Positions 1 to 64,000 of a stretch of 64,000 nt of DNA are shown here, piece by piece. The notes beneath the pieces were generated by a model, which worked only from the letters and a program-made list of their open reading frames with translations, was not told the DNA's origin and ran no database searches. Source of the stretch: Flavobacteriaceae bacterium EG-1 (GTDB lineage Bacteria; Bacteroidota; Bacteroidia; Flavobacteriales; Flavobacteriaceae); assembly GCF_009649685.1 (NCBI RefSeq), contig NZ_WJPK01000006.1, positions 1 to 64,000 on the forward strand, in the 5' to 3' direction. Each line of letters starts with the position of its first letter. Position 1 is the first letter of the stretch. Position numbers and translations under genes: made by a program.

Positions 1-3000
1 AGCAAAATGAAGTATAATTCTATACTCACCATCTGCCAATGGAATATCATATCCAAAGGTTGGTGGAGAAGCACTACGCTCTGTTTGATACAAAGTAGCT
101 ACAGTTGCACTGGTATTTTCATATACCTTACCGCCAACAAAATTCTGATCCGCAGCAAAAACATCACCGTTATACGTTAACTCGGGTCCACCTGCATTAA
201 TACGTAACGCAAAGTCGTTCACAACTTCGTCCTTAGCTTCTACGTCTATCGTAAAAGAATCCATAAGGTTACCAGCATCTGTTACTTTCAAAGTAACTGA
301 ATAAATACCGGCAAACTCATAAGTGTGTTGGGTTATTTGATTCGTTGAAACTGGAGAACCATCTCCAAAATTCCATTCATATATCAATCCACTTTCTGCA
401 TCATTTGAGGCACTACCATCAAAATTAAATTGAAGTGAATTCACCCCTCCTATTGGTGTAATAGATGCAACAGCATTCGGAGTTGTATTTCCAACACCTG
501 TAACCGTAATAGTTATATAATCAGTATGCGACAAACTTAGATTATCAGTAACAGTTAAACCAGCTTGATAAACACCCACTGTATTGTAGGTATAATTTGT
601 AACAGCATCTGTTGATGTTCCACTTCCATCACCAAAATCCCATAGATATGACACGATATTGTTGTTGTCGTCGAATGACCCACTTCCATCAAAATCAACG
701 TAAAGTGCAGCAGGGCCTTCAATGGTATTTGTTGTAATTACGGCCACAGGTGCTTGATTCGCTTCATTAATGCTAATTGAAACGTTTGCAATTGCCTGTA
801 GTCCTGTTTCATCTTCAACAGTATAACTAAAAGAATCGGAACCTACATAATCTAAAGCCGGTGTATATAACACTTCTGTACCCGCTTCATTTAACTCTGC
901 TAATCCATTTAAAGGACTTTCAACTGACACAATTGTAATTAGATGATCATTTGGATCAGAATCATTATCCAACAATGCCAAGTTCATAGCAACATTTTGC
1001 TCTGTTACATAACTATCATCATTTGCAACTGGTGGTTCACTTATGCTAATTTCAAAACTAGTTGAAGCAGTAAGTCCGTTAGCATCTTCTGCAGTTAAAA
1101 CTATAGAATAACTTCCCGTTGTTCCTACTGGTGGTGTTCCTTCGAAAAGACCTGTAGTAGAATCAAAATTTATCCAAGATGGTAGTACTTCACCATTTGC
1201 AGTAGCAGTTATTTCCAAAGTATTTCCAGGATACCCTTTATCAAAATACTCATTAGTATCTAATGAAAACAATTCATTAATTGCAACTAATAAATCATCA
1301 ATAGGTTGTGCTGTTGGCACCGCTTCAGGTCTAATATTAATAAAATAGAATGTATTATCATTCCAATCACAGTTAGCAGAACCTGCTCCACATCCGCCTT
1401 GTACAAAATCTTGTAAAACTATATATTCATTAGGAATCACATCGCCATTATGGTCTATAACTTTGTACACTCTTGCTCCTAATAAGTCTGGTCTATTGCC
1501 ATTAATATTATTGCCTCCACTTGTTAAATAATTGGAAATTGCAATTCTAAATGGTTCGCTAATAGTAGTAGCGGTATCAAAATTAATTCCATCGCCCTTT
1601 CTAGGTAGCAATGTTTGATAATAAGTACCATCATGACTAAAGTTAATTCCTCCAACAGTACCTGTTCCATCAACCTCTACAAACTTTGCTCCATTTGAAC
1701 TTGGACCACCATGTAATGCAGAAATCTGTATTCCAACAACTGGTTTACTTGGATCTGCCTGAACAAATGTTGAAGACAAAATTAAATCTCCCTCATAACC
1801 TGCATCAATGTTTTCAGCTATAGGATAATTTGAACTAGGTCTGTATGGTAATGCATTTGGAGGTGTTATAGTTCCTTCATCATTTACTACACTTAACATA
1901 CTGGATTCAAATCCGAAGGCATCAAAAACCTCTTGTGCATTAATTTCATCACCACCTTCAGGTTGAGGTGAATATGCACCGTGTAAAGTTGCTTTATTTT
2001 CTAAGGCATTATCTGCATTAGAAATGATCTCAATTGATTGTACAAAAATGCCATTACTAACAGTACTGGTTCCTCCAATAAAAGTTACATCTACATCGGC
2101 AAAACTTCCAGTCTCAATAGTTAAGGGTAAAGTAGCTATTCCACCAGTACTATCTAATAATTCATAAGAATAATCATTCGCGTCAGAAATGTTTATTGCA
2201 GTCACTACTAATGGACCAGTACCTGAATTATTCAATCGCATTATATTTGAATCATGGACTTCGGCCTGTCCTGGATTGCCTAATCTATGAAAAGTATAAT
2301 AATCATCTGCTGGAAAACCTCTATCCGTACCAGGAATTTTAGTCATATTTTCTAAGGCTAACAAAGCACCAGATGGAGTTTCAATGGTAAACTCAAATGT
2401 TTCTTCAGCGATGTTTCCATTTGCATCTTCTGCAGTAACTACTAAAACGTGATTACCGACGTCTACTACATTAATTGGTACGCTATATGCTTCTAAGGCA
2501 TTGTCATCTAACATATATTCTAATCGAACAATACTACCACTTTCACTTTCATCAATAGCACTTAATTCTATAGATACTGCTCCCCTATAAGTATTTTCAT
2601 CACTACTATTGCCATCGAAATCAGCTACAATTGTTGGCAATAATAAAGAAGTATCTATAGGTGCTAAACGAATATAATTAGGTTTAGCATTGGCACCACC
2701 CGCACCTAATGACAATCGGAGCAGGCCATCAGTAACCTCGACCATGTTTGTTTGTTCAAAATTGCCATAATCATCAGGTGCCGTACTTTCTTGATTATAA
2801 TTTATAATTGTAACACCGTTAACATCTAAAACATGATTACTATCTGAAAAATCTGGATCTCCAACACTAATATTTACGGAATAAGACCCATTAGGCACAT
2901 TTACAACCCAGTCCCTTTGTGGGTAGTTGGTTGCATTGTTATGACCAATAATTGTGAACGTACTCAACAGTGCATCACCCTCTCTATTTCTACCATTAAC

Positions 3001-6000
3001 TGCTGCATTTGCAGGGGTTAATGTACCAGGTTCTACCCAACCAAAAGTTAAATCTCCTAAAGAAGTATCCTGAACACCATAAGGCACCCCTAAATCATCA
3101 ATATATCCTTGTGGAGAAACCGCAATATCATCAGCATCTTGAAAATTAAATTGATATACATACACCAATTCATTTGTAACGGATAAATTAACATCTATAG
3201 TAGCATCTTGATAATTAGATGCAGTAGCCGTAATTGTTGCTTGATAAGATCCTATTGACAGCCCTGTTATGTCAACACCAATTTCGAACGAAGAATTGAT
3301 TTCAAAACTTGTTGGCAACACAACCCAATCTTCAGACGAAGTCAAATTAATTTCACTAGAAGTTACGCCTCCATTACCTGAAAGCATCAATTCTTGTGTT
3401 GGAATTTCTTCTTGATTTATAGAAGCTACATAACTTAGTTCACTCTTATTAAAATCTAAAACTAAAGTTCCATCTTCATAAGGAATTACATTATCAATAA
3501 TAAACATGTAATCTTGATAATCACCATTTGATGCATCTTCAAATGCTATTAAATAGCTATTTTCAATTGGATTTCCATCCCGATCTGCCATGGGGTAGAT
3601 TCTAGTTCTATGTACAACACCTGTAGGTTGTATTGCATTTAACCCATCTTCAGAATAATTTATTCTACCAAAAGAATTGGAATCAACATAGAATCCGAAT
3701 ACTGCACCCAATGGATCAAACACATTATTCCCAGATACTATAGGGGGAAATAAGGTCTGCGCGTTTTCAATTTCACCTTCTAACACACCAACTTCATTAA
3801 GTGCAACTACGCCTTCTGTATTAGTATACCAACCGAATGGAAGTTCTTCTGCTGGCGAATAGCGACCAACCGGAGTAACATTTACAGGTGCGTCTGAGGC
3901 TTTTACCCATAATTCCACTTCTGATTCATCTCCACTTGGAGCCGGATTAGTCCCATTGGCTAATGAGGTCCATCCAACATTTACTCCAATTCCTAAAGCA
4001 TCCACAACATCCTGTAAAGCTGGTTCTTCACCACCTTCAAATCCTGCCTTTTTCAAAGCGTGCAAACCAACTTCGAAACTTGGATTAACTTCATCATCAC
4101 TAGTTAACACTAAACTTGCTTCTTGATATCCAAGATTAGAACCGTTTAAGTCAGGTGCATATGTAATAGAATAAACCTGAGATTCACTAGGTGCAATAGA
4201 AATTGCTCCTGATGGAGTAACTGATTCGAACTGATTGGCATATTCTCCAGTAATAGTTGCACCAGAAATATTTAAAGCAGCAGTACCTTCATTAGTTACG
4301 GAAACAGTTTTTGTATCAGAATTTTCACCTTCATTATTAACCGTAATTTCAAAAATCAATTCATCTGGTGTAGCCGCAATTTCAGGACCTACTGTTGCAG
4401 GTACCGTTGCTCGTAACAGTGTTAATTTAGGTGTACCATTATTATCTCTGTCGTATTCAGATATATAGATATTACCAGTTTTTGGGTCTTCAATCACATC
4501 TAATGGATCATCAAATCCACCCAATCCAGGCACATCTCCATTAACGTTTCCAATATCACCATTAGACTTTGGCTGCATTACTAAAATATCATCTTGACCG
4601 CTAAAACGCACTACCATTAATAGTCCTTGAAGTTTGCCTCCAAAGGCATTACTTTGATATTCTATCGCTCCATTTGGAGATTTATTTTTACCAAAATCAA
4701 ATGCCGGCTCCCTATAATTTGGATCTGGACCTAAATCATTAGGGTACTTTGCAACATCTGTATAAGATGCTTCTTCTTGACCTGGTAATCCGCTATATGG
4801 AGCTCCACCATGATTTAATACAAATTCACCTCTATATGGATTTGGATGACCATGATATGACCCCCCTTGAGTTTTAAACAACCAATCTTTTTGAGTTTCA
4901 CCACCCGTTAATAAAGGCACATCAGGAATTGTAGTTAATCCATCTATTCTTCTTGCTAATGGATAGTCATCCGTTGAAGGAGAATTCGGAGAATTGTTAT
5001 TGTTCCCAGCTGTACCATTTGTAGGAATGTACAACCAACCATTTGAGTGCCAGACCAAATCATAAGCATTTCGCACTCCAGTTGCAAATATTGATAAAGG
5101 CGCATTTGTTGCAAATGGATTATAAGAACCATCACTCATGGTTAAACTACCTGAAGTAGCACTATTTATAACACTAATATCATCAGTAGTATAGGCGCTT
5201 AATGGTAAAGCAGATGGTAATTTATCCAATTCTACCTTTAATATTGCTCCGGCCAATAATCTTTCTGGTCTATTTACCCAATTTGGATCAGGATCACCAC
5301 CAGCTGTATTACTTCCTTGACTAATAAACATATCACCTTGCAAGTCAAATTCTATACTATTGGTTAAATGATCTTTACCAGAACGTGGTAAATGAATGAT
5401 TAAATCTTCAACCGTTGAAAGTGTTGGACCAGAAAGCTTACTTAAAATACCATCCCATTCTGGACCATTAGTAACCGAGGCAGTACTATGTGTTACATAG
5501 GCAATTAGATTTTCTGCAGTTGAAACAGGATCAAATGCCAGTCCAATAATTAATCTGTCGTTATTAGCTCTAGCCCCATCCTCCGGATGCACTGCTCCTT
5601 GCAATTCTGGACTAAGTATTTCTAGATTTTCCAAAGTACCATCAATTGCCATATCCCAACGATAAATTTTACCATCAGAATTAAAGTTGCCAATAGTACT
5701 CGCGTAAAGTTTGCCATCTGGCCCGATTACCAAACTTGAAAAACGTTGATTTGATGTACCATCTCCTAATGCTATACCACCAGGTACTTTTGTAAATTCA
5801 ACTCCTGTCAAATCTAATTCAGCAACCGTATCTTCATCACCGGTCGTGAATTGAGATTCAAACTCAGCAAATGCCAAACGATCCGAAGTATCACCTACTA
5901 AATTAGCTTCTATATCACTAGTAAGTCTAAAAACGTAATTGGTAAACGGTTTCAATGGGCTTAATGGAGTTAATGTAATTGCATCTCCTCCACCTGTGTC

Positions 6001-9000
6001 ATTTGAATTTGAAGGCACAAGCACTTCACCACCTGTGGTAACTTCGTAAAGGTTTACATTTCCTGCGTAGGTAGTTTTATCAAGTTCATAGCCTACTGGA
6101 GTAACAACTTCTACATTTATTTGAAAGTCCGTTATTGCAACATTTACGGCATTATGACTAGGCGTTACATTTGTGAAAAACGGCTCCGTAATTTCACCAC
6201 CTTCTGATATTGTTAAAGAGTTAATTTTTGTATTAAAACCTCCTGAGGCATCTATTGTTAATCTACCATCAGAAACTGTTATACTTGTAGTACCGGAAGT
6301 AAACCTAGTGGCAGAATCTGCAGTTCCTGTTGGGGTATATCCATCTATAATATTTATACCTTCTACATTAATTGTATGATTTGGAATGTTATTAGAATTT
6401 GAATCCACACTTGGATCTCCTACCCCTACCGAAACAGTATAATTACCATTTGGAACAGCAATTTCCCAAATACCTTCCGTAAGTACACCATTTGTTCCTG
6501 CTCCATTATTTACATCGCCATATTGCATATGTATTAATGTATTTTTAAGAACATCAACACTTCCAACTTCTCTATTTCTAGCATTTTCAGATAAATCTAA
6601 AGCAGTTTGTCCATTTGTTGTTAACCATCCATACGAATAAGAATTACCTCTATCTGCAAAACCTAATCCTGAATCAACTAAATAACCTGTAGGAGGAACA
6701 TCCTCTGGTAATGAAAAATTAATACTTACAGGTTGAAATGTTACTTGGTTTTCTGGGGTAATTGCAAAATCTTCAAAGACATATACAACATCCGCAACTA
6801 GCTCCCTTCGTTTGGTAGCATATACACCGGCAAAACTCTGATTGCTATAAGCTGCATTACCGCTTAAATAAACAGAAGGTAGAGGCAATGAACCAACTAC
6901 TATTTCTGTTCCATTGTTTAAGGTATAATAAGCCGTTAGCAAATTATTTTCGACATCTACAAATAGTCGTAAGTTAACATTACTTGAATGTAAACCTGTT
7001 ACATTTGTAGCTCCAATTTTTGATGCATCCCCTGAAACTCCAGCGACTTCAGATCTTAATTCTACCTGTCCGCCGTTAGAAACATTTAATTTAACAAAGT
7101 TGTCTTCATCCAAACCAAACCATAAACCGCCTTGTTCAGAATCGTTACTTCCATCTGAATACGGATTTATTAATGTGGTCTGAATACTAAAACTACCAAT
7201 AGTGTTAGCGTTAAATGCTACGCCTAAAGTATTTATTTGAGAGTTAACATCTGTACTTGTTCCTGAACCAGTACCATTAATTATATATGCTATACCATTG
7301 CTTGCATTAATATTTAAGTTTCCACTTGTTACACTAATTTTTGATGGTTCATAACCGGGAACATTTGGATTAGAAACGATTCCATCTGCTGCTATTCTTG
7401 CAGATGGATTATCTACCATTGTAAATCCAGTATTGCTCAGACCACCTTCTGTACCATCAAAATCTAATGCAAATGGCAGAGATACTGCCAATTCACTACA
7501 TTCCAACGTACTTATTGGAGCGCATGCCTCAACTGGCGTATCATCAAAAGGCTGGATATTTCTAGCAATTACCACAATATCTTGGTAATCATACCCAGAA
7601 ACATGTTCTTCTGTAGCAATTATATAGGCATTTTCTTCACCTGGAAGCTCATAAATTCTAACATGGTGAGGAATTGCATCACTAAAAGTATTTAGGACAT
7701 CTTCACTAAACAATTGTCTATCACTAAAGTATGGCCATCTACTAACAAATCCGAAACTTTCAATTCCTGGATCAAAACTTAATGAGCCATTTACAATAGG
7801 GTTCAAGGTTTGACCATTATTCGTAGTCGTATTTTCTATATTAAATACTTCAGTAACACTATTTACATCTCCAGATTCATACCATCCAAATGCTACAATT
7901 GGATTATTCGCTTCCGGACCATATACACTTAATACCTCTAAGGTTACCGGTGCATCTGATGCTCTTTCAAATTTTTGAATAGCAACTTCATCTCCTAAAA
8001 TGTCATTATAAGATGCCCCACTTTCTAAATCAATTAAATTAGTAGAAGTATTAGTATCACCAACGTTAACTACACCATCACCTAATTGTGTATTTAATAT
8101 CCATTGCAATGATGGTTCATTAGCTCCACCTGTTCCTACTTTGCCCAGACCACTTAATGAAATAATTACAGGCTCAGCATCGGTACCGGAAATTGTTAAC
8201 TCAGCAAACTTAGGACCATTTGATGTAGGATCAAATATGATATCAAATGAACCTGAATTTTGAGCAGCCATACTTGAAGGCAACCCGGAAAAACTAAACT
8301 GATTTGCATCATCTCCAGTAATTTGAGCAGTTATATTGTTTAATGTTGCATTTCCTAAATTAGACAATGTTATCTCTTCGGAATAAGTATTGGTTCCACT
8401 GCTAACAGCGTCACCAGAAAAATCATCATTACTAACAACTATTACCGCTTTTGGTGTAGATTGATTACTAGGTTTAAGTAAAATTATATTACTACTTCCA
8501 TAATCAGAAACATAAATATTTCCTGTGTTAACATCTTCAATAAGATCTAAAGGATCGTTAAAGCCAGTAAAGCCAGGAATTCCGACTTTAAATGTAGAAA
8601 TATCGCCATTCGGTCCGTCGGGAACTAAAGCTATAATATCATTGCCTCCACTATATCTAACCACTAAAATAGCTCCTTGTAGGTTTCCATTTTCTGCATT
8701 ACTACGATACTCTATAACTCCATTTGGAGATTTATTTAATTCGAAATCAAAAGCGTCACCTCTATAATTAACATCAGCTGAAACTCCATTATATACAGCA
8801 TTATTTACATCTGCATCACCTCTATTCAATACAAATTCTCCACGCAACGGATTCGGATGTCCATAAAAGCCAATAGTACTATTTGGATCTATTCTAAAAA
8901 GCCAGTCACGCTGAACATTATTTCCATTTGAAGCTGGAATAATTGGGTAAAGAGGATTTGAATGGTCGTAAAAAGAACCATCCGGTCTTCTGGTTCCATC

Positions 9001-12000
9001 AATTGATGCTGGAGCATTACTTCCTCCAGCTGTACCATTAGTAGGCACATATAATTGACCATTTGAATGCCAAACTAAATCATATGCATTTCGTATACCA
9101 GTTGCAAAAAGCGTTAAAGGAGCATTTATATAATATGGATTATAAGTACCGTCATCTGCGTATGTTTGTCCGTCCTCAGTATATGTTGAAACTGTAGAAA
9201 CTAAAGTTGGCGAACCTGTATTTACACTATTAATAGCCACAGGATCCATAGTGGTTTTAGCATTTAAAGGCCATTGACTTTCAGGTAGCTTATCTAAATC
9301 TAGTCTTAAAGCAGAAGCAGATAATAACCTTTCTTTACGATTTCCCCATGCATTATCTGGAGCCCCAGCAGCACTATTACTACCCTGGTTGAAATAAAGA
9401 ACATTTGGTTCATCTGATTTAAAGGCAATACTATTTGTTAAATGATCCTTTTTAGATCTTGGTAAATTTGTAACTATTAAATCTTCATTCTCTAAATTAA
9501 CACCTGTAAGTCGTGAAATCTTACCATCCCAAGATGGAGCATTATTTAACGCACCGGATTGATGCGTGATATAAACGATAAGATTTGTGGCTGTTGCATC
9601 GGGGTCAAAAGCAAAACCGATTGCTGCTCTAGACCCATAGCTTGACTTCCAAGCATTTAAAACTTGTTCATTAGCTAGTGTACCGTCAGCATTTAAGTCC
9701 CAACGATGAATATCGCCATCTATTTCAAGACCATATAATTTACCATCAGGACCAATAGTTAATGTTGCGTATTTTGCTCCAGAAGCAACTACACCTACAT
9801 TTTCAAAAGATACATTGTCCAAATCGGTTGTTGGACCACCTCCACCACCTCCGGTTGTAAAACTAGAAGTGAAAAATGCAAAAGGCTCGCCAGTAACATC
9901 AAGCACTCCATCTATTTCTACAACATAAGTTGTATTCGATTCTAATGGCTGTGATGGAACAATACTAATAGCATCACCTCCTCCAGTGCCATTCGCCGTA
10001 GAGGCAATTGGTGTTGCATTACCTTCCTTATAAATTTTAACTGTTGAACTATTGATCGAATTATTATCTACACCTGTATTTCCAATTTCATCAAAATTTG
10101 GCAAAAACAGATTATTTGCAGAAACACTTGCATTTACGGAAACTCCTGTAGCCCCATCTGATGGCGTAATACCTAAAACTAATGGTGTTTGTTTTTCACG
10201 AACTTCTAAATTTATAGTAATTTCCGCATTTTCGTATCCTAATTCAGGGTCATCAATTGCAAAAACTCTAGTACTATATGTGCCCGCAGGAACATTTTCT
10301 TTTATACTAAAAGTAGCCTCACCAACAGTAGTCTCAGAGGGTAACACTAACCATTCAAATGCATCTGGATCATCTGAAAATATTACTGTTGGATTTCCAG
10401 AGGTAGAAGACAGTAGTGTTGATTGAGAAGGTATTGTTGTACCTACATTACCAATAAAGTTAAGTTCAGAATCATCAAAAGCTAATTCTAAAGCAACTTC
10501 CTCTACTGCTATTTCAAAATCTTTAAATATCGCAGTTATTGATTGGTCTTCAGCAGCATTTCGGTGCGTAGTAAAAACACCTGCAAAATTTAATTCCTTT
10601 GCTGGGTTAGCAGAATCGAAAGTTGTTCCTTCAAAATAATTGGAAGGCACACTTAAAACATCACCTCCTGAATCTGAAACTAAAATTTCAGCGCCTCCAT
10701 TAAAAGAATAGTAACCTTTAACTGTATTATTAATTGGATCTAACTCCATTCTAAGTGTAATTTCACCAGTATTGGATGCTATATTACCCGTATTAATTTC
10801 TAAAAATGCAGTTTCGGAAGTTGTTTCATCCATATTTTCAACCTGCAATTGTACTTTTCTTGACGTATTACCAGTTTTAAGAATAGCCAATTTTAAATAG
10901 TGATCCTCATCTAAACCAAACCAAATACCTGCTTGTTGTGAGTTATTGGTAGCACTAACCGAAAAATCGGGATTTTCTAAAGTTGAGCTAACACTAAAAA
11001 CACCAGAAGGAACAACTAATCCTGCACCAAGTGCATTCATTTGAGAATTTGTATTATTACTTCTTGGCGCACCAACTGGTTGGTTATAAAAGATACCTTT
11101 AGTACTTGTTATAGATAGACCGTTCGCATTTTGTGTAATTAAACTTGGAGCATAGCCAGGCACATCTGAATGAGCTATAGCATCATCAGCAACTAAACGA
11201 GCACTTGGCTCTAAAACCATTGTTAAGCCTGTATCTGACATATTTCCATTAGCAACGGTAAAATGAAGTGCTAATGGTAATCCTACTTCAATTTCATCAC
11301 AATCCAATGTACTTATTGGTGTACAGGGTATTGACTCTTCAGTTACTGTCACAGCCCATGCTTCACTTGTAATTCCATCTTCAGCCGTTACTGTATATAT
11401 AAATGGTGTACTAAAATCTTGTGAAGTATTAGACAGTGGACTAATTGTTGCACCAGATGACAACTCAATTGTAGGTGTTAATGCTGTTAATGTAGTTCCA
11501 CTTACTACTTGAATTGCAATTGTATTGTTTAAATCATCAATCGTTGCTAAACCGGTTTCTTCAGTAAAACTAAATGCTGTTATTTCAGTTGCCGTACTAA
11601 CATTTGCAGAATGAACACTAAAATCATCAAAACTTGCAGTAAATTGAGCACCGGCTCTATGGGTCGCATAAATACCTGCGAAACTCATGTTGTCTTGTAA
11701 CCCTGTTTCATTAATGTCTCTACCAGTAAAATAATCAGCTGGAATTTGAATAGACCCAAGAGAAACACTACTACCAGAACCTATAGTATAAATTGCTTCA
11801 GCTGTTAAAGCAACAGGATTTACAATTAATTCTAAGGTTACGTCATTTCCGGAAACACCGACGTTATTATCTTGTACTTGTTGTGATGCATTCGAAAGCC
11901 CTGCCGATTCAACTCGAATTTCTACGTTATCGTTATTTACATTTAACTTAACAAAGTTATCTTCATCATACCCAAACCATATTCCCGCTTGAGCTGAACT

Positions 12001-15000
12001 TCCACCTGTTACTATATTTAGAATTGTAGCTTTAATAGAAATCGATTCATTTAAACCATCAAATCCAACTCCTAAAGTATTTATTTGATTATTGTTGTTA
12101 TTGCTAGCAGGTGGATTTAAATAAGCGATTCCTCCTTGTGATTGAATTTCCAACACTCCTGAATTCAATGATAAAAGTGATGCCTCATACCCATTTATAT
12201 TCGGATTGGTTACCGAAATATCTCCATCTCTTCGCGGTTCTGAATTTTCTAGCACCATTGTAAAACCAGTACCCTGATTAGAATTTTCAAGTATTGAATT
12301 TTCTACGGATGAAGAAAAATCTAAATTAAGCGGCAACGAAACTTCAATTTCTTCACAATCTAATGTACTAATTGGAGAACAATATTCTATTTCTATTACT
12401 TCAGTAATATTTATAGTAATATCTGCAGAAACAGTATTTTCTCCGTCGCTAACCTCAACGGCTAAAACATATTGAGGGGTACTATCAAAATCTAATTCAA
12501 CTAGCGAAGTTATTTCGCCAGTAGAATTATTTATATCGAAGGCATTACCAATATTTCCAGCAGTAATTGTATAATTAAGATTTGCCGAATCAGAGTCTGT
12601 GGCTACTACTGTACCAATAATACTGTTTATTGCGAGATCTTCAGCCGCAGTAAATGTTTGCTCATTTATAACGGGAGCATTGTTTATTTCTTCAGTTACA
12701 ACCGCAGTATAATCTGTTGCAATACGAACTGGACCTAATTTCGCATTATTGGTATTTGAAGAACTAATAAACAATCGTCCTATTTCAGGTGTACCCTGCA
12801 CTGTATGTGTACCCGCTGCTGTCCAAACTGTTTCATTAATATTTAATTTTGGTTGGGTTGTCCACGAATATGTAATCGTATCAACACCATCCCATTCACC
12901 TTGAATAACAAATTGGAATACCTCGTCAGAATCAACTACCAAGTTACCGTTATCTGAACCAGCACCGGCCAATCCAATTCTAGCAATTAATCCTCCAGAA
13001 CCATCGTTAGCAACTTGTTCTCGAATCCATTGGTCACCTCCAATTTCATCATCAATTCGCAGTGCAGTTCGAACTCTTGCATTCGCACTTGTCACCTTAA
13101 AATAAGTACCAAAGTAAAAAGGCTCATTGGCAACTAAAGTTACCGATGAATTATCTAAAGGAATATAATCGTGTGTTTGTCCACCTAAAGAAAAATCAAG
13201 TGAATTCGTTGTATTTGGTGTTAAACCCTCAGCGATTACTGGAATTACGGCCCCTGTTCCATTTTCTCTTAACCAATCGGAAGGCGCCACTACATGTAGA
13301 TTACCTACTCCGTATGAATCAAAATCTTCAATTAAAGCAAAACCAGTTGTTTCATTAACATCCGTTACAGTTATAGCGATATCTTGTACAGCAGTCAGTA
13401 ATCCTGAATCTGTAAGAGTTACTTGAATATTATAGACATTATCCGCTCCAGCATCTAGTGGAGTCTCGAAATCCGGCGCAGCTATAAAAGATACAACACC
13501 TGTTACGAGGTCAATATCAAAAAGTGAATCATCAACTAAACCGCTAAGTGAATAAATTAGTCCCGGTCCTTCGACATCAGTATCATCAGTAGCTTCAACG
13601 TCTATTGCTGCAGTTTGATTTTCCTCAACATTTACGGTGGCAGCACTTGTAATTGAAGGCGCAGTATTTGTTGATGCAGCTTCTGTAACTGTTACCTGCC
13701 AAACTTGTGTAGTAGTACCATCTTCAGCCGTAACGGTGTAATCTACAGCATTGGTAAAATCTTGTGCAACTCCACTTTCAGGACTTATTGCCGCATCATC
13801 AGAAATGGTAATCGTCGGTTCTAATCCAGTTACTAAGGTGCCATTAGAAACTTCAATTACAATTGTATGTGCAATTTCATCAATTGTAGCCTCAGCAGTT
13901 TGTTCGGCGAATGTAAAAGTAATAATATCGGTTTCCGTACTCGGTGCTTCTGTTACTGTTACGGTCCAAACTTGCTCCGATGCATCTTCGGCCGTCACAG
14001 TATAATTTATAGGGTTAGTGAAATCTTGTTCCACTCCACTTGCAGGGCTAATGGTAGCATCATCTGAAACCGCAATAGTCGGTACTAAATTGGTAAGCAA
14101 AGTACCATTACTTACTTCAATAGAAACTGTTTTTGCTGTGTCATCAATCGTTGCAGCACCTGTTTCATTCGCTAAGGCAAATGAGAGAATTTCATTTTCA
14201 TCATTTAAAGCGACAGGTAAGATTTCTATTGCTTGTACAATTGCATTATTCGCTGAAGCCGTGAAATCTATATTAAGTTCGCCATCACTAACTAATACAT
14301 CATAACTTTGTATGGCTAAAACTCCTTTTCCATAGGATGCAACAAGATCTAAATCACTTATTAGCGTATTACCTTCAATTTCGACATCAAATACTCGATT
14401 CCCCGCAGCATCATGAAAATTCTCTATCATATGAAGAGCCACGGTGTATTCACCATTAGCAATAGGAAAATTATAACTAAAATCTGCTCCATACCTTCTC
14501 GGATGATATAAATCTGTATCGGAACTACCTATAATATCATAAGAAGAACTAGAAGTTGTTGTTGATGCCGTTTCTTCTAAATATGCTGTATTTTCAGTAA
14601 CAAACAAATCCCCATCTTTGGTATAATCTTGCCCTGCAACATTCATTCGATATGGAACTGAAACAGTTGGAACAACAATTGCTTCCACTATAATATCTGC
14701 ATCTAATTCAGCAGGTTTAAAACCTTTTGCAGTTGCTATAATTTTATCATTTCTAGTATCGTTCTCCGCCAATGCAGAAGCATCAACAGTAAAATCAAAT
14801 TGACCTAAAGTATTGGTTGTAGGTATTGTTAACCAATCATTTTCACCAGTAAGTGTTTTATCTACAACATTAATATTATCATTAATTACCAATCCGATAT
14901 TTGTAGCTCCCGAACCGGAAAGTGTACTTGAAAAAGCTCCTGTTGCTCCAACTGTTATAGTCTCACTTATTGTGTTTGGTGAGAAAGAAAGTACGCCATT

Positions 15001-16533
15001 AACTGGAGTTCCGGTACTTTCTACTATATCAATATGTGTGATTTTAGAATTAAAACCACCCAAACCATTCATTGTAAGTAATCCATCATTTACTGCAACA
15101 ATCATTGTCTCTATAACGGTTTGACCTGGTGTTGGAACAAAAGCAGGAATTATCGTGTACCCTTCTAATGTAGCACTGTGACGACTATCAAGATTATTAG
15201 CATCTTTATCACCAAGACCTACCGTTACTTCATAAGTTCCATTTGGTACTTCGATTTCCCAAATTACTTCATTCCCTCTAGGTTGATTCAACCAAGATTG
15301 ATTTCCTCCGCTATTAGAAAAAATATTATCACCCTGAAAATGTACTAATGTTCCTTGCAATTTTTCTTGGTCCGAAACACTACTGTAAGTACCAGTTATT
15401 CTATTTCTACCTGCTCCACCTGTAGCTCCAGAACCCCCATTATTTGACACTTCATTTGAAATATCAATCGGTGTTATACCGTCTGAAGCTAATTTCCATC
15501 CATATTGATAATTATTAGACCCAACTGATATGCTTGCGTTTCCAAAATTTTTACCATAATCGGCTATGTAACCTGTTGGAGGCGTGGTGAATGAAGGGTT
15601 ATTTTGAAAATTAATGTGAGCCTCAAAAGGTGTAACTTCTTCTGTAACAGTAAAATTATCATAAGAAACCACTAATGAGCCTCCTGTTGAACTTCTTGTG
15701 CTTGTCATTATTCCTGCAAAAGATATTGCATTCGTGGCTACATTATTATCGTGATCTACTCCAACAAAGAAAGACTCTGGCACATTTAATGAATTACCAG
15801 GACCGACAACTTGAACTTCAGAAGCACCGTCTAAAGTATAAAAACCAGTTACGGTATTTGTACTCGGATTAATTGATATTCTTAAAGTTATATTTGTAAC
15901 ACCATTAGTAGAAACATTACCAGTATTCAGTTCATCTATGGTCATTGAAGTACCAGAACCAGTTTCTCCCCCAACGTTTTGTTCTAATGCCAATTGAAAT
16001 TTTTGCACACTTGTACCAGGCCTATCAACAGCAACTAATTTTATAAAATTATTTTCATTTAATCCAAACCATAAACCTGCTTGTTGTGATCTGTTATCTG
16101 GAGTTGACGAATTAAAGTCTGGCTGCGCAAACGTTGCTTCAATATTTATGACATTGGACCCAACAGCTAAACCAACACCTAAAGCATTCATTTGAGAATT
16201 CGTATTCGCACTACTAGAAGGTTGATTGTAATTTATTCCATTGGTTGCCATTATATTTAACTGACCCGACGACAAGGTTAAATTACCACTTTTTAGCCCA
16301 GGCACATTTGGGTCTGCACCTAAATCATCAGAAGTTAATCTTGAAGAAGGAGCATCTACCATTGTAAAACCAGTAGCTAAAATACCTCCTTGACTCCCAT
16401 TAAAATCTAAATTTAATGGCAATCCAACTTCTACTTGACTACAGTCTAGTGTACTTATATTGGAACAAGGTGTTTGGCCAAAAGAAATAGCCGTATAAAA
16501 TAATAGAAATGAGAGTAGCGTAATTTTTTTCAT
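1..16533 (-). CDS. Giant secreted multidomain lectin/malectin/sugar-dehydrogenase-like protein (N-terminal 5511 codons, partial)
   Basis: The frame opens at the ATG at 16533 and runs without a stop to base 1; I checked that landmarks near residues 1384, 1744, 2362, 3003, 3720 and the last codon share one frame. Residues 1-20 are a signal peptide ending SFGQ. Approximate order: LamG-like module A (22-292), malectin-like (298-502), BACON-like, malectin (618-770), two DUF5018-like repeats (777-951), cadherin, a ConA-like domain (1062-1273), cadherin, LamG B (1383-1641), DUF5018-like, LamG C (1734-2011), BACON-like, Big_5, GSDH-type propeller 1 (2226-2691), ASH-like, unknown module X1, LamG D (3000-3262), malectin-like, Big_5, propeller 2 (3569-4038), ASH-like, X2, BACON-like, malectin-like, Ig/ASH-like, X3, two cadherin-like repeats, two PKD domains (GDG-type motifs WDFGDGS and WNFGDGS) and a malectin start (RINAGGPE). 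The likely role is extracellular glycan binding and perhaps PQQ-type sugar oxidation. Export by T9SS is inferred; the C-terminus is missing. Confidence 0.9.
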   Translation of the reverse strand, partial: MKKITLLSFLLFYTAISFGQTPCSNISTLDCSQVEVGLPLNLDFNGSQGGILATGFTMVDAPSSRLTSDDLGADPNVPGLKSGNLTLSSGQLNIMATNGINYNQPSSSANTNSQMNALGVGLAVGSNVINIEATFAQPDFNSSTPDNRSQQAGLWFGLNENNFIKLVAVDRPGTSVQKFQLALEQNVGGETGSGTSMTIDELNTGNVSTNGVTNITLRISINPSTNTVTGFYTLDGASEVQVVGPGNSLNVPESFFVGVDHDNNVATNAISFAGIMTSTRSSTGGSLVVSYDNFTVTEEVTPFEAHINFQNNPSFTTPPTGYIADYGKNFGNASISVGSNNYQYGWKLASDGITPIDISNEVSNNGGSGATGGAGRNRITGTYSSVSDQEKLQGTLVHFQGDNIFSNSGGNQSWLNQPRGNEVIWEIEVPNGTYEVTVGLGDKDANNLDSRHSATLEGYTIIPAFVPTPGQTVIETMIVAVNDGLLTMNGLGGFNSKITHIDIVESTGTPVNGVLSFSPNTISETITVGATGAFSSTLSGSGATNIGLVINDNINVVDKTLTGENDWLTIPTTNTLGQFDFTVDASALAENDTRNDKIIATAKGFKPAELDADIIVEAIVVPTVSVPYRMNVAGQDYTKDGDLFVTENTAYLEETASTTTSSSSYDIIGSSDTDLYHPRRYGADFSYNFPIANGEYTVALHMIENFHDAAGNRVFDVEIEGNTLISDLDLVASYGKGVLAIQSYDVLVSDGELNIDFTASANNAIVQAIEILPVALNDENEILSFALANETGAATIDDTAKTVSIEVSNGTLLTNLVPTIAVSDDATISPASGVEQDFTNPINYTVTAEDASEQVWTVTVTEAPSTETDIITFTFAEQTAEATIDEIAHTIVIEVSNGTLVTGLEPTITISDDAAISPESGVAQDFTNAVDYTVTAEDGTTTQVWQVTVTEAASTNTAPSITSAATVNVEENQTAAIDVEATDDTDVEGPGLIYSLSGLVDDSLFDIDLVTGVVSFIAAPDFETPLDAGADNVYNIQVTLTDSGLLTAVQDIAITVTDVNETTGFALIEDFDSYGVGNLHVVAPSDWLRENGTGAVIPVIAEGLTPNTTNSLDFSLGGQTHDYIPLDNSSVTLVANEPFYFGTYFKVTSANARVRTALRIDDEIGGDQWIREQVANDGSGGLIARIGLAGAGSDNGNLVVDSDEVFQFVIQGEWDGVDTITYSWTTQPKLNINETVWTAAGTHTVQGTPEIGRLFISSSNTNNAKLGPVRIATDYTAVVTEEINNAPVINEQTFTAAEDLAINSIIGTVVATDSDSANLNYTITAGNIGNAFDINNSTGEITSLVELDFDSTPQYVLAVEVSDGENTVSADITINITEVIEIEYCSPISTLDCEEIEVSLPLNLDFSSSVENSILENSNQGTGFTMVLENSEPRRDGDISVTNPNINGYEASLLSLNSGVLEIQSQGGIAYLNPPASNNNNNQINTLGVGFDGLNESISIKATILNIVTGGSSAQAGIWFGYDEDNFVKLNVNNDNVEIRVESAGLSNASQQVQDNNVGVSGNDVTLELIVNPVALTAEAIYTIGSGSSVSLGSIQIPADYFTGRDINETGLQDNMSFAGIYATHRAGAQFTASFDDFSVHSANVSTATEITAFSFTEETGLATIDDLNNTIAIQVVSGTTLTALTPTIELSSGATISPLSNTSQDFSTPFIYTVTAEDGITSEAWAVTVTEESIPCTPISTLDCDEIEVGLPLALHFTVANGNMSDTGLTMVLEPSARLVADDAIAHSDVPGYAPSLITQNANGLSITSTKGIFYNQPVGAPRSNNTNSQMNALGAGLVVPSGVFSVSSTLENPDFSVSATNNSQQAGIWFGLDEDHYLKLAILKTGNTSRKVQLQVENMDETTSETAFLEINTGNIASNTGEITLRMELDPINNTVKGYYSFNGGAEILVSDSGGDVLSVPSNYFEGTTFDSANPAKELNFAGVFTTHRNAAEDQSITAIFKDFEIAVEEVALELAFDDSELNFIGNVGTTIPSQSTLLSSTSGNPTVIFSDDPDAFEWLVLPSETTVGEATFSIKENVPAGTYSTRVFAIDDPELGYENAEITINLEVREKQTPLVLGITPSDGATGVSVNASVSANNLFLPNFDEIGNTGVDNNSINSSTVKIYKEGNATPIASTANGTGGGDAISIVPSQPLESNTTYVVEIDGVLDVTGEPFAFFTSSFTTGGGGGGPTTDLDNVSFENVGVVASGAKYATLTIGPDGKLYGLEIDGDIHRWDLNADGTLANEQVLNAWKSSYGSRAAIGFAFDPDATATNLIVYITHQSGALNNAPSWDGKISRLTGVNLENEDLIVTNLPRSKKDHLTNSIAFKSDEPNVLYFNQGSNSAAGAPDNAWGNRKERLLSASALRLDLDKLPESQWPLNAKTTMDPVAINSVNTGSPTLVSTVSTYTEDGQTYADDGTYNPYYINAPLTLFATGIRNAYDLVWHSNGQLYVPTNGTAGGSNAPASIDGTRRPDGSFYDHSNPLYPIIPASNGNNVQRDWLFRIDPNSTIGFYGHPNPLRGEFVLNRGDADVNNAVYNGVSADVNYRGDAFDFELNKSPNGVIEYRSNAENGNLQGAILVVRYSGGNDIIALVPDGPNGDISTFKVGIPGFTGFNDPLDLIEDVNTGNIYVSDYGSSNIILLKPSNQSTPKAVIVVSNDDFSGDAVSSGTNTYSEEITLSNLGNATLNNITAQITGDDANQFSFSGLPSSMAAQNSGSFDIIFDPTSNGPKFAELTISGTDAEPVIISLSGLGKVGTGGANEPSLQWILNTQLGDGVVNVGDTNTSTNLIDLESGASYNDILGDEVAIQKFERASDAPVTLEVLSVYGPEANNPIVAFGWYESGDVNSVTEVFNIENTTTNNGQTLNPIVNGSLSFDPGIESFGFVSRWPYFSDRQLFSEDVLNTFSDAIPHHVRIYELPGEENAYIIATEEHVSGYDYQDIVVIARNIQPFDDTPVEACAPISTLECSELAVSLPFALDFDGTEGGLSNTGFTMVDNPSARIAADGIVSNPNVPGYEPSKISVTSGNLNINASNGIAYIINGTGSGTSTDVNSQINTLGVAFNANTIGSFSIQTTLINPYSDGSNDSEQGGLWFGLDEDNFVKLNVSNGGQVELRSEVAGVSGDASKIGATNVTGLHSSNVNLRLFVDVENNLLTAYYTLNNGTEIVVGSLPLPSVYLSGNAAYSNQSFAGVYATKRRELVADVVYVFEDFAITPENQVTFQPVSINFSLPEDVPPTGYLVDSGLGFADRGNSYSYGWLTTNGQTALDLSENARNREVGSVDVLKNTLIHMQYGDVNNGAGTNGVLTEGIWEIAVPNGNYTVSVGVGDPSVDSNSNNIPNHTINVEGINIIDGYTPTGTADSATRFTSGTTSITVSDGRLTIDASGGFNTKINSLTISEGGEITEPFFTNVTPSHNAVNVAITDFQINVEVVTPVGYELDKTTYAGNVNLYEVTTGGEVLVPSNSNDTGGGDAITLTPLSPLKPFTNYVFRLTSDIEANLVGDTSDRLAFAEFESQFTTGDEDTVAELDLTGVEFTKVPGGIALGDGTSNQRFSSLVIGPDGKLYASTIGNFNSDGKIYRWDMAIDGTLENLEILSPELQGAVHPEDGARANNDRLIIGLAFDPVSTAENLIAYVTHSTASVTNGPEWDGILSKLSGPTLSTVEDLIIHLPRSGKDHLTNSIEFDLQGDMFISQGSNTAGGDPDPNWVNRPERLLAGAILKVELDKLPSALPLSAYTTDDISVINSATSGSLTMSDGSYNPFATNAPLSIFATGVRNAYDLVWHSNGWLYIPTNGTAGNNNNSPNSPSTDDYPLARRIDGLTTIPDVPLLTGGETQKDWLFKTQGGSYHGHPNPYRGEFVLNHGGAPYSGLPGQEEASYTDVAKYPNDLGPDPNYREPAFDFGKNKSPNGAIEYQSNAFGGKLQGLLMVVRFSGQDDILVMQPKSNGDIGNVNGDVPGLGGFDDPLDVIEDPKTGNIYISEYDRDNNGTPKLTLLRATVPATVGPEIAATPDELIFEITVNNEGENSDTKTVSVTNEGTAALNISGATITGEYANQFESVTPSGAISIAPSESQVYSITYAPDLNGSNLGYQEASLVLTSDDEVNPSFEVGLHALKKAGFEGGEEPALQDVVDALGIGVNVGWTSLANGTNPAPSGDESEVELWVKASDAPVNVTPVGRYSPAEELPFGWYTNTEGVVALNEVGVLEGEIENAQTLFPPIVSGNNVFDPLGAVFGFYVDSNSFGRINYSEDGLNAIQPTGVVHRTRIYPMADRDGNPIENSYLIAFEDASNGDYQDYMFIIDNVIPYEDGTLVLDFNKSELSYVASINQEEIPTQELMLSGNGGVTSSEINLTSSEDWVVLPTSFEINSSFEIGVDITGLSIGSYQATITATASNYQDATIDVNLSVTNELVYVYQFNFQDADDIAVSPQGYIDDLGVPYGVQDTSLGDLTFGWVEPGTLTPANAAVNGRNREGDALLSTFTIIGHNNATNYPQRDWVVNVPNGSYSVNISVGDPDFSDSNHVLDVNGVTIINYNQESTAPDDYGNFEQTNMVEVTDGLLRLSLGAGGANAKPNYIRLAPIDTSLLLPTIVADFDGNSSDENTYRGAVSIELSAIDESESGSIVRLEYMLDDNALEAYSVPINVVDVGNHVLVVTAEDANGNIAEETFEFTIETPSGALLALENMTKIPGTDRGFPADDYYTFHRLGNPGQAEVHDSNIMRLNNSGTGPLVVTAINISDANDYSYELLDSTGGIATLPLTIETGSFADVDVTFIGGTSTVSNGIFVQSIEIISNADNALENKATLHGAYSPQPEGGDEINAQEVFDAFGFESSMLSVVNDEGTITPPNALPYRPSSNYPIAENIDAGYEGDLILSSTFVQADPSKPVVGIQISALHGGPSSNGAKFVEVDGTGTVGGINFSHDGTYYQTLLPRKGDGINFDTATTISEPFRIAISNYLTSGGNNINGNRPDLLGARVYKVIDHNGDVIPNEYIVLQDFVQGGCGAGSANCDWNDNTFYFINIRPEAVPTAQPIDDLLVAINELFSLDTNEYFDKGYPGNTLEITATANGEVLPSWINFDSTTGLFEGTPPVGTTGSYSIVLTAEDANGLTASTSFEISISEPPVANDDSYVTEQNVAMNLALLDNDSDPNDHLITIVSVESPLNGLAELNEAGTEVLYTPALDYVGSDSFSYTVEDETGLQAIANVSISINEANQAPVAVITTNTIEGPAALYVDFDGSGSFDDNNNIVSYLWDFGDGSGTSTDAVTNYTYNTVGVYQAGLTVTDNLSLSHTDYITITVTGVGNTTPNAVASITPIGGVNSLQFNFDGSASNDAESGLIYEWNFGDGSPVSTNQITQHTYEFAGIYSVTLKVTDAGNLMDSFTIDVEAKDEVVNDFALRINAGGPELTYNGDVFAADQNFVGGKVYENTSATVATLYQTERSASPPTFGYDIPLADGEYRIILHFA
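1315..1970 (-). repeat. Third copy of unrecognised module X in giant gene
   Basis: A segment of about 200 residues starts EINAQEVFDAFGF and ends with an acidic CDWNDNTFYFINIRPE motif. Related segments lie at about 8150-7545 (EPSLQWILN to QDIVVIARNIQPF) and 4035-3455 (EPALQDVVDALG to QDYMFIIDNVIPY). The ending resembles the calcium-binding-looking tail of DUF4114-type domains, but I do not recognise the family with certainty. Confidence 0.6.
3455..7535 (-). repeat. Super-repeat unit 2 in giant gene: LamG D, malectin-like, Big_5, sugar-dehydrogenase propeller 2, ASH-like, module X2
   Basis: This is the second copy of the block, again starting with a C-x-P-I-S-T-L-x-C motif and ending with module X (GDYQDYMFIIDN). 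The propeller repeats DHLTNSIEF, NAYDLVWHSNG and YIPTNGTAGN. It differs from unit 1 mainly by a malectin-like domain in place of the BACON-like segment. The copies are clearly diverged at DNA level, so the duplication is not recent. Confidence 0.7.
7545..11328 (-). repeat. Super-repeat unit 1 in giant gene: LamG C, BACON-like, Big_5, sugar-dehydrogenase propeller 1, ASH-like, module X1
   Basis: This block begins at the ISTLDC motif of LamG module C and ends with module X1 (SGYDYQDIV motif). Its propeller carries DHLTNSIAF, NAYDLVWHSNG and YVPTNGTAGG, which recall the PF07995 glucose/sorbosone dehydrogenase fold. The same order of domains recurs immediately downstream, so the two blocks look like a tandem duplication at domain level. 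Boundaries are approximate and read by eye. Confidence 0.7.
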
Positions 16534-17176
16534 ATAGTGGAGCTTGTTGTTGGATTATAGGTTTGGTTGTAAATAAACAATGGTCTTAATAGAATTCTAT
16601 GAAAGAATCTATTTGGCCTAAATAGTAAATATTTTGGAATAAGATTTAATTGAACAAAAACATATAAAAACATGTTCTGCCCAGAAGATTTCGTTAAATA
16701 ATTTTCAATACAACTTAATACATCGCCATGATGTACAGGGAACTTTTGGAAGTTATCCATTAGTTTGGTCAATTTAGATGGTTTAACGGGGGAAGAACAA
16801 CCTAAGCTAGGACCTAATTCAAAATTAAGATTTGGGAAAAATCCTTAATATAAAATGAAATATAAATAAATATTATCGATGAAGTGCTGCAACTAGGCTA
16901 TCTATCCGATGAACTGCACTATAAATTAGTTGAAATACTCTTTTCTTACAAATTTATGAACCCCGTAAAAAAATGAAGAATCAAACTGATATTTTAAAAA
17001 ATTAAAGTAAATATTCAATAAACGAATCGAAATTAATTAGCACTTAAATTTTATTAATTACATCTAAATATGTTACTCTTTTTATAATATCACTAGTAAT
17101 AATCTGGCGATTTATTGAAATCAACAATCTAGGACTTATATGTAATTACTATCTTTAATATCCAGACCATTTTTAA
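16534..17176. other. 643-bp AT-rich intergenic region between divergent genes
   Basis: The region separates the start of the giant minus-strand gene from the start of the sanA-like plus-strand gene, so it should hold promoters for both. I found no clear TTG/TAnnTTTG pair on either strand. The one reading frame of note is an 80-codon minus-strand frame overlapping the giant gene's start, with no recognisable product. A short decayed-looking coding stretch at 16866-16976 is listed separately. Confidence 0.6.
16866..16976 (+). pseudogene. Possible C-terminal remnant of a four-helix-bundle (S23-like) protein
   Basis: A plus-strand frame without a start codon reads IIDEVLQLGYLSDELHYKLV and ends in TGA at 16974. 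The pattern of an amphipathic helix with an LGYL turn is reminiscent of the last helix of the small four-helix-bundle proteins common in Bacteroidota. There is no upstream continuation in any frame that I could read. This is a weak call and could be chance. Confidence 0.25.
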
Positions 17177-17812
17177 ATGAAAAGAAAGTTATTAAAAATA
17201 ACAGCCACCTTTATCGTTCTACCTGTGTTAATTTTATTTATTAGTAACATCACAATTAGCAATTCCACCAAAGGTAAAACCTTCAATAACACTACAGATA
17301 TTCCGAAAAACAAGGTTGGACTGGTTTTAGGTACTTCTAAAAAATTGAGCACTGGTCATCCTAATCCTTATTATGAATATAGAATCACAGCAACTGTACG
17401 ATTATACCAGACAAAAAAAATCGATTTTGTTTTAGTAAGCGGTGATAACGGCAGTCAGTATTATAACGAACCAACAACATTTAAAAAAGACTTAGTTAAA
17501 GCTGGAATTCCTGAAAACAAAATATACTTGGACTATGCAGGTTTTAGAACTTTAGATTCAATGTACAGAGCTAAAGTGGTTTTTGGTCTAGAGAATGTAA
17601 CTGTTATTTCTCAAAAATTTCATAATGAAAGAGCCATCTATCTCGGCAAACACAAAGGACTTAATGCTATTGGATTTAATGCTAAAGATGTTTCCGGTCA
17701 AAACGGATTAAAGGTTCACATACGAGAGTATTTTGCTAGAGTGAAGGTTTTTTTAGACATGTTTATGAATACGCAGCCAAAATTCTTTGGCGATAAAATT
17801 GAAATTAAATAG
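17177..17812 (+). CDS. SanA-like DUF218 (ElyC/SanA/YdcF) membrane protein
   Basis: The 211-residue product has one N-terminal membrane segment (about residues 7-26) followed by a DUF218 domain facing outward. Typical SanA motifs are present: VGLVLGTSK, YYEYRI, LVSGDN, YNEP, LDYAGFRTLDS and FHNERA, and the length is close to E. coli SanA. SanA contributes to envelope barrier function (vancomycin exclusion at high temperature in E. coli), with the biochemical activity unresolved. The stop is 35 bp before the NRAMP-like gene on the same strand, so the two may be cotranscribed. It begins directly after the long divergent intergenic region. The family assignment is confident; the role in this organism is inferred. 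Confidence 0.85.
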   Translation: MKRKLLKITATFIVLPVLILFISNITISNSTKGKTFNNTTDIPKNKVGLVLGTSKKLSTGHPNPYYEYRITATVRLYQTKKIDFVLVSGDNGSQYYNEPTTFKKDLVKAGIPENKIYLDYAGFRTLDSMYRAKVVFGLENVTVISQKFHNERAIYLGKHKGLNAIGFNAKDVSGQNGLKVHIREYFARVKVFLDMFMNTQPKFFGDKIEIK

Positions 17813-17847
17813 CCACAATAAAACTTCTAATTAGAGTTCTAAAAATT

Positions 17848-19101
17848 ATGTCAAATTTTAAAACACTATTAAAAAACTTAGGTCCTGGTCTTCTTTTCGC
17901 AAGTATGGCTATTGGCACATCGCATCTGGTACTTTCCACTAAGGCTGGTGCTCAATACGGATGGATTATGATTATACCCATTTTATTGGCAAACATTTTT
18001 AAATATCCTTTTTTTGAATTTGGGGTTCGCTATACTAATGTCACCAATAAAACATTAATAGAAGGATATTTAAATAGAGGAAAAGGTTATTTGTGGTTTT
18101 ATGCTTTTATCACGTCTATTACCACTTTCACCATTTTGGCAGCACTTTATACAGTTACGGCTGGTTTATTTATCAACCTTTTTAAAATCTCAAATCTTTC
18201 ATTATCAACAATAGCATTAGGACTTTTTATTTTCATTAGTACCTTATTGATAGTAGGTAAATATCGTTTTCTAGAAATATCACTAAAATATGTTGTCAGC
18301 ATTTTATTTGTTGCTCTAATAGTTACAACTGCACTAGTTATATATAAAGGACCTGTAACCGAAGCAGTGGGATTTACTCCTACTCCAATTTTCAATGAGG
18401 CTGGCATTTTGTTTTTAATTGGATTAATGGGTTGGATGCCAACCACAGTAGAAGCATCGAGTTGGGTTAGTTTGTGGAGTATTGAGAAATGGAAGACTCA
18501 AAAACAAAAACCTTCGCTAAAAGAATCGTTACAAGAGTTTAATGTAGGTTATATAATGACCGGTTTATTAGCCATTTTCTTCCTAACTATTGGATGTATG
18601 ACACTCTATGGAACTAACACCGTATTAAGCAATAAATCGGTTGCTTTTGCTAATCAAATAGTTGAACTATTCACTACACACATTGGATCTTGGGCTTATA
18701 TATTTATAGCGGTATCTGCTTTTGCGACTATGTTTAGCACATGTATGACGGCTCATGATGCTACGGCAAGAGTATCACTTGATATTATTGGATTACTTTT
18801 TAAAAAGCCGAAAGATTTAAAAAATAAATTCAATTTTGCCGTTGCAGTTCTCGTCCTTGCAATTGTCAATTTTTTTGTAGCTGCTGCGTTTGGTGCCAAT
18901 ATGTTACAATTGGTAGCTTTAGCAACTTTCGTCTCTTTTGTTGTAGCACCAATAATAGGCTTTATGAACCTTAAAAATGTTTTAAGCAATGAGTTAACAG
19001 ATGAAAAAAAACCAAAACGATGGCTACAAATTCTAGCCTATTTAGGCATCGTCTTTTTGGCATTTTTTTCAGTTTATTATTTCATTTTGATCCTTTTTTA
19101 G
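17848..19101 (+). CDS. NRAMP-superfamily transporter lacking canonical metal-binding motifs
   Basis: The 417-residue integral membrane protein has about 11 hydrophobic segments and NRAMP-like landmarks: GPGLLFASMAIGTSHLVLS in TM1 followed by AGAQYG, and GWMPTTVEASSW in the TM6 region. Canonical manganese/iron NRAMPs have DPGN in TM1 and MPH in TM6. Here the TM1 position reads GTSH (residues 23-26) and TM6 reads MPT (197-199). The protein therefore belongs to a divergent branch, and its substrate cannot be assumed to be Mn or Fe. NRAMP-related magnesium transporters also depart from these motifs, though I cannot place this protein among them. It follows the sanA-like gene by 35 bp, with no terminator seen between them. 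Confidence 0.8.
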   Translation: MSNFKTLLKNLGPGLLFASMAIGTSHLVLSTKAGAQYGWIMIIPILLANIFKYPFFEFGVRYTNVTNKTLIEGYLNRGKGYLWFYAFITSITTFTILAALYTVTAGLFINLFKISNLSLSTIALGLFIFISTLLIVGKYRFLEISLKYVVSILFVALIVTTALVIYKGPVTEAVGFTPTPIFNEAGILFLIGLMGWMPTTVEASSWVSLWSIEKWKTQKQKPSLKESLQEFNVGYIMTGLLAIFFLTIGCMTLYGTNTVLSNKSVAFANQIVELFTTHIGSWAYIFIAVSAFATMFSTCMTAHDATARVSLDIIGLLFKKPKDLKNKFNFAVAVLVLAIVNFFVAAAFGANMLQLVALATFVSFVVAPIIGFMNLKNVLSNELTDEKKPKRWLQILAYLGIVFLAFFSVYYFILILF

Positions 19102-19289
19102 TCTTTTAAATAACTTACATATTTCAATAAAATAACAAAAATAAGCACCAATTTAAATATACCTTTTCCACAAACTATTCAAATTAATAGCATTTACCAT
19201 AAACGTTAATCGACTGTTAAATTGATATTTAGGTCATCTTTTTAGTTAAACGATTTCGTAACTAAATAGAACCCCAAAATTAATCTGCT

Positions 19290-20657
19290 TTGAAACTATC
19301 CCAAATGTTTGCTCTAGCATTACTATTTTTCTTTTTAAACAATTGTACTTCAGACGAGGTAATTACGACACCTACTAAAGAACAAGAACAACAAGAAGTG
19401 GATGCTGAAAATGAAGGAACTGACGACGACGAAACTAAAACCGAAGAAGAAGAAGAAGAAGAAGAAGAAGAATTTGTTAGTGAATCCACTGACCCTATAG
19501 ATATCAGCCAAGGACTACCTGTAAATGATCTTGAAAATCACCCGATGCAAGATGTAGCTAAACCTGGATATTTAAAAACAATTATTGACCCCTCTTTTGG
19601 CACAACAATACGTCGCATATCTAATGCATCAGATGGCCAAGTTATAAAACCGATGTATAGCACAATACAGGCTTGGAACGCTGACGAAAGTTATATGATA
19701 TTATATGACCAAAGCAATGGAGTCCATCAATTACTGGATGGAATGAACTATTCATTTATTCGTAATTTAAATGATATTTCTCCTGATGATTTGGAGCAGA
19801 TATATTGGGATTTTAATGACCCAGATATCTTTTTTTACGTTGACAGACAAACTAGTGATTTAGTAAAATATAGCGTTAGTAATAAGTCCAAAGAAGTACT
19901 TATAAACTTAGGCGAACTCTCGGGTTGTTCTGGAAATATTGGCTCTGGAAATGATGTACAAATGATGTCATGGAATTCCGATGTTATTGGCTTTAGATGT
20001 GACAACACGAAGGCTCATGCCTATCGCATTTCTACGAATGAGTTCATTTCTTTCAACTTAAATTATGTCGAATATACTGCTCCTATGCCACTACCAAGTG
20101 GAAATGGATATTATCATAGCACTAAAATTTATAATACAAAAGGTAACCTAGACAAATCACTTAATGAATCTGGCACAGAACATTCCTGTCTTGGCAAATT
20201 AGTTGGCGGCGCAGATGCGCATTATGCTATTGCATTTTCGGAAGGTCCACAAGGCGGTTGCATTGGTAATATTATTGCGCATGATATAGCAACAGGAGAA
20301 TGTTTTCCGGTAATTAGCGAAAGTCTAGGATATCCCTATCCATTAAGTGGTACTCACATCTCTGCAGTATCGCATAAAAACCCGGGGTGGATAGCTGCCT
20401 CAATGATGGGTTATAATCAAGATGGACAATCTCTTTTAGATCAAGAAATAATTCTAGCGAGAGTTGAAAAAGGGAATGTAAGAGTATATAGAATAGCTCA
20501 TCATCGTGCCGACGAAGATGAATTTGATTATTGGGGAGAACCACATGCTGTGATTAGCCCTACTGGCACACGTGTAATTTTTGGTTCTGATTGGAGTGGT
20601 TCAGAGGATGGAAAATCAGTAGACACCTATGTTGTTGAATTACCTTTTTTCCAATAA
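19290..20657 (+). CDS. Lipoprotein with poly-Glu linker and predicted beta-propeller
   Basis: The product has a lipoprotein signal (ALLFFFLNNC, lipidated Cys at residue 19), an acidic linker with ten consecutive Glu, and a C-terminal domain of about 380 residues. Recurrent WNADESYMILYD- and WDFNDPDIFFYVD-like strands suggest a WD40/PD40-type propeller. The start is TTG at 19290: an in-frame TAA lies at 19281 and the first ATG is at 19305. The TTG start supplies the usual Lys at position 2, but the ATG would still leave a hydrophobic signal. Surface exposure is plausible because the acidic linker follows the lipobox. I do not recognise a specific function. It ends 45 bp before the convergent OmpA-like gene. 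Confidence 0.75.
   Translation: MKLSQMFALALLFFFLNNCTSDEVITTPTKEQEQQEVDAENEGTDDDETKTEEEEEEEEEEFVSESTDPIDISQGLPVNDLENHPMQDVAKPGYLKTIIDPSFGTTIRRISNASDGQVIKPMYSTIQAWNADESYMILYDQSNGVHQLLDGMNYSFIRNLNDISPDDLEQIYWDFNDPDIFFYVDRQTSDLVKYSVSNKSKEVLINLGELSGCSGNIGSGNDVQMMSWNSDVIGFRCDNTKAHAYRISTNEFISFNLNYVEYTAPMPLPSGNGYYHSTKIYNTKGNLDKSLNESGTEHSCLGKLVGGADAHYAIAFSEGPQGGCIGNIIAHDIATGECFPVISESLGYPYPLSGTHISAVSHKNPGWIAASMMGYNQDGQSLLDQEIILARVEKGNVRVYRIAHHRADEDEFDYWGEPHAVISPTGTRVIFGSDWSGSEDGKSVDTYVVELPFFQ
19443..19472 (+). repeat. (GAA)10 in-frame trinucleotide tract
   Basis: Ten perfect GAA units encode the poly-Glu linker of the lipoprotein just after its N-terminal region. The repeat is in frame, so gain or loss of units would change linker length without a frameshift. 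Confidence 0.95.
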
Positions 20658-20702
20658 AACATAAGATTTAAACCCTTCTCAAAAAAGCTTAAACACTAAT
20701 TG

Positions 20703-22643
20703 TTAATTAGAAATTTCATCAATGTTTGAAACAACAATTAGTGTTCTATCATTTTGTTGATGGAGAAAATCTAAACAATACACTCCATTTTTGCAGTTAT
20801 TTACTAGTTGTGTTTCTCCAAAACCTTTAGCGCTAATTATATTTCCTGCTGACACTCCATTTGCTGCTAAATATCCTCTTATAGCATCTGCTCTATCTTG
20901 TGAAAGCCTATTGTTAGCACTTGTACTCCCTCTACTATCCGTATGTGTTTCAATACGCAATTTCATATTCGGAAAATACTTAGAGGCCTCAATAACTTTA
21001 TCTAATTCTAAGGCAATATCAGAAGTTATCAAACTTTTTCCTTTTGCAAAGAAAAAATCCTTCATTTTAATGACTGTTTTTTCCTCTTTTTTACCAACAA
21101 TATCATCTACATGAGCAAGTTTTACATTTAACGGTGCTTTACCCAAGGCATCCATTTCTGCTCTACCAAATTTTTTATAATATGTGCCAAAATTTTCTTT
21201 ATGTATTTTTAGTGAAGTATTGGCCTTCCATGGAACCTCTAACTGATAAGTACCATTTTCTTTTGTTTTCACTTCACGTATTAACTTCCCTTGCTCATCA
21301 ATTAAACTTACGGTAGCATCGGCTATATAATTTTCATTTTTTGCCCTTAATACACGACCATGATACGACAATGTTTTTAATCCCGGAGTACCAGAAACCT
21401 TAAACCCATATAAATCATCTTTACCTTTACCTCCTGGTTTGTTAGACGCAAAATAACCTATTAAGCCTTCATCGCCATTATCTTTAATTATAAAACCAAA
21501 ATCATCATATTTAGAATTAATTCCTGAACCCAAATTTACAGGAACACCATAAGTATTATCAGAATTTACATTTGATTTATAAATATCCATACCCCCCAAA
21601 CCATAAAAAACATCGGAGGAAAAATATAAACTACCATCAAAAATATATGGTGCAATTTCATTACCCGGGGAATTAATTCTTGGACCTAAATTAATTGGTT
21701 CCGACATAATTTGACCATTATTTGTATTTACAACATAAATATCTGTACCACCATAACCGTCTTCAAAATTTGCTGCGAAATATAGCTTCTCTCCTTTACT
21801 ATCATAAAATGGATAATAAAATGAAGTACTTAAATCTTTTAAGAGATATCTAAAAAATCCATTGTCATAAATCATTCCAATTGCCAACGAGTTTTTACCA
21901 TTATCATCAAAGGATAAATTATCTCCCTCTGCATTTGACAATACGTAAAACAATCGCTTTAAATCTTCTGAATAATAGGGTGTCGATTTATGATATTTTG
22001 TTTCTGGCATACCTTCATACCTATTTGGATTTGTAATATTTCCGTTTGCAGATAAACGAGCTACAAAAATATCAAGGTAAGATTCGCCTGAAGGCTCATA
22101 CACTTTTTTAGATTTTGAACTTCTACTCGAACTAAATAAAAGTTTGTCTTTAAAAAATGTTGGTGAAAAATCAGCTTGCTGGCTATTTCCATCTAAATTG
22201 AATACAAAAAAACCAGCACCATCACCTAAATTGGAATCTAAAAGCTCGTAATTAAAATCTGCATTTTCAATCCATTCACTTGTATAAGTATCACGCTTCG
22301 ATTCTAAAAATGCCCTAACTCTTTCTCGTTCAGAAGTTTTAGCCATACTCTGCAACATACTATTAAAACGATGATTAGACATAATCGTATCATTTTTATG
22401 AATGTCTAAATATATTTTAGAAGCGTTTGGATAATCTGAAGTTTTAAAATATGCATCAGCTAAATTTAAAAGCTGCGCATTACTAATTAAATCTCCGTCG
22501 GCCATTTGCTTTTTGTATGCTCTGATAGCTGCTTCATAATCGTAACTATAGAAATAAGCATCACCTTTAGATCGCTTTACTTCTTGGCCAAAAGAAGAAA
22601 GAGTGATAAATGATATAACTAAAAAGAAGCCTAATTTATACAT
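20703..22643 (-). CDS. PorE-like OmpA-family protein with PD40 repeats (T9SS-associated)
   Basis: The 646-residue protein has a signal peptide (ending FGQ), a TPR-like segment (about 25-110), PD40/WD40-like propeller repeats (about 155-420, with LYFSSDVFYGLGGMDIY-type strands), a carboxypeptidase-regulatory-like beta domain (about 435-520) and a C-terminal OmpA peptidoglycan-binding domain (about 530-646) containing THTDSRGS and NNRLSQDRADAIRGYL. This order matches PorE of Porphyromonas gingivalis T9SS. The likely role is to link an outer-membrane complex to peptidoglycan. It lies 13 bp downstream of a porP/sprF gene and is the last gene of a three-gene unit with a type B exoprotein, so it probably serves that exoprotein. 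The Pro/Gly-poor N-terminus shows no lipobox. Confidence 0.88.
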   Translation of the reverse strand: MYKLGFFLVISFITLSSFGQEVKRSKGDAYFYSYDYEAAIRAYKKQMADGDLISNAQLLNLADAYFKTSDYPNASKIYLDIHKNDTIMSNHRFNSMLQSMAKTSERERVRAFLESKRDTYTSEWIENADFNYELLDSNLGDGAGFFVFNLDGNSQQADFSPTFFKDKLLFSSSRSSKSKKVYEPSGESYLDIFVARLSANGNITNPNRYEGMPETKYHKSTPYYSEDLKRLFYVLSNAEGDNLSFDDNGKNSLAIGMIYDNGFFRYLLKDLSTSFYYPFYDSKGEKLYFAANFEDGYGGTDIYVVNTNNGQIMSEPINLGPRINSPGNEIAPYIFDGSLYFSSDVFYGLGGMDIYKSNVNSDNTYGVPVNLGSGINSKYDDFGFIIKDNGDEGLIGYFASNKPGGKGKDDLYGFKVSGTPGLKTLSYHGRVLRAKNENYIADATVSLIDEQGKLIREVKTKENGTYQLEVPWKANTSLKIHKENFGTYYKKFGRAEMDALGKAPLNVKLAHVDDIVGKKEEKTVIKMKDFFFAKGKSLITSDIALELDKVIEASKYFPNMKLRIETHTDSRGSTSANNRLSQDRADAIRGYLAANGVSAGNIISAKGFGETQLVNNCKNGVYCLDFLHQQNDRTLIVVSNIDEISN

Positions 22644-22656
22644 ATAATATTTCTAT

Positions 22657-23655
22657 TTAGAAGAATCTAGGTGTATCTATTTGTTTTGGTTTACCTTTTA
22701 ATTTTGGATCTTTACTAGAACCACCGTTACCACCTGATCCTTTTCCTAGATAAAACTTTAAAATAACTTCGTGAGACCCACTATTAAATTGTCCTAGCGA
22801 ATTGGTATTATAGTCATAAGAATACCCCATAAACAAGCTACTGCTTATCTGAAAGCCTGCCAAACCACTAACTGCATTATCTAAACGGTATGAAGCTCCA
22901 AGCATAAATCTATCATTAAAAAGAAAGTTACCCGAAAGATTCAAATTAATAGGTGCTCCCCCAATTACATTGGCAAGAACTGCCGGTTTAAACTTTAATG
23001 ATTCTGATAAATCAAAAACATAGCCACCAATAATGTTAAACTGAACCTTATCTTCAATAATAGTAGCAACATCATCATTGTAAAGACCATCTGTTAAAAA
23101 ATTAGGTATTGATGCTCCAAAATACCATATATCATCTTCATACAAAAATAAGCCAGCTCCGATAGTTGGATAAAACTTACTAATATTCTCACGATCTAGA
23201 ATTGGTTCCCCTGGATTTTTAAAAGAACCTTTGGCGAAATCTACACCCAAGAAAGATCCACCTACATCCATACCAAAAGACAATTTAGCATCCTCCGTTA
23301 CATTAATTTCATATGAATATGCTGCTTCAACATAGGTTTGGGTTGCAGGCCCCAATTGGTCACTTATAACATTAAATCCAACACCCATTTTTTCATTAGA
23401 AAGTGGAACATTAACACCAAAACGCATGGTTCTAGGAGCCCCAGGGATATCTAACCATTGTGCACGATATAAGCCCGATATTTCAGGTGTTTCAGTTGTA
23501 CCGACATAAGCAGGATTGAAACTGCCAATATTATACATGTATTGGGTATATTGGGGTTCTTTTTGCGCATGGGCTTTTTGAATAGCACCAATTGCCATCA
23601 CCACTGCCAAAAAAATACATTTATATATAAACTCTCGCTTTTTGCTATAAGTCAT
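22657..23655 (-). CDS. PorP/SprF-family type IX secretion outer-membrane protein
   Basis: The 332-residue product has a signal peptide ending AHAQ, then QYTQYMYNIGSFNPAYVG, the hallmark opening of PorP/SprF proteins, followed by alternating beta strands of an outer-membrane barrel. In Flavobacterium johnsoniae SprF is needed for secretion and attachment of the adhesin SprB, which carries a type B C-terminal domain. Here the gene lies 10 bp downstream of a type B-CTD exoprotein gene and 13 bp upstream of an OmpA/PorE-like gene, the same arrangement, so I infer it is the dedicated partner of that exoprotein. The C-terminus is Gly/Lys rich (GKGSGGNGGSSKDPKLKGK). Confidence 0.92.
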   Translation of the reverse strand: MTYSKKREFIYKCIFLAVVMAIGAIQKAHAQKEPQYTQYMYNIGSFNPAYVGTTETPEISGLYRAQWLDIPGAPRTMRFGVNVPLSNEKMGVGFNVISDQLGPATQTYVEAAYSYEINVTEDAKLSFGMDVGGSFLGVDFAKGSFKNPGEPILDRENISKFYPTIGAGLFLYEDDIWYFGASIPNFLTDGLYNDDVATIIEDKVQFNIIGGYVFDLSESLKFKPAVLANVIGGAPINLNLSGNFLFNDRFMLGASYRLDNAVSGLAGFQISSSLFMGYSYDYNTNSLGQFNSGSHEVILKFYLGKGSGGNGGSSKDPKLKGKPKQIDTPRFF

Positions 23656-23665
23656 TTGTATCGTA

Positions 23666-26600
23666 TCATCTTATGAGCTGTATCCAGCCCTTTTTGCTTT
23701 GTGATCCATTTCCATCACCTATATCAATATTCATTACATAAAAATAGGTGCCATCTGGCGACTCTTTTCCTTTCCAAGAACCATCCCAAATTTCAGTATC
23801 AGAAGTTTCTAATTCAATTCTTTCGAAAACCATATTCCCATACCTATTGAAAATTTGAATATTATAACCAACTACCAAATTAACTGTAGGACTTTGTTCA
23901 AAATCGGTGAGATTTAATTCAAGTGAATCATTTGTATCATCGCCATTCGGAGAAAATTGATTATATAAGAACCCTACCTCGGCAGGTGTTGGCTCGCTCA
24001 CAACTACAGTAACTGTAACTTCATTATTTTCTGGATTTGAATCCGTTGGAGTTGAACGCAAAATCCTTGCCGTATTTGTATGAATACCAATTACAGGAAC
24101 ATTTACTATAATCTCTAATTCAACTGATTGACCACTAGCTAATGTTTCAATTGACCAAATACCAGTATTTAAGTCATATTCTGATCCTGCTGCCTCGTGT
24201 GATATATATTCAAAATGTGTATCTATACCACTAGGAATAATATCTTCTACTTGAATGTTACTTATAGTATCTCCATTTGCAGATTGATTGGTTACTTTGA
24301 TGGTAAATATTACTATATCATTAATCAGTGGATTTTCACTTAATGCTGTTTTTTCAAGCAATAAATCGATGCCTTCAGGTAAATCTATATTCACTTGTAC
24401 AACAGTTTCATTATTAGCCAAAGTTTCGTCTTCTGGTAAAGAAGATAATAAAGTTGCCGTATTGGTATACGGGCCTCCTTCAATAATTTCCACATCAACC
24501 GTCATTGTAGCACTACCTGATGCTGCTATTTCCGGTATATTCCATTCCGATGTTGCTACATCGTATGTGCCTGTTGAGACCGTATGCGAAACATAATTAA
24601 AGCCTAATTCAATTAAATCACCAATTATAATAGACCTTGCCGTTCTTTCTTCATCAAGATTATTGACTGTAACCGTAAAAGTTATATTGTCTCCTATAAC
24701 AGCGTCCACATTGTCTACTTCCTTAAGAACCTCCAAATCAATAGGGCTACAATTCACGTTATCAGGGTTAGGACTACAGGCATCATCAGGGTCTGAACCA
24801 TCTGTCTGCTCGTCTAAATCTGAAATTCCATCACCATCAGTATCACAAAAACCATTAAAACGATTTGGTAAACATGGGTTGGTATTTGCAGGGTCTAATT
24901 GATCAACAACGCCATCGCTATCGGTATCTGCAATATTAGAATCAAGAGCATCAATTATTCCATCTTCATCTTCGTCCAGTGGATTTTCAATATCATCACC
25001 AACCTCTACTCCATCGTCAATACCATCTTCATCGGTATCTGCATTATTTGGATCTGTACCTAATATTGATTCTGTACCACCAAATAAACCATCACCATCA
25101 TCATCCGTATCACAACTACTCACTGAAACCGTAACTTCAGAAGTCTCACTGGTACAGGGTGCAACTGCTCCGGTAGTTGTATAAGTAAATACATACGTAC
25201 CTTCTGGTTGGCCCGCAAAATCTATTTGACTAATTCCACTTGCTAATGTACCGCCACCTGGTTGACCTGTAACCGTCCATTGACCTGCATCGGCGCCTGT
25301 AAGTTGACCATCTAAATCTAATGTAGTAACACCATATCTGGCATCGTTACACGAGGAAGCATCCGTTGGTGTCCCTGCTGAAGGTTGTGATATAACTGTA
25401 ACTTTTACCTCAATTCTTGGTGTGGTTTTACATTCATTTTCTGTAGCCTCAACCCAATACGAACGCGATTGTGTTACATTAGGGGTAAAACTGGCTCCAC
25501 TATCTAATATTGCTGAGCTCGTAGATGAAGTATACCAATTTATCGTTGGTGTACCACTAATTACTGTGGTAGTAAAAGTAACAGGACCAGGACCACAACG
25601 TGTTTGATCAACGGGATCTGATATCTCTGGAGTATCATTTTCCTGAATGGAAACCGTTAAAGAAGGGCCAGGGCAACTATCTGCCGAATTCCAATAAAAT
25701 GCATAGTACGTACCAGCATTAGGATTTGCAATTTGGCTCGCATTTAAATGTGCAGATTCAACAGAAGTATCAGGATTCGGACTCCATCTTAAGTCCACAA
25801 GAGATCCTGTTATATAATCATTTAAACTTACCGTAACATCGTCACAAAACTTTGTTTGTGTTCCGCCATTTAAAGTCGGTTGACTAACACCAGCACATGG
25901 ATCACAATCCTCAACTACAATAGTTGCATCTACAGTTGCATTGTTACAAGCACCTGCACCGGTTAGGGTATATCTATACTTATAGGTACCTACTGGGTCA
26001 TTGTTAAAATTAACTACATTATTCGCATTGAAAGCAACATTAGCAGGGCCAGATACAAAGGACCATACACCACCTGTATCTTGACCTGTTATAGCATTAT
26101 CTAAATCTATTGAACTCCCACCAAAAGTGTTATCACTGCATCTTGTTAAACCAGCTACTGGAGTACCTGCTACAGGTGAATCATTAAAAGTAACCTCAAC
26201 CGCAGTGGATGGACTAGCACAAACATTTACATTATCCCAATATACAGCATGATAAGTGCCATCATCATTTGGCGTAATAGACGACCCTGTTAATAATTGA
26301 TTTTCTGCAGTAGGATTTTGAACGGTACTCCATCGCAAAGCAGCACCCGTAGGTGCACTTCCTGCGCCTCCTGTAATAAGAGAGTTTAAATTTAAATTAG
26401 TTGTTCTATCACAAAAATCGGAGGTACTAGCATTTCGCGGGGGTGCTGTAGTTCCGGCAGTACAATCGTCATCGATTATTGTAACTGTCGCCGTATTGTT
26501 CGGTCCAACCGTAAACAATGGATTACTAGAATTAACTAATGTCATTGTAACCGTTTCGTCCCCTTCTGCTAATAAATCATTTAATGCGACTACATTAACG

Positions 26601-27328
26601 TTTCTATTTATGGTTTCTTCACCTGCAGCATAAGTTATTTGTGTTCCCGCTGCATTAATTGCACCTGTTAAATTGTAATCTGTTCCAGCACCAGGTCCTG
26701 TAGCTGTACTGGTAGACAGATTTATGGTTACATTAAATGCAACATTAAACCCCTTTGGTTGCGTCATTTCTATACGAAATTGGCCATTTTGCCCGGTCCC
26801 GTCTTCGTTTACAGTAGGTCTAAATTCTGAACCAGTTGTAATCATTGAAATTACTGCAGAATCATTATCCGTTATATTTAAAGTTGCTGAGGAAGTTGCT
26901 CCAAAGGCAGGAGTATAATTCACTCCATTATTTATAGTTATTATTATTGTTTCTGTTCCTTCAACAAGATTATCGTCCACAATGCCGGCTACATTAATAA
27001 AGACTTCAGAACCTCCAAACGGTATAGTAACTGAGCCGGGTAAAGCCGTATAGTCACTAGAATTTGTGGCAGTACCATTGGGGTTCGCGGTACCAGTTAC
27101 AGTGTAGTTAATTGTTCTTGCACCCGGAAAATAATTCCCTGTTAAATAAACACGAAATTGACCACCTACCGCTCCAGTTTCACTTGCAGCTGACGGTGTA
27201 ACCAACTCAATATTTGCCGTTTGAGCTTGAGCACGGAATCCTAGCAACAAGATAATCAATACTAAAAATCCCCTAAAATGGTATAAGTCAACCTTAGGGA
27301 AGCAATTTTTTTTTCTTTTCATTTTCAT
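23666..27328 (-). CDS. Large exoprotein with type B T9SS sorting domain (gliding-motility-associated CTD)
   Basis: The product is about 1220 residues with an N-terminal signal ending FRAQAQ. It has two Calx-beta-like repeats (roughly 30-270), Ig/PKD-like repeats with Cys pairs, a thrombospondin type 3-like Asp-rich region (about 735-865, DTDEDGIDDG and DTDGDGISD), two DUF11 repeats (about 865-1110) and a type B CTD (NQFSPNGD, IQIFNRYGNMVFE, WDGSWKG, GTYFYVMNI, ending WIQLIR). The CTD directs T9SS export and usually needs a PorP/SprF partner, which is the next gene. An in-frame ATG lies 63 bp upstream at 27391, but a good promoter sits between the two, so I use 27328 (27322 is an equally possible second Met). 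The role as a calcium-stiffened surface adhesin is inferred. Confidence 0.88.
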   Translation of the reverse strand: MKMKRKKNCFPKVDLYHFRGFLVLIILLLGFRAQAQTANIELVTPSAASETGAVGGQFRVYLTGNYFPGARTINYTVTGTANPNGTATNSSDYTALPGSVTIPFGGSEVFINVAGIVDDNLVEGTETIIITINNGVNYTPAFGATSSATLNITDNDSAVISMITTGSEFRPTVNEDGTGQNGQFRIEMTQPKGFNVAFNVTINLSTSTATGPGAGTDYNLTGAINAAGTQITYAAGEETINRNVNVVALNDLLAEGDETVTMTLVNSSNPLFTVGPNNTATVTIIDDDCTAGTTAPPRNASTSDFCDRTTNLNLNSLITGGAGSAPTGAALRWSTVQNPTAENQLLTGSSITPNDDGTYHAVYWDNVNVCASPSTAVEVTFNDSPVAGTPVAGLTRCSDNTFGGSSIDLDNAITGQDTGGVWSFVSGPANVAFNANNVVNFNNDPVGTYKYRYTLTGAGACNNATVDATIVVEDCDPCAGVSQPTLNGGTQTKFCDDVTVSLNDYITGSLVDLRWSPNPDTSVESAHLNASQIANPNAGTYYAFYWNSADSCPGPSLTVSIQENDTPEISDPVDQTRCGPGPVTFTTTVISGTPTINWYTSSTSSAILDSGASFTPNVTQSRSYWVEATENECKTTPRIEVKVTVISQPSAGTPTDASSCNDARYGVTTLDLDGQLTGADAGQWTVTGQPGGGTLASGISQIDFAGQPEGTYVFTYTTTGAVAPCTSETSEVTVSVSSCDTDDDGDGLFGGTESILGTDPNNADTDEDGIDDGVEVGDDIENPLDEDEDGIIDALDSNIADTDSDGVVDQLDPANTNPCLPNRFNGFCDTDGDGISDLDEQTDGSDPDDACSPNPDNVNCSPIDLEVLKEVDNVDAVIGDNITFTVTVNNLDEERTARSIIIGDLIELGFNYVSHTVSTGTYDVATSEWNIPEIAASGSATMTVDVEIIEGGPYTNTATLLSSLPEDETLANNETVVQVNIDLPEGIDLLLEKTALSENPLINDIVIFTIKVTNQSANGDTISNIQVEDIIPSGIDTHFEYISHEAAGSEYDLNTGIWSIETLASGQSVELEIIVNVPVIGIHTNTARILRSTPTDSNPENNEVTVTVVVSEPTPAEVGFLYNQFSPNGDDTNDSLELNLTDFEQSPTVNLVVGYNIQIFNRYGNMVFERIELETSDTEIWDGSWKGKESPDGTYFYVMNIDIGDGNGSQSKKGWIQLIR

Positions 27329-27358
27329 CTGTGCAATACTATTTTTTTTTAAATAGGT

Positions 27359-27388
27359 CAGATGTAATTCACTATAATCATATTTCAA
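27359..27388 (-). promoter_or_regulatory. Candidate Bacteroidota sigma-type promoter for the type B exoprotein operon
   Basis: On the minus strand TTG (27388-27386) is followed after 19 nt by TACATCTG (27366-27359), one mismatch from TAnnTTTG. Transcription would begin near 27352, which places the ATG at 27391 upstream of the transcript and supports a start at 27328. Confidence 0.5.
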
Positions 27389-27570
27389 CAATACAACTAT
27401 AGTTCATTTCATAGACTGTTCTTCGAATGTTCTCAATTCAATTCACAGCGAGTATGTCGGTTTTAGCAAAATTTGGGATCAATAATACTAAAAAAATCGC
27501 CCAACGCCTTATATAAAGGTTTAAATCAGGCTTTTATAGTTCAACTACATAATATACGGATAAAAGACCG

Positions 27571-28455
27571 CTATGGTTTGATTATCGATGTAGTTTCTGG
27601 GGCTGCATCTATTTTTCTGACAAGTCCCTGAAGCACCTTACCTGGTCCAACCTCTGTAAATACAGTAGCTCCATCTTTAATCATATTTTGAACACTTTGA
27701 GTCCATTTTACCGGAGCTGTAAGTTGTGAAATAAGATTCCGCTTTATATCATCAGAATTTACCACCGCTGTTGTAGGAACATTTTGATAAATAGGACAGC
27801 TTGGCTTTTTAAACTCTGTCATTTCTATCGCTGCGGCTAATTCTTCTCTTGCTGGCTCCATTAATGGTGAGTGAAACGCACCACCTACTGGTAACACTAA
27901 TGCTCTACGTGCGCCTGCCTCTTTCATTTTTTCACAAGCGATATTAATTGCTTCTATTTCACCAGAAATAACTAATTGCCCAGGACAGTTATAGTTAGCT
28001 GCAACTACAACTCCATCTACCTCATCGCATACTTTTTCAACAATACTATCTTCTAGGCCTAAAACTGCAGCCATTGTACTAGGTTGAATTTTACAAGCTT
28101 TCTGCATGGCATCTGCTCGTTTTGCCACTAATTTCAGTCCATCTTCAAAACTTAAACATTCATTCGCTACTAAGGCTGAAAATTCTCCTAACGAATGTCC
28201 GGCAACCATATCTGGTTTAAAACTATCACCGCATATTTTACCTAAAATAACAGAATGTAAAAATATTGCAGGTTGTGTTACATTGGTCTGCTTTAATTCT
28301 TCAACAGTTCCCTCGAACATAACATCCGTTATTGAAAATCCTAAAATATCATTTGCACGTTCGAAAAATTCTTGCGCTAATGGATATTCTTCAAATAAAT
28401 CGAGTCCCATTCCAACAAATTGAGCTCCTTGACCTGGAAAAATGTATGCATTCAT
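27571..28455 (-). CDS. fabD: Malonyl-CoA:acyl-carrier-protein transacylase FabD
   Basis: The 294-residue protein transfers malonyl groups from CoA to ACP in fatty acid synthesis in the cytoplasm. The motifs fit: PGQGAQ with oxyanion Gln9, the nucleophile Ser88 in GHSLGEFSA, Arg113 in AKRADAM, and the catalytic His195 in GGAFHSPLM. Length is normal for the family. The gene lies just downstream of the gamma-carbonic anhydrase-like gene (38 bp), but a promoter-like TATGTTTG element in that gap suggests it can be transcribed on its own. No other fab gene is nearby, as is common in Flavobacteriia. Confidence 0.97.
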   Translation of the reverse strand: MNAYIFPGQGAQFVGMGLDLFEEYPLAQEFFERANDILGFSITDVMFEGTVEELKQTNVTQPAIFLHSVILGKICGDSFKPDMVAGHSLGEFSALVANECLSFEDGLKLVAKRADAMQKACKIQPSTMAAVLGLEDSIVEKVCDEVDGVVVAANYNCPGQLVISGEIEAINIACEKMKEAGARRALVLPVGGAFHSPLMEPAREELAAAIEMTEFKKPSCPIYQNVPTTAVVNSDDIKRNLISQLTAPVKWTQSVQNMIKDGATVFTEVGPGKVLQGLVRKIDAAPETTSIIKP

Positions 28456-28474
28456 TTTCGTGAATTTTGATTGG

Positions 28475-28506
28475 CAAACATAGGCAATAAATACTACTTA
28501 AACCAA
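28475..28506 (-). promoter_or_regulatory. Candidate promoter for fabD
   Basis: On the minus strand a perfect TATGTTTG (28482-28475) sits about 20 nt before the fabD start, and TTG (28506-28504) lies 21 nt further upstream, inside the end of the preceding gene. The spacing is slightly long for the Bacteroidota consensus. Confidence 0.45.
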
Positions 28507-29003
28507 CTAGAGTATGTTACATAATTGTTTGCAATACGATCTATTTCGCCCGAGCTTAATTCTGGGCTAATATCTTTTATTTTTTTTGCCGGCATACCAG
28601 CAAAAATAGTACCTGAAGGAACACGTGTGCCTTTTGTAAGTACTGCACCAGCAGCAACAATACTATTACTCTCAACAACACAATCATCCATAATTATACT
28701 TCCCATACCCACCAATACATTATCTTCAACAGTACAACCATGTACAATGGCATTGTGACCAATTGAAACATTATTACCTATGGTAGTTGGAGATTTTTGA
28801 TATGTACAATGCACTACAGCTCCATCTTGTACATTTACTTTATCACCCATTTTTATATAATGGACATCACCACGTAAAACTGCATTAAACCATATACTAC
28901 ATTGCTTTCCCATTGTAACCTCTCCAACTACGGTTGCATTTTCTGCAATAAAACAATCTTTACCAATTTTAGGAGTTTTTCCTCTTACAGACTTTAATAT
29001 CAT
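28494..29003 (-). CDS. Gamma-carbonic anhydrase family (YrdA/PaaY-like) left-handed beta-helix protein
   Basis: The 169-residue protein is built of hexapeptide repeats (TTIGNNVSIGHNAIVHGCTV, DNVLVGMGSIIMD) forming a left-handed beta helix, normally a trimer. The three metal-ligand histidines of the gamma-carbonic anhydrase fold are visible as His65 (GAVVHC), His83 (IGHN) and His88 (IVHGC), so it should bind a metal. Family members include true carbonic anhydrases and proteins of unknown activity, so reversible CO2 hydration is possible but not shown. It follows the LytTR regulator gene by 18 bp and may be read with it. Confidence 0.9.
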   Translation of the reverse strand: MILKSVRGKTPKIGKDCFIAENATVVGEVTMGKQCSIWFNAVLRGDVHYIKMGDKVNVQDGAVVHCTYQKSPTTIGNNVSIGHNAIVHGCTVEDNVLVGMGSIIMDDCVVESNSIVAAGAVLTKGTRVPSGTIFAGMPAKKIKDISPELSSGEIDRIANNYVTYSSWFK

Positions 29004-29021
29004 GGTTTCAACATTTAGAAT

Positions 29022-29750
29022 CTAAAAATAACTTAAAAATTCCTTCTTTCTAGAAGCTGAGACTAGAAGTTCTTTTCCATTAGAGACCACAACACTACCT
29101 CCTTTTCCTTTACGGTAGTTTACCACTTCATTTATATTAACCAAATATGATTTATGAATACGTGCAAAGGCAAATTCCGCCAGTGCTTCTTCAAAATATT
29201 TCAATGTTTTACTAACCAAAATTTTCTTGTTTTCAAGATAAATTTCTGTGTAATTATCATCGGCTTTACAGTATAAAATATCAGTAACATTAAGCACTTG
29301 AAAACCGTCTTGTTGCGGAATAGTAATCTTACCAACAACGCTTTTTATTTTTGGAGTTAACACTTTGTCCTCCAAATCAACTTCCTTGGAGATTATTTCT
29401 GCAACATAATTCACTGCCTTTATAAGTTCATCTATATTAATTGGTTTCATTAAATAATACGCCGCGTGATTGTTTAGAGCATCTACAGCATATTGATTAT
29501 AAGCCGTAACAAAAACAGTTTCAAAACTTCTTTCCGGCACTTGATCTAACAAATCAAAAGCATTGCCAAAAGGCATCTCTACATCCAAAAACACTAAATC
29601 AAGTTCATTTTTATTAATTAAATCAAGTCCTTCTTTTATGCTTGACGCCTCACCCAGTAAAGTAACATCGGGGCAATATTTTTCTAAATAATTCCTTAGA
29701 ATTTCACGGCTATTAGCCTCATCTTCAATTATTATCGCTTTTAGTATCAT
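29022..29750 (-). CDS. LytTR-family response regulator
   Basis: The 242-residue protein has an N-terminal receiver domain with acidic pocket Glu9/Asp10 and phospho-acceptor Asp56 (LVFLDVEMP), and a C-terminal LytTR DNA-binding domain (about 140-242; VTDILYCKADDNYTEIYL, FARIHKSYLVNINEV). Its start overlaps the kinase stop in a TGATG, so the pair is translationally coupled and surely forms one two-component system. LytTR regulators bind pairs of short direct repeats about two helical turns apart; such a repeat is present upstream of the kinase gene at 32068-32096. The regulon is unknown. Confidence 0.95.
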   Translation of the reverse strand: MILKAIIIEDEANSREILRNYLEKYCPDVTLLGEASSIKEGLDLINKNELDLVFLDVEMPFGNAFDLLDQVPERSFETVFVTAYNQYAVDALNNHAAYYLMKPINIDELIKAVNYVAEIISKEVDLEDKVLTPKIKSVVGKITIPQQDGFQVLNVTDILYCKADDNYTEIYLENKKILVSKTLKYFEEALAEFAFARIHKSYLVNINEVVNYRKGKGGSVVVSNGKELLVSASRKKEFLSYF

Positions 29751-31951
29751 CAGTCTTTTTTTAAGATAAGCGTTACTTTAGTTCCACTCCCGTCAAATTC
29801 TAAGTCGGTTATAGAAACATCAACCCGATCCTTGTACATATCATTTAATATGGCGACACGCTTTTTAATATTTCCCATCCCCTTGGATTTCTGTTTTTTC
29901 TGATTTTGAGTCTTTAAACTCGCCGATTTCTTGCGGCCAATTCCATTATCAGCAATAACAATCTGAATACAATCTTTAGACTTTGGAAGGACATTTATTC
30001 TTAAAAACCCTTTAACTTCTTTATAACGAAGTCCGTGCCATATGGCGTTCTCTATATAGGGCTGTAATAACATAGGTGGAATTTCGAAAGATGTAATATC
30101 AATACTATCATCTACCACCAATGAATAATCAAACTTATCTGGAAACCTTGAATGTTCTAATTTTACATATAATTCTAAAAGCTCTAGTTCTTTAGATAGT
30201 GGGATAAAATCTTCTTCAGAGTTCTCTAATACCGATCGCATTAAAGTAGAAAATTCGCTTAAAAACCTATTAGCACTTCGCTCATCATTTTTAGCGATAT
30301 AATTGTTTACCGAGTTTAAAGCATTAAATATAAAATGCGGATTCATTTGTGAGCGTAATGATTTTAACGCTAACAAATTATTTGCCAACTTTTGCTGTTG
30401 ATTACTTCTGTAAAAGAAAAAAGCAGCCACTCCCATTAGTATGATACCAGCAATTAAAGAATAGATAATCCATTGCTGCCTTTTTACACTCTCTCTCACT
30501 AATTGTTGTTCGGTAACAGCCAAGGCATATTTACTCTGCGATAGTTCACGTTCTTGTTCTAATCCACTTATACGACTTTGTTTTGAAGAGATTTCTCTAT
30601 TAAATCTTGCAGCCTGAGATATTTCTTGCTCTTTGCGCACATATAAGGTATCTACTACCGCCACATAATCTTGATAAGTCTTATACGCTTTCGTAAAATC
30701 ACCTTTTGATTCGTACAATTCAGACAGTTTTCTTGTTGCATCTTTTTGAACAACTAAATCATCTTCTAGACCTGCTTCGGCAATACTCTTTTCGAGATAA
30801 GGAATAGCTTCTTCATATTTATCTTGTGCGATATAAGCCCTTCCAATTTTATAATTAATTCGCTGCGATGATATTGAATCTAAACCTTTTAAATCTGACT
30901 TTTGTTCTACAATTGGAGCCGGCAAACTTTTTAGTTCTGTTAAGGTGTTTTTCCGCAACTTAATTTCTTCATCATATCTACTCTTATCATTGTAAAAATC
31001 TGCTACCTTTTCTTTTTCTTGAATTGCACGTTGGGGCGCCTCTTTACTGGCTAATTTAAGCGAATTGTTAAAATAACCTTCCGCTTCAACAGTTCTCCCT
31101 ACCCTGGCATAAGCATCGCCAATCTTAGAATTTAAATCTGTTACTTTGGGGGTAATCTGATTTTTATCTGCAACTTTCAATCCTTCTTCATAAAAAGATA
31201 CAGCCTTATTAATGTCATTTTTACCTTTATAAACATCACCCAACAGTTCATATAATTCTGTTCGTTGATACGGAATCATATAATTGATTTCTAATAAGGG
31301 ATTTAATGTTTTTTCAGCATTATCAAAATTTTTATTTAAGATATATGCTCTACCGAGCAATAGCGCTGTACGAATTGTTTTATTTGCATCTTGAGCATCA
31401 TTAAAACTCGAAATAGCCAAATCATATTGCTGATAATATTGATATACTTCACCAAGTGTGCTTAAAGATTTTGCTAATTGCTTTTTGTTAGCATTTGTAC
31501 CAAGTTCAGAAATTGATTGTGATATAAAATCAATACTTTTTTCAATATCAACTCTTTTATATTGATTCGCTGAATCTAAAAATGACTGATGCTCTGAAAT
31601 TCCAAGTTTTGTAGTAGACCTTTTGCTAACACCTGCTACAGTATCATTATCATATCCTGCCACCAAAACCTTAATATCTTCATCATTCTTAATGATATAA
31701 CGTAAAGTTTCAATATCGGCATGTCTAAAAATAAGCTCATCCCCCACAGTTACTGTAAGTTTAAATTCACCTTGATTATTCGTGTGCGTATATGCACCGC
31801 CATCTGTAGTAACAGCTACACCCGAAATTGGCGAATAGCTTTCTTTCGCCAATACCGAACCTTTAATTTCGATTTTTGAAGTTTGCTGCTGTGCAAGGCT
31901 AAAATTATAGCTCAAAAGCAAGATTAAAAAAATATGGATAATTCTTTTCAT
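29750..31951 (-). CDS. TPR-containing LytS-type sensor histidine kinase with N-terminal carboxypeptidase-regulatory-like domain
   Basis: The 733-residue protein has a signal peptide (ending SLAQQ), a carboxypeptidase-regulatory-like beta domain (about 27-100; PISGVAVTTDGGAYTHTNNQ), several tetratricopeptide repeats (about 105-430), a coiled coil (about 440-490), one membrane helix (494-515), a His_kinase dimerisation domain with phospho-acceptor His539 (QMNPHFIFNALNS), and an ATPase domain with an N box (ENAIWHGL) and DNGIGRK. The TPRs face the periplasm in this topology and probably sense a protein or envelope signal. It is coupled to the LytTR gene. The carboxypeptidase-like sensor domain ahead of the TPRs is not the usual arrangement of TPR kinases. 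Confidence 0.93.
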   Translation of the reverse strand: MKRIIHIFLILLLSYNFSLAQQQTSKIEIKGSVLAKESYSPISGVAVTTDGGAYTHTNNQGEFKLTVTVGDELIFRHADIETLRYIIKNDEDIKVLVAGYDNDTVAGVSKRSTTKLGISEHQSFLDSANQYKRVDIEKSIDFISQSISELGTNANKKQLAKSLSTLGEVYQYYQQYDLAISSFNDAQDANKTIRTALLLGRAYILNKNFDNAEKTLNPLLEINYMIPYQRTELYELLGDVYKGKNDINKAVSFYEEGLKVADKNQITPKVTDLNSKIGDAYARVGRTVEAEGYFNNSLKLASKEAPQRAIQEKEKVADFYNDKSRYDEEIKLRKNTLTELKSLPAPIVEQKSDLKGLDSISSQRINYKIGRAYIAQDKYEEAIPYLEKSIAEAGLEDDLVVQKDATRKLSELYESKGDFTKAYKTYQDYVAVVDTLYVRKEQEISQAARFNREISSKQSRISGLEQERELSQSKYALAVTEQQLVRESVKRQQWIIYSLIAGIILMGVAAFFFYRSNQQQKLANNLLALKSLRSQMNPHFIFNALNSVNNYIAKNDERSANRFLSEFSTLMRSVLENSEEDFIPLSKELELLELYVKLEHSRFPDKFDYSLVVDDSIDITSFEIPPMLLQPYIENAIWHGLRYKEVKGFLRINVLPKSKDCIQIVIADNGIGRKKSASLKTQNQKKQKSKGMGNIKKRVAILNDMYKDRVDVSITDLEFDGSGTKVTLILKKD

Positions 31952-32067
31952 ATTCCTATTACTACAACGTAAACTTAGAAGTTTTATGCGGTAATAAAAA
32001 ATAGCTCTTCCCCTAAAACAGGGAGTTTTAAGACCAAATAAAGAGTTTTACACAATCATTATTACCA

Positions 32068-32096
32068 TTTACTCACTCAAAAGGACACTTTACTCA
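32068..32096. promoter_or_regulatory. Direct repeat with 21-bp period, possible LytTR operator
   Basis: TTTACTCA occurs at 32068-32075 and again at 32089-32096, exactly 21 bp apart start to start, in the intergenic region between the divergent kinase/LytTR operon and the VWA lipoprotein gene. A further ATTACTCGT follows at about 32097. Period and position fit a LytTR-type site, but the bases do not clearly match a published consensus. Confidence 0.35.
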
Positions 32097-32159
32097 TTAC
32101 TCGTTTTATAAGAAATAATTTGATTCTAGTTTAGCCTAAGACAAATACAATTAAATACT

Positions 32160-33338
32160 ATGAAAAACACAAAACAATTTTTAATACTAAGCCTTATAGT
32201 AGCAACAATTTCAAGCACATATAGTTGCGAACTAACTCAAAAAAAGGTAACACCACAGCCTTTAATAGCCCAAGCAATGGTTAATGATGAAAAAGAAGCT
32301 AATAATACGGTAAAAATTGCATTGTTACTAGATACCAGCAATAGCATGGACGGCTTAATTAACCAAGCTAAGGCTCAATTATGGGATATTGTAAATGAAT
32401 TTACACATGCTAGATGTGGTAACGAAGCAAGACCAAATCTTCAAATAGCCTTATATCAATATGGAAATGATAATTTATCTTCAAGAGAGGGTTATATACA
32501 ACAGGTCTTAAATTTTAGTAGTGACCTCGATGAAATCTCAGAAAAATTATTTTCACTCACCACCAATGGTGGTGAGGAATATTGCGGAGCAGTAATCAAT
32601 ACTTCTTTAAACCAATTAGAATGGGGTAAAAACGCAGACAACTTAAAGATGATTTTCATTGCTGGAAACGAACCCTTTACGCAAGGTAAATTAAACTACA
32701 AAGATGCTGTTACACAAGCAAAAGAAAAAGACATAGTTGTGAACACAATATTCTGCGGCAATTATGAACAAGGTATAAATACGGAATGGAAAAAAGGTGC
32801 CACTTTAACTGGAGGCGAGTACATTGCAATTGATCACAATAGAAAAGTAGTACATATAGACACGCCTTATGATGACATTATTATCAAATTAAATTCAAAA
32901 TTAAATAAGACATACGTCTCCTATGGGTATTTGGGAGCTAAAAAAAGTAAAATGCAAATTACACAAGATAATAATGCTGCCGAAATGGAAGAAGCTATTG
33001 CTGTAAAACGGGCAGTGAGCAAGAGTTCACGACTATATTCTAACTCTAGTTGGGATATGGTGGATGCCGTATCCGACGATAAATTAAACATTGAAGATCT
33101 TAGTGAAGATGAATTACCTGATAATCTTAAAGGAAAATCTACTAAAGAAATTGAGAATTATTTATCTACAAAGCAATCTGAACGCATGAAAATTCAGAAT
33201 GAAATTCAAGAATTAAACAAAAAACGAGAAATATACATTGCTCAACATCAAAAACAAGATACTAAAGGCGAATTGGAAAATGCCATGCTAGGAGCTATTA
33301 AAAAACAAGCGGCAAAAAAGGACTACAAATTTGATTAA
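32160..33338 (+). CDS. VWA-domain lipoprotein
   Basis: The 392-residue protein starts with a lipoprotein signal (Cys23 in SSTYSCE) and carries a von Willebrand factor A domain (about 50-250) with a MIDAS motif DTSNS (residues 58-62), suggesting divalent-metal-dependent ligand binding. A Lys/Glu-rich coiled-coil tail follows (about 320-365). It sits alone downstream of a divergent intergenic region shared with a two-component kinase operon, so it is a candidate target of that system. The function is not recognised. It is followed by a bidirectional terminator at 33383-33420. Confidence 0.85.
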   Translation: MKNTKQFLILSLIVATISSTYSCELTQKKVTPQPLIAQAMVNDEKEANNTVKIALLLDTSNSMDGLINQAKAQLWDIVNEFTHARCGNEARPNLQIALYQYGNDNLSSREGYIQQVLNFSSDLDEISEKLFSLTTNGGEEYCGAVINTSLNQLEWGKNADNLKMIFIAGNEPFTQGKLNYKDAVTQAKEKDIVVNTIFCGNYEQGINTEWKKGATLTGGEYIAIDHNRKVVHIDTPYDDIIIKLNSKLNKTYVSYGYLGAKKSKMQITQDNNAAEMEEAIAVKRAVSKSSRLYSNSSWDMVDAVSDDKLNIEDLSEDELPDNLKGKSTKEIENYLSTKQSERMKIQNEIQELNKKREIYIAQHQKQDTKGELENAMLGAIKKQAAKKDYKFD

Positions 33339-33382
33339 AGTAAATTAATTATCCTTTAAAACATTGATTAGTGTAGTGTAAA

Positions 33383-33420
33383 ATGGGTCTATATTGAACA
33401 TACAATAGGCCCATTTTTAT
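33383..33420 (+). terminator. Rho-independent terminator after the VWA gene
   Basis: A 10-bp stem (ATGGGTCTAT with ATAGGCCCAT, one G-T pair) with a 12-nt loop is followed by TTTTTAT. On the minus strand the matching stem follows the convergent porP/sprF gene, with only a short T run, so it may act in both directions. Confidence 0.75.
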
Positions 33421-33424
33421 TGGA

Positions 33425-34435
33425 TTAATTTGCTGCAGGGCAATAACAATCATACTTTCTTTCAGCCTGACCAAAGTCGTAACCTACTGTAATTTGATGA
33501 AATCCACCATTATCAAAACGCACATTACCTGCTTGATAAGAATAATTATAAGAAACCATAAAATTCTTTATGTTAGCTCCTATAATTGGTGTAAACAATT
33601 GTAATCGTTGTTCTCCAAAATCGGCTCCATTTTGAAATTGAGCACCATCAAAACTCCGTCTATAGGAAACTCCTCCCCAAATACGTCCGAAATCAACATC
33701 TTTATACACTTTAGCATTGATATCCAAAGTTTTCTCCTTTGTAAAATCGGTCATTTGAAACAATACAGAAGGCTCAAATTGCCATTCACTTCTACCAAAT
33801 ATATATCCTGCAGAAACTAAATATCGACGTAAATTATCAATTACAGGCACATCACCTAATCTTCCAAAACGATATAAGCTTCGCTCTGTGGCTAAAAGGT
33901 TCATAATTGCAAAATGAGCATAAAACTCCATTTTACTATAAGAAAAACCTAAATCTAAATTAAAATAACCTTGGCTAATCTTACTTCCAACAATAGCCGG
34001 ATCAAATTCTACTGAGCGAAACTCACTCTCATCCAAACTACTTTGTAGATAAGTGGGACTTAAACCAAAAGATATTTGATTTAAATATCGCGCATCACCT
34101 CCTAATTTTAAATGATGTGCATAGGTAAGTTTAAAACCTGTTTGCGAATGATATCCGTTTGCGTCATTATAAAAAATTGCTCCAACTCCACTGTTAGATT
34201 CCCCTATTCTAAAATTCGCATTCAAAGTCTGTAAATTCGGTGCGTCTTCTACACTAAACCACTGTTTACGAACAGTTCCACGTATTTTACCACCTTGACT
34301 AATTCCTGCCATTGATGGGTAAACCAAATAATAATTATCTGCTAAATAATCAAAATAAACCGGTATTCCCTCCTGCGCCTTCGAAGAAAACACAAAGGCT
34401 ACCAATGCTAATAAAAGCAACAAACGCTGTTTCAT
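33425..34435 (-). CDS. Second PorP/SprF-family type IX secretion outer-membrane protein
   Basis: I place the start at the ATG at 34435, giving MKQRLLLLLALVAFVFSSKAQ as the signal peptide; an ATG 42 bp upstream would put 14 residues before it. The 336-residue product has the PorP/SprF order YFDYLADNYYLVYPSMAGIS, RKQWFSVEDAP, SGVGAIFYNDANGYHSQTG and successive beta strands of a barrel. Such proteins act with type B-CTD exoproteins in T9SS. Unlike the porP/sprF gene at 22657 it has no exoprotein gene beside it, so its client must lie elsewhere or its role is different. Confidence 0.88.
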   Translation of the reverse strand: MKQRLLLLLALVAFVFSSKAQEGIPVYFDYLADNYYLVYPSMAGISQGGKIRGTVRKQWFSVEDAPNLQTLNANFRIGESNSGVGAIFYNDANGYHSQTGFKLTYAHHLKLGGDARYLNQISFGLSPTYLQSSLDESEFRSVEFDPAIVGSKISQGYFNLDLGFSYSKMEFYAHFAIMNLLATERSLYRFGRLGDVPVIDNLRRYLVSAGYIFGRSEWQFEPSVLFQMTDFTKEKTLDINAKVYKDVDFGRIWGGVSYRRSFDGAQFQNGADFGEQRLQLFTPIIGANIKNFMVSYNYSYQAGNVRFDNGGFHQITVGYDFGQAERKYDCYCPAAN

Positions 34436-34477
34436 ATAATATAGATGTGGGGATGTTAAAGCTGGCTGAATATACAT

Positions 34478-34717
34478 TTATAACGATTGAATTGAAAGAT
34501 TATTATTTATAAAACCACCTTGTGGACCATCCCTAATTACTTATTTTCAAGAATTATTAAAAATCTTCTATAAAAACTTAAATAAGCCTACAATTTAGCA
34601 ACAAAAATGACATCTCGGATTTAAAACAAAACTTTTTCAACAAAACAAAGAAAGCTAGCTCTTAGAGTAATCATTTACTAATTTGAATGATGTATTTTTG
34701 TATAAAATAGAAGACTT
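34478..34717. other. Intergenic region with a candidate promoter for nfu
   Basis: The gap between divergent genes holds a perfect TATTTTTG at 34693-34700, about 18 nt before the nfu start, but no TTG is seen about 19 nt further upstream. No RNA gene was recognised. Confidence 0.45.
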
Positions 34718-35620
34718 ATGAAGGAGTTTAATATCACAGTTACAGAAACAAGCAACCCTGCCATTCTCAAATTTGAGACAAATCATATGCTTACACAGGG
34801 TAAAAATTATGAATTTAAAAATATAGATGAGGCAAAGGATTCACTATTAGCTCAACAATTGTTTTATCTGCCTTTTATCAAAACGGTTTACATTTCAGGA
34901 AATTTTATAGGATTAGAACGCTACGATATTGTGGAGTGGAATGATGTAAAAGATGAGGTTGCTCAGCAAATGGTTGAATATTTAAATGCTGGAGAGCCAA
35001 TTATTAATGACACAGACACGACGAAAAACATCGCTGCCACGGTTTATGCTGAAGTTACTCCGAATCCATCTGTAATGAAGTTTGTGTGCAACCGAAAAAT
35101 TGTTGCTGAGACCTTTGAATTCAAAAACATTGATGAAGCCAAAGAATCGGAACTAGCGAAAAAATTATTCCACTTTCCCTATGTAAAACAGGTGTTTTTT
35201 GATGAAAATTATGTTTCTATTACAAAATACGACGTAGCCGAATGGGAAGAAATTAATATGGAACTACGTGAATTTATTCGAACTTATTTATCTGAAGGTA
35301 ATGAGGTGGTTTCAAAAAACGCTATAGCATTTAATCAAACCATAGAAGATTCAACAACAACCGTAATATCAGAACTTGATGATACTTCTCAGCAAATAGT
35401 TGCTATTTTAGACGAATATGTAAAACCTGCTGTAGCCAGTGATGGTGGAAATATTCTTTTTCAATCTTATGAAGAAGAAACTAAAACGGTTAATGTGATT
35501 TTACAAGGAGCTTGTAGTGGTTGCCCTTCTTCTACTTTTACCTTAAAAAATGGAATTGAAACTATGTTAAAAAACATGATGGGCGATAAAGTAAATGAAG
35601 TAGTAGCCTTAAACGGTTGA
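34718..35620 (+). CDS. NifU-like Fe-S scaffold with two Nfu_N domains
   Basis: The 300-residue protein has two Nfu_N domains in tandem (about 2-92 and 107-195; both contain FKNIDEAK and a TKYD/ERYD-VAEW-like end) and a C-terminal NifU domain with the Cys266-x-x-Cys269 motif of GACSGCPSSTF. Nfu proteins bind and transfer Fe-S clusters to apo-proteins in the cytoplasm. The double N-domain is unlike the single one in most characterised Nfu proteins but has been seen in Bacteroidota annotations. A perfect TATTTTTG lies just upstream at 34693. The gene ends 70 bp before dodecin on the same strand. Confidence 0.92.
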   Translation: MKEFNITVTETSNPAILKFETNHMLTQGKNYEFKNIDEAKDSLLAQQLFYLPFIKTVYISGNFIGLERYDIVEWNDVKDEVAQQMVEYLNAGEPIINDTDTTKNIAATVYAEVTPNPSVMKFVCNRKIVAETFEFKNIDEAKESELAKKLFHFPYVKQVFFDENYVSITKYDVAEWEEINMELREFIRTYLSEGNEVVSKNAIAFNQTIEDSTTTVISELDDTSQQIVAILDEYVKPAVASDGGNILFQSYEEETKTVNVILQGACSGCPSSTFTLKNGIETMLKNMMGDKVNEVVALNG

Positions 35621-35690
35621 TAATTAACTATTAACTACTATTTTAATTGATATTTTAGTATCTTACTTGTTCACTTAAAAAACACTAAAC

Positions 35691-35891
35691 ATGTCGGTAT
35701 TAAAAGTAATTGAAGTATTAGCAAATTCAGATAAAAGTTGGGAAGATGCTGCAAACAATGCTGTAGCTCAAGCTTCAAAATCTGTAAAAAACATTAAATC
35801 GGTATATATTAATGAACAAAGTGCTACCGTAAAAGATGGAAAAATGGATAATTTTCGAGTTAACGTCAAAATAACATTTGAAGTTAAATAA
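35691..35891 (+). CDS. Dodecin family flavin-binding protein
   Basis: The 66-residue protein has the dodecin pattern (VIEVLANSDKSWEDAANNAV, KSVKNIKSVYI, FRVNVKITFEV). Dodecins form a dodecamer of small beta-alpha-beta subunits that stores or buffers flavin; the flavin-stacking Trp is residue 17 here. It is 70 bp downstream of nfu and immediately followed by a strong terminator. Confidence 0.92.
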   Translation: MSVLKVIEVLANSDKSWEDAANNAVAQASKSVKNIKSVYINEQSATVKDGKMDNFRVNVKITFEVK

Positions 35892-35911
35892 TTTTTTTCC
35901 TTAAAAATAAC

Positions 35912-35937
35912 TAAGCGCCTTTATGGCGCTTTTTTTA
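35912..35937 (+). terminator. Rho-independent terminator after dodecin
   Basis: The stem AAGCGCC with GGCGCTT and a 5-nt loop (35913-35931) is followed by a run of seven T. Confidence 0.9.
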
Positions 35938-36208
35938 TTCTAGAAATATACCGTTATAGCTAAATTACTTCTGTTGAAATACCAGTAAATTCTTGTTGAC
36001 TTATATCTTCAAAAAATGTATTCTTATTCGTAATAGCTAATAGGGTTAATTTACCTTTGTAGTGTAGCTAAAAGGAAACCACCTTTAACTCATTTGAAAG
36101 AAGTTTTAACCCTATTGCATTATTACTACTGATCTTAACAATAGTTTAAACATCTCCACTTGAATCATGCTTTTAATTTAGCTATGTTGTCGCAAATAAA
36201 ATATATAC
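35938..36208. other. Intergenic stretch upstream of mscS
   Basis: About 270 bp of AT-rich sequence separates the dodecin terminator from mscS. TACCTTTG near 36050 matches the -7 motif but has no TTG at the right distance, and a second weak site lies near 36182. No gene or structured RNA was recognised. Confidence 0.4.
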
Positions 36209-37030
36209 ATGGAAGAATTAACAGACTATCAAAAACATATAGACAATGCTATTAATTGGCTCTGGGAGGCTTTACCCAACCTAATTTTGGCTTTAATAAT
36301 TTTAATTGTTGGTATTTGGCTAACACGTTTTATTAATAAACTCGTAGCTAAATTTTTTGAAAAAGCAGATTATGATCAAACTCTTGAAACTTTTCTACAA
36401 AGTTTTATTCGAATTGCCCTAAAAGCCATACTCTTTGTCTTGGTTATTACGCAACTTGGTGTAAAATCCACCTCTTTAGTCGCTATAATTGGTGCTGCGG
36501 GTTTAGCAATAGGTCTAGCTTTACAAGGTTCACTTGCTAATTTTGCTGGAGGTGTTCTTATTTTACTTTTTAAGCCTTTTAAAGTGGGCGATTTTATCTC
36601 GGCACAAGGAGTTGATGGCACGGTAAAAGAGATTACAATTTTCACCACCAAACTAAACACTTTTGGTAATCAATTAGCTATTTTACCTAACGGACAATTA
36701 AGTAACAATAATATAGTAAACTATAATGCAGAAAACACCCGTAGAGACAAAATAGATGTTGGCATTGGTTATAGTTCAAATATTAAGAAAGCTAAAGACA
36801 TTTTACTCCAAATTTGCGCAGAGAATGAGAACATTCTTGAATTACCAGTTCCGGAGGTATATGTTGGTGAATTAGGTGACAGCGCGGTTAATTTAACTTT
36901 ACGTTTTTGGGCTAAAAATGAGGTTTTTTGGGCAGCTCATTTTCACGTTCTTGAAGAACTAAAATATCGTTTTGATGCTGAAGGTATTGAAATACCATTT
37001 CCACAACGCGTTGTGCATTCAAAGAACTAA
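36209..37030 (+). CDS. mscS: MscS-family small-conductance mechanosensitive channel
   Basis: The 273-residue protein has three N-terminal membrane helices (about 15-40, 62-85, 90-125), the Gly/Ala-rich pore helix (GAAGLAIGLALQGSLANFAGG), then the beta domain (FKVGDFISA, LPNGQLSNNNIVNY) and a C-terminal alpha/beta domain. The length equals the E. coli MscS core. It opens on membrane tension to release solutes during hypo-osmotic shock. Its end overlaps the convergent tsaB stop by 4 bp. Confidence 0.95.
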   Translation: MEELTDYQKHIDNAINWLWEALPNLILALIILIVGIWLTRFINKLVAKFFEKADYDQTLETFLQSFIRIALKAILFVLVITQLGVKSTSLVAIIGAAGLAIGLALQGSLANFAGGVLILLFKPFKVGDFISAQGVDGTVKEITIFTTKLNTFGNQLAILPNGQLSNNNIVNYNAENTRRDKIDVGIGYSSNIKKAKDILLQICAENENILELPVPEVYVGELGDSAVNLTLRFWAKNEVFWAAHFHVLEELKYRFDAEGIEIPFPQRVVHSKN

Positions 37031-37707
37031 TTTTTTGATTTGGGCTTTTGTATAATAAAATCTTTTAAATAAAAGGGTTCGAAATAAGCGACATTTTCAA
37101 AATCTGAAACAACAAATTTTTCATAGGCTAACCTACACATTTGTTTGGCTGATGGCACTATATCTATTTTATAAGAAAAATTTGTATGTTCAAGAACATC
37201 CTTACATTTTTCTGCTCCACTACCTACTAATACAACCTTGCCCTTTATTGCGTATTCACTAAAACTTTTACTATCAATTATTTCGGCATTTGTTTTACGA
37301 AGTAATTTTAAATTATTGTCATACACCTCGGAATAAACCTCCATACGCCTTGCATCCAAAAGTGGAATGATAAAATCTAAATCTGCAGTATTGGTTTGAT
37401 GAGCCATACTCTCTAATGTAGGTATGCTAATTAATGGAATATCTAAAGCAAAACACAAACCTTTAGCCGCAGAAACGCCTATGCGCAAACCTGTATATGA
37501 TCCAGGTCCTTTACTAACAGCAATTGCATCAAAATCTTCTAAAGACAATTTTGCTTCTTTAATTATTTCATCGATAAACAAGTGCAATTGTTCTGAATGA
37601 GAATAGTTAGGTGTATCGTGTTCTTTTATGGCAATTAGTTTCCCCATGTGAGAAACACTAACGGAGCAATTAGTCGTTGCAGTTTCAATATTTAAAATTG
37701 TGGCCAT
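37027..37707 (-). CDS. tsaB: TsaB (YeaZ) subunit of the tRNA t6A synthesis complex
   Basis: Starting at the ATG at 37707 (an in-frame ATG 21 bp upstream adds MAVYLQT, which is not typical) the product is 226 residues and begins MATILNIETATTNCSVSV. The ASKHA-fold marks are present: YSHSEQLHLFID, AVSKGPGSYTGLRIGVSAAKGLC and PLLDARRMEVYSEVY. TsaB works with TsaD and TsaE to make N6-threonylcarbamoyladenosine at position 37 of ANN-decoding tRNAs. Neither partner is in this window. A minus-strand terminator ends the neighbouring upstream tolC gene. Confidence 0.95.
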   Translation of the reverse strand: MATILNIETATTNCSVSVSHMGKLIAIKEHDTPNYSHSEQLHLFIDEIIKEAKLSLEDFDAIAVSKGPGSYTGLRIGVSAAKGLCFALDIPLISIPTLESMAHQTNTADLDFIIPLLDARRMEVYSEVYDNNLKLLRKTNAEIIDSKSFSEYAIKGKVVLVGSGAEKCKDVLEHTNFSYKIDIVPSAKQMCRLAYEKFVVSDFENVAYFEPFYLKDFIIQKPKSKN

Positions 37708-37730
37708 AGTTTGCAAATATACTGCCAAAT

Positions 37731-37767
37731 AAAAAAACCTGCTAGTTTCATTCGAAGACTAGCAGGT
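37731..37767 (-). terminator. Rho-independent terminator after the efflux operon
   Basis: On the minus strand the perfect 10-bp stem ACCTGCTAGT/ACTAGCAGGT (37767-37758 with 37746-37737) has an 11-nt loop and is followed by seven T. It ends the eight-gene efflux locus downstream of tolC. Confidence 0.92.
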
Positions 37768-37787
37768 GCTTTTAAAAATTATAAATT

Positions 37788-39137
37788 TTAATTAATAGTA
37801 ATTGGAATACCGAAATAGAATTCTAAAACTTTAAGTCTAAATATATAATCATATTTTGTTCGTACTACATCTGCTTCAGCATTGTCTACTCGAGATTGGG
37901 CCTGGCTAAAATCAAAGGCATTCATTAAACCCACATCAAATTTTTCTTTAGAATAATTATATGCCAAACGCGTTGCATCTAAAGTTTTTTGTGCTGCCTC
38001 GTAAGCCTTGGCAAAGCTTTTTACATCAACATAGGCCTGATTAATATTTGTTTCAAGATCTAATTTGTCTTGTTCTAGTTGCAACTGCGCCTTTCTAACA
38101 TTAATCTCTGAACGCTTAATGTTGTTTTTATTCACGAATCGATTAAAAATGGGTACATTTAATTGTACCCCATAAGAAATACCATCATTTAACCACAACT
38201 GATCCTTAAAACTATCTCTTTCAAGTAGGCCGGTTATGTTATTAAAATTTTCTTGATCAGAATAACGAGTATTATAATTAAAAAAGGCTCCCAGTGTTGG
38301 CAGCAATGCACCTTTAGAAATTTTTAAATCTTGTTCGGCAAGCGACACACCGCTCTCTGAAAATTTAATATCATTTCGAAAAGAGAGTGCCGTAGCATAA
38401 ATCTCTTTTGGTGTTTTATTTAATACTTCAGAAGGTGGCACTTCTATTTCTACATTAGCAACATCAAAATTCTCATAATCTGTAATTTGTAACAACTGCG
38501 CCAAATTTATTCTTGAGATAAGTACCAAATTTTCGGTATTTACAATTTGCTGTTGTAGTCCTGCTGCTGTAGCTTCAATCTCTAATAAATCACCTCTTGG
38601 TACCACACCTGCCTCAACTAACTCTGCACTTCTTTTTAAATCTTGTTCCGTAACAGCATATTGTGCTTTTTGAGTAATTAAAACTTCTTTGTTTGAAATA
38701 ATATTGAGATAAGCATTAGCAACCGCTAAACGAATGTCATCTTTTAAATCATCTAATCGATACTGATTAGCTAGGGAATTCATTTTGGCTCTTCTTAGCC
38801 TGTTGATATTTCTTAATCCATTAAAAATACTTAAGGTAGATGTAACTCCACCATTAGCTGTTAAAATTGTGGTAGTCACGGGTTGATTATTTGTTGGGTC
38901 AAAAGACAGACCTGTGTTCGCAGAAGAACTTAATTGAGCATTTGCATCTGGTAGAAAATTACCAAAAGCATCAGACTCATCTAAATAAACACTTTCCAAA
39001 TCCAACTCATATTGGGCAATTGTAATGTTATTTTCTTCAGCATATTGAATACATTCTTCTAGTGTCCATTTCTTTTCTTGTGCAAAAATTGCACCCACTG
39101 AAAACACCAGCAGTATGGCTGTTAGTTTAAGTTTCAT
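37788..39137 (-). CDS. TolC-family outer-membrane efflux protein
   Basis: The 449-residue protein has a signal peptide (ending GAIFAQ) and the TolC pattern: WTLEECIQYAEENN, long alpha-helical coiled coils, NTRYSDQENF strands and a repeated second half (FDVGLMNAFDFSQAQSRVDNAE). It forms the outer-membrane exit duct of a tripartite pump. It is the last gene of a cluster with two adaptors, four permeases and one ATPase, all on the same strand, 32 bp after the second adaptor. Confidence 0.93.
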   Translation of the reverse strand: MKLKLTAILLVFSVGAIFAQEKKWTLEECIQYAEENNITIAQYELDLESVYLDESDAFGNFLPDANAQLSSSANTGLSFDPTNNQPVTTTILTANGGVTSTLSIFNGLRNINRLRRAKMNSLANQYRLDDLKDDIRLAVANAYLNIISNKEVLITQKAQYAVTEQDLKRSAELVEAGVVPRGDLLEIEATAAGLQQQIVNTENLVLISRINLAQLLQITDYENFDVANVEIEVPPSEVLNKTPKEIYATALSFRNDIKFSESGVSLAEQDLKISKGALLPTLGAFFNYNTRYSDQENFNNITGLLERDSFKDQLWLNDGISYGVQLNVPIFNRFVNKNNIKRSEINVRKAQLQLEQDKLDLETNINQAYVDVKSFAKAYEAAQKTLDATRLAYNYSKEKFDVGLMNAFDFSQAQSRVDNAEADVVRTKYDYIFRLKVLEFYFGIPITIN

Positions 39138-39169
39138 TTTTTTTGATTTTAGATTCTTGATTGATGATG

Positions 39170-40288
39170 CTAATTACGATTAGGTCCTTTTTCAACTTTG
39201 GCAACCTCATTCCAAATTTTAATTTTTTCTTTTTCAGTTATCCCCGATAGTACCTCAACATTAATTCCATCACTAACACCCAATTCTATTTCTCTTTTTT
39301 CATATTCGTTTTCACCAGTTTCTATTTCTACATACGGTTGTTCCGAATCTTTCTCAAATTGTAGTAATGCTTCCTTTATAGCTAAAACGCTATCTTTTTG
39401 CTCAATAACAATAGATGCATTAGCACTATAACCTGCTCTTATATAGGTGTCATCGGAGACCTTTAAATCTCCTTCGATTTTGAATTGAACAGCGCCATCT
39501 ACTTCAGTTCCCTTAGGAGCTACAAAACGTAAATCAGCATCGAAATTTGAATCCTCCATGGCTCCAAGAGCAATCTTCAATGGCATACCAACTTTTAATT
39601 TCGCTACTTCAGCTTCATCAACTTCTCCTTCAAAAATCATTTTAGACATATCTGCAATCGTAGCAATTGTAGTTCCTTCATTAAAATTATTAGTTTCAAT
39701 TACCTGGTACCCTTCTTCGACTGGAATCTCCAATATAGTACCAGTAACTGTAGCCCTAATATTTGTATTCGCAGAAGCGGCACCACCAGCAGAACCCTTT
39801 CTAATAATTTGATAATCTGCTTGAGCATTCTGCAATTCTTGAGTTGATTGGTCAAATTGAAGTTGAAGCGCATTAAAATCTTGACTAGATATTACTCCTT
39901 TATCAAATAATGTTTTATTCCTATTATATTCAATAGTAGTATTCTTTAAGTTTATTTCAGCATTTTTAACACGGCCTCTTGCCTGATTTAATGATTGTTC
40001 ATTAGGCACTACTTTAATTTTAGCTATAAGATCACCTGCTTTAACTTTTACTCCTTCTTCCAAATAAATCTTTTCTATAATACCAGAAATCTGAGGTTTA
40101 ATATTAATTTCATCTTCAGGTACAACTTTACCTGTGACAACAATTTTATTTACAATGTTTTCTTTAGTTAATGTGGCCGTTTCATACAATTGAGCTGGAG
40201 TGCTATTCCTTTTTATAAAATAGGCAGTAGCCCATAAAACTGCTATAACCAAAAGTCCGATTAATGAGTATTTTAAATATTTGTTCAT
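39170..40288 (-). CDS. Efflux periplasmic adaptor, HlyD/MacA family (copy 2)
   Basis: The 372-residue protein has an N-terminal membrane anchor (about 7-25), a lipoyl-like domain (VTGKVVPEDEINIKPQISGI, AGDLIAKIKVVPN), a coiled-coil hairpin (about 100-150) and a beta barrel (FEGEVDEAEVAKLKVGMPLKI, FIRAGYSANASIVI). It joins an inner-membrane MacB-type permease to TolC. It is clearly paralogous to the adaptor at 43591, sharing KIKVVPN, FNEGTT, EGEVDE/EGKVDE and RAG-SANASI. It lies between a permease (21 bp) and tolC (32 bp). Confidence 0.93.
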   Translation of the reverse strand: MNKYLKYSLIGLLVIAVLWATAYFIKRNSTPAQLYETATLTKENIVNKIVVTGKVVPEDEINIKPQISGIIEKIYLEEGVKVKAGDLIAKIKVVPNEQSLNQARGRVKNAEINLKNTTIEYNRNKTLFDKGVISSQDFNALQLQFDQSTQELQNAQADYQIIRKGSAGGAASANTNIRATVTGTILEIPVEEGYQVIETNNFNEGTTIATIADMSKMIFEGEVDEAEVAKLKVGMPLKIALGAMEDSNFDADLRFVAPKGTEVDGAVQFKIEGDLKVSDDTYIRAGYSANASIVIEQKDSVLAIKEALLQFEKDSEQPYVEIETGENEYEKREIELGVSDGINVEVLSGITEKEKIKIWNEVAKVEKGPNRN

Positions 40289-40309
40289 TGGTCAGTAATT
40301 ATATTTTAT

Positions 40310-41566
40310 TTATTCTTCTCTTAATGCATCAATCGGTTTTACTTTAACTGCACGGTTGGCTGGTATTAAACCGATTAAAATACTCAACACAACTAATAAT
40401 GTAAACGAAATTAAAAATTGAGGTACGGAGAAAATAGCATTGCGAATTGGAACCTGTTCCATTCCTTCAAATGCCATGTTGGCCATGGCTAAAATCGCCG
40501 TCGACAATGTAAATCCTAACAAACCAGCAAAAACAGTAATTAAAATAGCTTCCAATACAATTTGCCTTTTAACTACTTTAGGTGTTGCCCCCAAAGCTCT
40601 ACGAATTCCTATTTCTTTTGTTCGTTCTTTAACAGTGATTAAAAGAATATTACTAACAGCAATTATTCCTGCTAACAATGTAAATATGCCTACGAAATAC
40701 GAAAAACCATTTAATACTCCAGTAAAGGCAGCTACACTATTAAAGATTCTTGACATATCAAATGATCCAATTGCACGCTCATCGTCTGGGTGTATGCTGT
40801 ATTTGTTTTTTAGTAGTTTTTTAATTTTAGCTTCAATGGGTGGCACTGTAAATTCTGGATAAATTGTCATCGCCATAAACCCAATGTCATTGCCACCACC
40901 AAATGTTTTTTTACAAGTAGTAAAAGGAATAAAAACAGCATTATCACCGTCTATATCCACATTTTCATTTTTCTTATAAACACCTATTACTGAGAAAAAG
41001 ACTCCATTAATTCGAATACTATGTCCTATTGCTTCTTCACCTAAATCAAAAAGTTGCTCATAGGTTTCTTGTCCGATTACGCAAACTTTTTTACTATGTT
41101 CAATATCCTTATTATTCAAAAAACGACCGACAACAATATTCTTTTTCATAACATCATCAATTAAAGGATAATCGCCTAATACTGATGACCCACTTGTACG
41201 TCCGTTTCTATAAACTGAAACAGGAGTATTATAACCTCCAAGTTGAACTCTGGGTGAAATTATATCTATTTCCGGAACTTGCTTTTTAATAAGCGCTACG
41301 TCGTCTGTAGTAAATCTTATACGTCTACCACGCTCAAAACCCTTATATGGTTCGGAAGTTGATTGGCTCCACATAAAAAGACTATTACCAGAAGTGCCTT
41401 TAAAAATATCATCAAAACTATTGCTCATTCCGTTAGTAGCTCCTAGCAACAACAAAAGAATTATCATAGCAAAGAACACACCCAACATTGTCAAGAAAGT
41501 TCGAAACATATTCTTGCTCAACGTATTGAGTATTTCATTCCATAAATCTCTATCAAATAACCACAT
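40310..41566 (-). CDS. MacB-type ABC permease (copy 4 in the locus)
   Basis: The 418-residue protein begins FDRDLWNEILNTLSKNMFRTFLTMLGVFFA, one N-terminal membrane helix followed by a large periplasmic MacB_PCD domain (about 45-270) and three C-terminal FtsX helices (KERTKEIGIRRALGATPKVVKRQ coupling region). No ATPase domain is fused. Such permeases work as mechanotransducers rather than channels. Only 1 bp separates it from the preceding permease stop, so the two are translationally coupled and probably heterodimerise, using the ATPase encoded at 42790. Confidence 0.92.
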   Translation of the reverse strand: MWLFDRDLWNEILNTLSKNMFRTFLTMLGVFFAMIILLLLLGATNGMSNSFDDIFKGTSGNSLFMWSQSTSEPYKGFERGRRIRFTTDDVALIKKQVPEIDIISPRVQLGGYNTPVSVYRNGRTSGSSVLGDYPLIDDVMKKNIVVGRFLNNKDIEHSKKVCVIGQETYEQLFDLGEEAIGHSIRINGVFFSVIGVYKKNENVDIDGDNAVFIPFTTCKKTFGGGNDIGFMAMTIYPEFTVPPIEAKIKKLLKNKYSIHPDDERAIGSFDMSRIFNSVAAFTGVLNGFSYFVGIFTLLAGIIAVSNILLITVKERTKEIGIRRALGATPKVVKRQIVLEAILITVFAGLLGFTLSTAILAMANMAFEGMEQVPIRNAIFSVPQFLISFTLLVVLSILIGLIPANRAVKVKPIDALREE

Positions 41567-41567
41567 A

Positions 41568-42797
41568 TTATTTGTCGCTTAAGGCTACAATTGGTTTAAC
41601 CCGAGCTGCTTTAATAGCAGGTATTAATCCTGCGAGCATTCCTGCTACTATTAAAACAATCGTTGCAATAATTACTGTTGAAATATCTACTGAAGGATTT
41701 TTAAATGCTGGGGCATCCATTAACGGACCAACTAATGTTAAAAGACCGGTAGCAAACACTAACCCTATTAGGCCTGATAAAGCAGTTATAAATACCGATT
41801 CTAATAAAACTAGCATGATTATTTGCTTTGGCTTAGCCCCTAAAGCTTTTCTAATTCCTATTTCCTTGGTTCTTTCTTTTATAATAAAAACCATAATGTT
41901 TCCGATACCAACTATACCTGCTATTAAAATTAACAAGCCAATAACCACACTCATAATCTGAAGAACACCTGTAAATTTACCGATATCGTTAAAAGCTTCT
42001 GCCGTATTCCAAATTCTTAAACCAGCTTGATCTTCAGGTGAAATTCTATGCCGTCTTTTAAGTAATACAGCAATTTTATTTGAAAAATCTAAAGCCTCAT
42101 CTAAATTAAAATCAGGATTATACGTAAGCATAATCATGTCGATGTAATTTGTGTTGCTATAAATTCTTTGATAGGCTGTTACCGGAGCATAAATAGTACT
42201 TTCTGCTCCTTCGTCTTTATCATCTGTAAAAACACCTACTATTTTAAATGGCAACCCATTTAATTCAATAAACTTACCAAGTGGCTCCTCTTTCTTATAT
42301 AAATCTGTAACTATTTTCTTGCCTACAACCGCTACTTTGGCACCAGAAACAACATCACTTTTATTGATATATCTACCCTGAGCAACTTTAATTTTTTCGA
42401 TATAAATATGATCCTCGTTTATAGCCGAAACATTGTAAGCCCCTGTTTCTTGCTTATATCTAGCGCTTGCACCTCTTTGAAATACGGGGGTAATGTATTC
42501 ATAATCTCCTTTAAAACTACCTTTTATATAATCTACATCTTCATTTGTAAATTGAATTTTTCTACCCTTTTCAAAACCTGCATAAGCCTTTGAAGTAGTT
42601 CGCGACATTATGTAAACCGAATTACTTGCATTACCGCTAAACTGATCATAAAATCCATTTTGCATTCCATTTACAGATGCTAGCAACAATACCAAGATGA
42701 AGATACCCCACGCAACCGAAAATCCAGTGAGAAAAGTTCTCAACTTATTATTTCGAATACTATGAAATATTTCTTGCCATATATCGCGATCAAACAT
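41568..42797 (-). CDS. MacB-type ABC permease (copy 3 in the locus)
   Basis: The 409-residue protein has the same design as its neighbours: FDRDIWQEIFHSIRNNKLRTFLTGFSVAWG at the N-terminus, a periplasmic MacB_PCD domain with YEYITPVFQ and VAVVGKKIVTDL, and an FtsX region (KERTKEIGIRKALGAKPKQII). Its start overlaps the end of the ATPase gene by 8 bp, and it stops 1 bp before permease copy 4. The tight order ATPase-permease-permease-adaptor-TolC suggests this pair is the original partner of the ATPase. Confidence 0.92.
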   Translation of the reverse strand: MFDRDIWQEIFHSIRNNKLRTFLTGFSVAWGIFILVLLLASVNGMQNGFYDQFSGNASNSVYIMSRTTSKAYAGFEKGRKIQFTNEDVDYIKGSFKGDYEYITPVFQRGASARYKQETGAYNVSAINEDHIYIEKIKVAQGRYINKSDVVSGAKVAVVGKKIVTDLYKKEEPLGKFIELNGLPFKIVGVFTDDKDEGAESTIYAPVTAYQRIYSNTNYIDMIMLTYNPDFNLDEALDFSNKIAVLLKRRHRISPEDQAGLRIWNTAEAFNDIGKFTGVLQIMSVVIGLLILIAGIVGIGNIMVFIIKERTKEIGIRKALGAKPKQIIMLVLLESVFITALSGLIGLVFATGLLTLVGPLMDAPAFKNPSVDISTVIIATIVLIVAGMLAGLIPAIKAARVKPIVALSDK

Positions 42798-43491
42798 ATT
42801 GTGAAGCTCTTACTTGGTCAACTTTTTTATCTTCAACAATAACACCATCTTTTAAATGTACGATACGCTTGCACATATCAGCAATATCAGGTTCATGAGT
42901 CACCACTAATATTGTATTACCGTCATCGTTTATTTTTTGAATAAGATCCATTACTTCATATGAGGTTTTACTATCCAACGCTCCTGTTGGTTCATCAGCC
43001 ATAAGCACTTTTGGTTCTGCTGCTAATGCCCTTGCAATGGCAACTCTTTGCTTTTGCCCACCAGATAATTCACTAGGCAAATGACCTGCCCATTCTTTTA
43101 AACCTACTTGTTCTAAATATTTTAGCGCTTTTTCTTGTCGCTCTTTTCTAGATACCCCTTGATAATAGAGTGGCAAGGCCACATTCTCTAATGCAGTCTT
43201 ATAGTTTATTAGATTAAAAGATTGAAATATAAATCCTAAAAATTTATTTCGATATTCAGCGGCTTTTGTCTCATTTAAATTTTTTATAGGAACACCGTCT
43301 AAGGTATAACTACCTTCATCCAACTCATCTAACATTCCCAAAATATTCAATAGTGTAGATTTACCTGATCCAGATGAGCCCATAATAGCTACAAGTTCTC
43401 CTTCTTCTATATTAAAATTTAATCCTTTTAAAACATGAAGTGAATTACTCCCCATTTTATATGATTTGTGCAGATCTTTTATTTCAATCAT
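42790..43491 (-). CDS. MacB/LolD-type ABC transporter ATPase
   Basis: The 233-residue protein has Walker A GSSGSGKST (38-46, Lys44), Q loop Gln90, signature LSGGQ (142-146), Walker B VLMADEPTGALD and switch His199, all intact. It is the only ATPase in a locus with four permeases. It energises MacB-type pumps that move substrates from the periplasm across the outer membrane. It overlaps the following permease by 8 bp and lies 99 bp downstream of the upstream adaptor, the largest gap within the locus. Confidence 0.95.
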   Translation of the reverse strand: MIEIKDLHKSYKMGSNSLHVLKGLNFNIEEGELVAIMGSSGSGKSTLLNILGMLDELDEGSYTLDGVPIKNLNETKAAEYRNKFLGFIFQSFNLINYKTALENVALPLYYQGVSRKERQEKALKYLEQVGLKEWAGHLPSELSGGQKQRVAIARALAAEPKVLMADEPTGALDSKTSYEVMDLIQKINDDGNTILVVTHEPDIADMCKRIVHLKDGVIVEDKKVDQVRASQYV

Positions 43492-43590
43492 TTTGTTGGC
43501 ATTAGTTGAAGTTGAATTTTGAATCTATTGATAAGACATTCAAGTTCTTAATTTGTTACAAGAACATTTACAAATTTTATGTTAAATAAA

Positions 43591-44703
43591 TCATCCTCCA
43601 AATTCTTCTTTTTTCAAGGCATTCCAGACCTTTATTTTGTCTTCTAAAGTTATTCCTGATTTAACTTCAACATAAATTCCATCACTAATACCAAGTACAA
43701 TATCACGTCTTGCAAATTCTTTATCACCTGTAGCGATTTCAACATATGGTTCTTTAGTAGTAGAGTCAAATTGCACCAAAGCTTCTTTTACAGCAAGTAC
43801 GCTATCTACTTTCCCTAAAATAATAGATGCATTTGCACTAAGACCTGCGCGAATAAAAGTACTATCACTCTTCTTTAAAGTACCTTTAATTTCAAATTGA
43901 ATTGCTCCATTTTCTACATTACCTTTTGGGGCAATATAATCTAATACAGCATCGAACACTGTGTTTTCTATAGCCCCTACAGTTATCTCCAGCGGTAAAT
44001 CTTCTTTAATTTTACCTACTTCAGATTCATCAACCTTTCCTTCGAAAATCATTTTTTCTACATCGGCAATGGCTGCAATGGTAGTCCCCTCATTAAAATT
44101 ATTACTTTCGATAACCTGGTTACCAACTTCTACAGGCACTTCTAAAACCATACCAGTAACCGTTGATTTAATCAAAGTATTTGCCGAACCACTTAGACCA
44201 GTAGTAGTTCCTGTCTTTACGATATCATATCTTTTGCGTGCGGAAACGTAGGATTGTTTCGCTTGATTAAAACTCACCTCTGCCTGTTCAAAATCTACTT
44301 TAGAAACAACTCCTTTTTCAAACAAGGTTTTTTGACGATCTAAATTTCTCTTTTGATCATCTAAAGCAATTTTAGCTGCATCGATATTATTTCTGGCATC
44401 ATTTAAAGCACTTAAGTTGGGCACAACTTTTATCTTAGCTAATAAATCACCAGATTTAATATAATCTCCTCCTTCTACATAAATCTCTTCAATAACACCT
44501 GATATATTGGGCTTAATGAGCACCTCTTCTAGTGGCAAAATACTTCCAGTAGCTACGGTTTTTTTTACTATAGTTTGTTTTGACGGCTGTTCGGTTTCAT
44601 ATACTACAGGGTCCTCAGCGTTTTTTTGATACAAATAATACATCGCTGCACCAAAGGCCAAAATTATTGTCAATAAAATGATTACTGTTATTCTTTTTTT
44701 CAT
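43591..44703 (-). CDS. Efflux periplasmic adaptor, HlyD/MacA family (copy 1)
   Basis: The 370-residue protein has an N-terminal anchor helix, a lipoyl-like domain (ATGSILPLEEVLIKPNISGV), a coiled-coil hairpin and a beta barrel ending in a membrane-proximal domain. It is a paralog of the adaptor at 39170 at the level of ordered motifs (KIKVVPN, LFEKGVVS, FNEGTTIA). It follows the permease pair copies 1 and 2 by 31 bp and lies 99 bp before the ATPase. It may serve a second pump that borrows the downstream ATPase and TolC, or the two adaptors may mix. Confidence 0.92.
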   Translation of the reverse strand: MKKRITVIILLTIILAFGAAMYYLYQKNAEDPVVYETEQPSKQTIVKKTVATGSILPLEEVLIKPNISGVIEEIYVEGGDYIKSGDLLAKIKVVPNLSALNDARNNIDAAKIALDDQKRNLDRQKTLFEKGVVSKVDFEQAEVSFNQAKQSYVSARKRYDIVKTGTTTGLSGSANTLIKSTVTGMVLEVPVEVGNQVIESNNFNEGTTIAAIADVEKMIFEGKVDESEVGKIKEDLPLEITVGAIENTVFDAVLDYIAPKGNVENGAIQFEIKGTLKKSDSTFIRAGLSANASIILGKVDSVLAVKEALVQFDSTTKEPYVEIATGDKEFARRDIVLGISDGIYVEVKSGITLEDKIKVWNALKKEEFGG

Positions 44704-44734
44704 TTTTTAATTCGTTTGATTGATTGATGATTTT

Positions 44735-45991
44735 TTACTCTGTTCGCAAGGCTTCTATTGGTCTTACTTTAATAGCGCTATTTGCAGGAATAAACCCGGC
44801 AAACAAGCCTGAAACTATTAATATAATTAATGCGACTGTAACAACTCCTAAATTAACACTTGGATTAACAAACATTGGGATTGGACCATTTGCATCTAAT
44901 AAATAATTAACACCGTAAATGGTTAATGCTCCCATTACTATTCCTGCCATACCTGAAATTATTGTCAAGAATATAGATTCCATTAAAATCTGCTTTTTAA
45001 TAGACCAAGGACTTTCACCCAAAGCTCTTCTAATACCAATTTCCTTGGTTCTTTCTTTAACAACTATGAGCATAATATTACTTACCCCAATTACCCCAGA
45101 TAACAACACCAAAATACCTACAAAGTATCCAATAAACCTTAATGCTCCAAACAGTCGTTGAACACGACTAAATTCTTCATATAAGTCGAAATGTCCAATA
45201 GCACGATTATCTTCAGGATGAATACGGTGTCGTTCTTTTAAAAGTGTAAATATTTGCTCCTTTATATCTGTAATTGGCGTTCCGTCAACTGCAGTAATAG
45301 CCATCCAACCAATATCATTACCACGATTAAAAACTTGCGAAAAAGTTGTGAAGGGGGTATAGATTTCTTTTTGTGCTTCTCCTCTCCCATTATTTTCACT
45401 CTTTTTATAAGTTCCAATAACCATAAAATTAACATTGTTAATTTTAATATAAGTACCTAAGACCTCCTCATCTTTATCATATAAACTTTTACGAACATCA
45501 AGACCAATAATAGCTACTTTTCGCTTTTGATCTATATCTAATTGATTAATAAACCTACCTGAAGTAATATCCATAGGTTGTTGCTTAATAATTTCAGGAT
45601 AATCTCCATAAATACTAAATGCACCAGTTTTTAATCCCCTTACTACATTTCCCCCACCATTAAAACCACCAGATTGATTCCTAGGTGACACATAACGTAA
45701 TCCATCTATATTATTCCACAAGGCTGGCACATCATCAGTAGTATAATAGTAAATGCGATCTTTTGGCAAACCTTTATAAGCCTTAGTTGCTTTCTGTGTC
45801 CAGGTAAACATCGTATTGGTAGCAATGTCACCAAAATTAGACCGTATGCCGTTTTCAAGTCCTTTCCCTGCAGATAATAGTAGAATAAGTATAAAGATTC
45901 CCCAGAAAACTCCAAAAGCAGTTAAAATAGTTCTAAACCAGTTAGTGGTTAGCACTTGTAATATCTCTTTCCAACGATCTTGATTGAACAT
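44735..45991 (-). CDS. MacB-type ABC permease (copy 2 in the locus)
   Basis: The 418-residue protein has the N-terminal helix (FNQDRWKEILQVLTTNWFRT), a MacB_PCD periplasmic domain (KVAIIGLDVRKSLYDKDEEV) and C-terminal FtsX helices with the coupling segment KERTKEIGIRRALGESP. No ATP-binding domain is present. It starts 9 bp after the stop of permease copy 1 and is followed by the first adaptor. It pairs with copy 1 in the same way that copies 3 and 4 pair. Confidence 0.92.
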   Translation of the reverse strand: MFNQDRWKEILQVLTTNWFRTILTAFGVFWGIFILILLLSAGKGLENGIRSNFGDIATNTMFTWTQKATKAYKGLPKDRIYYYTTDDVPALWNNIDGLRYVSPRNQSGGFNGGGNVVRGLKTGAFSIYGDYPEIIKQQPMDITSGRFINQLDIDQKRKVAIIGLDVRKSLYDKDEEVLGTYIKINNVNFMVIGTYKKSENNGRGEAQKEIYTPFTTFSQVFNRGNDIGWMAITAVDGTPITDIKEQIFTLLKERHRIHPEDNRAIGHFDLYEEFSRVQRLFGALRFIGYFVGILVLLSGVIGVSNIMLIVVKERTKEIGIRRALGESPWSIKKQILMESIFLTIISGMAGIVMGALTIYGVNYLLDANGPIPMFVNPSVNLGVVTVALIILIVSGLFAGFIPANSAIKVRPIEALRTE

Positions 45992-46000
45992 AAAATATTT

Positions 46001-47248
46001 TTATTCGTCTCTTAAGGCTTCTATTGGTTTAATACTAGCAGCACGCCAAGCTGGAAAAAATCCTGCTACAGCACCTGCTAAAATCAAAAGAAACACTGTT
46101 GTTATAGCAACACTAAAATTTATGGAGGGATTTAATATATAATCTACCTTTACATTTGGACCTACAATTTCTAACAATCCCATACTCAATATCAATCCAG
46201 CAAAACCAGAAACTGCAGTTACAAAAATAGCTTCATGAAGAATCATAACAATAATTGACCACGGCTTTGCTCCTAAAGCTTTGCGGATTCCAATTTCTCG
46301 GGTTCGCTCTTTTACGATAATCAACATAATATTACTAACACCCACTATACCAGCAATTATTGTACAAATACCTACAAACCAAAAAAACATTTTTATACCA
46401 TAATTTAAATTATGAAAACGTTGTACGCGCTCCAACGTATTAAATGTATTAATGGCACTTGAATCATCTGGTGCAACTGTATGTGCTTGCTGAAGATAAC
46501 TTTTCATCTCGGCAGAAAATTTCTCTGAATCTGCCAAAGATTGCTCAAATGTCTCCGCCGGCTTTAAGGTAAAAAACACCATATTTATACTATCTCCCCC
46601 ATTAAATACAACCTGAGATGTAGTTACAGGCATAAAAATCTTTTCTTCTTCTCGCTCACCTCCAGCATCGCTATAAACACCTATAATTTTAAAACTTAAA
46701 TCATCTATCTCTAATTGTTTGCCAATTGGGTTTTCAACACTATTCATTAGTTCGCGATGAATTTTATTGCTAATGACAACAACTTTAGATTTATGTTGCT
46801 CATCATAATAATTTAAAAAACGCCCATACGACATGGTAGCATTTTCTATCTGTTGAAAATCTGGTGAAGTACCCCAAACCATATATGCACCTGATTCTTT
46901 ACCATAATTTACAGATGTATTAAACACTCTATATTGAGGTGATTTATACTCGAGTTTATCTGCGTACAATTTTTCAAGCATATCATAATTTTCGCGACGC
47001 AATTGAATTCTCCGTCCTGGATTTAATCCTTTATATTCTTTGGTAGTAACCTGTGTCCAAACGCCTATTAGATTACCAGCATCACCTTCAAATTCTTTTG
47101 CAATACCATTCTGCATACCTTGACCAAAACCGAGAAGAATTACTAATATAAAAATCCCTGAAGCAACCGAAATACCCGTAAGAAATGTGCGTAGTTTGTT
47201 CTTACGTATAGTATCAAAAATCTCTTGCCAGCGTTCGATATCGAACAT
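46001..47248 (-). CDS. MacB-type ABC permease (copy 1 in the locus, first gene)
   Basis: The 415-residue protein begins FDIERWQEIFDTIRKNKLRTFLTGISVASG and closely resembles permease copy 3 (KNKLRTFLTG). It has a periplasmic MacB_PCD domain and FtsX helices with KERTREIGIRKALGAKPWS. It is the first gene of the locus; 114 bp upstream lies the end of the small CxxC membrane protein gene, so the promoter should be in that gap, though I found no strong TTG/TAnnTTTG pair there. Confidence 0.92.
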   Translation of the reverse strand: MFDIERWQEIFDTIRKNKLRTFLTGISVASGIFILVILLGFGQGMQNGIAKEFEGDAGNLIGVWTQVTTKEYKGLNPGRRIQLRRENYDMLEKLYADKLEYKSPQYRVFNTSVNYGKESGAYMVWGTSPDFQQIENATMSYGRFLNYYDEQHKSKVVVISNKIHRELMNSVENPIGKQLEIDDLSFKIIGVYSDAGGEREEEKIFMPVTTSQVVFNGGDSINMVFFTLKPAETFEQSLADSEKFSAEMKSYLQQAHTVAPDDSSAINTFNTLERVQRFHNLNYGIKMFFWFVGICTIIAGIVGVSNIMLIIVKERTREIGIRKALGAKPWSIIVMILHEAIFVTAVSGFAGLILSMGLLEIVGPNVKVDYILNPSINFSVAITTVFLLILAGAVAGFFPAWRAASIKPIEALRDE

Positions 47249-47362
47249 ATGATTATTTAGTTTGGTTGAAATGAAATACAGTTGTATTACATTAAGACTA
47301 CCACAAGCGAACTTTGTTACAGTATGAAAATTAAAATAATGTTAAAGTCTACGTTAAAGATG

Positions 47363-47659
47363 TTAAGATGTCATCTTTTTATAAACAAAATAAAAAAGTA
47401 CCCCCACCAAAATATAGGGAATAGCCATTAAGTAAACTATACCATTATTTACCCCTTCGGCAATGGCGATATTCTCCTCACTTTCTAATACTGCCCTGCA
47501 CATTGCACATTGGGCTTGCGTAAGCTGAGAATACATAAGTAAAAAAATCATTAAAGAAAACCTAACGCTTTTACCCCCCAAAATTGAGCGCAATTTAATT
47601 GAACAAATTGCTTTGAATAAAGTGTTTAAATTTCTATTAAAAGATTTATTTCTAAACAT
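47363..47659 (-). CDS. Small membrane protein with CAMC motif, oxidase-cluster associated
   Basis: The 98-residue product ends QCAMCRAVLESEENIAIAEG followed by one membrane helix (about 73-93). A hydrophobic stretch before QAQC looks like a signal peptide (LMIFLLMYSQLTQAQC), so a later Met (residue 37 or so) could be the true start. Proteins ending this way are found beside SCO and DUF420 genes in Flavobacteriaceae, here overlapping the DUF420 gene by 8 bp. The Cys-x-x-Cys may bind copper or heme, which is inference. Confidence 0.7.
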   Translation of the reverse strand: MFRNKSFNRNLNTLFKAICSIKLRSILGGKSVRFSLMIFLLMYSQLTQAQCAMCRAVLESEENIAIAEGVNNGIVYLMAIPYILVGVLFYFVYKKMTS

Positions 47660-48182
47660 AATATGGAGAAATCATAATATATACTATTACACCTGTTACC
47701 GCGACATAAAGCCAAATTGGAAAAGTTATTCTTGCCAATTTGCGATGTTGTTCAAACTTTTTTAAATACGCTCTTGCATAGGTCTTTAACACTAAAGGAA
47801 TAATTACAATTGATAGTATTATATGTGAAATAAGAATAAACAAATAGATATACTTAATTAAACCTGTACCCCCAAAAGATGTAGATTCTGATGTCATATG
47901 ATACGCAACATACATCACTAAAAATGCTAGAGAAAGCGCTATACAACTTGTCATTAACTTTTGATGCAATTCTCTTTTGCCATTTTTAATAGCCCATACG
48001 GCCATTATTAACAATACTGCAGTAACACCATTTATTGCTGCATAAATTGGAGGCAGAAAACTAAGTGGCTCTACATTTGGCAATTTTACTTTAAATAGTA
48101 GTGCCACAACTATGGGCACTACAATAGAAACTATAGCAATTAATCTATTAAATTTCTTTTCTTTTTGCGCCAATGTGTCCAT
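47652..48182 (-). CDS. DUF420 membrane protein (oxidase-cluster associated)
   Basis: The 176-residue protein has about five membrane helices (16-30, 38-62, 75-95, 105-130, 150-172) and conserved His residues in HQKL, YHMTSES and SHIILS. DUF420 proteins accompany cytochrome c oxidase assembly genes; CtaM in Staphylococcus is needed for oxidase activity, so an assembly role is likely here. It overlaps the small CAMC protein gene by 8 bp and starts 1 bp after the SCO gene stop, so these genes form one operon. Confidence 0.85.
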   Translation of the reverse strand: MDTLAQKEKKFNRLIAIVSIVVPIVVALLFKVKLPNVEPLSFLPPIYAAINGVTAVLLIMAVWAIKNGKRELHQKLMTSCIALSLAFLVMYVAYHMTSESTSFGGTGLIKYIYLFILISHIILSIVIIPLVLKTYARAYLKKFEQHRKLARITFPIWLYVAVTGVIVYIMISPYYV

Positions 48183-48183
48183 A

Positions 48184-48912
48184 CTACTCTTCTAGTAATT
48201 TTTTAATATCGGTTCGTAATATTGAAATTTGTTCGGTTTCACCTGTTGCATTTTCACCATGCTCCTCCAAAATCATTCCTCGGTAATAAATTATAGGATT
48301 TCCAAACTTATCCATTCTAGAGCGTAAATAACCTCGTTTATCAACTAAAGCAAACAATCCCGAATGTTCAAATCCTCCAGGAGCATTAGATGCTTCTGCC
48401 GCATAAATATTGAAACCAGAATTCGCCAACTCATATATAGCATCATGTTCACCTGTCATTAAATTCCAGTCTAGATCTGTTATTCCATACTTTTCGGCAT
48501 AAGTTTTTAATACACTAGGTTTATCGTATCTCGGATTTATACTAAAAGAGGCAACCCCAAAATTTTCTTCATTTTTAAATTCGTCTTGTAAGGCAACAAG
48601 ATTTTTAGTCATTACCGGACAAATAGAAGGACAAGTTGTAAAAAAGAATTCAACGAGATACACCTTTCCTAAATAATCTTTATCCGTTACTATTAAACTA
48701 TCTTGATTAAGAAAAGTAAATTCAGGAACACGGCGCTTTAAACCATTTGTAGTTATGAATGCAAGATCTTCATCTCCACTTTTAACATTCATACGGTCCG
48801 ATTTAACAATAGTACCATCCTTTACTCGGTCTACTATTTTTGGAATAAAAATAATACCAAATACTAGTACAACTAGCGAAACCCAAACGTAACTATACTT
48901 GTTCTGCTTCAT
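48184..48912 (-). CDS. SCO1/SenC family copper chaperone for cytochrome c oxidase
   Basis: The 242-residue protein is anchored by an N-terminal helix (about 8-24) and has a thioredoxin fold with copper ligands Cys94 and Cys98 in TTCPSICPVM and His183 in GFEHSGLF. SCO proteins insert copper into the CuA site of oxidase subunit II, or reduce its cysteines. It overlaps the upstream SCO-like gene by 4 bp (ATGA) and lies 1 bp before DUF420, giving the order coxIV, SCO-like, SCO, DUF420. Confidence 0.93.
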   Translation of the reverse strand: MKQNKYSYVWVSLVVLVFGIIFIPKIVDRVKDGTIVKSDRMNVKSGDEDLAFITTNGLKRRVPEFTFLNQDSLIVTDKDYLGKVYLVEFFFTTCPSICPVMTKNLVALQDEFKNEENFGVASFSINPRYDKPSVLKTYAEKYGITDLDWNLMTGEHDAIYELANSGFNIYAAEASNAPGGFEHSGLFALVDKRGYLRSRMDKFGNPIIYYRGMILEEHGENATGETEQISILRTDIKKLLEE

Positions 48913-49541
48913 TTAATTCTTTCAGCGTTATTTTTCTTTAATGCCATTCTATATTCCGCCAAAATGATTTTAACATCATCTTCCATCTTATTATTTAAAT
49001 CGGCTACAGAAGTGGTATTAAAACCATATTTTGTTCCTTCATCTTCATCATCATTTCGTCCTCGGAGATTACCGTCTTTATCAATAATAAATACGTAGGG
49101 CGAACTTAAATCATCTTCTAATTCTAAATTAGTTTGAAGACTATTAAACATTGTTTTTATTTCTGCTTGATTAGAAAATACAAAATTCCATTTTTTAATA
49201 TCAACCAAATGACCCAATTCTTTCTTTAATTCAGCTACCTTTTGTTCGGCACCTTTAGGAACGAGCATTACGAATTGAAAATCGTTGAATTTATAAAACC
49301 TTTTATAAATTTTCTGATTCAAATTAAAGGCATTACCCTTTTTATTTTCTACAGTGGCACCTAAAAATCCTAGTATAGTAATTTTATTTTTGAAATCTAC
49401 CTTTGCATCAATATGATTAATAGAAGCAACTCCAGTTGTTAAAACAGGTAACTTTCCAAAATTATAAACTCCTGAAGCGAAGAATAAATAAATTACCACA
49501 GGCAGCACAAATAAGCTTACTAAAACGAATGTCTTTTTCAT
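48909..49541 (-). CDS. Cysteine-free SCO/thioredoxin-fold-like membrane protein
   Basis: The 210-residue protein has an N-terminal anchor (about 5-22) and a segment, FKNKITILGFLGATVENKKG, where SCO proteins have the CxxxC motif; no Cys occurs anywhere in the protein. YVFIIDKDGNLRGR resembles the VDKRGYLRSR strand of the adjacent SCO. I infer a degenerate SCO fold used as a partner or scaffold rather than a copper donor. Its end overlaps the SCO gene by 4 bp, so the two are made together. It is separated from the oxidase subunit IV gene by a terminator. Confidence 0.7.
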   Translation of the reverse strand: MKKTFVLVSLFVLPVVIYLFFASGVYNFGKLPVLTTGVASINHIDAKVDFKNKITILGFLGATVENKKGNAFNLNQKIYKRFYKFNDFQFVMLVPKGAEQKVAELKKELGHLVDIKKWNFVFSNQAEIKTMFNSLQTNLELEDDLSSPYVFIIDKDGNLRGRNDDEDEGTKYGFNTTSVADLNNKMEDDVKIILAEYRMALKKNNAERIK

Positions 49542-49570
49542 AACAATTGAATTTTGTAAAGATACGACTT

Positions 49571-49600
49571 CGCAAAAAAAAGACGGCTTATAGCCGTCTT
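49571..49600 (-). terminator. Rho-independent terminator after oxidase subunit IV
   Basis: On the minus strand the 8-bp stem AAGACGGC/GCCGTCTT (49600-49580) has a 5-nt loop and is followed by T-rich sequence. It lies between the subunit IV gene and the SCO-like gene, so the SCO genes may be read at a lower level or from their own promoter. Confidence 0.85.
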
Positions 49601-49628
49601 AAAATACCTTAAATAAATATATCTTTTC

Positions 49629-50012
49629 TTAAAAATTCCAAGTTATAAATCCATCGTGATAAACCTCATAAATATATTGTGCTTCTACCAAAAGTATAAA
49701 TAAAAGATAAGCAACTAAGAATATTGGTGTCCACACTACCGATCTTCTCAAAGACGCTTTTTCATCGCGCATGTGCATAAAATCCCAAGTAATATAGTAC
49801 GCTTTCACCAACGTAAGTATAATAAAAATCCAATTAAGTATTTTCATTCCCAACACGTAATTGTGCGTTAAAAATTGTGGCTTAACAATACCCAATGCTA
49901 CTTCTATTGCTGTAATAATGGATAAAAATATAAGTACACCCCAAATCTTTTGTGTATTAGATTTAAACTTAACTAAACCTCTAAAAATTTCTAATTTATG
50001 CGCGTGTGCCAT
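49629..50012 (-). CDS. Cytochrome c oxidase subunit IV-like protein
   Basis: The 127-residue protein has three membrane helices (about 21-40, 53-75, 92-115) in the arrangement of the small caa3/quinol oxidase subunit IV (CtaF/CyoD-like). It contributes to assembly and stability of the heme-copper oxidase, not to catalysis. It follows the larger subunit III gene by 51 bp and is followed by a strong terminator. Confidence 0.88.
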   Translation of the reverse strand: MAHAHKLEIFRGLVKFKSNTQKIWGVLIFLSIITAIEVALGIVKPQFLTHNYVLGMKILNWIFIILTLVKAYYITWDFMHMRDEKASLRRSVVWTPIFLVAYLLFILLVEAQYIYEVYHDGFITWNF

Positions 50013-50063
50013 GTTTTAATACTATTAAATAAAGTGTTCCGCAAAATTGGAACAATAATAAAA

Positions 50064-51050
50064 TTATACCAGATAAAAGAATGTAAATACAAAGACCCAA
50101 ACTAAATCTACAAAGTGCCAGTAAAGTCCAACTTTCTCTACCATCTCATAATGTCCTCTTTTTTCATAAGTACCCAAAATCACATTAAAAAAGATGATTA
50201 AATTGAAAATTACCCCAGAAAATACGTGAAAACCGTGAAAACCTGTAATGAAGAAAAAGAAATCTGCAAACAATCTATTTCCGTATTCATTATGAATTAA
50301 ATTAGCTCCCTCTACAACATATTTGCCATCTTTTATTTTTTCAAGTGACGCCTCACGAGACAAAACTGTTTTATGCCCCATATGCTCACCTTCTTGATGA
50401 ATATCTTCGGTACGGATAACAATATTTGAATGCTCCTTTAAACCAGCTTCTATTTCCGCTAGGCTATAGCTTGGCATATACCCTTCAGCAGTAAACCAAA
50501 GCCCATTCTTATTCTCATGAACTGTTCTTTCTGATGGTAATGTTTTAGCAAAATCAGCTAAGGATGCTCTCTCTCCTGTATCTGCATTTACAAATTGTAA
50601 AATACGACCGCTTCTCGTTTCAACAGCACCATGATCACCACTAATAAATGTAGCCCATTCCCAAGCTTGTGAGCCTACGAATATTGCGCCACCTATTACT
50701 GTTAAAAATAAATACCAGATTACCGCATTTTTCTTCATTTTATGCCCCGCATCTACAGCAAGTACCATGGTTACAGAAGACATAATCAAAATAAACGTCA
50801 TAAAAGCAACGTAATACATTGGGTAATTTCCATGAAAAAATGGAATATGTGTAAAAACTTCATCGGCTATTGGCCAACTTTCTATAAACTTAAATCTTGA
50901 AAAGCCATATGCTGCTAAAAATCCTGAAAATGTTAGGGCATCAGAAACGAGAAAAAACCACATCATCAATTTGCCATAGCTAGCATTGAGAGGTTGGTTT
51001 CCGCCTCCCCAAACTTTTTCATTCGTACCCGTTGTTACCGTAGAATCCAT
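50064..51050 (-). CDS. Heme-copper oxidase subunit III (long form with soluble insertion)
   Basis: The 328-residue protein has the subunit III helices (KLMMWFFLVSDALTFSGF, AFMTFILIMSSVTMVLA, FFFFITGFHGFHVFSGV, HFVDLVWVFVFTFFYLV) but carries a soluble stretch (about 137-258) between helices III and IV; it includes IHQEGEHMGHK, rich in His. The family core without this stretch is close to 195-200 residues. It is the second of two subunit III genes in the cluster. A candidate promoter with a perfect TAAATTTG lies 30-60 bp upstream, so it need not depend on the shorter gene. Confidence 0.93.
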   Translation of the reverse strand: MDSTVTTGTNEKVWGGGNQPLNASYGKLMMWFFLVSDALTFSGFLAAYGFSRFKFIESWPIADEVFTHIPFFHGNYPMYYVAFMTFILIMSSVTMVLAVDAGHKMKKNAVIWYLFLTVIGGAIFVGSQAWEWATFISGDHGAVETRSGRILQFVNADTGERASLADFAKTLPSERTVHENKNGLWFTAEGYMPSYSLAEIEAGLKEHSNIVIRTEDIHQEGEHMGHKTVLSREASLEKIKDGKYVVEGANLIHNEYGNRLFADFFFFITGFHGFHVFSGVIFNLIIFFNVILGTYEKRGHYEMVEKVGLYWHFVDLVWVFVFTFFYLV

Positions 51051-51080
51051 ATAAAAAGTATCTGGTCAATTATTTGTTCG

Positions 51081-51110
51081 CAAATTTACATCTTTTTCAT
51101 TTATTTGAAA
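51081..51110 (-). promoter_or_regulatory. Candidate promoter for the long subunit III gene
   Basis: On the minus strand a perfect TAAATTTG (51088-51081) is preceded after 18 nt by TTTC (51110-51107). It lies about 30 nt before the start codon at 51050. The -33 element is imperfect. Confidence 0.5.
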
Positions 51111-51267
51111 TTTTAATTCCCATATAAACTCAAATAAATGATATTTTTTTTAATGTACTTACTACTCTTTTGTTTTAATTATCCGTTTTTATCTAAATAT
51201 TAGCTTGTATATATGTAATAGCTTTAACTATACAACACTTAATTTATTACTTAGAGTTTATTTAATT

Positions 51268-51855
51268 TTATTTTACAAAAGTCATAAACACTACTAAATA
51301 AAGCCAAAGTAAATCAAGAAAATGCCAAAATGTTGCTCCTAAAGACAATCCTAAAAAATCTGTAGCCGAGTATTTATCTTTTAAATGATTATACAAAACC
51401 ACTAAAAGCGATATAATCCCTGCAATAACATGAACTATATGAGCACCCGCTAAAACATATATATATGATGATTTAATTGTACTTGAAGGTCCTGTAAAAT
51501 AATCTCCTTGCGATACCAATTGTGCAAAGCCATTAAATTGCATAATTATGAATAATACACCCAAGCCCAATGTAAGTACCAACCAATATAAACTTGCTTT
51601 CGGCTTATTTACTTCAATAGCCTTTTTTGCCATAATATAAGTTACACTACTAACAATAATAACTATGGCGCTAATATAAAACATAGTAGGTAACTCTAAT
51701 TCGGCAGACCAATCATCTCGCGAACTACTAACAATATATGCACTTGTAAGGCCAGCAAATACCATTAACAAACTAGCCAACCCAAACCAGAGCATCATTT
51801 TTTTAGCCCTGTTATTTTTTTCTTTTAAACTTAACAATGTTACATCCTTTCCCAC
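51268..51855 (-). CDS. Heme-copper oxidase subunit III (short form)
   Basis: The 195-residue protein has five membrane helices and the subunit III signatures MMLWFGLASLLMVFAGLTSAY, AGAHIVHVIAGIISL and LGATFWHFLDLLWLYLV. It completes the core of an aa3/caa3-type oxidase whose subunits I and II are not in the window. It starts 10 bp after ctaB, so both are probably on one transcript. A gap of 217 bp follows before the long-form gene. Confidence 0.93.
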   Translation of the reverse strand: MGKDVTLLSLKEKNNRAKKMMLWFGLASLLMVFAGLTSAYIVSSSRDDWSAELELPTMFYISAIVIIVSSVTYIMAKKAIEVNKPKASLYWLVLTLGLGVLFIIMQFNGFAQLVSQGDYFTGPSSTIKSSYIYVLAGAHIVHVIAGIISLLVVLYNHLKDKYSATDFLGLSLGATFWHFLDLLWLYLVVFMTFVK

Positions 51856-51865
51856 CTCTAATATT

Positions 51866-52783
51866 TTAAAATAATGGACTTAAATATTTATCCGCTACAT
51901 ACACCAATTGCATAAGCGTAATATAACTAACGCTCGCCAACATTAATTTTCGTGCCGATATATTATCTCTTTTATTATACAATTGAAAGGCAAAAAACAA
52001 CATTCCAATACCCATTAAAAAAACTATTATCGCAGCAACTATAGATAATTGTAACCTTCCTGTAATTCCTAAAACAGGTACAATTGAAATAATGATCATC
52101 CATATCGTATACATTACAATTTGCAAAGCTGTTCCTGTATCCTTTTTACCAGTTGGCAACATTTTGAAGCCACCTTTTTTATAATCATCATCTAACATCC
52201 ACCCTAAAGCCCAAAAATGCGGAAATTGCCAAAAAAATTGAATCATAAATAAAGTCCCTGGCTCTATACCAAACTCATTAGTGGCTGCAACCCATCCCAA
52301 CATAAAAGGAATTGCACCTGGAAATGCCCCTACAAAAACAGATAAAGGTGTTTTTGTTTTCAATGGTGTATACAAACTAGTATATAGAAATATTGAAATA
52401 GCTCCAAACATTGCTGTTTTCGGATTCAGAATATATAAAGCTATGATTCCTATTATTGTTAGTGCTATTGCAATTGCCAATGCTTTATTTACAGACATTC
52501 GACCTGCAGGAATGGGACGATTTTTAGTACGACTCATTAATGCATCTAAGTCTTTTTCAATAATCTGATTATAAGCATTAGACGCCCCAACCATACTATA
52601 GCCACCAAAAGCCAGCAACAAAATTGCCTTATATTCAATTATTTCAGCCCCTAAAAAATAACCCGCAATAGAAGAAAAGACAACGCTAACAGCCAGTCGC
52701 GCTTTGGTAATTTCCTTAAAATCGGAAAAAACCAATGACCATGTATTCGTTTTTGCCGTATTAACCGCAGTCTTCATCTCCAC
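51866..52783 (-). CDS. ctaB: Protoheme IX farnesyltransferase (heme O synthase)
   Basis: The 305-residue protein is a UbiA-family prenyltransferase with seven to nine helices. The first Asp-rich motif reads NAYNQIIEKDLDALMSRT with RPIPAGRMS, and the second loop carries YTPLKTKTPLS and FVGAFPGAIPFMLGW. It converts heme b to heme o by adding a farnesyl group from FPP, the first step to heme a. It is the first gene of the oxidase operon, 10 bp before the short subunit III gene. The Met at residue 3 is an alternative start. Confidence 0.95.
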   Translation of the reverse strand: MEMKTAVNTAKTNTWSLVFSDFKEITKARLAVSVVFSSIAGYFLGAEIIEYKAILLLAFGGYSMVGASNAYNQIIEKDLDALMSRTKNRPIPAGRMSVNKALAIAIALTIIGIIALYILNPKTAMFGAISIFLYTSLYTPLKTKTPLSVFVGAFPGAIPFMLGWVAATNEFGIEPGTLFMIQFFWQFPHFWALGWMLDDDYKKGGFKMLPTGKKDTGTALQIVMYTIWMIIISIVPVLGITGRLQLSIVAAIIVFLMGIGMLFFAFQLYNKRDNISARKLMLASVSYITLMQLVYVADKYLSPLF

Positions 52784-52894
52784 TTTTTAGTAAATGCAAA
52801 GATACGGTCCTATTGAATTTATTGCAACCTATTACAAATGTTTATATCTCACTAATTGATTTAGAAAATATCAGATGTAATTAGCCTAATTTTT

Positions 52895-52930
52895 AAAAAA
52901 AGAAACCCCGATGAACAATCATCAGGGTTT
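52895..52930 (-). terminator. Rho-independent terminator after tonB
   Basis: On the minus strand AAACCCTGATGA (52930-52919) pairs with TCATCGGGGTTT (52914-52903, one G-T pair) around a 4-nt loop, then CTTTTTTT follows. It ends the tonB transcript. Confidence 0.9.
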
Positions 52931-52954
52931 AAAATATATTATAATAAACAGTTA

Positions 52955-53659
52955 TTACTGTAATTTAAACGTAATAGGAATACTAAAAGGAACACGTACC
53001 GCACGACCTCTTTGTTTACCAGGAGTCATTTTTGGAAGCTTACTAATAATTCTAGCCGCTTCTTTCTCTAAATTCTTATCTGGCCCACGCATTCTTACAT
53101 TTCCAATACTACCATCTTTTTGAATTGTAAACATTACGCTAACTCTACCCTGAACACCCATTTCTTGAGCAATTTCTGGATAACGGAAATTCTTTCCAAT
53201 GTGCTTTTGCATCATTTTCTGGAAACATGCTCTCTTATCAGATTCACCTTCACAACCAGGAAAAACTGGAACATCTTCAATTACTGCAAAAGGTACATCT
53301 ACATCTTCTTCAATTTCTTCTACTTCAACATCCTCTACTTCAACAATCTCTTCTTCTTGACTAGTTTCGGTAGATTCAATTACAGTCTCCTCAACTTCAA
53401 CCTCATCCTCAACAACTTCAATAATTTCAGGTGCTGCAGGAGGTGGTGGAGGTGGTGGAGTTTTAATTTGCTCCGTCATTGGAACCTCTTCGTCCAACTC
53501 ATCATCCACATTCATAGAAATGTCGTACTCATTGGTTTCTTCATAAGTTTTCCATTCTAAAGCTCTCCAAGTAATAAACATTACTACGGCTAAGCCTATA
53601 ACAAAATACAAGCTACTATTTCTAGTAAGGTCTGCTTGTGGGTTCTTTTTTGGTTCCAT
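52955..53659 (-). CDS. TonB-family energy transducer
   Basis: The 234-residue protein has one N-terminal helix (about 17-35), a proline tract (TPPPPPPPAAPE, about 67-78), a very Glu/Val-rich periplasmic spacer (about 80-130) and a C-terminal TonB domain (about 150-234; YPEIAQEMGVQGRVSVMFTI, AARIISKLPKMTPG, VPFSIPITF). It couples the proton motive force, through ExbB/ExbD, to outer-membrane receptors; no receptor or exbBD is nearby. In Bacteroidota the proline segment is shorter and more acidic than in E. coli TonB. A candidate promoter lies at 53682-53712, and a terminator follows. Confidence 0.92.
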   Translation of the reverse strand: MEPKKNPQADLTRNSSLYFVIGLAVVMFITWRALEWKTYEETNEYDISMNVDDELDEEVPMTEQIKTPPPPPPPAAPEIIEVVEDEVEVEETVIESTETSQEEEIVEVEDVEVEEIEEDVDVPFAVIEDVPVFPGCEGESDKRACFQKMMQKHIGKNFRYPEIAQEMGVQGRVSVMFTIQKDGSIGNVRMRGPDKNLEKEAARIISKLPKMTPGKQRGRAVRVPFSIPITFKLQ

Positions 53660-53681
53660 TTTCTATTGAATTTAGTATTCG

Positions 53682-53712
53682 CTAATTTAATTAATAATTC
53701 GATTTATGCAAA
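53682..53712 (-). promoter_or_regulatory. Candidate promoter for tonB
   Basis: On the minus strand TTTG (53712-53709) is followed after exactly 19 nt by TAAATTAG (53689-53682), one mismatch from TAnnTTTG, about 23 nt upstream of the start codon. Confidence 0.6.
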
Positions 53713-53728
53713 AATTAATAGGAGCTAT

Positions 53729-54148
53729 TTAAATTTGTTTATCACCCCAATGCAAAAATCCCTTTTTAGAAAACATGTATCTACATGTTAAAACACCAAT
53801 TACACCGCCAAAACTATTGGCTATTGCATCTAATATATCACCTTCCCTATCAGTCGTAAAACTATACTGTAATACCTCAATAATTATACCATAAATAACT
53901 GCAAAACAAAACATTAACAAAATTGCTTTTTGCAAAGAAATTCTCCAATGTTGATGCTCCCAAATAAACAGAACACCTAGAACCGAAACATTAAAATAGA
54001 ATACAAAATGAACTATTTTATCTAAGTTGGGAATATTGATGCTAAATGAGCTGGTATCAACACCTGAAAAAGAAGACAAGCTCGAATAGGTGACAAAAAC
54101 CAGCCAGACTATAAAAGCTATTGTAAAAAAAGGTTTTTTAGGCACCAA
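53729..54148 (-). CDS. VanZ-family membrane protein
   Basis: The 139-residue protein has four membrane helices and the VanZ-like landmarks [18 protein letters not shown] and [25 protein letters not shown]. VanZ-like proteins occur widely; the teicoplanin-resistance role of VanZ itself should not be assumed. Its start overlaps the end of gcvH by 11 bp, so the two are translationally coupled, an order also reported beside sprA in other Flavobacteriia. Confidence 0.85.
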
Positions 54149-54518
54149 TTAACTCTTTGTAAGCCTCAGCACTCAACAATTCTTCAACTTCAGAAGGGGT
54201 GCTAATTTTTATTTTCACCATCCAACCTTCTCCATATGGATCAGAATTTACTTTTTCTGGTTCATCTTCTAAAGATTCATTAAATTCAACAATTTCACCA
54301 CTAAGTGGCTGAAATAAATCTGAAACTGTTTTTACGGCCTCAACCGTTCCGAAAACTTCTTCGCGATTCAATGTTTCGTCTAAAGTCTCAACCTCTACAT
54401 ACACAATATCACCTAACTCACTTTGTGCAAAGTCGGTAATTCCAACAGTTGCTACATCTCCGTCTAATTTAATCCACTCGTGGTCTTTTGTATACTTTAG
54501 TTCTGCAGGTATATTCAT
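54138..54518 (-). CDS. gcvH: Glycine cleavage system H protein
   Basis: The 126-residue lipoyl carrier protein shuttles the methylamine group between the P and T proteins. The lipoyl-lysine is Lys63 in [14 protein letters not shown], and [20 protein letters not shown] and [11 protein letters not shown] are typical. The start is the ATG at 54518: an in-frame ATG at 54539 lies inside the -7 element of a good promoter and would add MFQIKNT. Its end overlaps the vanZ-like gene by 11 bp; the sprA gene lies upstream, 118 bp away from the longer start. Confidence 0.96.
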
Positions 54519-54536
54519 CGTATTTTTTATTTGAAA

Positions 54537-54567
54537 CAAATGTAAAGGATTCTACATAGGTATTCAA
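54537..54567 (-). promoter_or_regulatory. Candidate promoter for gcvH-vanZ
   Basis: On the minus strand TTG (54567-54565) is followed after 20 nt by a perfect TACATTTG (54544-54537). Transcription would begin near 54530, downstream of the ATG at 54539, which supports the shorter gcvH. Confidence 0.65.
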
Positions 54568-54656
54568 CAAAATAAGCAATTAGTAAAGTGCAAAAGAGCT
54601 AACTTTTAAAACCTCCTAAAAAACTATTAAACACACATAAATTAACTATAGATTGT

Positions 54657-57600
54657 CTAATTTCCGAAATTATACCTCAACGTAAACCCAGTATTAATAG
54701 TGGTTTGAGGAAATGCAGTAGATACAGCAAACTTTGAAAAAGAGTGGTCATAAAAGAACAACGCGTTTAAATTCTTACTTAAGGCATAATCAGCAGTAAA
54801 CTTTATTGAGAATAAGTTCTGACCAGATGTAATTTGATTATTATCGATATCAAAATTCCTTATAATAGTAATGTTATTTCGCATTGTCATATCAGCCTTT
54901 AAATTTAAATCTCCTTTAAGACGCGTTTTGTTACCCCCAATATTAGTAACCATTTGTACATCTTTAATGCGATAACCAAGACCTAATGTATATTCTTTAC
55001 CATTGTTTTCTGTTAATAAATTATTATCAAAACTCAATGACAACATTCTATCTGAACGAACTTCTGCTAAGACACTTACAGAATTTTGCATTTCGAAATC
55101 TAAACGTACAAGAGGGTTAAACATATCCATCATTGTAACATTACCTATAATGTTGTCTGGTAACACATCGCCTGTTTCCAAATCTATATCTCCATTCTGC
55201 TTTTCCAAATTAGACTGAAAAGAAGTAATACTGTATACAGACTTATATCCGTGACTTAATGAAAAACGCTTGAATTTCTTTTTAAACCACTTATTTTTCA
55301 TTAAACCAGTATACTTAACATTCCAATTCGGTATTGGTATTTGCTTAAAAGAATCCATATTCACACTCTCGGCATCTTGACCCGAATATGCTGCGAAAAA
55401 TGCGGGCAACAACACCTCTTGTTGTGTTTTACCAAAACGCTCTGGAAAACCATCTTCATCTACTTCTCCAAGACTAGGATTGCCTCTATCCGCTTCAATT
55501 CTATTTGCTATAATTAGCCTGTTCTCCTTAAATTTATCAAAGTTTTCGGAGGTAAACTCATCACTTTTAGAAAAGAACGTACTGATCATCATTGTAGATA
55601 TACTAAAATTACCTAACTCATTTATTAATGAATTCTGACCTCTACTCCAGGCATCTACATCATAAGTTTCTTGATAACTACTAGAAAATTGACGATTTGC
55701 TGTTATATCAATTGTCAAATCTTTCATAGGTTGAGCCGTAGCCGTAATATCTAATTGCTTGTTTGTATTTTCTAAATACTGTTGATTGTATTCTCCGAAA
55801 CCTGTTAACCATCCTCTTCGTGCTGCTTCAAAACGAACATCTGCCTGACTACCAAAAACAAAACCTGTAGAAGGCCTCAAAGTTCCAAGAAATCCAACAG
55901 ATTGTGTATAACCTGGTAAAACCTTACCACTATTCTGATTATAGTTTACATTCAAACGTTTCACCATAGTTAAAACATCTACGGCTGTGTTAAACAAACC
56001 ACTTGTTTTACTTTTTGACTTATCTTTTGATTTTTCGGAATTTGCTTTCCCAGCTGGAGCTTTTTTAGTTGTTGATTTACCGTTTCTTTTTTTCAACCCT
56101 AATAAATCATAAAATTTCTGCATAGTTAAAGCTGCAGTCAAATTATGCGTACTCGCATTCTGTACCGTATTAATATCTTCACCTGCAACTTCTAATAAAG
56201 CATCTCCTCCTCGTTGCCAATCGAAATTACTAGTATAAGTATACTGCGCATTGATAAAATCTAAGGCTGGAATTTTAGCAAATGGCAACTCATAATTTAA
56301 TTGCATTTGCTGTGCATGTCTATTCGGTTCTCCAATATCAAAGAAACCATCCCAAAGCCCTAAGGTTTGATCAATTTCTGAGTTTGGGTTTCCTGGCTCG
56401 GTAAAATAATTACGGATAATATTATTATTTGACCCTGTTAGTTGTAATCGTAACGACTTAGTTAACGTGTAATTAATATTATACTGCCAATCGAACATGT
56501 AATTTCGCTGCTGTAAAAAAGGAAGATCTAAGGTTTCGATACCTGGCTCAAAAACTTCTCTAAATTGTTGTTGATTAAATTGCCTATTAATATTAGAATT
56601 TAATGATACACTTGCTGGCAACAAATTAAGATTTATATCTTTTAACCATTGCCAATACTTACCTGTTAACATGGAATCTTTTTTAGCAAATGGTGCTATT
56701 TCTACTGGCTTAAAATTATGACTATATACAAATCCTGTTACAACATTTTGATCTCTTAAATCTGCAATTTCGAAGTCTCGATGTTCAATTTCATTGTACG
56801 AATAATTAAACGTAAAATTCTCTATATCATAGAAGTTTGCATCGGCCTCTTCACTTCGATCCTTACGCACACCTATTAAATTTATACTTGTTCTTTTGGT
56901 ATAATCTTCAGCTTGTTCTCGTACCCTATCTGCATCTTCTTCCGTTTCGGCCGTAGCAATTAAATCATCTAACTTTAAATCATCATAAACAGGGTCAAAT
57001 TCTGGAGTAATTACTTCTTCAGAAATACCATAATTAAATGGTAATTGTATACCCCATTTAGGAGGAAGTAATTGTCCAACATTAACATTGGTTACCAAAT
57101 CGTATGATGTAGCATCTTCTCGAGCACGCTCATTTGGCATTTGATCTATTGAACCAAAACCTGAAGTACTTTTTGAGCCCGTAGCAGTGAAATTTGCAAA
57201 ATCGGCAATATTACCATCCACCGCAACAATTGCAGCCCACCCTCCATTATTATCTAATCCAGCTAAACGCAATTCATTAAACCACACTTCACCCCTGGCC
57301 GGTAAATTATCAGTATTCTTAACACCCACCATCATACTTCTAATACTTCCTAAAGAAGGATTACCTTTTAACCCAATACGTATACTACCTTCTGGTCGTG
57401 CATCAAATTCACCTACTTGAACTATTTCACCATCAATTACATCGTAAAATTCAACTTCTGTTAATGGTGAATTTACTCTATTGTTTATCCTAGATGATTT
57501 TACCTTATTTAAATAAGCTAACTCTATATTTAGCTCATTGGCTTCTGGCCAGATATCTGTATCTGTTAAGGCACCATTATGGTCTGTAAACTCTAATGGT

Positions 57601-60600
57601 AATTCTATTTGATAATAGTTTTGCGAAAAATCGGTGCCGATACGAAGAAAACCAACGATTGGTTTTTCACCATCAGGATAGTCGGTATCAACAATTTCTT
57701 CAGCATGAATGAACATTTTCAATTTTTCATATTGACGAATATCAATATCTAAATTTTTAAATACACCTCTTGAATCTTGCGACTCTAAATTGCTAAAATT
57801 AAAAGAAAGTGATTGTTCGTTCTGACGAATAATAGTATTGTTATTATTCAGTTGCTCACGTACTACACCCGGAGGTAATACATATGGCACTGGACTACGA
57901 TCACTATTCTCTTCAATATTTACCGTATTCACATCTACCACAGTTCCATCATCCGTTGGATCTGTATCAATGTTATCTTCCTGTAAATTTTTAGTATAGG
58001 TTCTCCAATCGCCACGAACTAAATCTAAGGTTGCAAAACGTAAAACAACATCACTATTAAAACCCGTTAAATACATCCGCATAAAGCTCATCGATCTAAA
58101 ATCTGTTATTCCTCCAACAGCATCAGAGAAATCACTTAATGGAATTTTGTATTGTATCCATCTGCGTCTTACTGTTGTTTCATTTGGTAGTGTTGGTGTG
58201 TCTCGCTCGTCTAAAATATCTGTTACATATTTATCATTTTCAGTAGTTCCAGGTTTAATAGGGATACGATATTCATAGTAACTATTAACCGTATTCATGG
58301 TTAAATCACGATCTAAATCTTCAACATCAGGTAATGTTGTAGAACCACGATTTGTATTACTTACAGCAACAGGTGAATTGCCATCAGGATTATTAAAGTC
58401 GAGATAACGCTCTAAAATACTTCCTTCTCTATTCAAATAATATTGATAATTATCTAATGCAGGGTCATCTCCGGGATTATTATAAATTGCTGCTTCTGCA
58501 ATATCATCCATTCCATCATAACCAACATCTTGCAATGCACGGTTTGTTTCGTCTGCATCAAAAGCATATACTAAAGCTTGCGTCTGAGGCACCTGACCCC
58601 AAGAAGTTGACGCCGAAGCTTCGGTGGCATCAGCATCTGGTAAACCATTTTCATATTGTTTTTTACCATCCTTAAGAATGTCTTCAGAAATATTACCTAA
58701 GTTTAAAACCAATTCACCAGGACTTGTTGAAATACCATCAACATATGGATCTAATACCCAAAACTGAATAAATTCTACGTTTGATTGTTCAAAATCAGTA
58801 CTACTTAGCGAACGCATAATTCCACCCCATTTAGCATCGGCAGTTTTACCTTCAAAACTATTTATTGAGTTGTCATTAGGCGATGCATTGTACGGCCCCC
58901 TTTGATTTGGGTAATACGCTAAATCCAAGGTGCTTTGCACAGTAGTCTGCCCCTGAGCAATATCGTTATTTGGGAACACCTCATCTATGTAAATTCGACG
59001 TGTTTCGTTAGTAGATATATCGTTATCACTGATTTCATCTGGACGCTGATTGGTATAGAATATTGGATCAATTGTATACCATGCCATTTTTGCTCTACCA
59101 AATCCGTTTTCAAGATTCTGTTCAGAAGTAGGAGAATCTCCTTTTAACCTTCCATCAACAAACTCTAAAGGTGTACTCGCTAAACTCCAACCTAATGAAG
59201 CACGTATATCTATTAATGCTTGAGCACCTTCAAAATCATCGAGATATGTAGTAGTCTCACCTTCGAAATCTGCATTCTTAGGTGAATTTGGTTTTAAGGC
59301 AGCTATTTCTCCTCGAACAGAAATATTTGATGGTACATCAGTATCAATATTTGGAAGTTTGTTTACCAAACGTGTTAGAAATGGTACTTCAGTAGAAAAG
59401 TTACCATTCATACCATATATCGTATTATTAACTGGTTCAACACCATAATTAGATTTTTGAGTAAGAGGCCTTTCATTTAAATTTAATAGTGTAGCACCTA
59501 ACACAAAATTCTTATTAAATTGATGCTCAACATTTACACCAGTAAACCTTCGTGTTTGCTGCCCAAACACTGCATTGTTTTCAACTGAAATATTTATTGG
59601 AGTATTAGAAGCTTCTAAACTAGGATCTAAAATTTGAACGGTACCAGCCTGATAATTAACAGTATAATCTATACCCTCTTGTAATTGACGCCCACCTGCC
59701 GTAACATTAACAGAACCCCGAGGTACATTAAATGCACCAATAGGAATACCATTATTACCTTCAGATTTATAGGTTCCCTTTAATTGAAATTTGTTCTTTT
59801 CTTGTTCTTCTTGTGCGGCGGCTTTCGTGAGTTCGTACATTTCCCTAAAAACGTACTTTGCCTGATTATCGTTATAAGTAGTTGTGTTGTCATAAGCACC
59901 CCCACCTCCGAGCTTATCATATAAGTATTCACCAAAAGGCTCTACTGTTGTAAAGATAATTTCACCACCATCACTATTTATTGTTAGACCCTCAACAAAG
60001 TCAAAAAAACCATCACCACCAGGCTGTATGTCATTATAAACATTAAGTCGATCTAAATTAAATACATCCAATAAAATATCTTCTTCTAAACCGTCTGGCC
60101 AAGTTGCCTCAGCAACGGGTGTAATATAGTTACGGGGTGTAGGATCTTCATAAAGAATATTCAGTTTAAAGTCTTCTTGACTTAATCTAAAAGCTCCGGT
60201 GGCGTAAATATTCTTCATCATCAAATCCCAAATAGGATCCGTAATATTCGTGATGTTACTTTTTAAAAGTTTCAATACTAATGTATTGTTTTCAATTATC
60301 GGATTAGCGTCTTGCGATAATGTAGTAGCATCTATACCGCCATTCGCAAATTCACCTACCTGATAAACTTCTCCATTATAAGTATATTGAAATGCCACAC
60401 CTAATACCTCATCATTACTCAAACGTTGATTCAAGGAAATATAACCCAGCTGTGAATTAAAGGTATAATCACGGTTTTGATCTAATTTTCTTGCATTTTC
60501 CAGAATGGCATAATCAAAACCTTGATTTGCAACAAAGCCACCTGTAAAATTAAAACCGCTTTCAACTGTTGCAATATCTCTAATATTATCATTTAATATA

Positions 60601-61820
60601 CCGCCCGCTCCTATTTTAGTAGGGTCAAAATCATTACTTGCATTACGAGGTAAAGCAGTTGGTAAATCATTAAAAAAACCAGCAGGATCACCATTAGCAA
60701 TACCTATTCTAGTTTTTTCAGGATTCGGCTCACCTAAATCTTGAATAGCCACTATGTTACGAACATTAAGCGTTTGCTGAGACCTATTGGTAATCCAAAC
60801 TTCTAAACGTGTAATTTGAACTTGGCTTTTGATAAAAGGATAATTCTCCAGAGCACCATCATAGGCATCTCGAAAATACTGAGACAGAAAGAAGTGTTTA
60901 TTCTCATCATAATCAGCAGCATATAGAGAAAAATCATTTATTGTACCACCTCCTTGTGCAACAACTGTATTATTTTGCGAACGTTGCTCTGAGAAGACCG
61001 CTGTTACTTTAGTTTTACCAAATTGTAGTTGAGTTTTAACTCCAAAAAGACTTTGGGCACCTTGTATTAACGAACTATTTAAAGGCATATTAACATTACC
61101 CACCTCTATACTCTGTATAATATCATCTTCTGTTGGAGTATAATCTAACTTTACAATATTTTGAAAATCAAAAGTAGCTTCGGTATCATAATTTGCAGTT
61201 ACCTGCAAGCGTTCACCAATTTTACCCAACATACTTAAACTTATGCGCTGATCAAAGTCAAATGAAAGATTGGTTCTATTTCTAGGTGATAAAGATGGAT
61301 TATCGTTTTTCTGCCAAATAACACCTAAATCCATTGCCACAGAACCTTGTGGAATTACTTCAATTGTATTTCCTCCAAAAACAGATTCGAAGAAACTATT
61401 ATTTACATAAAAATTAGGAAGGAGGTTCTTTCTAGCCTCCTCACTTCCTTCTTTTTTACCATAAAACGCATCTGATTTTTCTTTAAAATAGTCCTTTATT
61501 CCTTCTTCACGAATCATTTCAAAATACTGCTCGGGAGTTAGAATAATTGGATATCCAATATCAAAATTTCCTACTTTTTCAGAATAGATATATGCATCTA
61601 AAGTTGGATCATAAATATATTTAGAAACGATACTCTCAGGGTTATTAAGTTTTAAACGCCCGAGTGCGAATCCTGTTTTTACAGAATCTATTTCTTCTTC
61701 AACCTCATCTGTATCTTCGGATTCCTGAGAATAAGAAATACCGTTTACCATTATAAAAATGGTAGATAGTAAGATAAGCTTAAATGTAAATTTAAGTTGG
61801 TTATTTGCCCCTTTTTTCAA
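54657..61820 (-). CDS. sprA: SprA/Sov outer-membrane translocon of the type IX secretion system
   Basis: The 2387-residue protein has a signal peptide (VNGISYSQE) and an almost wholly beta-rich body, as expected for the 36-strand barrel of SprA, the largest single-chain outer-membrane barrel known. Landmarks include DLGVIWQKNDNPSLSPRNRT, QVTANYDTEATFDFQNIVKL, LIQGAQSLFGVKTQLQFGKT and FEGETTTYLDDFEGAQ, and the C-terminus ends in Phe-rich strands (TLRYNFGN). It is the T9SS export pore and is needed for gliding. The gene follows ruvA by 5 bp, the arrangement described in Flavobacterium johnsoniae, with gcvH next. No frameshift was seen; the length is normal for the family. Confidence 0.97.
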   Translation of the reverse strand: MKKGANNQLKFTFKLILLSTIFIMVNGISYSQESEDTDEVEEEIDSVKTGFALGRLKLNNPESIVSKYIYDPTLDAYIYSEKVGNFDIGYPIILTPEQYFEMIREEGIKDYFKEKSDAFYGKKEGSEEARKNLLPNFYVNNSFFESVFGGNTIEVIPQGSVAMDLGVIWQKNDNPSLSPRNRTNLSFDFDQRISLSMLGKIGERLQVTANYDTEATFDFQNIVKLDYTPTEDDIIQSIEVGNVNMPLNSSLIQGAQSLFGVKTQLQFGKTKVTAVFSEQRSQNNTVVAQGGGTINDFSLYAADYDENKHFFLSQYFRDAYDGALENYPFIKSQVQITRLEVWITNRSQQTLNVRNIVAIQDLGEPNPEKTRIGIANGDPAGFFNDLPTALPRNASNDFDPTKIGAGGILNDNIRDIATVESGFNFTGGFVANQGFDYAILENARKLDQNRDYTFNSQLGYISLNQRLSNDEVLGVAFQYTYNGEVYQVGEFANGGIDATTLSQDANPIIENNTLVLKLLKSNITNITDPIWDLMMKNIYATGAFRLSQEDFKLNILYEDPTPRNYITPVAEATWPDGLEEDILLDVFNLDRLNVYNDIQPGGDGFFDFVEGLTINSDGGEIIFTTVEPFGEYLYDKLGGGGAYDNTTTYNDNQAKYVFREMYELTKAAAQEEQEKNKFQLKGTYKSEGNNGIPIGAFNVPRGSVNVTAGGRQLQEGIDYTVNYQAGTVQILDPSLEASNTPINISVENNAVFGQQTRRFTGVNVEHQFNKNFVLGATLLNLNERPLTQKSNYGVEPVNNTIYGMNGNFSTEVPFLTRLVNKLPNIDTDVPSNISVRGEIAALKPNSPKNADFEGETTTYLDDFEGAQALIDIRASLGWSLASTPLEFVDGRLKGDSPTSEQNLENGFGRAKMAWYTIDPIFYTNQRPDEISDNDISTNETRRIYIDEVFPNNDIAQGQTTVQSTLDLAYYPNQRGPYNASPNDNSINSFEGKTADAKWGGIMRSLSSTDFEQSNVEFIQFWVLDPYVDGISTSPGELVLNLGNISEDILKDGKKQYENGLPDADATEASASTSWGQVPQTQALVYAFDADETNRALQDVGYDGMDDIAEAAIYNNPGDDPALDNYQYYLNREGSILERYLDFNNPDGNSPVAVSNTNRGSTTLPDVEDLDRDLTMNTVNSYYEYRIPIKPGTTENDKYVTDILDERDTPTLPNETTVRRRWIQYKIPLSDFSDAVGGITDFRSMSFMRMYLTGFNSDVVLRFATLDLVRGDWRTYTKNLQEDNIDTDPTDDGTVVDVNTVNIEENSDRSPVPYVLPPGVVREQLNNNNTIIRQNEQSLSFNFSNLESQDSRGVFKNLDIDIRQYEKLKMFIHAEEIVDTDYPDGEKPIVGFLRIGTDFSQNYYQIELPLEFTDHNGALTDTDIWPEANELNIELAYLNKVKSSRINNRVNSPLTEVEFYDVIDGEIVQVGEFDARPEGSIRIGLKGNPSLGSIRSMMVGVKNTDNLPARGEVWFNELRLAGLDNNGGWAAIVAVDGNIADFANFTATGSKSTSGFGSIDQMPNERAREDATSYDLVTNVNVGQLLPPKWGIQLPFNYGISEEVITPEFDPVYDDLKLDDLIATAETEEDADRVREQAEDYTKRTSINLIGVRKDRSEEADANFYDIENFTFNYSYNEIEHRDFEIADLRDQNVVTGFVYSHNFKPVEIAPFAKKDSMLTGKYWQWLKDINLNLLPASVSLNSNINRQFNQQQFREVFEPGIETLDLPFLQQRNYMFDWQYNINYTLTKSLRLQLTGSNNNIIRNYFTEPGNPNSEIDQTLGLWDGFFDIGEPNRHAQQMQLNYELPFAKIPALDFINAQYTYTSNFDWQRGGDALLEVAGEDINTVQNASTHNLTAALTMQKFYDLLGLKKRNGKSTTKKAPAGKANSEKSKDKSKSKTSGLFNTAVDVLTMVKRLNVNYNQNSGKVLPGYTQSVGFLGTLRPSTGFVFGSQADVRFEAARRGWLTGFGEYNQQYLENTNKQLDITATAQPMKDLTIDITANRQFSSSYQETYDVDAWSRGQNSLINELGNFSISTMMISTFFSKSDEFTSENFDKFKENRLIIANRIEADRGNPSLGEVDEDGFPERFGKTQQEVLLPAFFAAYSGQDAESVNMDSFKQIPIPNWNVKYTGLMKNKWFKKKFKRFSLSHGYKSVYSITSFQSNLEKQNGDIDLETGDVLPDNIIGNVTMMDMFNPLVRLDFEMQNSVSVLAEVRSDRMLSLSFDNNLLTENNGKEYTLGLGYRIKDVQMVTNIGGNKTRLKGDLNLKADMTMRNNITIIRNFDIDNNQITSGQNLFSIKFTADYALSKNLNALFFYDHSFSKFAVSTAFPQTTINTGFTLRYNFGN

Positions 61821-61825
61821 ACTTG

Positions 61826-62407
61826 CTACAAATTTTTGAGCGCCTGTTTAATAGTTTCTTCAACACTTAGCGCCGGATCTAGACCTAGTACTTTGTCTAC
61901 AGCCTTTTCAGCCTGCTTTCTTACAAAGCCGAGAACCTCTAAAGCAGATAACGCTTCATCTCTATTTGTATTGTTCGATGAAAGGGAAACTTCATCGATG
62001 TTATAAATTTTTAAAATCTTATCTTTTAAATCTAAGATTACTCTTTGAGCAGTCTTTGCTCCTATACCTTTGATACTTTGAATTGTAGGAACATCTCCTG
62101 TAGCAATGGCATCTCTAATTTGAATTGGAGTCAATGAAGATAACATGGTACGTGCTGTACTAGAACCAATTCCGGAAACTGATAAAAGTAATCGAAATAT
62201 TTCACGCTCACTCTTTTCTGCAAAACCGAACAATGAATGAGCATCTTCTTTTACTTGTAAATGAGTATAAATATGAACACTTTCCGAATCTAAAACCTTA
62301 GAAAAGGTATTCAAAGAAATATTAACGAAATAACCTACACCAGCGCATTCTACAATTAAATGCGTGGGATTTTTCTCAATTAACTTTCCTTTTAAATGAT
62401 GAATCAT
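61826..62407 (-). CDS. ruvA: Holliday junction DNA helicase subunit RuvA
   Basis: The 193-residue protein has the OB-fold domain (MIHHLKGKLIEKNPTHLIVE), two helix-hairpin-helix motifs (LLSVSGIGSSTARTMLSSL; IKGIGAKTAQRVILDLKDKI) and the C-terminal domain III that contacts RuvB (DEALSALEVLGFVRKQAEKA). It binds Holliday junctions as a tetramer and directs RuvB branch migration. It lies 5 bp before sprA and 82 bp after the malic enzyme gene, so sprA expression is probably linked to its transcript. Confidence 0.96.
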   Translation of the reverse strand: MIHHLKGKLIEKNPTHLIVECAGVGYFVNISLNTFSKVLDSESVHIYTHLQVKEDAHSLFGFAEKSEREIFRLLLSVSGIGSSTARTMLSSLTPIQIRDAIATGDVPTIQSIKGIGAKTAQRVILDLKDKILKIYNIDEVSLSSNNTNRDEALSALEVLGFVRKQAEKAVDKVLGLDPALSVEETIKQALKNL

Positions 62408-62489
62408 GTCTTATTTATGTTACTAAATAGTGTAATTATCAATTTAAACACACTACCAAACTTTCCAAACATTACGAAATAAGTAAAAT

Positions 62490-64000
62490 CTACTTTTTAC
62501 TTTTCGCTTTTTTCCTTTTCTCTCTTTCTTGCGAATCAATTACAGCAATTGCCGCCATATTTACAATTTCGTCGACGCTAGCACCTAATTGCATTACATG
62601 TACTGCTTTCTTTAAACCAACCATAATTGGACCAATAGATGCCGACCCATTTAGTTCTTTCAATAATTTATACGTAATATTTGCCGACTCTAAATTTGGA
62701 AAAACCAATGTATTAACGCGTTTACCAGCTAATTTAGAAAAAGGAAAACGACTTTTATGTAATTCTTGATTTAATGCAAAATCTATTTGCACCTCTCCAT
62801 CTACAACCAAATCTGGATTTTTTTCATGTAAAATTCGAACTGCCTCTCTAACCTTTTTAGCATTCGGATGAGAAGACGAACCAAAATTTGCGTATGACGC
62901 TAGCGCCATAACCGGATCAAAACCAAATGTTGATGCAACATTAGCAGTCATTTGGGCAATTTCAGCTATTTCTTCAGCATTAGGATCTATATTAATTGAA
63001 GTATCCGCCAAAAATAACGGCCCTCTTTGAGTGTTCATTATATTTACTGTAGCGACTCTTTTTACACCGGCTGCACGACCTATAACTTCAAACACAGGAG
63101 TCACTACTTTAGGATATGCCTTAGAATAACCAGAAATCATTCCGTCAGCATCTCCTTCTGCTACCATCATAGCACCAAAATAATTGCGATCTCGCATTTG
63201 CGATTTAGCACTATACAAAGTTACTCCCTGTCGTTTTCTTGCTTGCCAATGCTTTTGAGCATATTGATTACGCTTGTCTAAAGAATCACTTAATTGTAAA
63301 TCAATTATTTGAACATCCGCATTGAATTCTAAATCCTCTTTTAAATCTAGAATAGTCTCACTATTCCCTAAAAGTATAGGAATAGCAATACCTTCTTCAT
63401 GAACAATTTGAGCAGCTCTAAGAACATCCATCTGATCTGCTTCTGCAAATACAATTTTCTTAGGATTAGATTTTGCTCTGTTGTGCAACATGCGCACTAC
63501 TTTATTATCGTTACCTGAACGCAACCATAATTCCTCTTTATATTTATCCCAATCTTCAATAGGATTTTTAGCTACTCCACTTTCAATTGCAGCTTTTGCA
63601 ACCGCTGGTGGAATATCTATGATAAGCCTTGGATCAAAAGGCTTAGGAATAATGTATTCTTGACCAAATGACAATCGAGTCTCACCATATGCAATATTCA
63701 CTTGCTCAGGTACAGATTCCTTTGCAAGTTTTGCAATTGCAACCACAGCGGCTTTTTTCATTTCTTCATTAATAGAGGTAGCTCTAACATCTAATGCGCC
63801 TCTAAAAATGTATGGAAATCCTAAAACATTATTCACCTGATTAGGATGATCTGATCTGCCTGTTGCCATGATTACATCTGGCCTAGTTGTAACCGCCAAT
63901 TCATATTCAATCTCCGGATCCGGATTCGCCATAGCAAACACTATCGGATTCTTCGCCATCGACTTTAGCATTTCTGGTGAAACAACATTCGCAATAGATA
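62490..64000 (-). CDS. maeB: Malic enzyme-phosphotransacetylase hybrid, NADP-type (3' part)
   Basis: The frame is open to the window edge (SIANVVSPE precedes the first Met), so the N-terminal part is missing and about 503 codons are present. The start of this piece is the nucleotide-binding domain end (VFAMANPDPEIEYELA, ATGRSDHPNQVNNVLGFPYIFRG), followed from about residue 165 by a phosphate acetyltransferase-like domain (KIVFAEADQMDVLRAAQIV, LASYANFGSSSHPNAKKV). Hybrid malic enzymes decarboxylate malate to pyruvate; the PTA-like domain is regulatory and usually lacks PTA activity. It is upstream of ruvA and sprA, a conserved order in Flavobacteriia. Confidence 0.95.
   Translation of the reverse strand, partial: SIANVVSPEMLKSMAKNPIVFAMANPDPEIEYELAVTTRPDVIMATGRSDHPNQVNNVLGFPYIFRGALDVRATSINEEMKKAAVVAIAKLAKESVPEQVNIAYGETRLSFGQEYIIPKPFDPRLIIDIPPAVAKAAIESGVAKNPIEDWDKYKEELWLRSGNDNKVVRMLHNRAKSNPKKIVFAEADQMDVLRAAQIVHEEGIAIPILLGNSETILDLKEDLEFNADVQIIDLQLSDSLDKRNQYAQKHWQARKRQGVTLYSAKSQMRDRNYFGAMMVAEGDADGMISGYSKAYPKVVTPVFEVIGRAAGVKRVATVNIMNTQRGPLFLADTSINIDPNAEEIAEIAQMTANVASTFGFDPVMALASYANFGSSSHPNAKKVREAVRILHEKNPDLVVDGEVQIDFALNQELHKSRFPFSKLAGKRVNTLVFPNLESANITYKLLKELNGSASIGPIMVGLKKAVHVMQLGASVDEIVNMAAIAVIDSQEREKRKKAKSKK

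Follow-up and report, generated by a model that had tools for sequence, protein, structure and literature searches.

The stretch of DNA analysed here (the window) covers 64 kb from the start of contig C7 in an assembly of 4.45 Mb and 10 contigs, and its positions 1-16533 are occupied on the minus strand by a single frame of 5511 codons that is open from its ATG onwards and contains no stop. In 50 mononucleotide shuffles of that region, read on one strand, the longest open frame was 148 codons, which bears out the claim of the initial annotation that one continuous frame of at least 5511 codons is present; the codon-position GC of 0.49/0.43/0.17 is coding-like. The following features were assigned:

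1..16533, minus strand: open frame of the giant, 5511 codons, truncated at its 3' end where C7 stops
16477..16533, minus strand: putative signal peptide, residues 1-19 (by eye; N-termini similar in relatives)
15643..16470, minus strand: concanavalin/LamG-like module 1 (own profile built on the four copies in the window)
15019..15633, minus strand: galactose-binding/malectin-like module 1 (own profile; AGA-YXIM_GBD weakly in relatives)
14218..14652, minus strand: malectin domain PF11721 (Pfam and own profile)
13957..14196, minus strand: DUF5018, best among three stretches (Pfam)
12406..12657, minus strand: cadherin domain PF00028, best stretch (Pfam)
11614..12387, minus strand: LamG-like module 2 (own profile)
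10510..11331, minus strand: LamG-like module 3 (own profile; best Pfam GH43_C2 stretch)
9844..10194, minus strand: Big_5 preceding propeller 1 (own profile; Pfam Big_5 in relatives)
8464..9825, minus strand: propeller 1, soluble glucose dehydrogenase fold (profiles, predicted structure)
8134..8442, minus strand: choice-of-anchor D after propeller 1 (NCBIfam and own profile)
7540..8145, minus strand: D domain 1, no Pfam family, weak likeness to DUF4114 (own profile)
6757..7530, minus strand: LamG-like module 4, between the two cassettes (own profile)
6202..6798, minus strand: galactose-binding-like module 2 (own profile)
5839..6189, minus strand: Big_5 preceding propeller 2 (Pfam just under cut-off; own profile)
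4399..5817, minus strand: propeller 2, 53% identical to propeller 1 (own profile)
4063..4386, minus strand: choice-of-anchor D after propeller 2 (own profile)
3472..4056, minus strand: D domain 2 (own profile)
2659..3177, minus strand: galactose-binding-like module 3 (own profile)
1042..1305, minus strand: He_PIG Ig-like domain (Pfam)
775..1038, minus strand: Big_9 Ig-like domain (Pfam)
502..759, minus strand: PKD domain 1 (Pfam)
265..432, minus strand: PKD domain 2 (Pfam)
1..219, minus strand: malectin domain, N-terminal half, truncated at the contig end, repeat also at the end of C6 (Pfam and own profile)

Malectin, cadherin, PKD, Big_9, He_PIG, DUF5018 and the concanavalin-like GH43_C2 exceed the Pfam cut-offs in the giant frame; Big_5 reaches 23.2 bits against a cut-off of 23.6, and choice-of-anchor D was added by an NCBIfam search. 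These matches recover the carbohydrate-binding-type modules and the cadherin, PKD and Ig-like spacers that the initial annotation had proposed, with its LamG-like modules appearing as the GH43_C2 match. Central to the architecture is a cassette of Big_5, propeller, choice-of-anchor D and D domain that occurs twice. It is preceded on the N-terminal side by LamG-like, galactose-binding-like, malectin, DUF5018, cadherin and two further LamG-like modules, a LamG-like and a galactose-binding-like module lie between the two copies, and the second copy is followed by galactose-binding-like, Ig-like, PKD and malectin modules.

The D domain comprises about 200 residues C-terminal of the choice-of-anchor domain of each propeller. 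Pfam yielded no weighty match for it, DUF4114 being found in 6 of 35 members with a best E of 0.026. In six genomes searched whole, all 13 matches to the D profile lie in frames that also hold this propeller. Some propellers go without it: several short relatives, L056 and L060 among them, gave no match. The module identity comparison had marked one further stretch as a third D-like domain, which the D profile did not recover.

Note that the giant frame runs off the end of C7, with its 3' end missing and the break located inside a malectin domain. Bases 1 to 228-231 of the window recur near the end of contig C6 in copies of about 99% (99.6%) and 88% identity, and once more at 65%. When the first 400 bases were searched against the whole genome, the only other hits were two weak short matches within C1. 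A contig-edge comparison, which covered 4000 of the 6680 bases of C9 and set aside C2 and C10 (N), agrees in that the terminal repeat is common to the ends of C7 and C6. At this end of C6 (L015:11699-16111) there is a minus-strand frame of 1470 codons, open at its 5' end, that contains near-identical malectin-PKD-PKD units of about 1050 bp, followed by a T9SS type A sorting domain. As the terminal repeat of C7 recurs there together with this frame, the two pieces are probably parts of a single gene with about 7,000 codons, a join that is inferred. In the stretch of relative G003 that was compared, nothing past the giant matched the genes lying beyond the C6 piece, and the join thus rests on the shared repeat. 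On the other side, ten window genes past the giant were tested, and five of them match genes located upstream of the giant in G003; the compared stretch ends there, so that most of the other five fall outside it.

The assembly breaks where the near-identical malectin-PKD-PKD units are found, and the giants of G129 and G270 as well as L026 and L031 also stop at contig edges. In the window's own genome (G000), long, open and repetitive-looking frames are further found at the starts of C1, C4 and C5 and at the end of C7, so that more giant genes may be broken in the assembly.

The architecture is not confined to this strain. Three relatives contain frames that are complete from stop to stop (6202, 6965 and 7106 codons) and share its core, and as evidenced by a scan with profiles built on seeds from window and C6 sequences, the order of this core is kept in all six giants scanned, namely that of the window and those of five relatives belonging to its own bacterial family. 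The number of N-terminal lectin modules varies among them, and in G129 a malectin match stands where one galactose-binding-like match was expected. In a module identity comparison in which some domain limits are estimates, the propellers are among the most conserved modules across four relatives (71-81% identity), exceeded in places in G105 by a choice-of-anchor D stretch (82%) and a D domain (80%). With about 6,000 to 7,400 codons, the architecture is a conserved one rather than the unusual single mosaic that had been supposed initially, and since related bacteria carry the same layout the protein is real.

We further followed the propellers beyond these giants. When genome contigs were scanned with the two propellers, at least 37 distinct loci matched, in Bacteroidota, Chloroflexota (Herpetosiphon), Actinomycetota, Planctomycetota and Cyanobacteriota. 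Of these 37, 13 hold two propellers in one frame; many frames are cut by the end of a locus or contig. Two propellers plus two D domains in one frame also occur in Cyclobacterium and Saprospiraceae. Within the window's own family, 48 of 397 genomes match at E<=1e-20; 16 of them fall below 1e-100, nine with two propellers in one frame, and the remaining 32 show weaker, partial matches. Two other genomes belong to the window's genus, and the propeller search matched neither. In a tree of 65 rows, drawn from the midpoint and with one row containing X left out, first and second propellers form separate groups, each at 100/100 and each with Flavobacteriaceae, Saprospiraceae and Cyclobacterium, and the duplication is therefore old or was passed on whole. 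Herpetosiphon (L048-L051) has two adjacent propeller proteins of about 1060 and 2720 codons, and the propeller of the shorter one is very divergent. For one cyanobacterial and one Chitinophagaceae relative the neighbouring genes were uninformative on function.

The downstream part that the initial annotation had wanted searched for a stop and a T9SS domain is cut at the end of C7, and the probable C-terminal piece on C6 carries the type A domain TIGR04183 with 42.9 bits against a cut-off of 23, tied to the window by the probable join. The same tail was confirmed in the complete giants of 6202 and 7106 codons (G003 and G105) and seen by eye in the one of 6965 codons. The window also encodes SprA, a T9SS translocon protein (54657-61820, minus strand), a PorP/SprF protein (22657-23655) and a CHU_C surface protein of the type B T9SS class (23666-27391). 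OmpA, PorP/SprF and the CHU_C protein stand in a row at 20703-27391 on the minus strand, and this row is matched upstream of the G003 giant as well. At 19290-20657 on the plus strand lies a gene for a protein of 455 residues that has an acidic stretch close to the N-terminus and matches no Pfam family at E<=0.001.

Flanking the G105 giant are an MFS transporter with a sugar-transporter match (L084:10737-11948, plus strand) and a member of the iron-type alcohol dehydrogenase family (L085:14352-15485, minus strand). Neighbours of this kind were found neither in the window nor among the scanned neighbours of the other two complete giants, and therefore no operon is claimed; none of the neighbour genes shared between giants points to sugar oxidation. 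The G403 giant is adjoined by a large frame with malectin and a kelch propeller (L087:3-5405, minus strand) that is cut by the end of the sequence analysed around that giant.

A whole-genome Pfam search at E<=0.001 matched GSDH to neither of the two propellers on C7, propeller 1 alone scored 18.2 bits against PF07995 with a gathering cut-off of 25, and phmmer with the stretch containing both propellers returned nothing from the PDB at E<=1. As Pfam GSDH thus gave no match above its cut-off to the window propellers, profile and fold comparisons were used. PF07995 does match 18 of 33 members of the propeller family at E<=0.01, with a best E of 1.5e-10, and the family profile retrieved soluble glucose dehydrogenase from the PDB with E 1.9e-7 to 3.3e-7, at a probability of 98.7% in profile-profile comparison. 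Elsewhere in the window's own genome, GSDH exceeds the Pfam cut-off 12 times, on C1 and C3, and six of these matches fall in frames longer than 1100 codons.

An AlphaFold model, calculated for propeller 1 only, reached a pLDDT of 92.1 and a pTM of 0.92, and propeller 1 is predicted to have a six-bladed fold of the soluble glucose dehydrogenase type. The top nine Foldseek matches to the model are PQQ sugar dehydrogenases and AA12 enzymes with E 1.8e-13 to 6.3e-10, at TM-scores, by query length, of only 0.50-0.56; the best is the AA12 structure 6jt5 (E 1.8e-13, TM 0.56/0.62, and Z 30.3 in VIA), and the tenth is the hedgehog-interacting protein HHIP, a non-enzyme. In VIA the 16 best-scoring rows all belong to PQQ-type sugar dehydrogenases or AA12, and ten of these have Z 28.8-30.6. 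The Acinetobacter enzyme appears at Z 25.8-27.2, its lowest row at 25.8 tying with Diels-Alderases at 25.2, and Diels-Alderases, lactonases and DFPase follow the dehydrogenases at Z 23-25. With kinship established by profile comparison and, for propeller 1, by the predicted structure, the two soluble glucose dehydrogenase-like propellers of the initial annotation stand, and they most likely represent a divergent branch of this superfamily.

The question for the functional determinants was addressed by an alignment of 58 propeller copies from several phyla, which includes both window propellers and is not a set of independent copies, as 8 rows come from two near-copy sets in four Herpetosiphon species and 2 are the window's own; the partial copy L059 was left out. 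His127, the counterpart of the catalytic His144 of the Acinetobacter enzyme, is kept in 58 of 58 copies, as are Asp306 (Asp252) and Arg122, the latter with no named counterpart in the Acinetobacter enzyme. Arg244-Asn245 (Arg228-Asn229) is kept in all 57 readable copies, one row having an X at this position. Besides Arg122, two further basic residues foreign to the known Acinetobacter site are conserved, Arg65 and His322, each in 57 of 58 copies. By sequence alignment, none of the 58 copies has Lys or Arg at the positions of the PQQ carboxylate anchors Lys377, Arg406 and Arg408, where Ser/Gly, Asp/Asn/Gln/Gly and Leu/Val, respectively, are found. The equivalent of Gln76 is Gln in 2 of 58 copies and that of Gln168 in none. 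The loop after Arg-Asn contains Gly; the calcium ligands Gly247 and Pro248 act through main-chain carbonyls and are not to be judged from sequence.

The initial annotation had tied its assignment to PQQ- and Ca-binding residues and to a structural match with GSDH folds. The structural match is strong, whereas the residues are mixed, with His and Arg-Asn kept and the equivalents of Lys377, Arg406 and Arg408 replaced. PQQ as the propeller cofactor is therefore uncertain and forms the least certain step of the explanation. The missing anchors weaken this assignment and do not refute it, since the fungal pyranose dehydrogenase CcPDH, which lacks Lys377, Gln76 and Gln168 and keeps Arg621, still binds PQQ (PMC6881789). 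A search for PqqC gave no match in the window's own genome, and among 296 genomes of the phylum none over the cut-off and 23 below it; for PqqE one match below the cut-off was found in the own genome. As the control genomes likewise yielded nothing over the cut-off for either protein, an absence of PQQ synthesis is not claimed.

The best evidence on the function of the clade comes from five standalone proteins, each 575-589 residues long and each from a different genome of the window's family, which represent all standalone matches under 1e-100. They are 39-43% identical to the window propellers and form their own group in the tree. All five flavobacterial proteins have a hydrophobic N-terminus, as judged by eye, and a CxxCH cytochrome c motif near the C-terminus; in the one that was scanned, PF13442 cytochrome c is present and PF07995 exceeds its cut-off. 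Its gene cluster contains, according to Pfam, GT4- and GT2-type glycosyltransferases and a hexapeptide-repeat protein, and homologues of the GT4 and hexapeptide genes lie near the standalone relatives at all five loci (L090-L094). Since they carry CxxCH beside glycosyltransferase genes, the standalone relatives support a redox role of the propeller clade that may be exerted near polysaccharide. Arg-Asn, Asp306 and His322 remain in these proteins. The aligned catalytic His is kept in none of the five, two of them having a His two residues earlier, and the conserved His and the cytochrome were thus not seen in one protein, which weakens a simple transfer of the redox inference to the giants.

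Taken together, we give a probability of roughly one half to the reading that the locus encodes a T9SS-displayed, glycan-binding giant of about 7,000 residues, whose two divergent dehydrogenase-type propellers most likely oxidise a sugar of the bound glycan. The protein would be exported by the T9SS and be held or released at the cell surface, where its LamG-like, malectin and galactose-binding-like modules on Ig, cadherin and PKD spacers would probably hold polysaccharide near the cell. The two cassettes in mid-protein would present the propellers to the bound chain, and a propeller would oxidise a glycan sugar by base-assisted hydride transfer to a quinone cofactor. The electrons would then pass to a separate acceptor, as CxxCH is absent from the window's 5511 codons and from the five relatives' giants that were checked. 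Sugar oxidation by the propellers is put forward as plausible.

A purely adhesive giant, in which the propellers are former dehydrogenases serving in binding or spacing as in the hedgehog-interacting protein, would be in line with several of these observations, namely the shared fold of the HHIP structures, the missing PQQ carboxylate anchors, the lack of a cytochrome motif in the giant and the predominance of binding and spacer modules over its length. Nevertheless, we judge it somewhat unlikely, because no readable row of the 58 copies, which span several phyla, departs from His127, Arg122, Arg244-Asn245 or Asp306 and because the standalone relatives carry a cytochrome c motif. We hold it to be rather unlikely that a different chemistry or cofactor has settled on the same fold, for instance that of a lactonase, a hydrolase or a non-PQQ dehydrogenase: Diels-Alderases, lactonases and DFPase are next in the fold list and Arg122, Arg65 and His322 are foreign to the known Acinetobacter site, but both fold lists are led by PQQ dehydrogenases and AA12, and the cytochrome fusion of the standalone relatives points to redox. 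An artefact of assembly or frame that joins unrelated genes is highly improbable, for although the frame stops at a contig edge inside a near-identical repeat, and the C6-C7 join is inferred, with what follows the C6 piece having no match past the giant of G003, such an artefact is contradicted for the 5511 codons by the three relatives whose complete frames (6202, 6965 and 7106 codons) keep the order of the core and of which two have a confirmed T9SS tail, and five upstream genes are common to the window and G003.

Returning to a surface giant with sugar-oxidising propellers, the scheme may be extended to a distinct dehydrogenase clade that binds a quinone or another cofactor through Arg65, Arg122, Arg389 or His322, with the giant capturing and oxidising surface polysaccharide and its cytochrome-fused cousins oxidising new exopolysaccharide at the envelope. 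We offer this extension as speculative and, taken as a whole, unlikely. If the propellers are active, Bacteroidota would put sugar oxidation onto glycan-binding fibres at their surface, outside the usual picture of hydrolases and uptake, and the clade would be one with changed contacts to its cofactor, whose cytochrome-fused relatives are encoded next to glycosyltransferase genes. Should they be inactive, there is still a conserved architecture spanning about 6,000 to 7,400 codons, one that is easily missed because the frames of the giants often stop at contig edges in draft assemblies.

With the soluble PQQ glucose dehydrogenase of Acinetobacter calcoaceticus and the aldose sugar dehydrogenases (PF07995), the propellers share the six-bladed fold (as predicted for propeller 1), the catalytic His, Arg-Asn and the equivalent of Asp252; they differ in that propeller 1 stays below the Pfam cut-off, that Lys377, Arg406, Arg408, Gln76 and Gln168 are not kept, and that they are embedded in a giant. 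The fungal AA12 pyranose dehydrogenases CcPDH and TrAA12 resemble them in the predicted fold and in the His and Arg-Asx residues. In CcPDH, PQQ is held by Arg273 and Arg621 (PMC6881789), for neither of which a counterpart is aligned in the propeller, and across AA12 the His is replaced in >25% of sequences while Arg/Asx is retained (PMC6881810). CcPDH is fused to a cytochrome domain (PMC6881789), and so are the standalone bacterial relatives, albeit to a b-type in the fungal enzyme versus a c-type (CxxCH) in the bacterial ones. Concanavalin-type (LamG) and SGL/lactonase propeller domains are reported for huge archaeal proteins (PMC11573180); these belong to another domain of life and to other propeller families, and the accessible portion of that work does not state that both domains occur in one protein. 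The available part of PMC11345257 contains nothing on the giant protein described here. Among the open-access papers listed, judged by titles and the beginnings of abstracts, we found none on a conserved giant with twin cassettes.

SprB-like giant T9SS surface proteins of Bacteroidota are repetitive, comprise several thousand residues and are exported by the T9SS, and the SprB-type gliding adhesin has a type B (CHU_C) sorting domain with an SprF partner. The window giant resembles SprB in its thousands of residues, its repetitive nature and its probable T9SS export. It differs in the type A sorting domain of the C6 piece, with CHU_C and PorP_SprF found in neighbouring genes instead, and in its propellers and lectin modules. 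Giant T9SS proteins and soluble glucose dehydrogenase-type propellers are each known.
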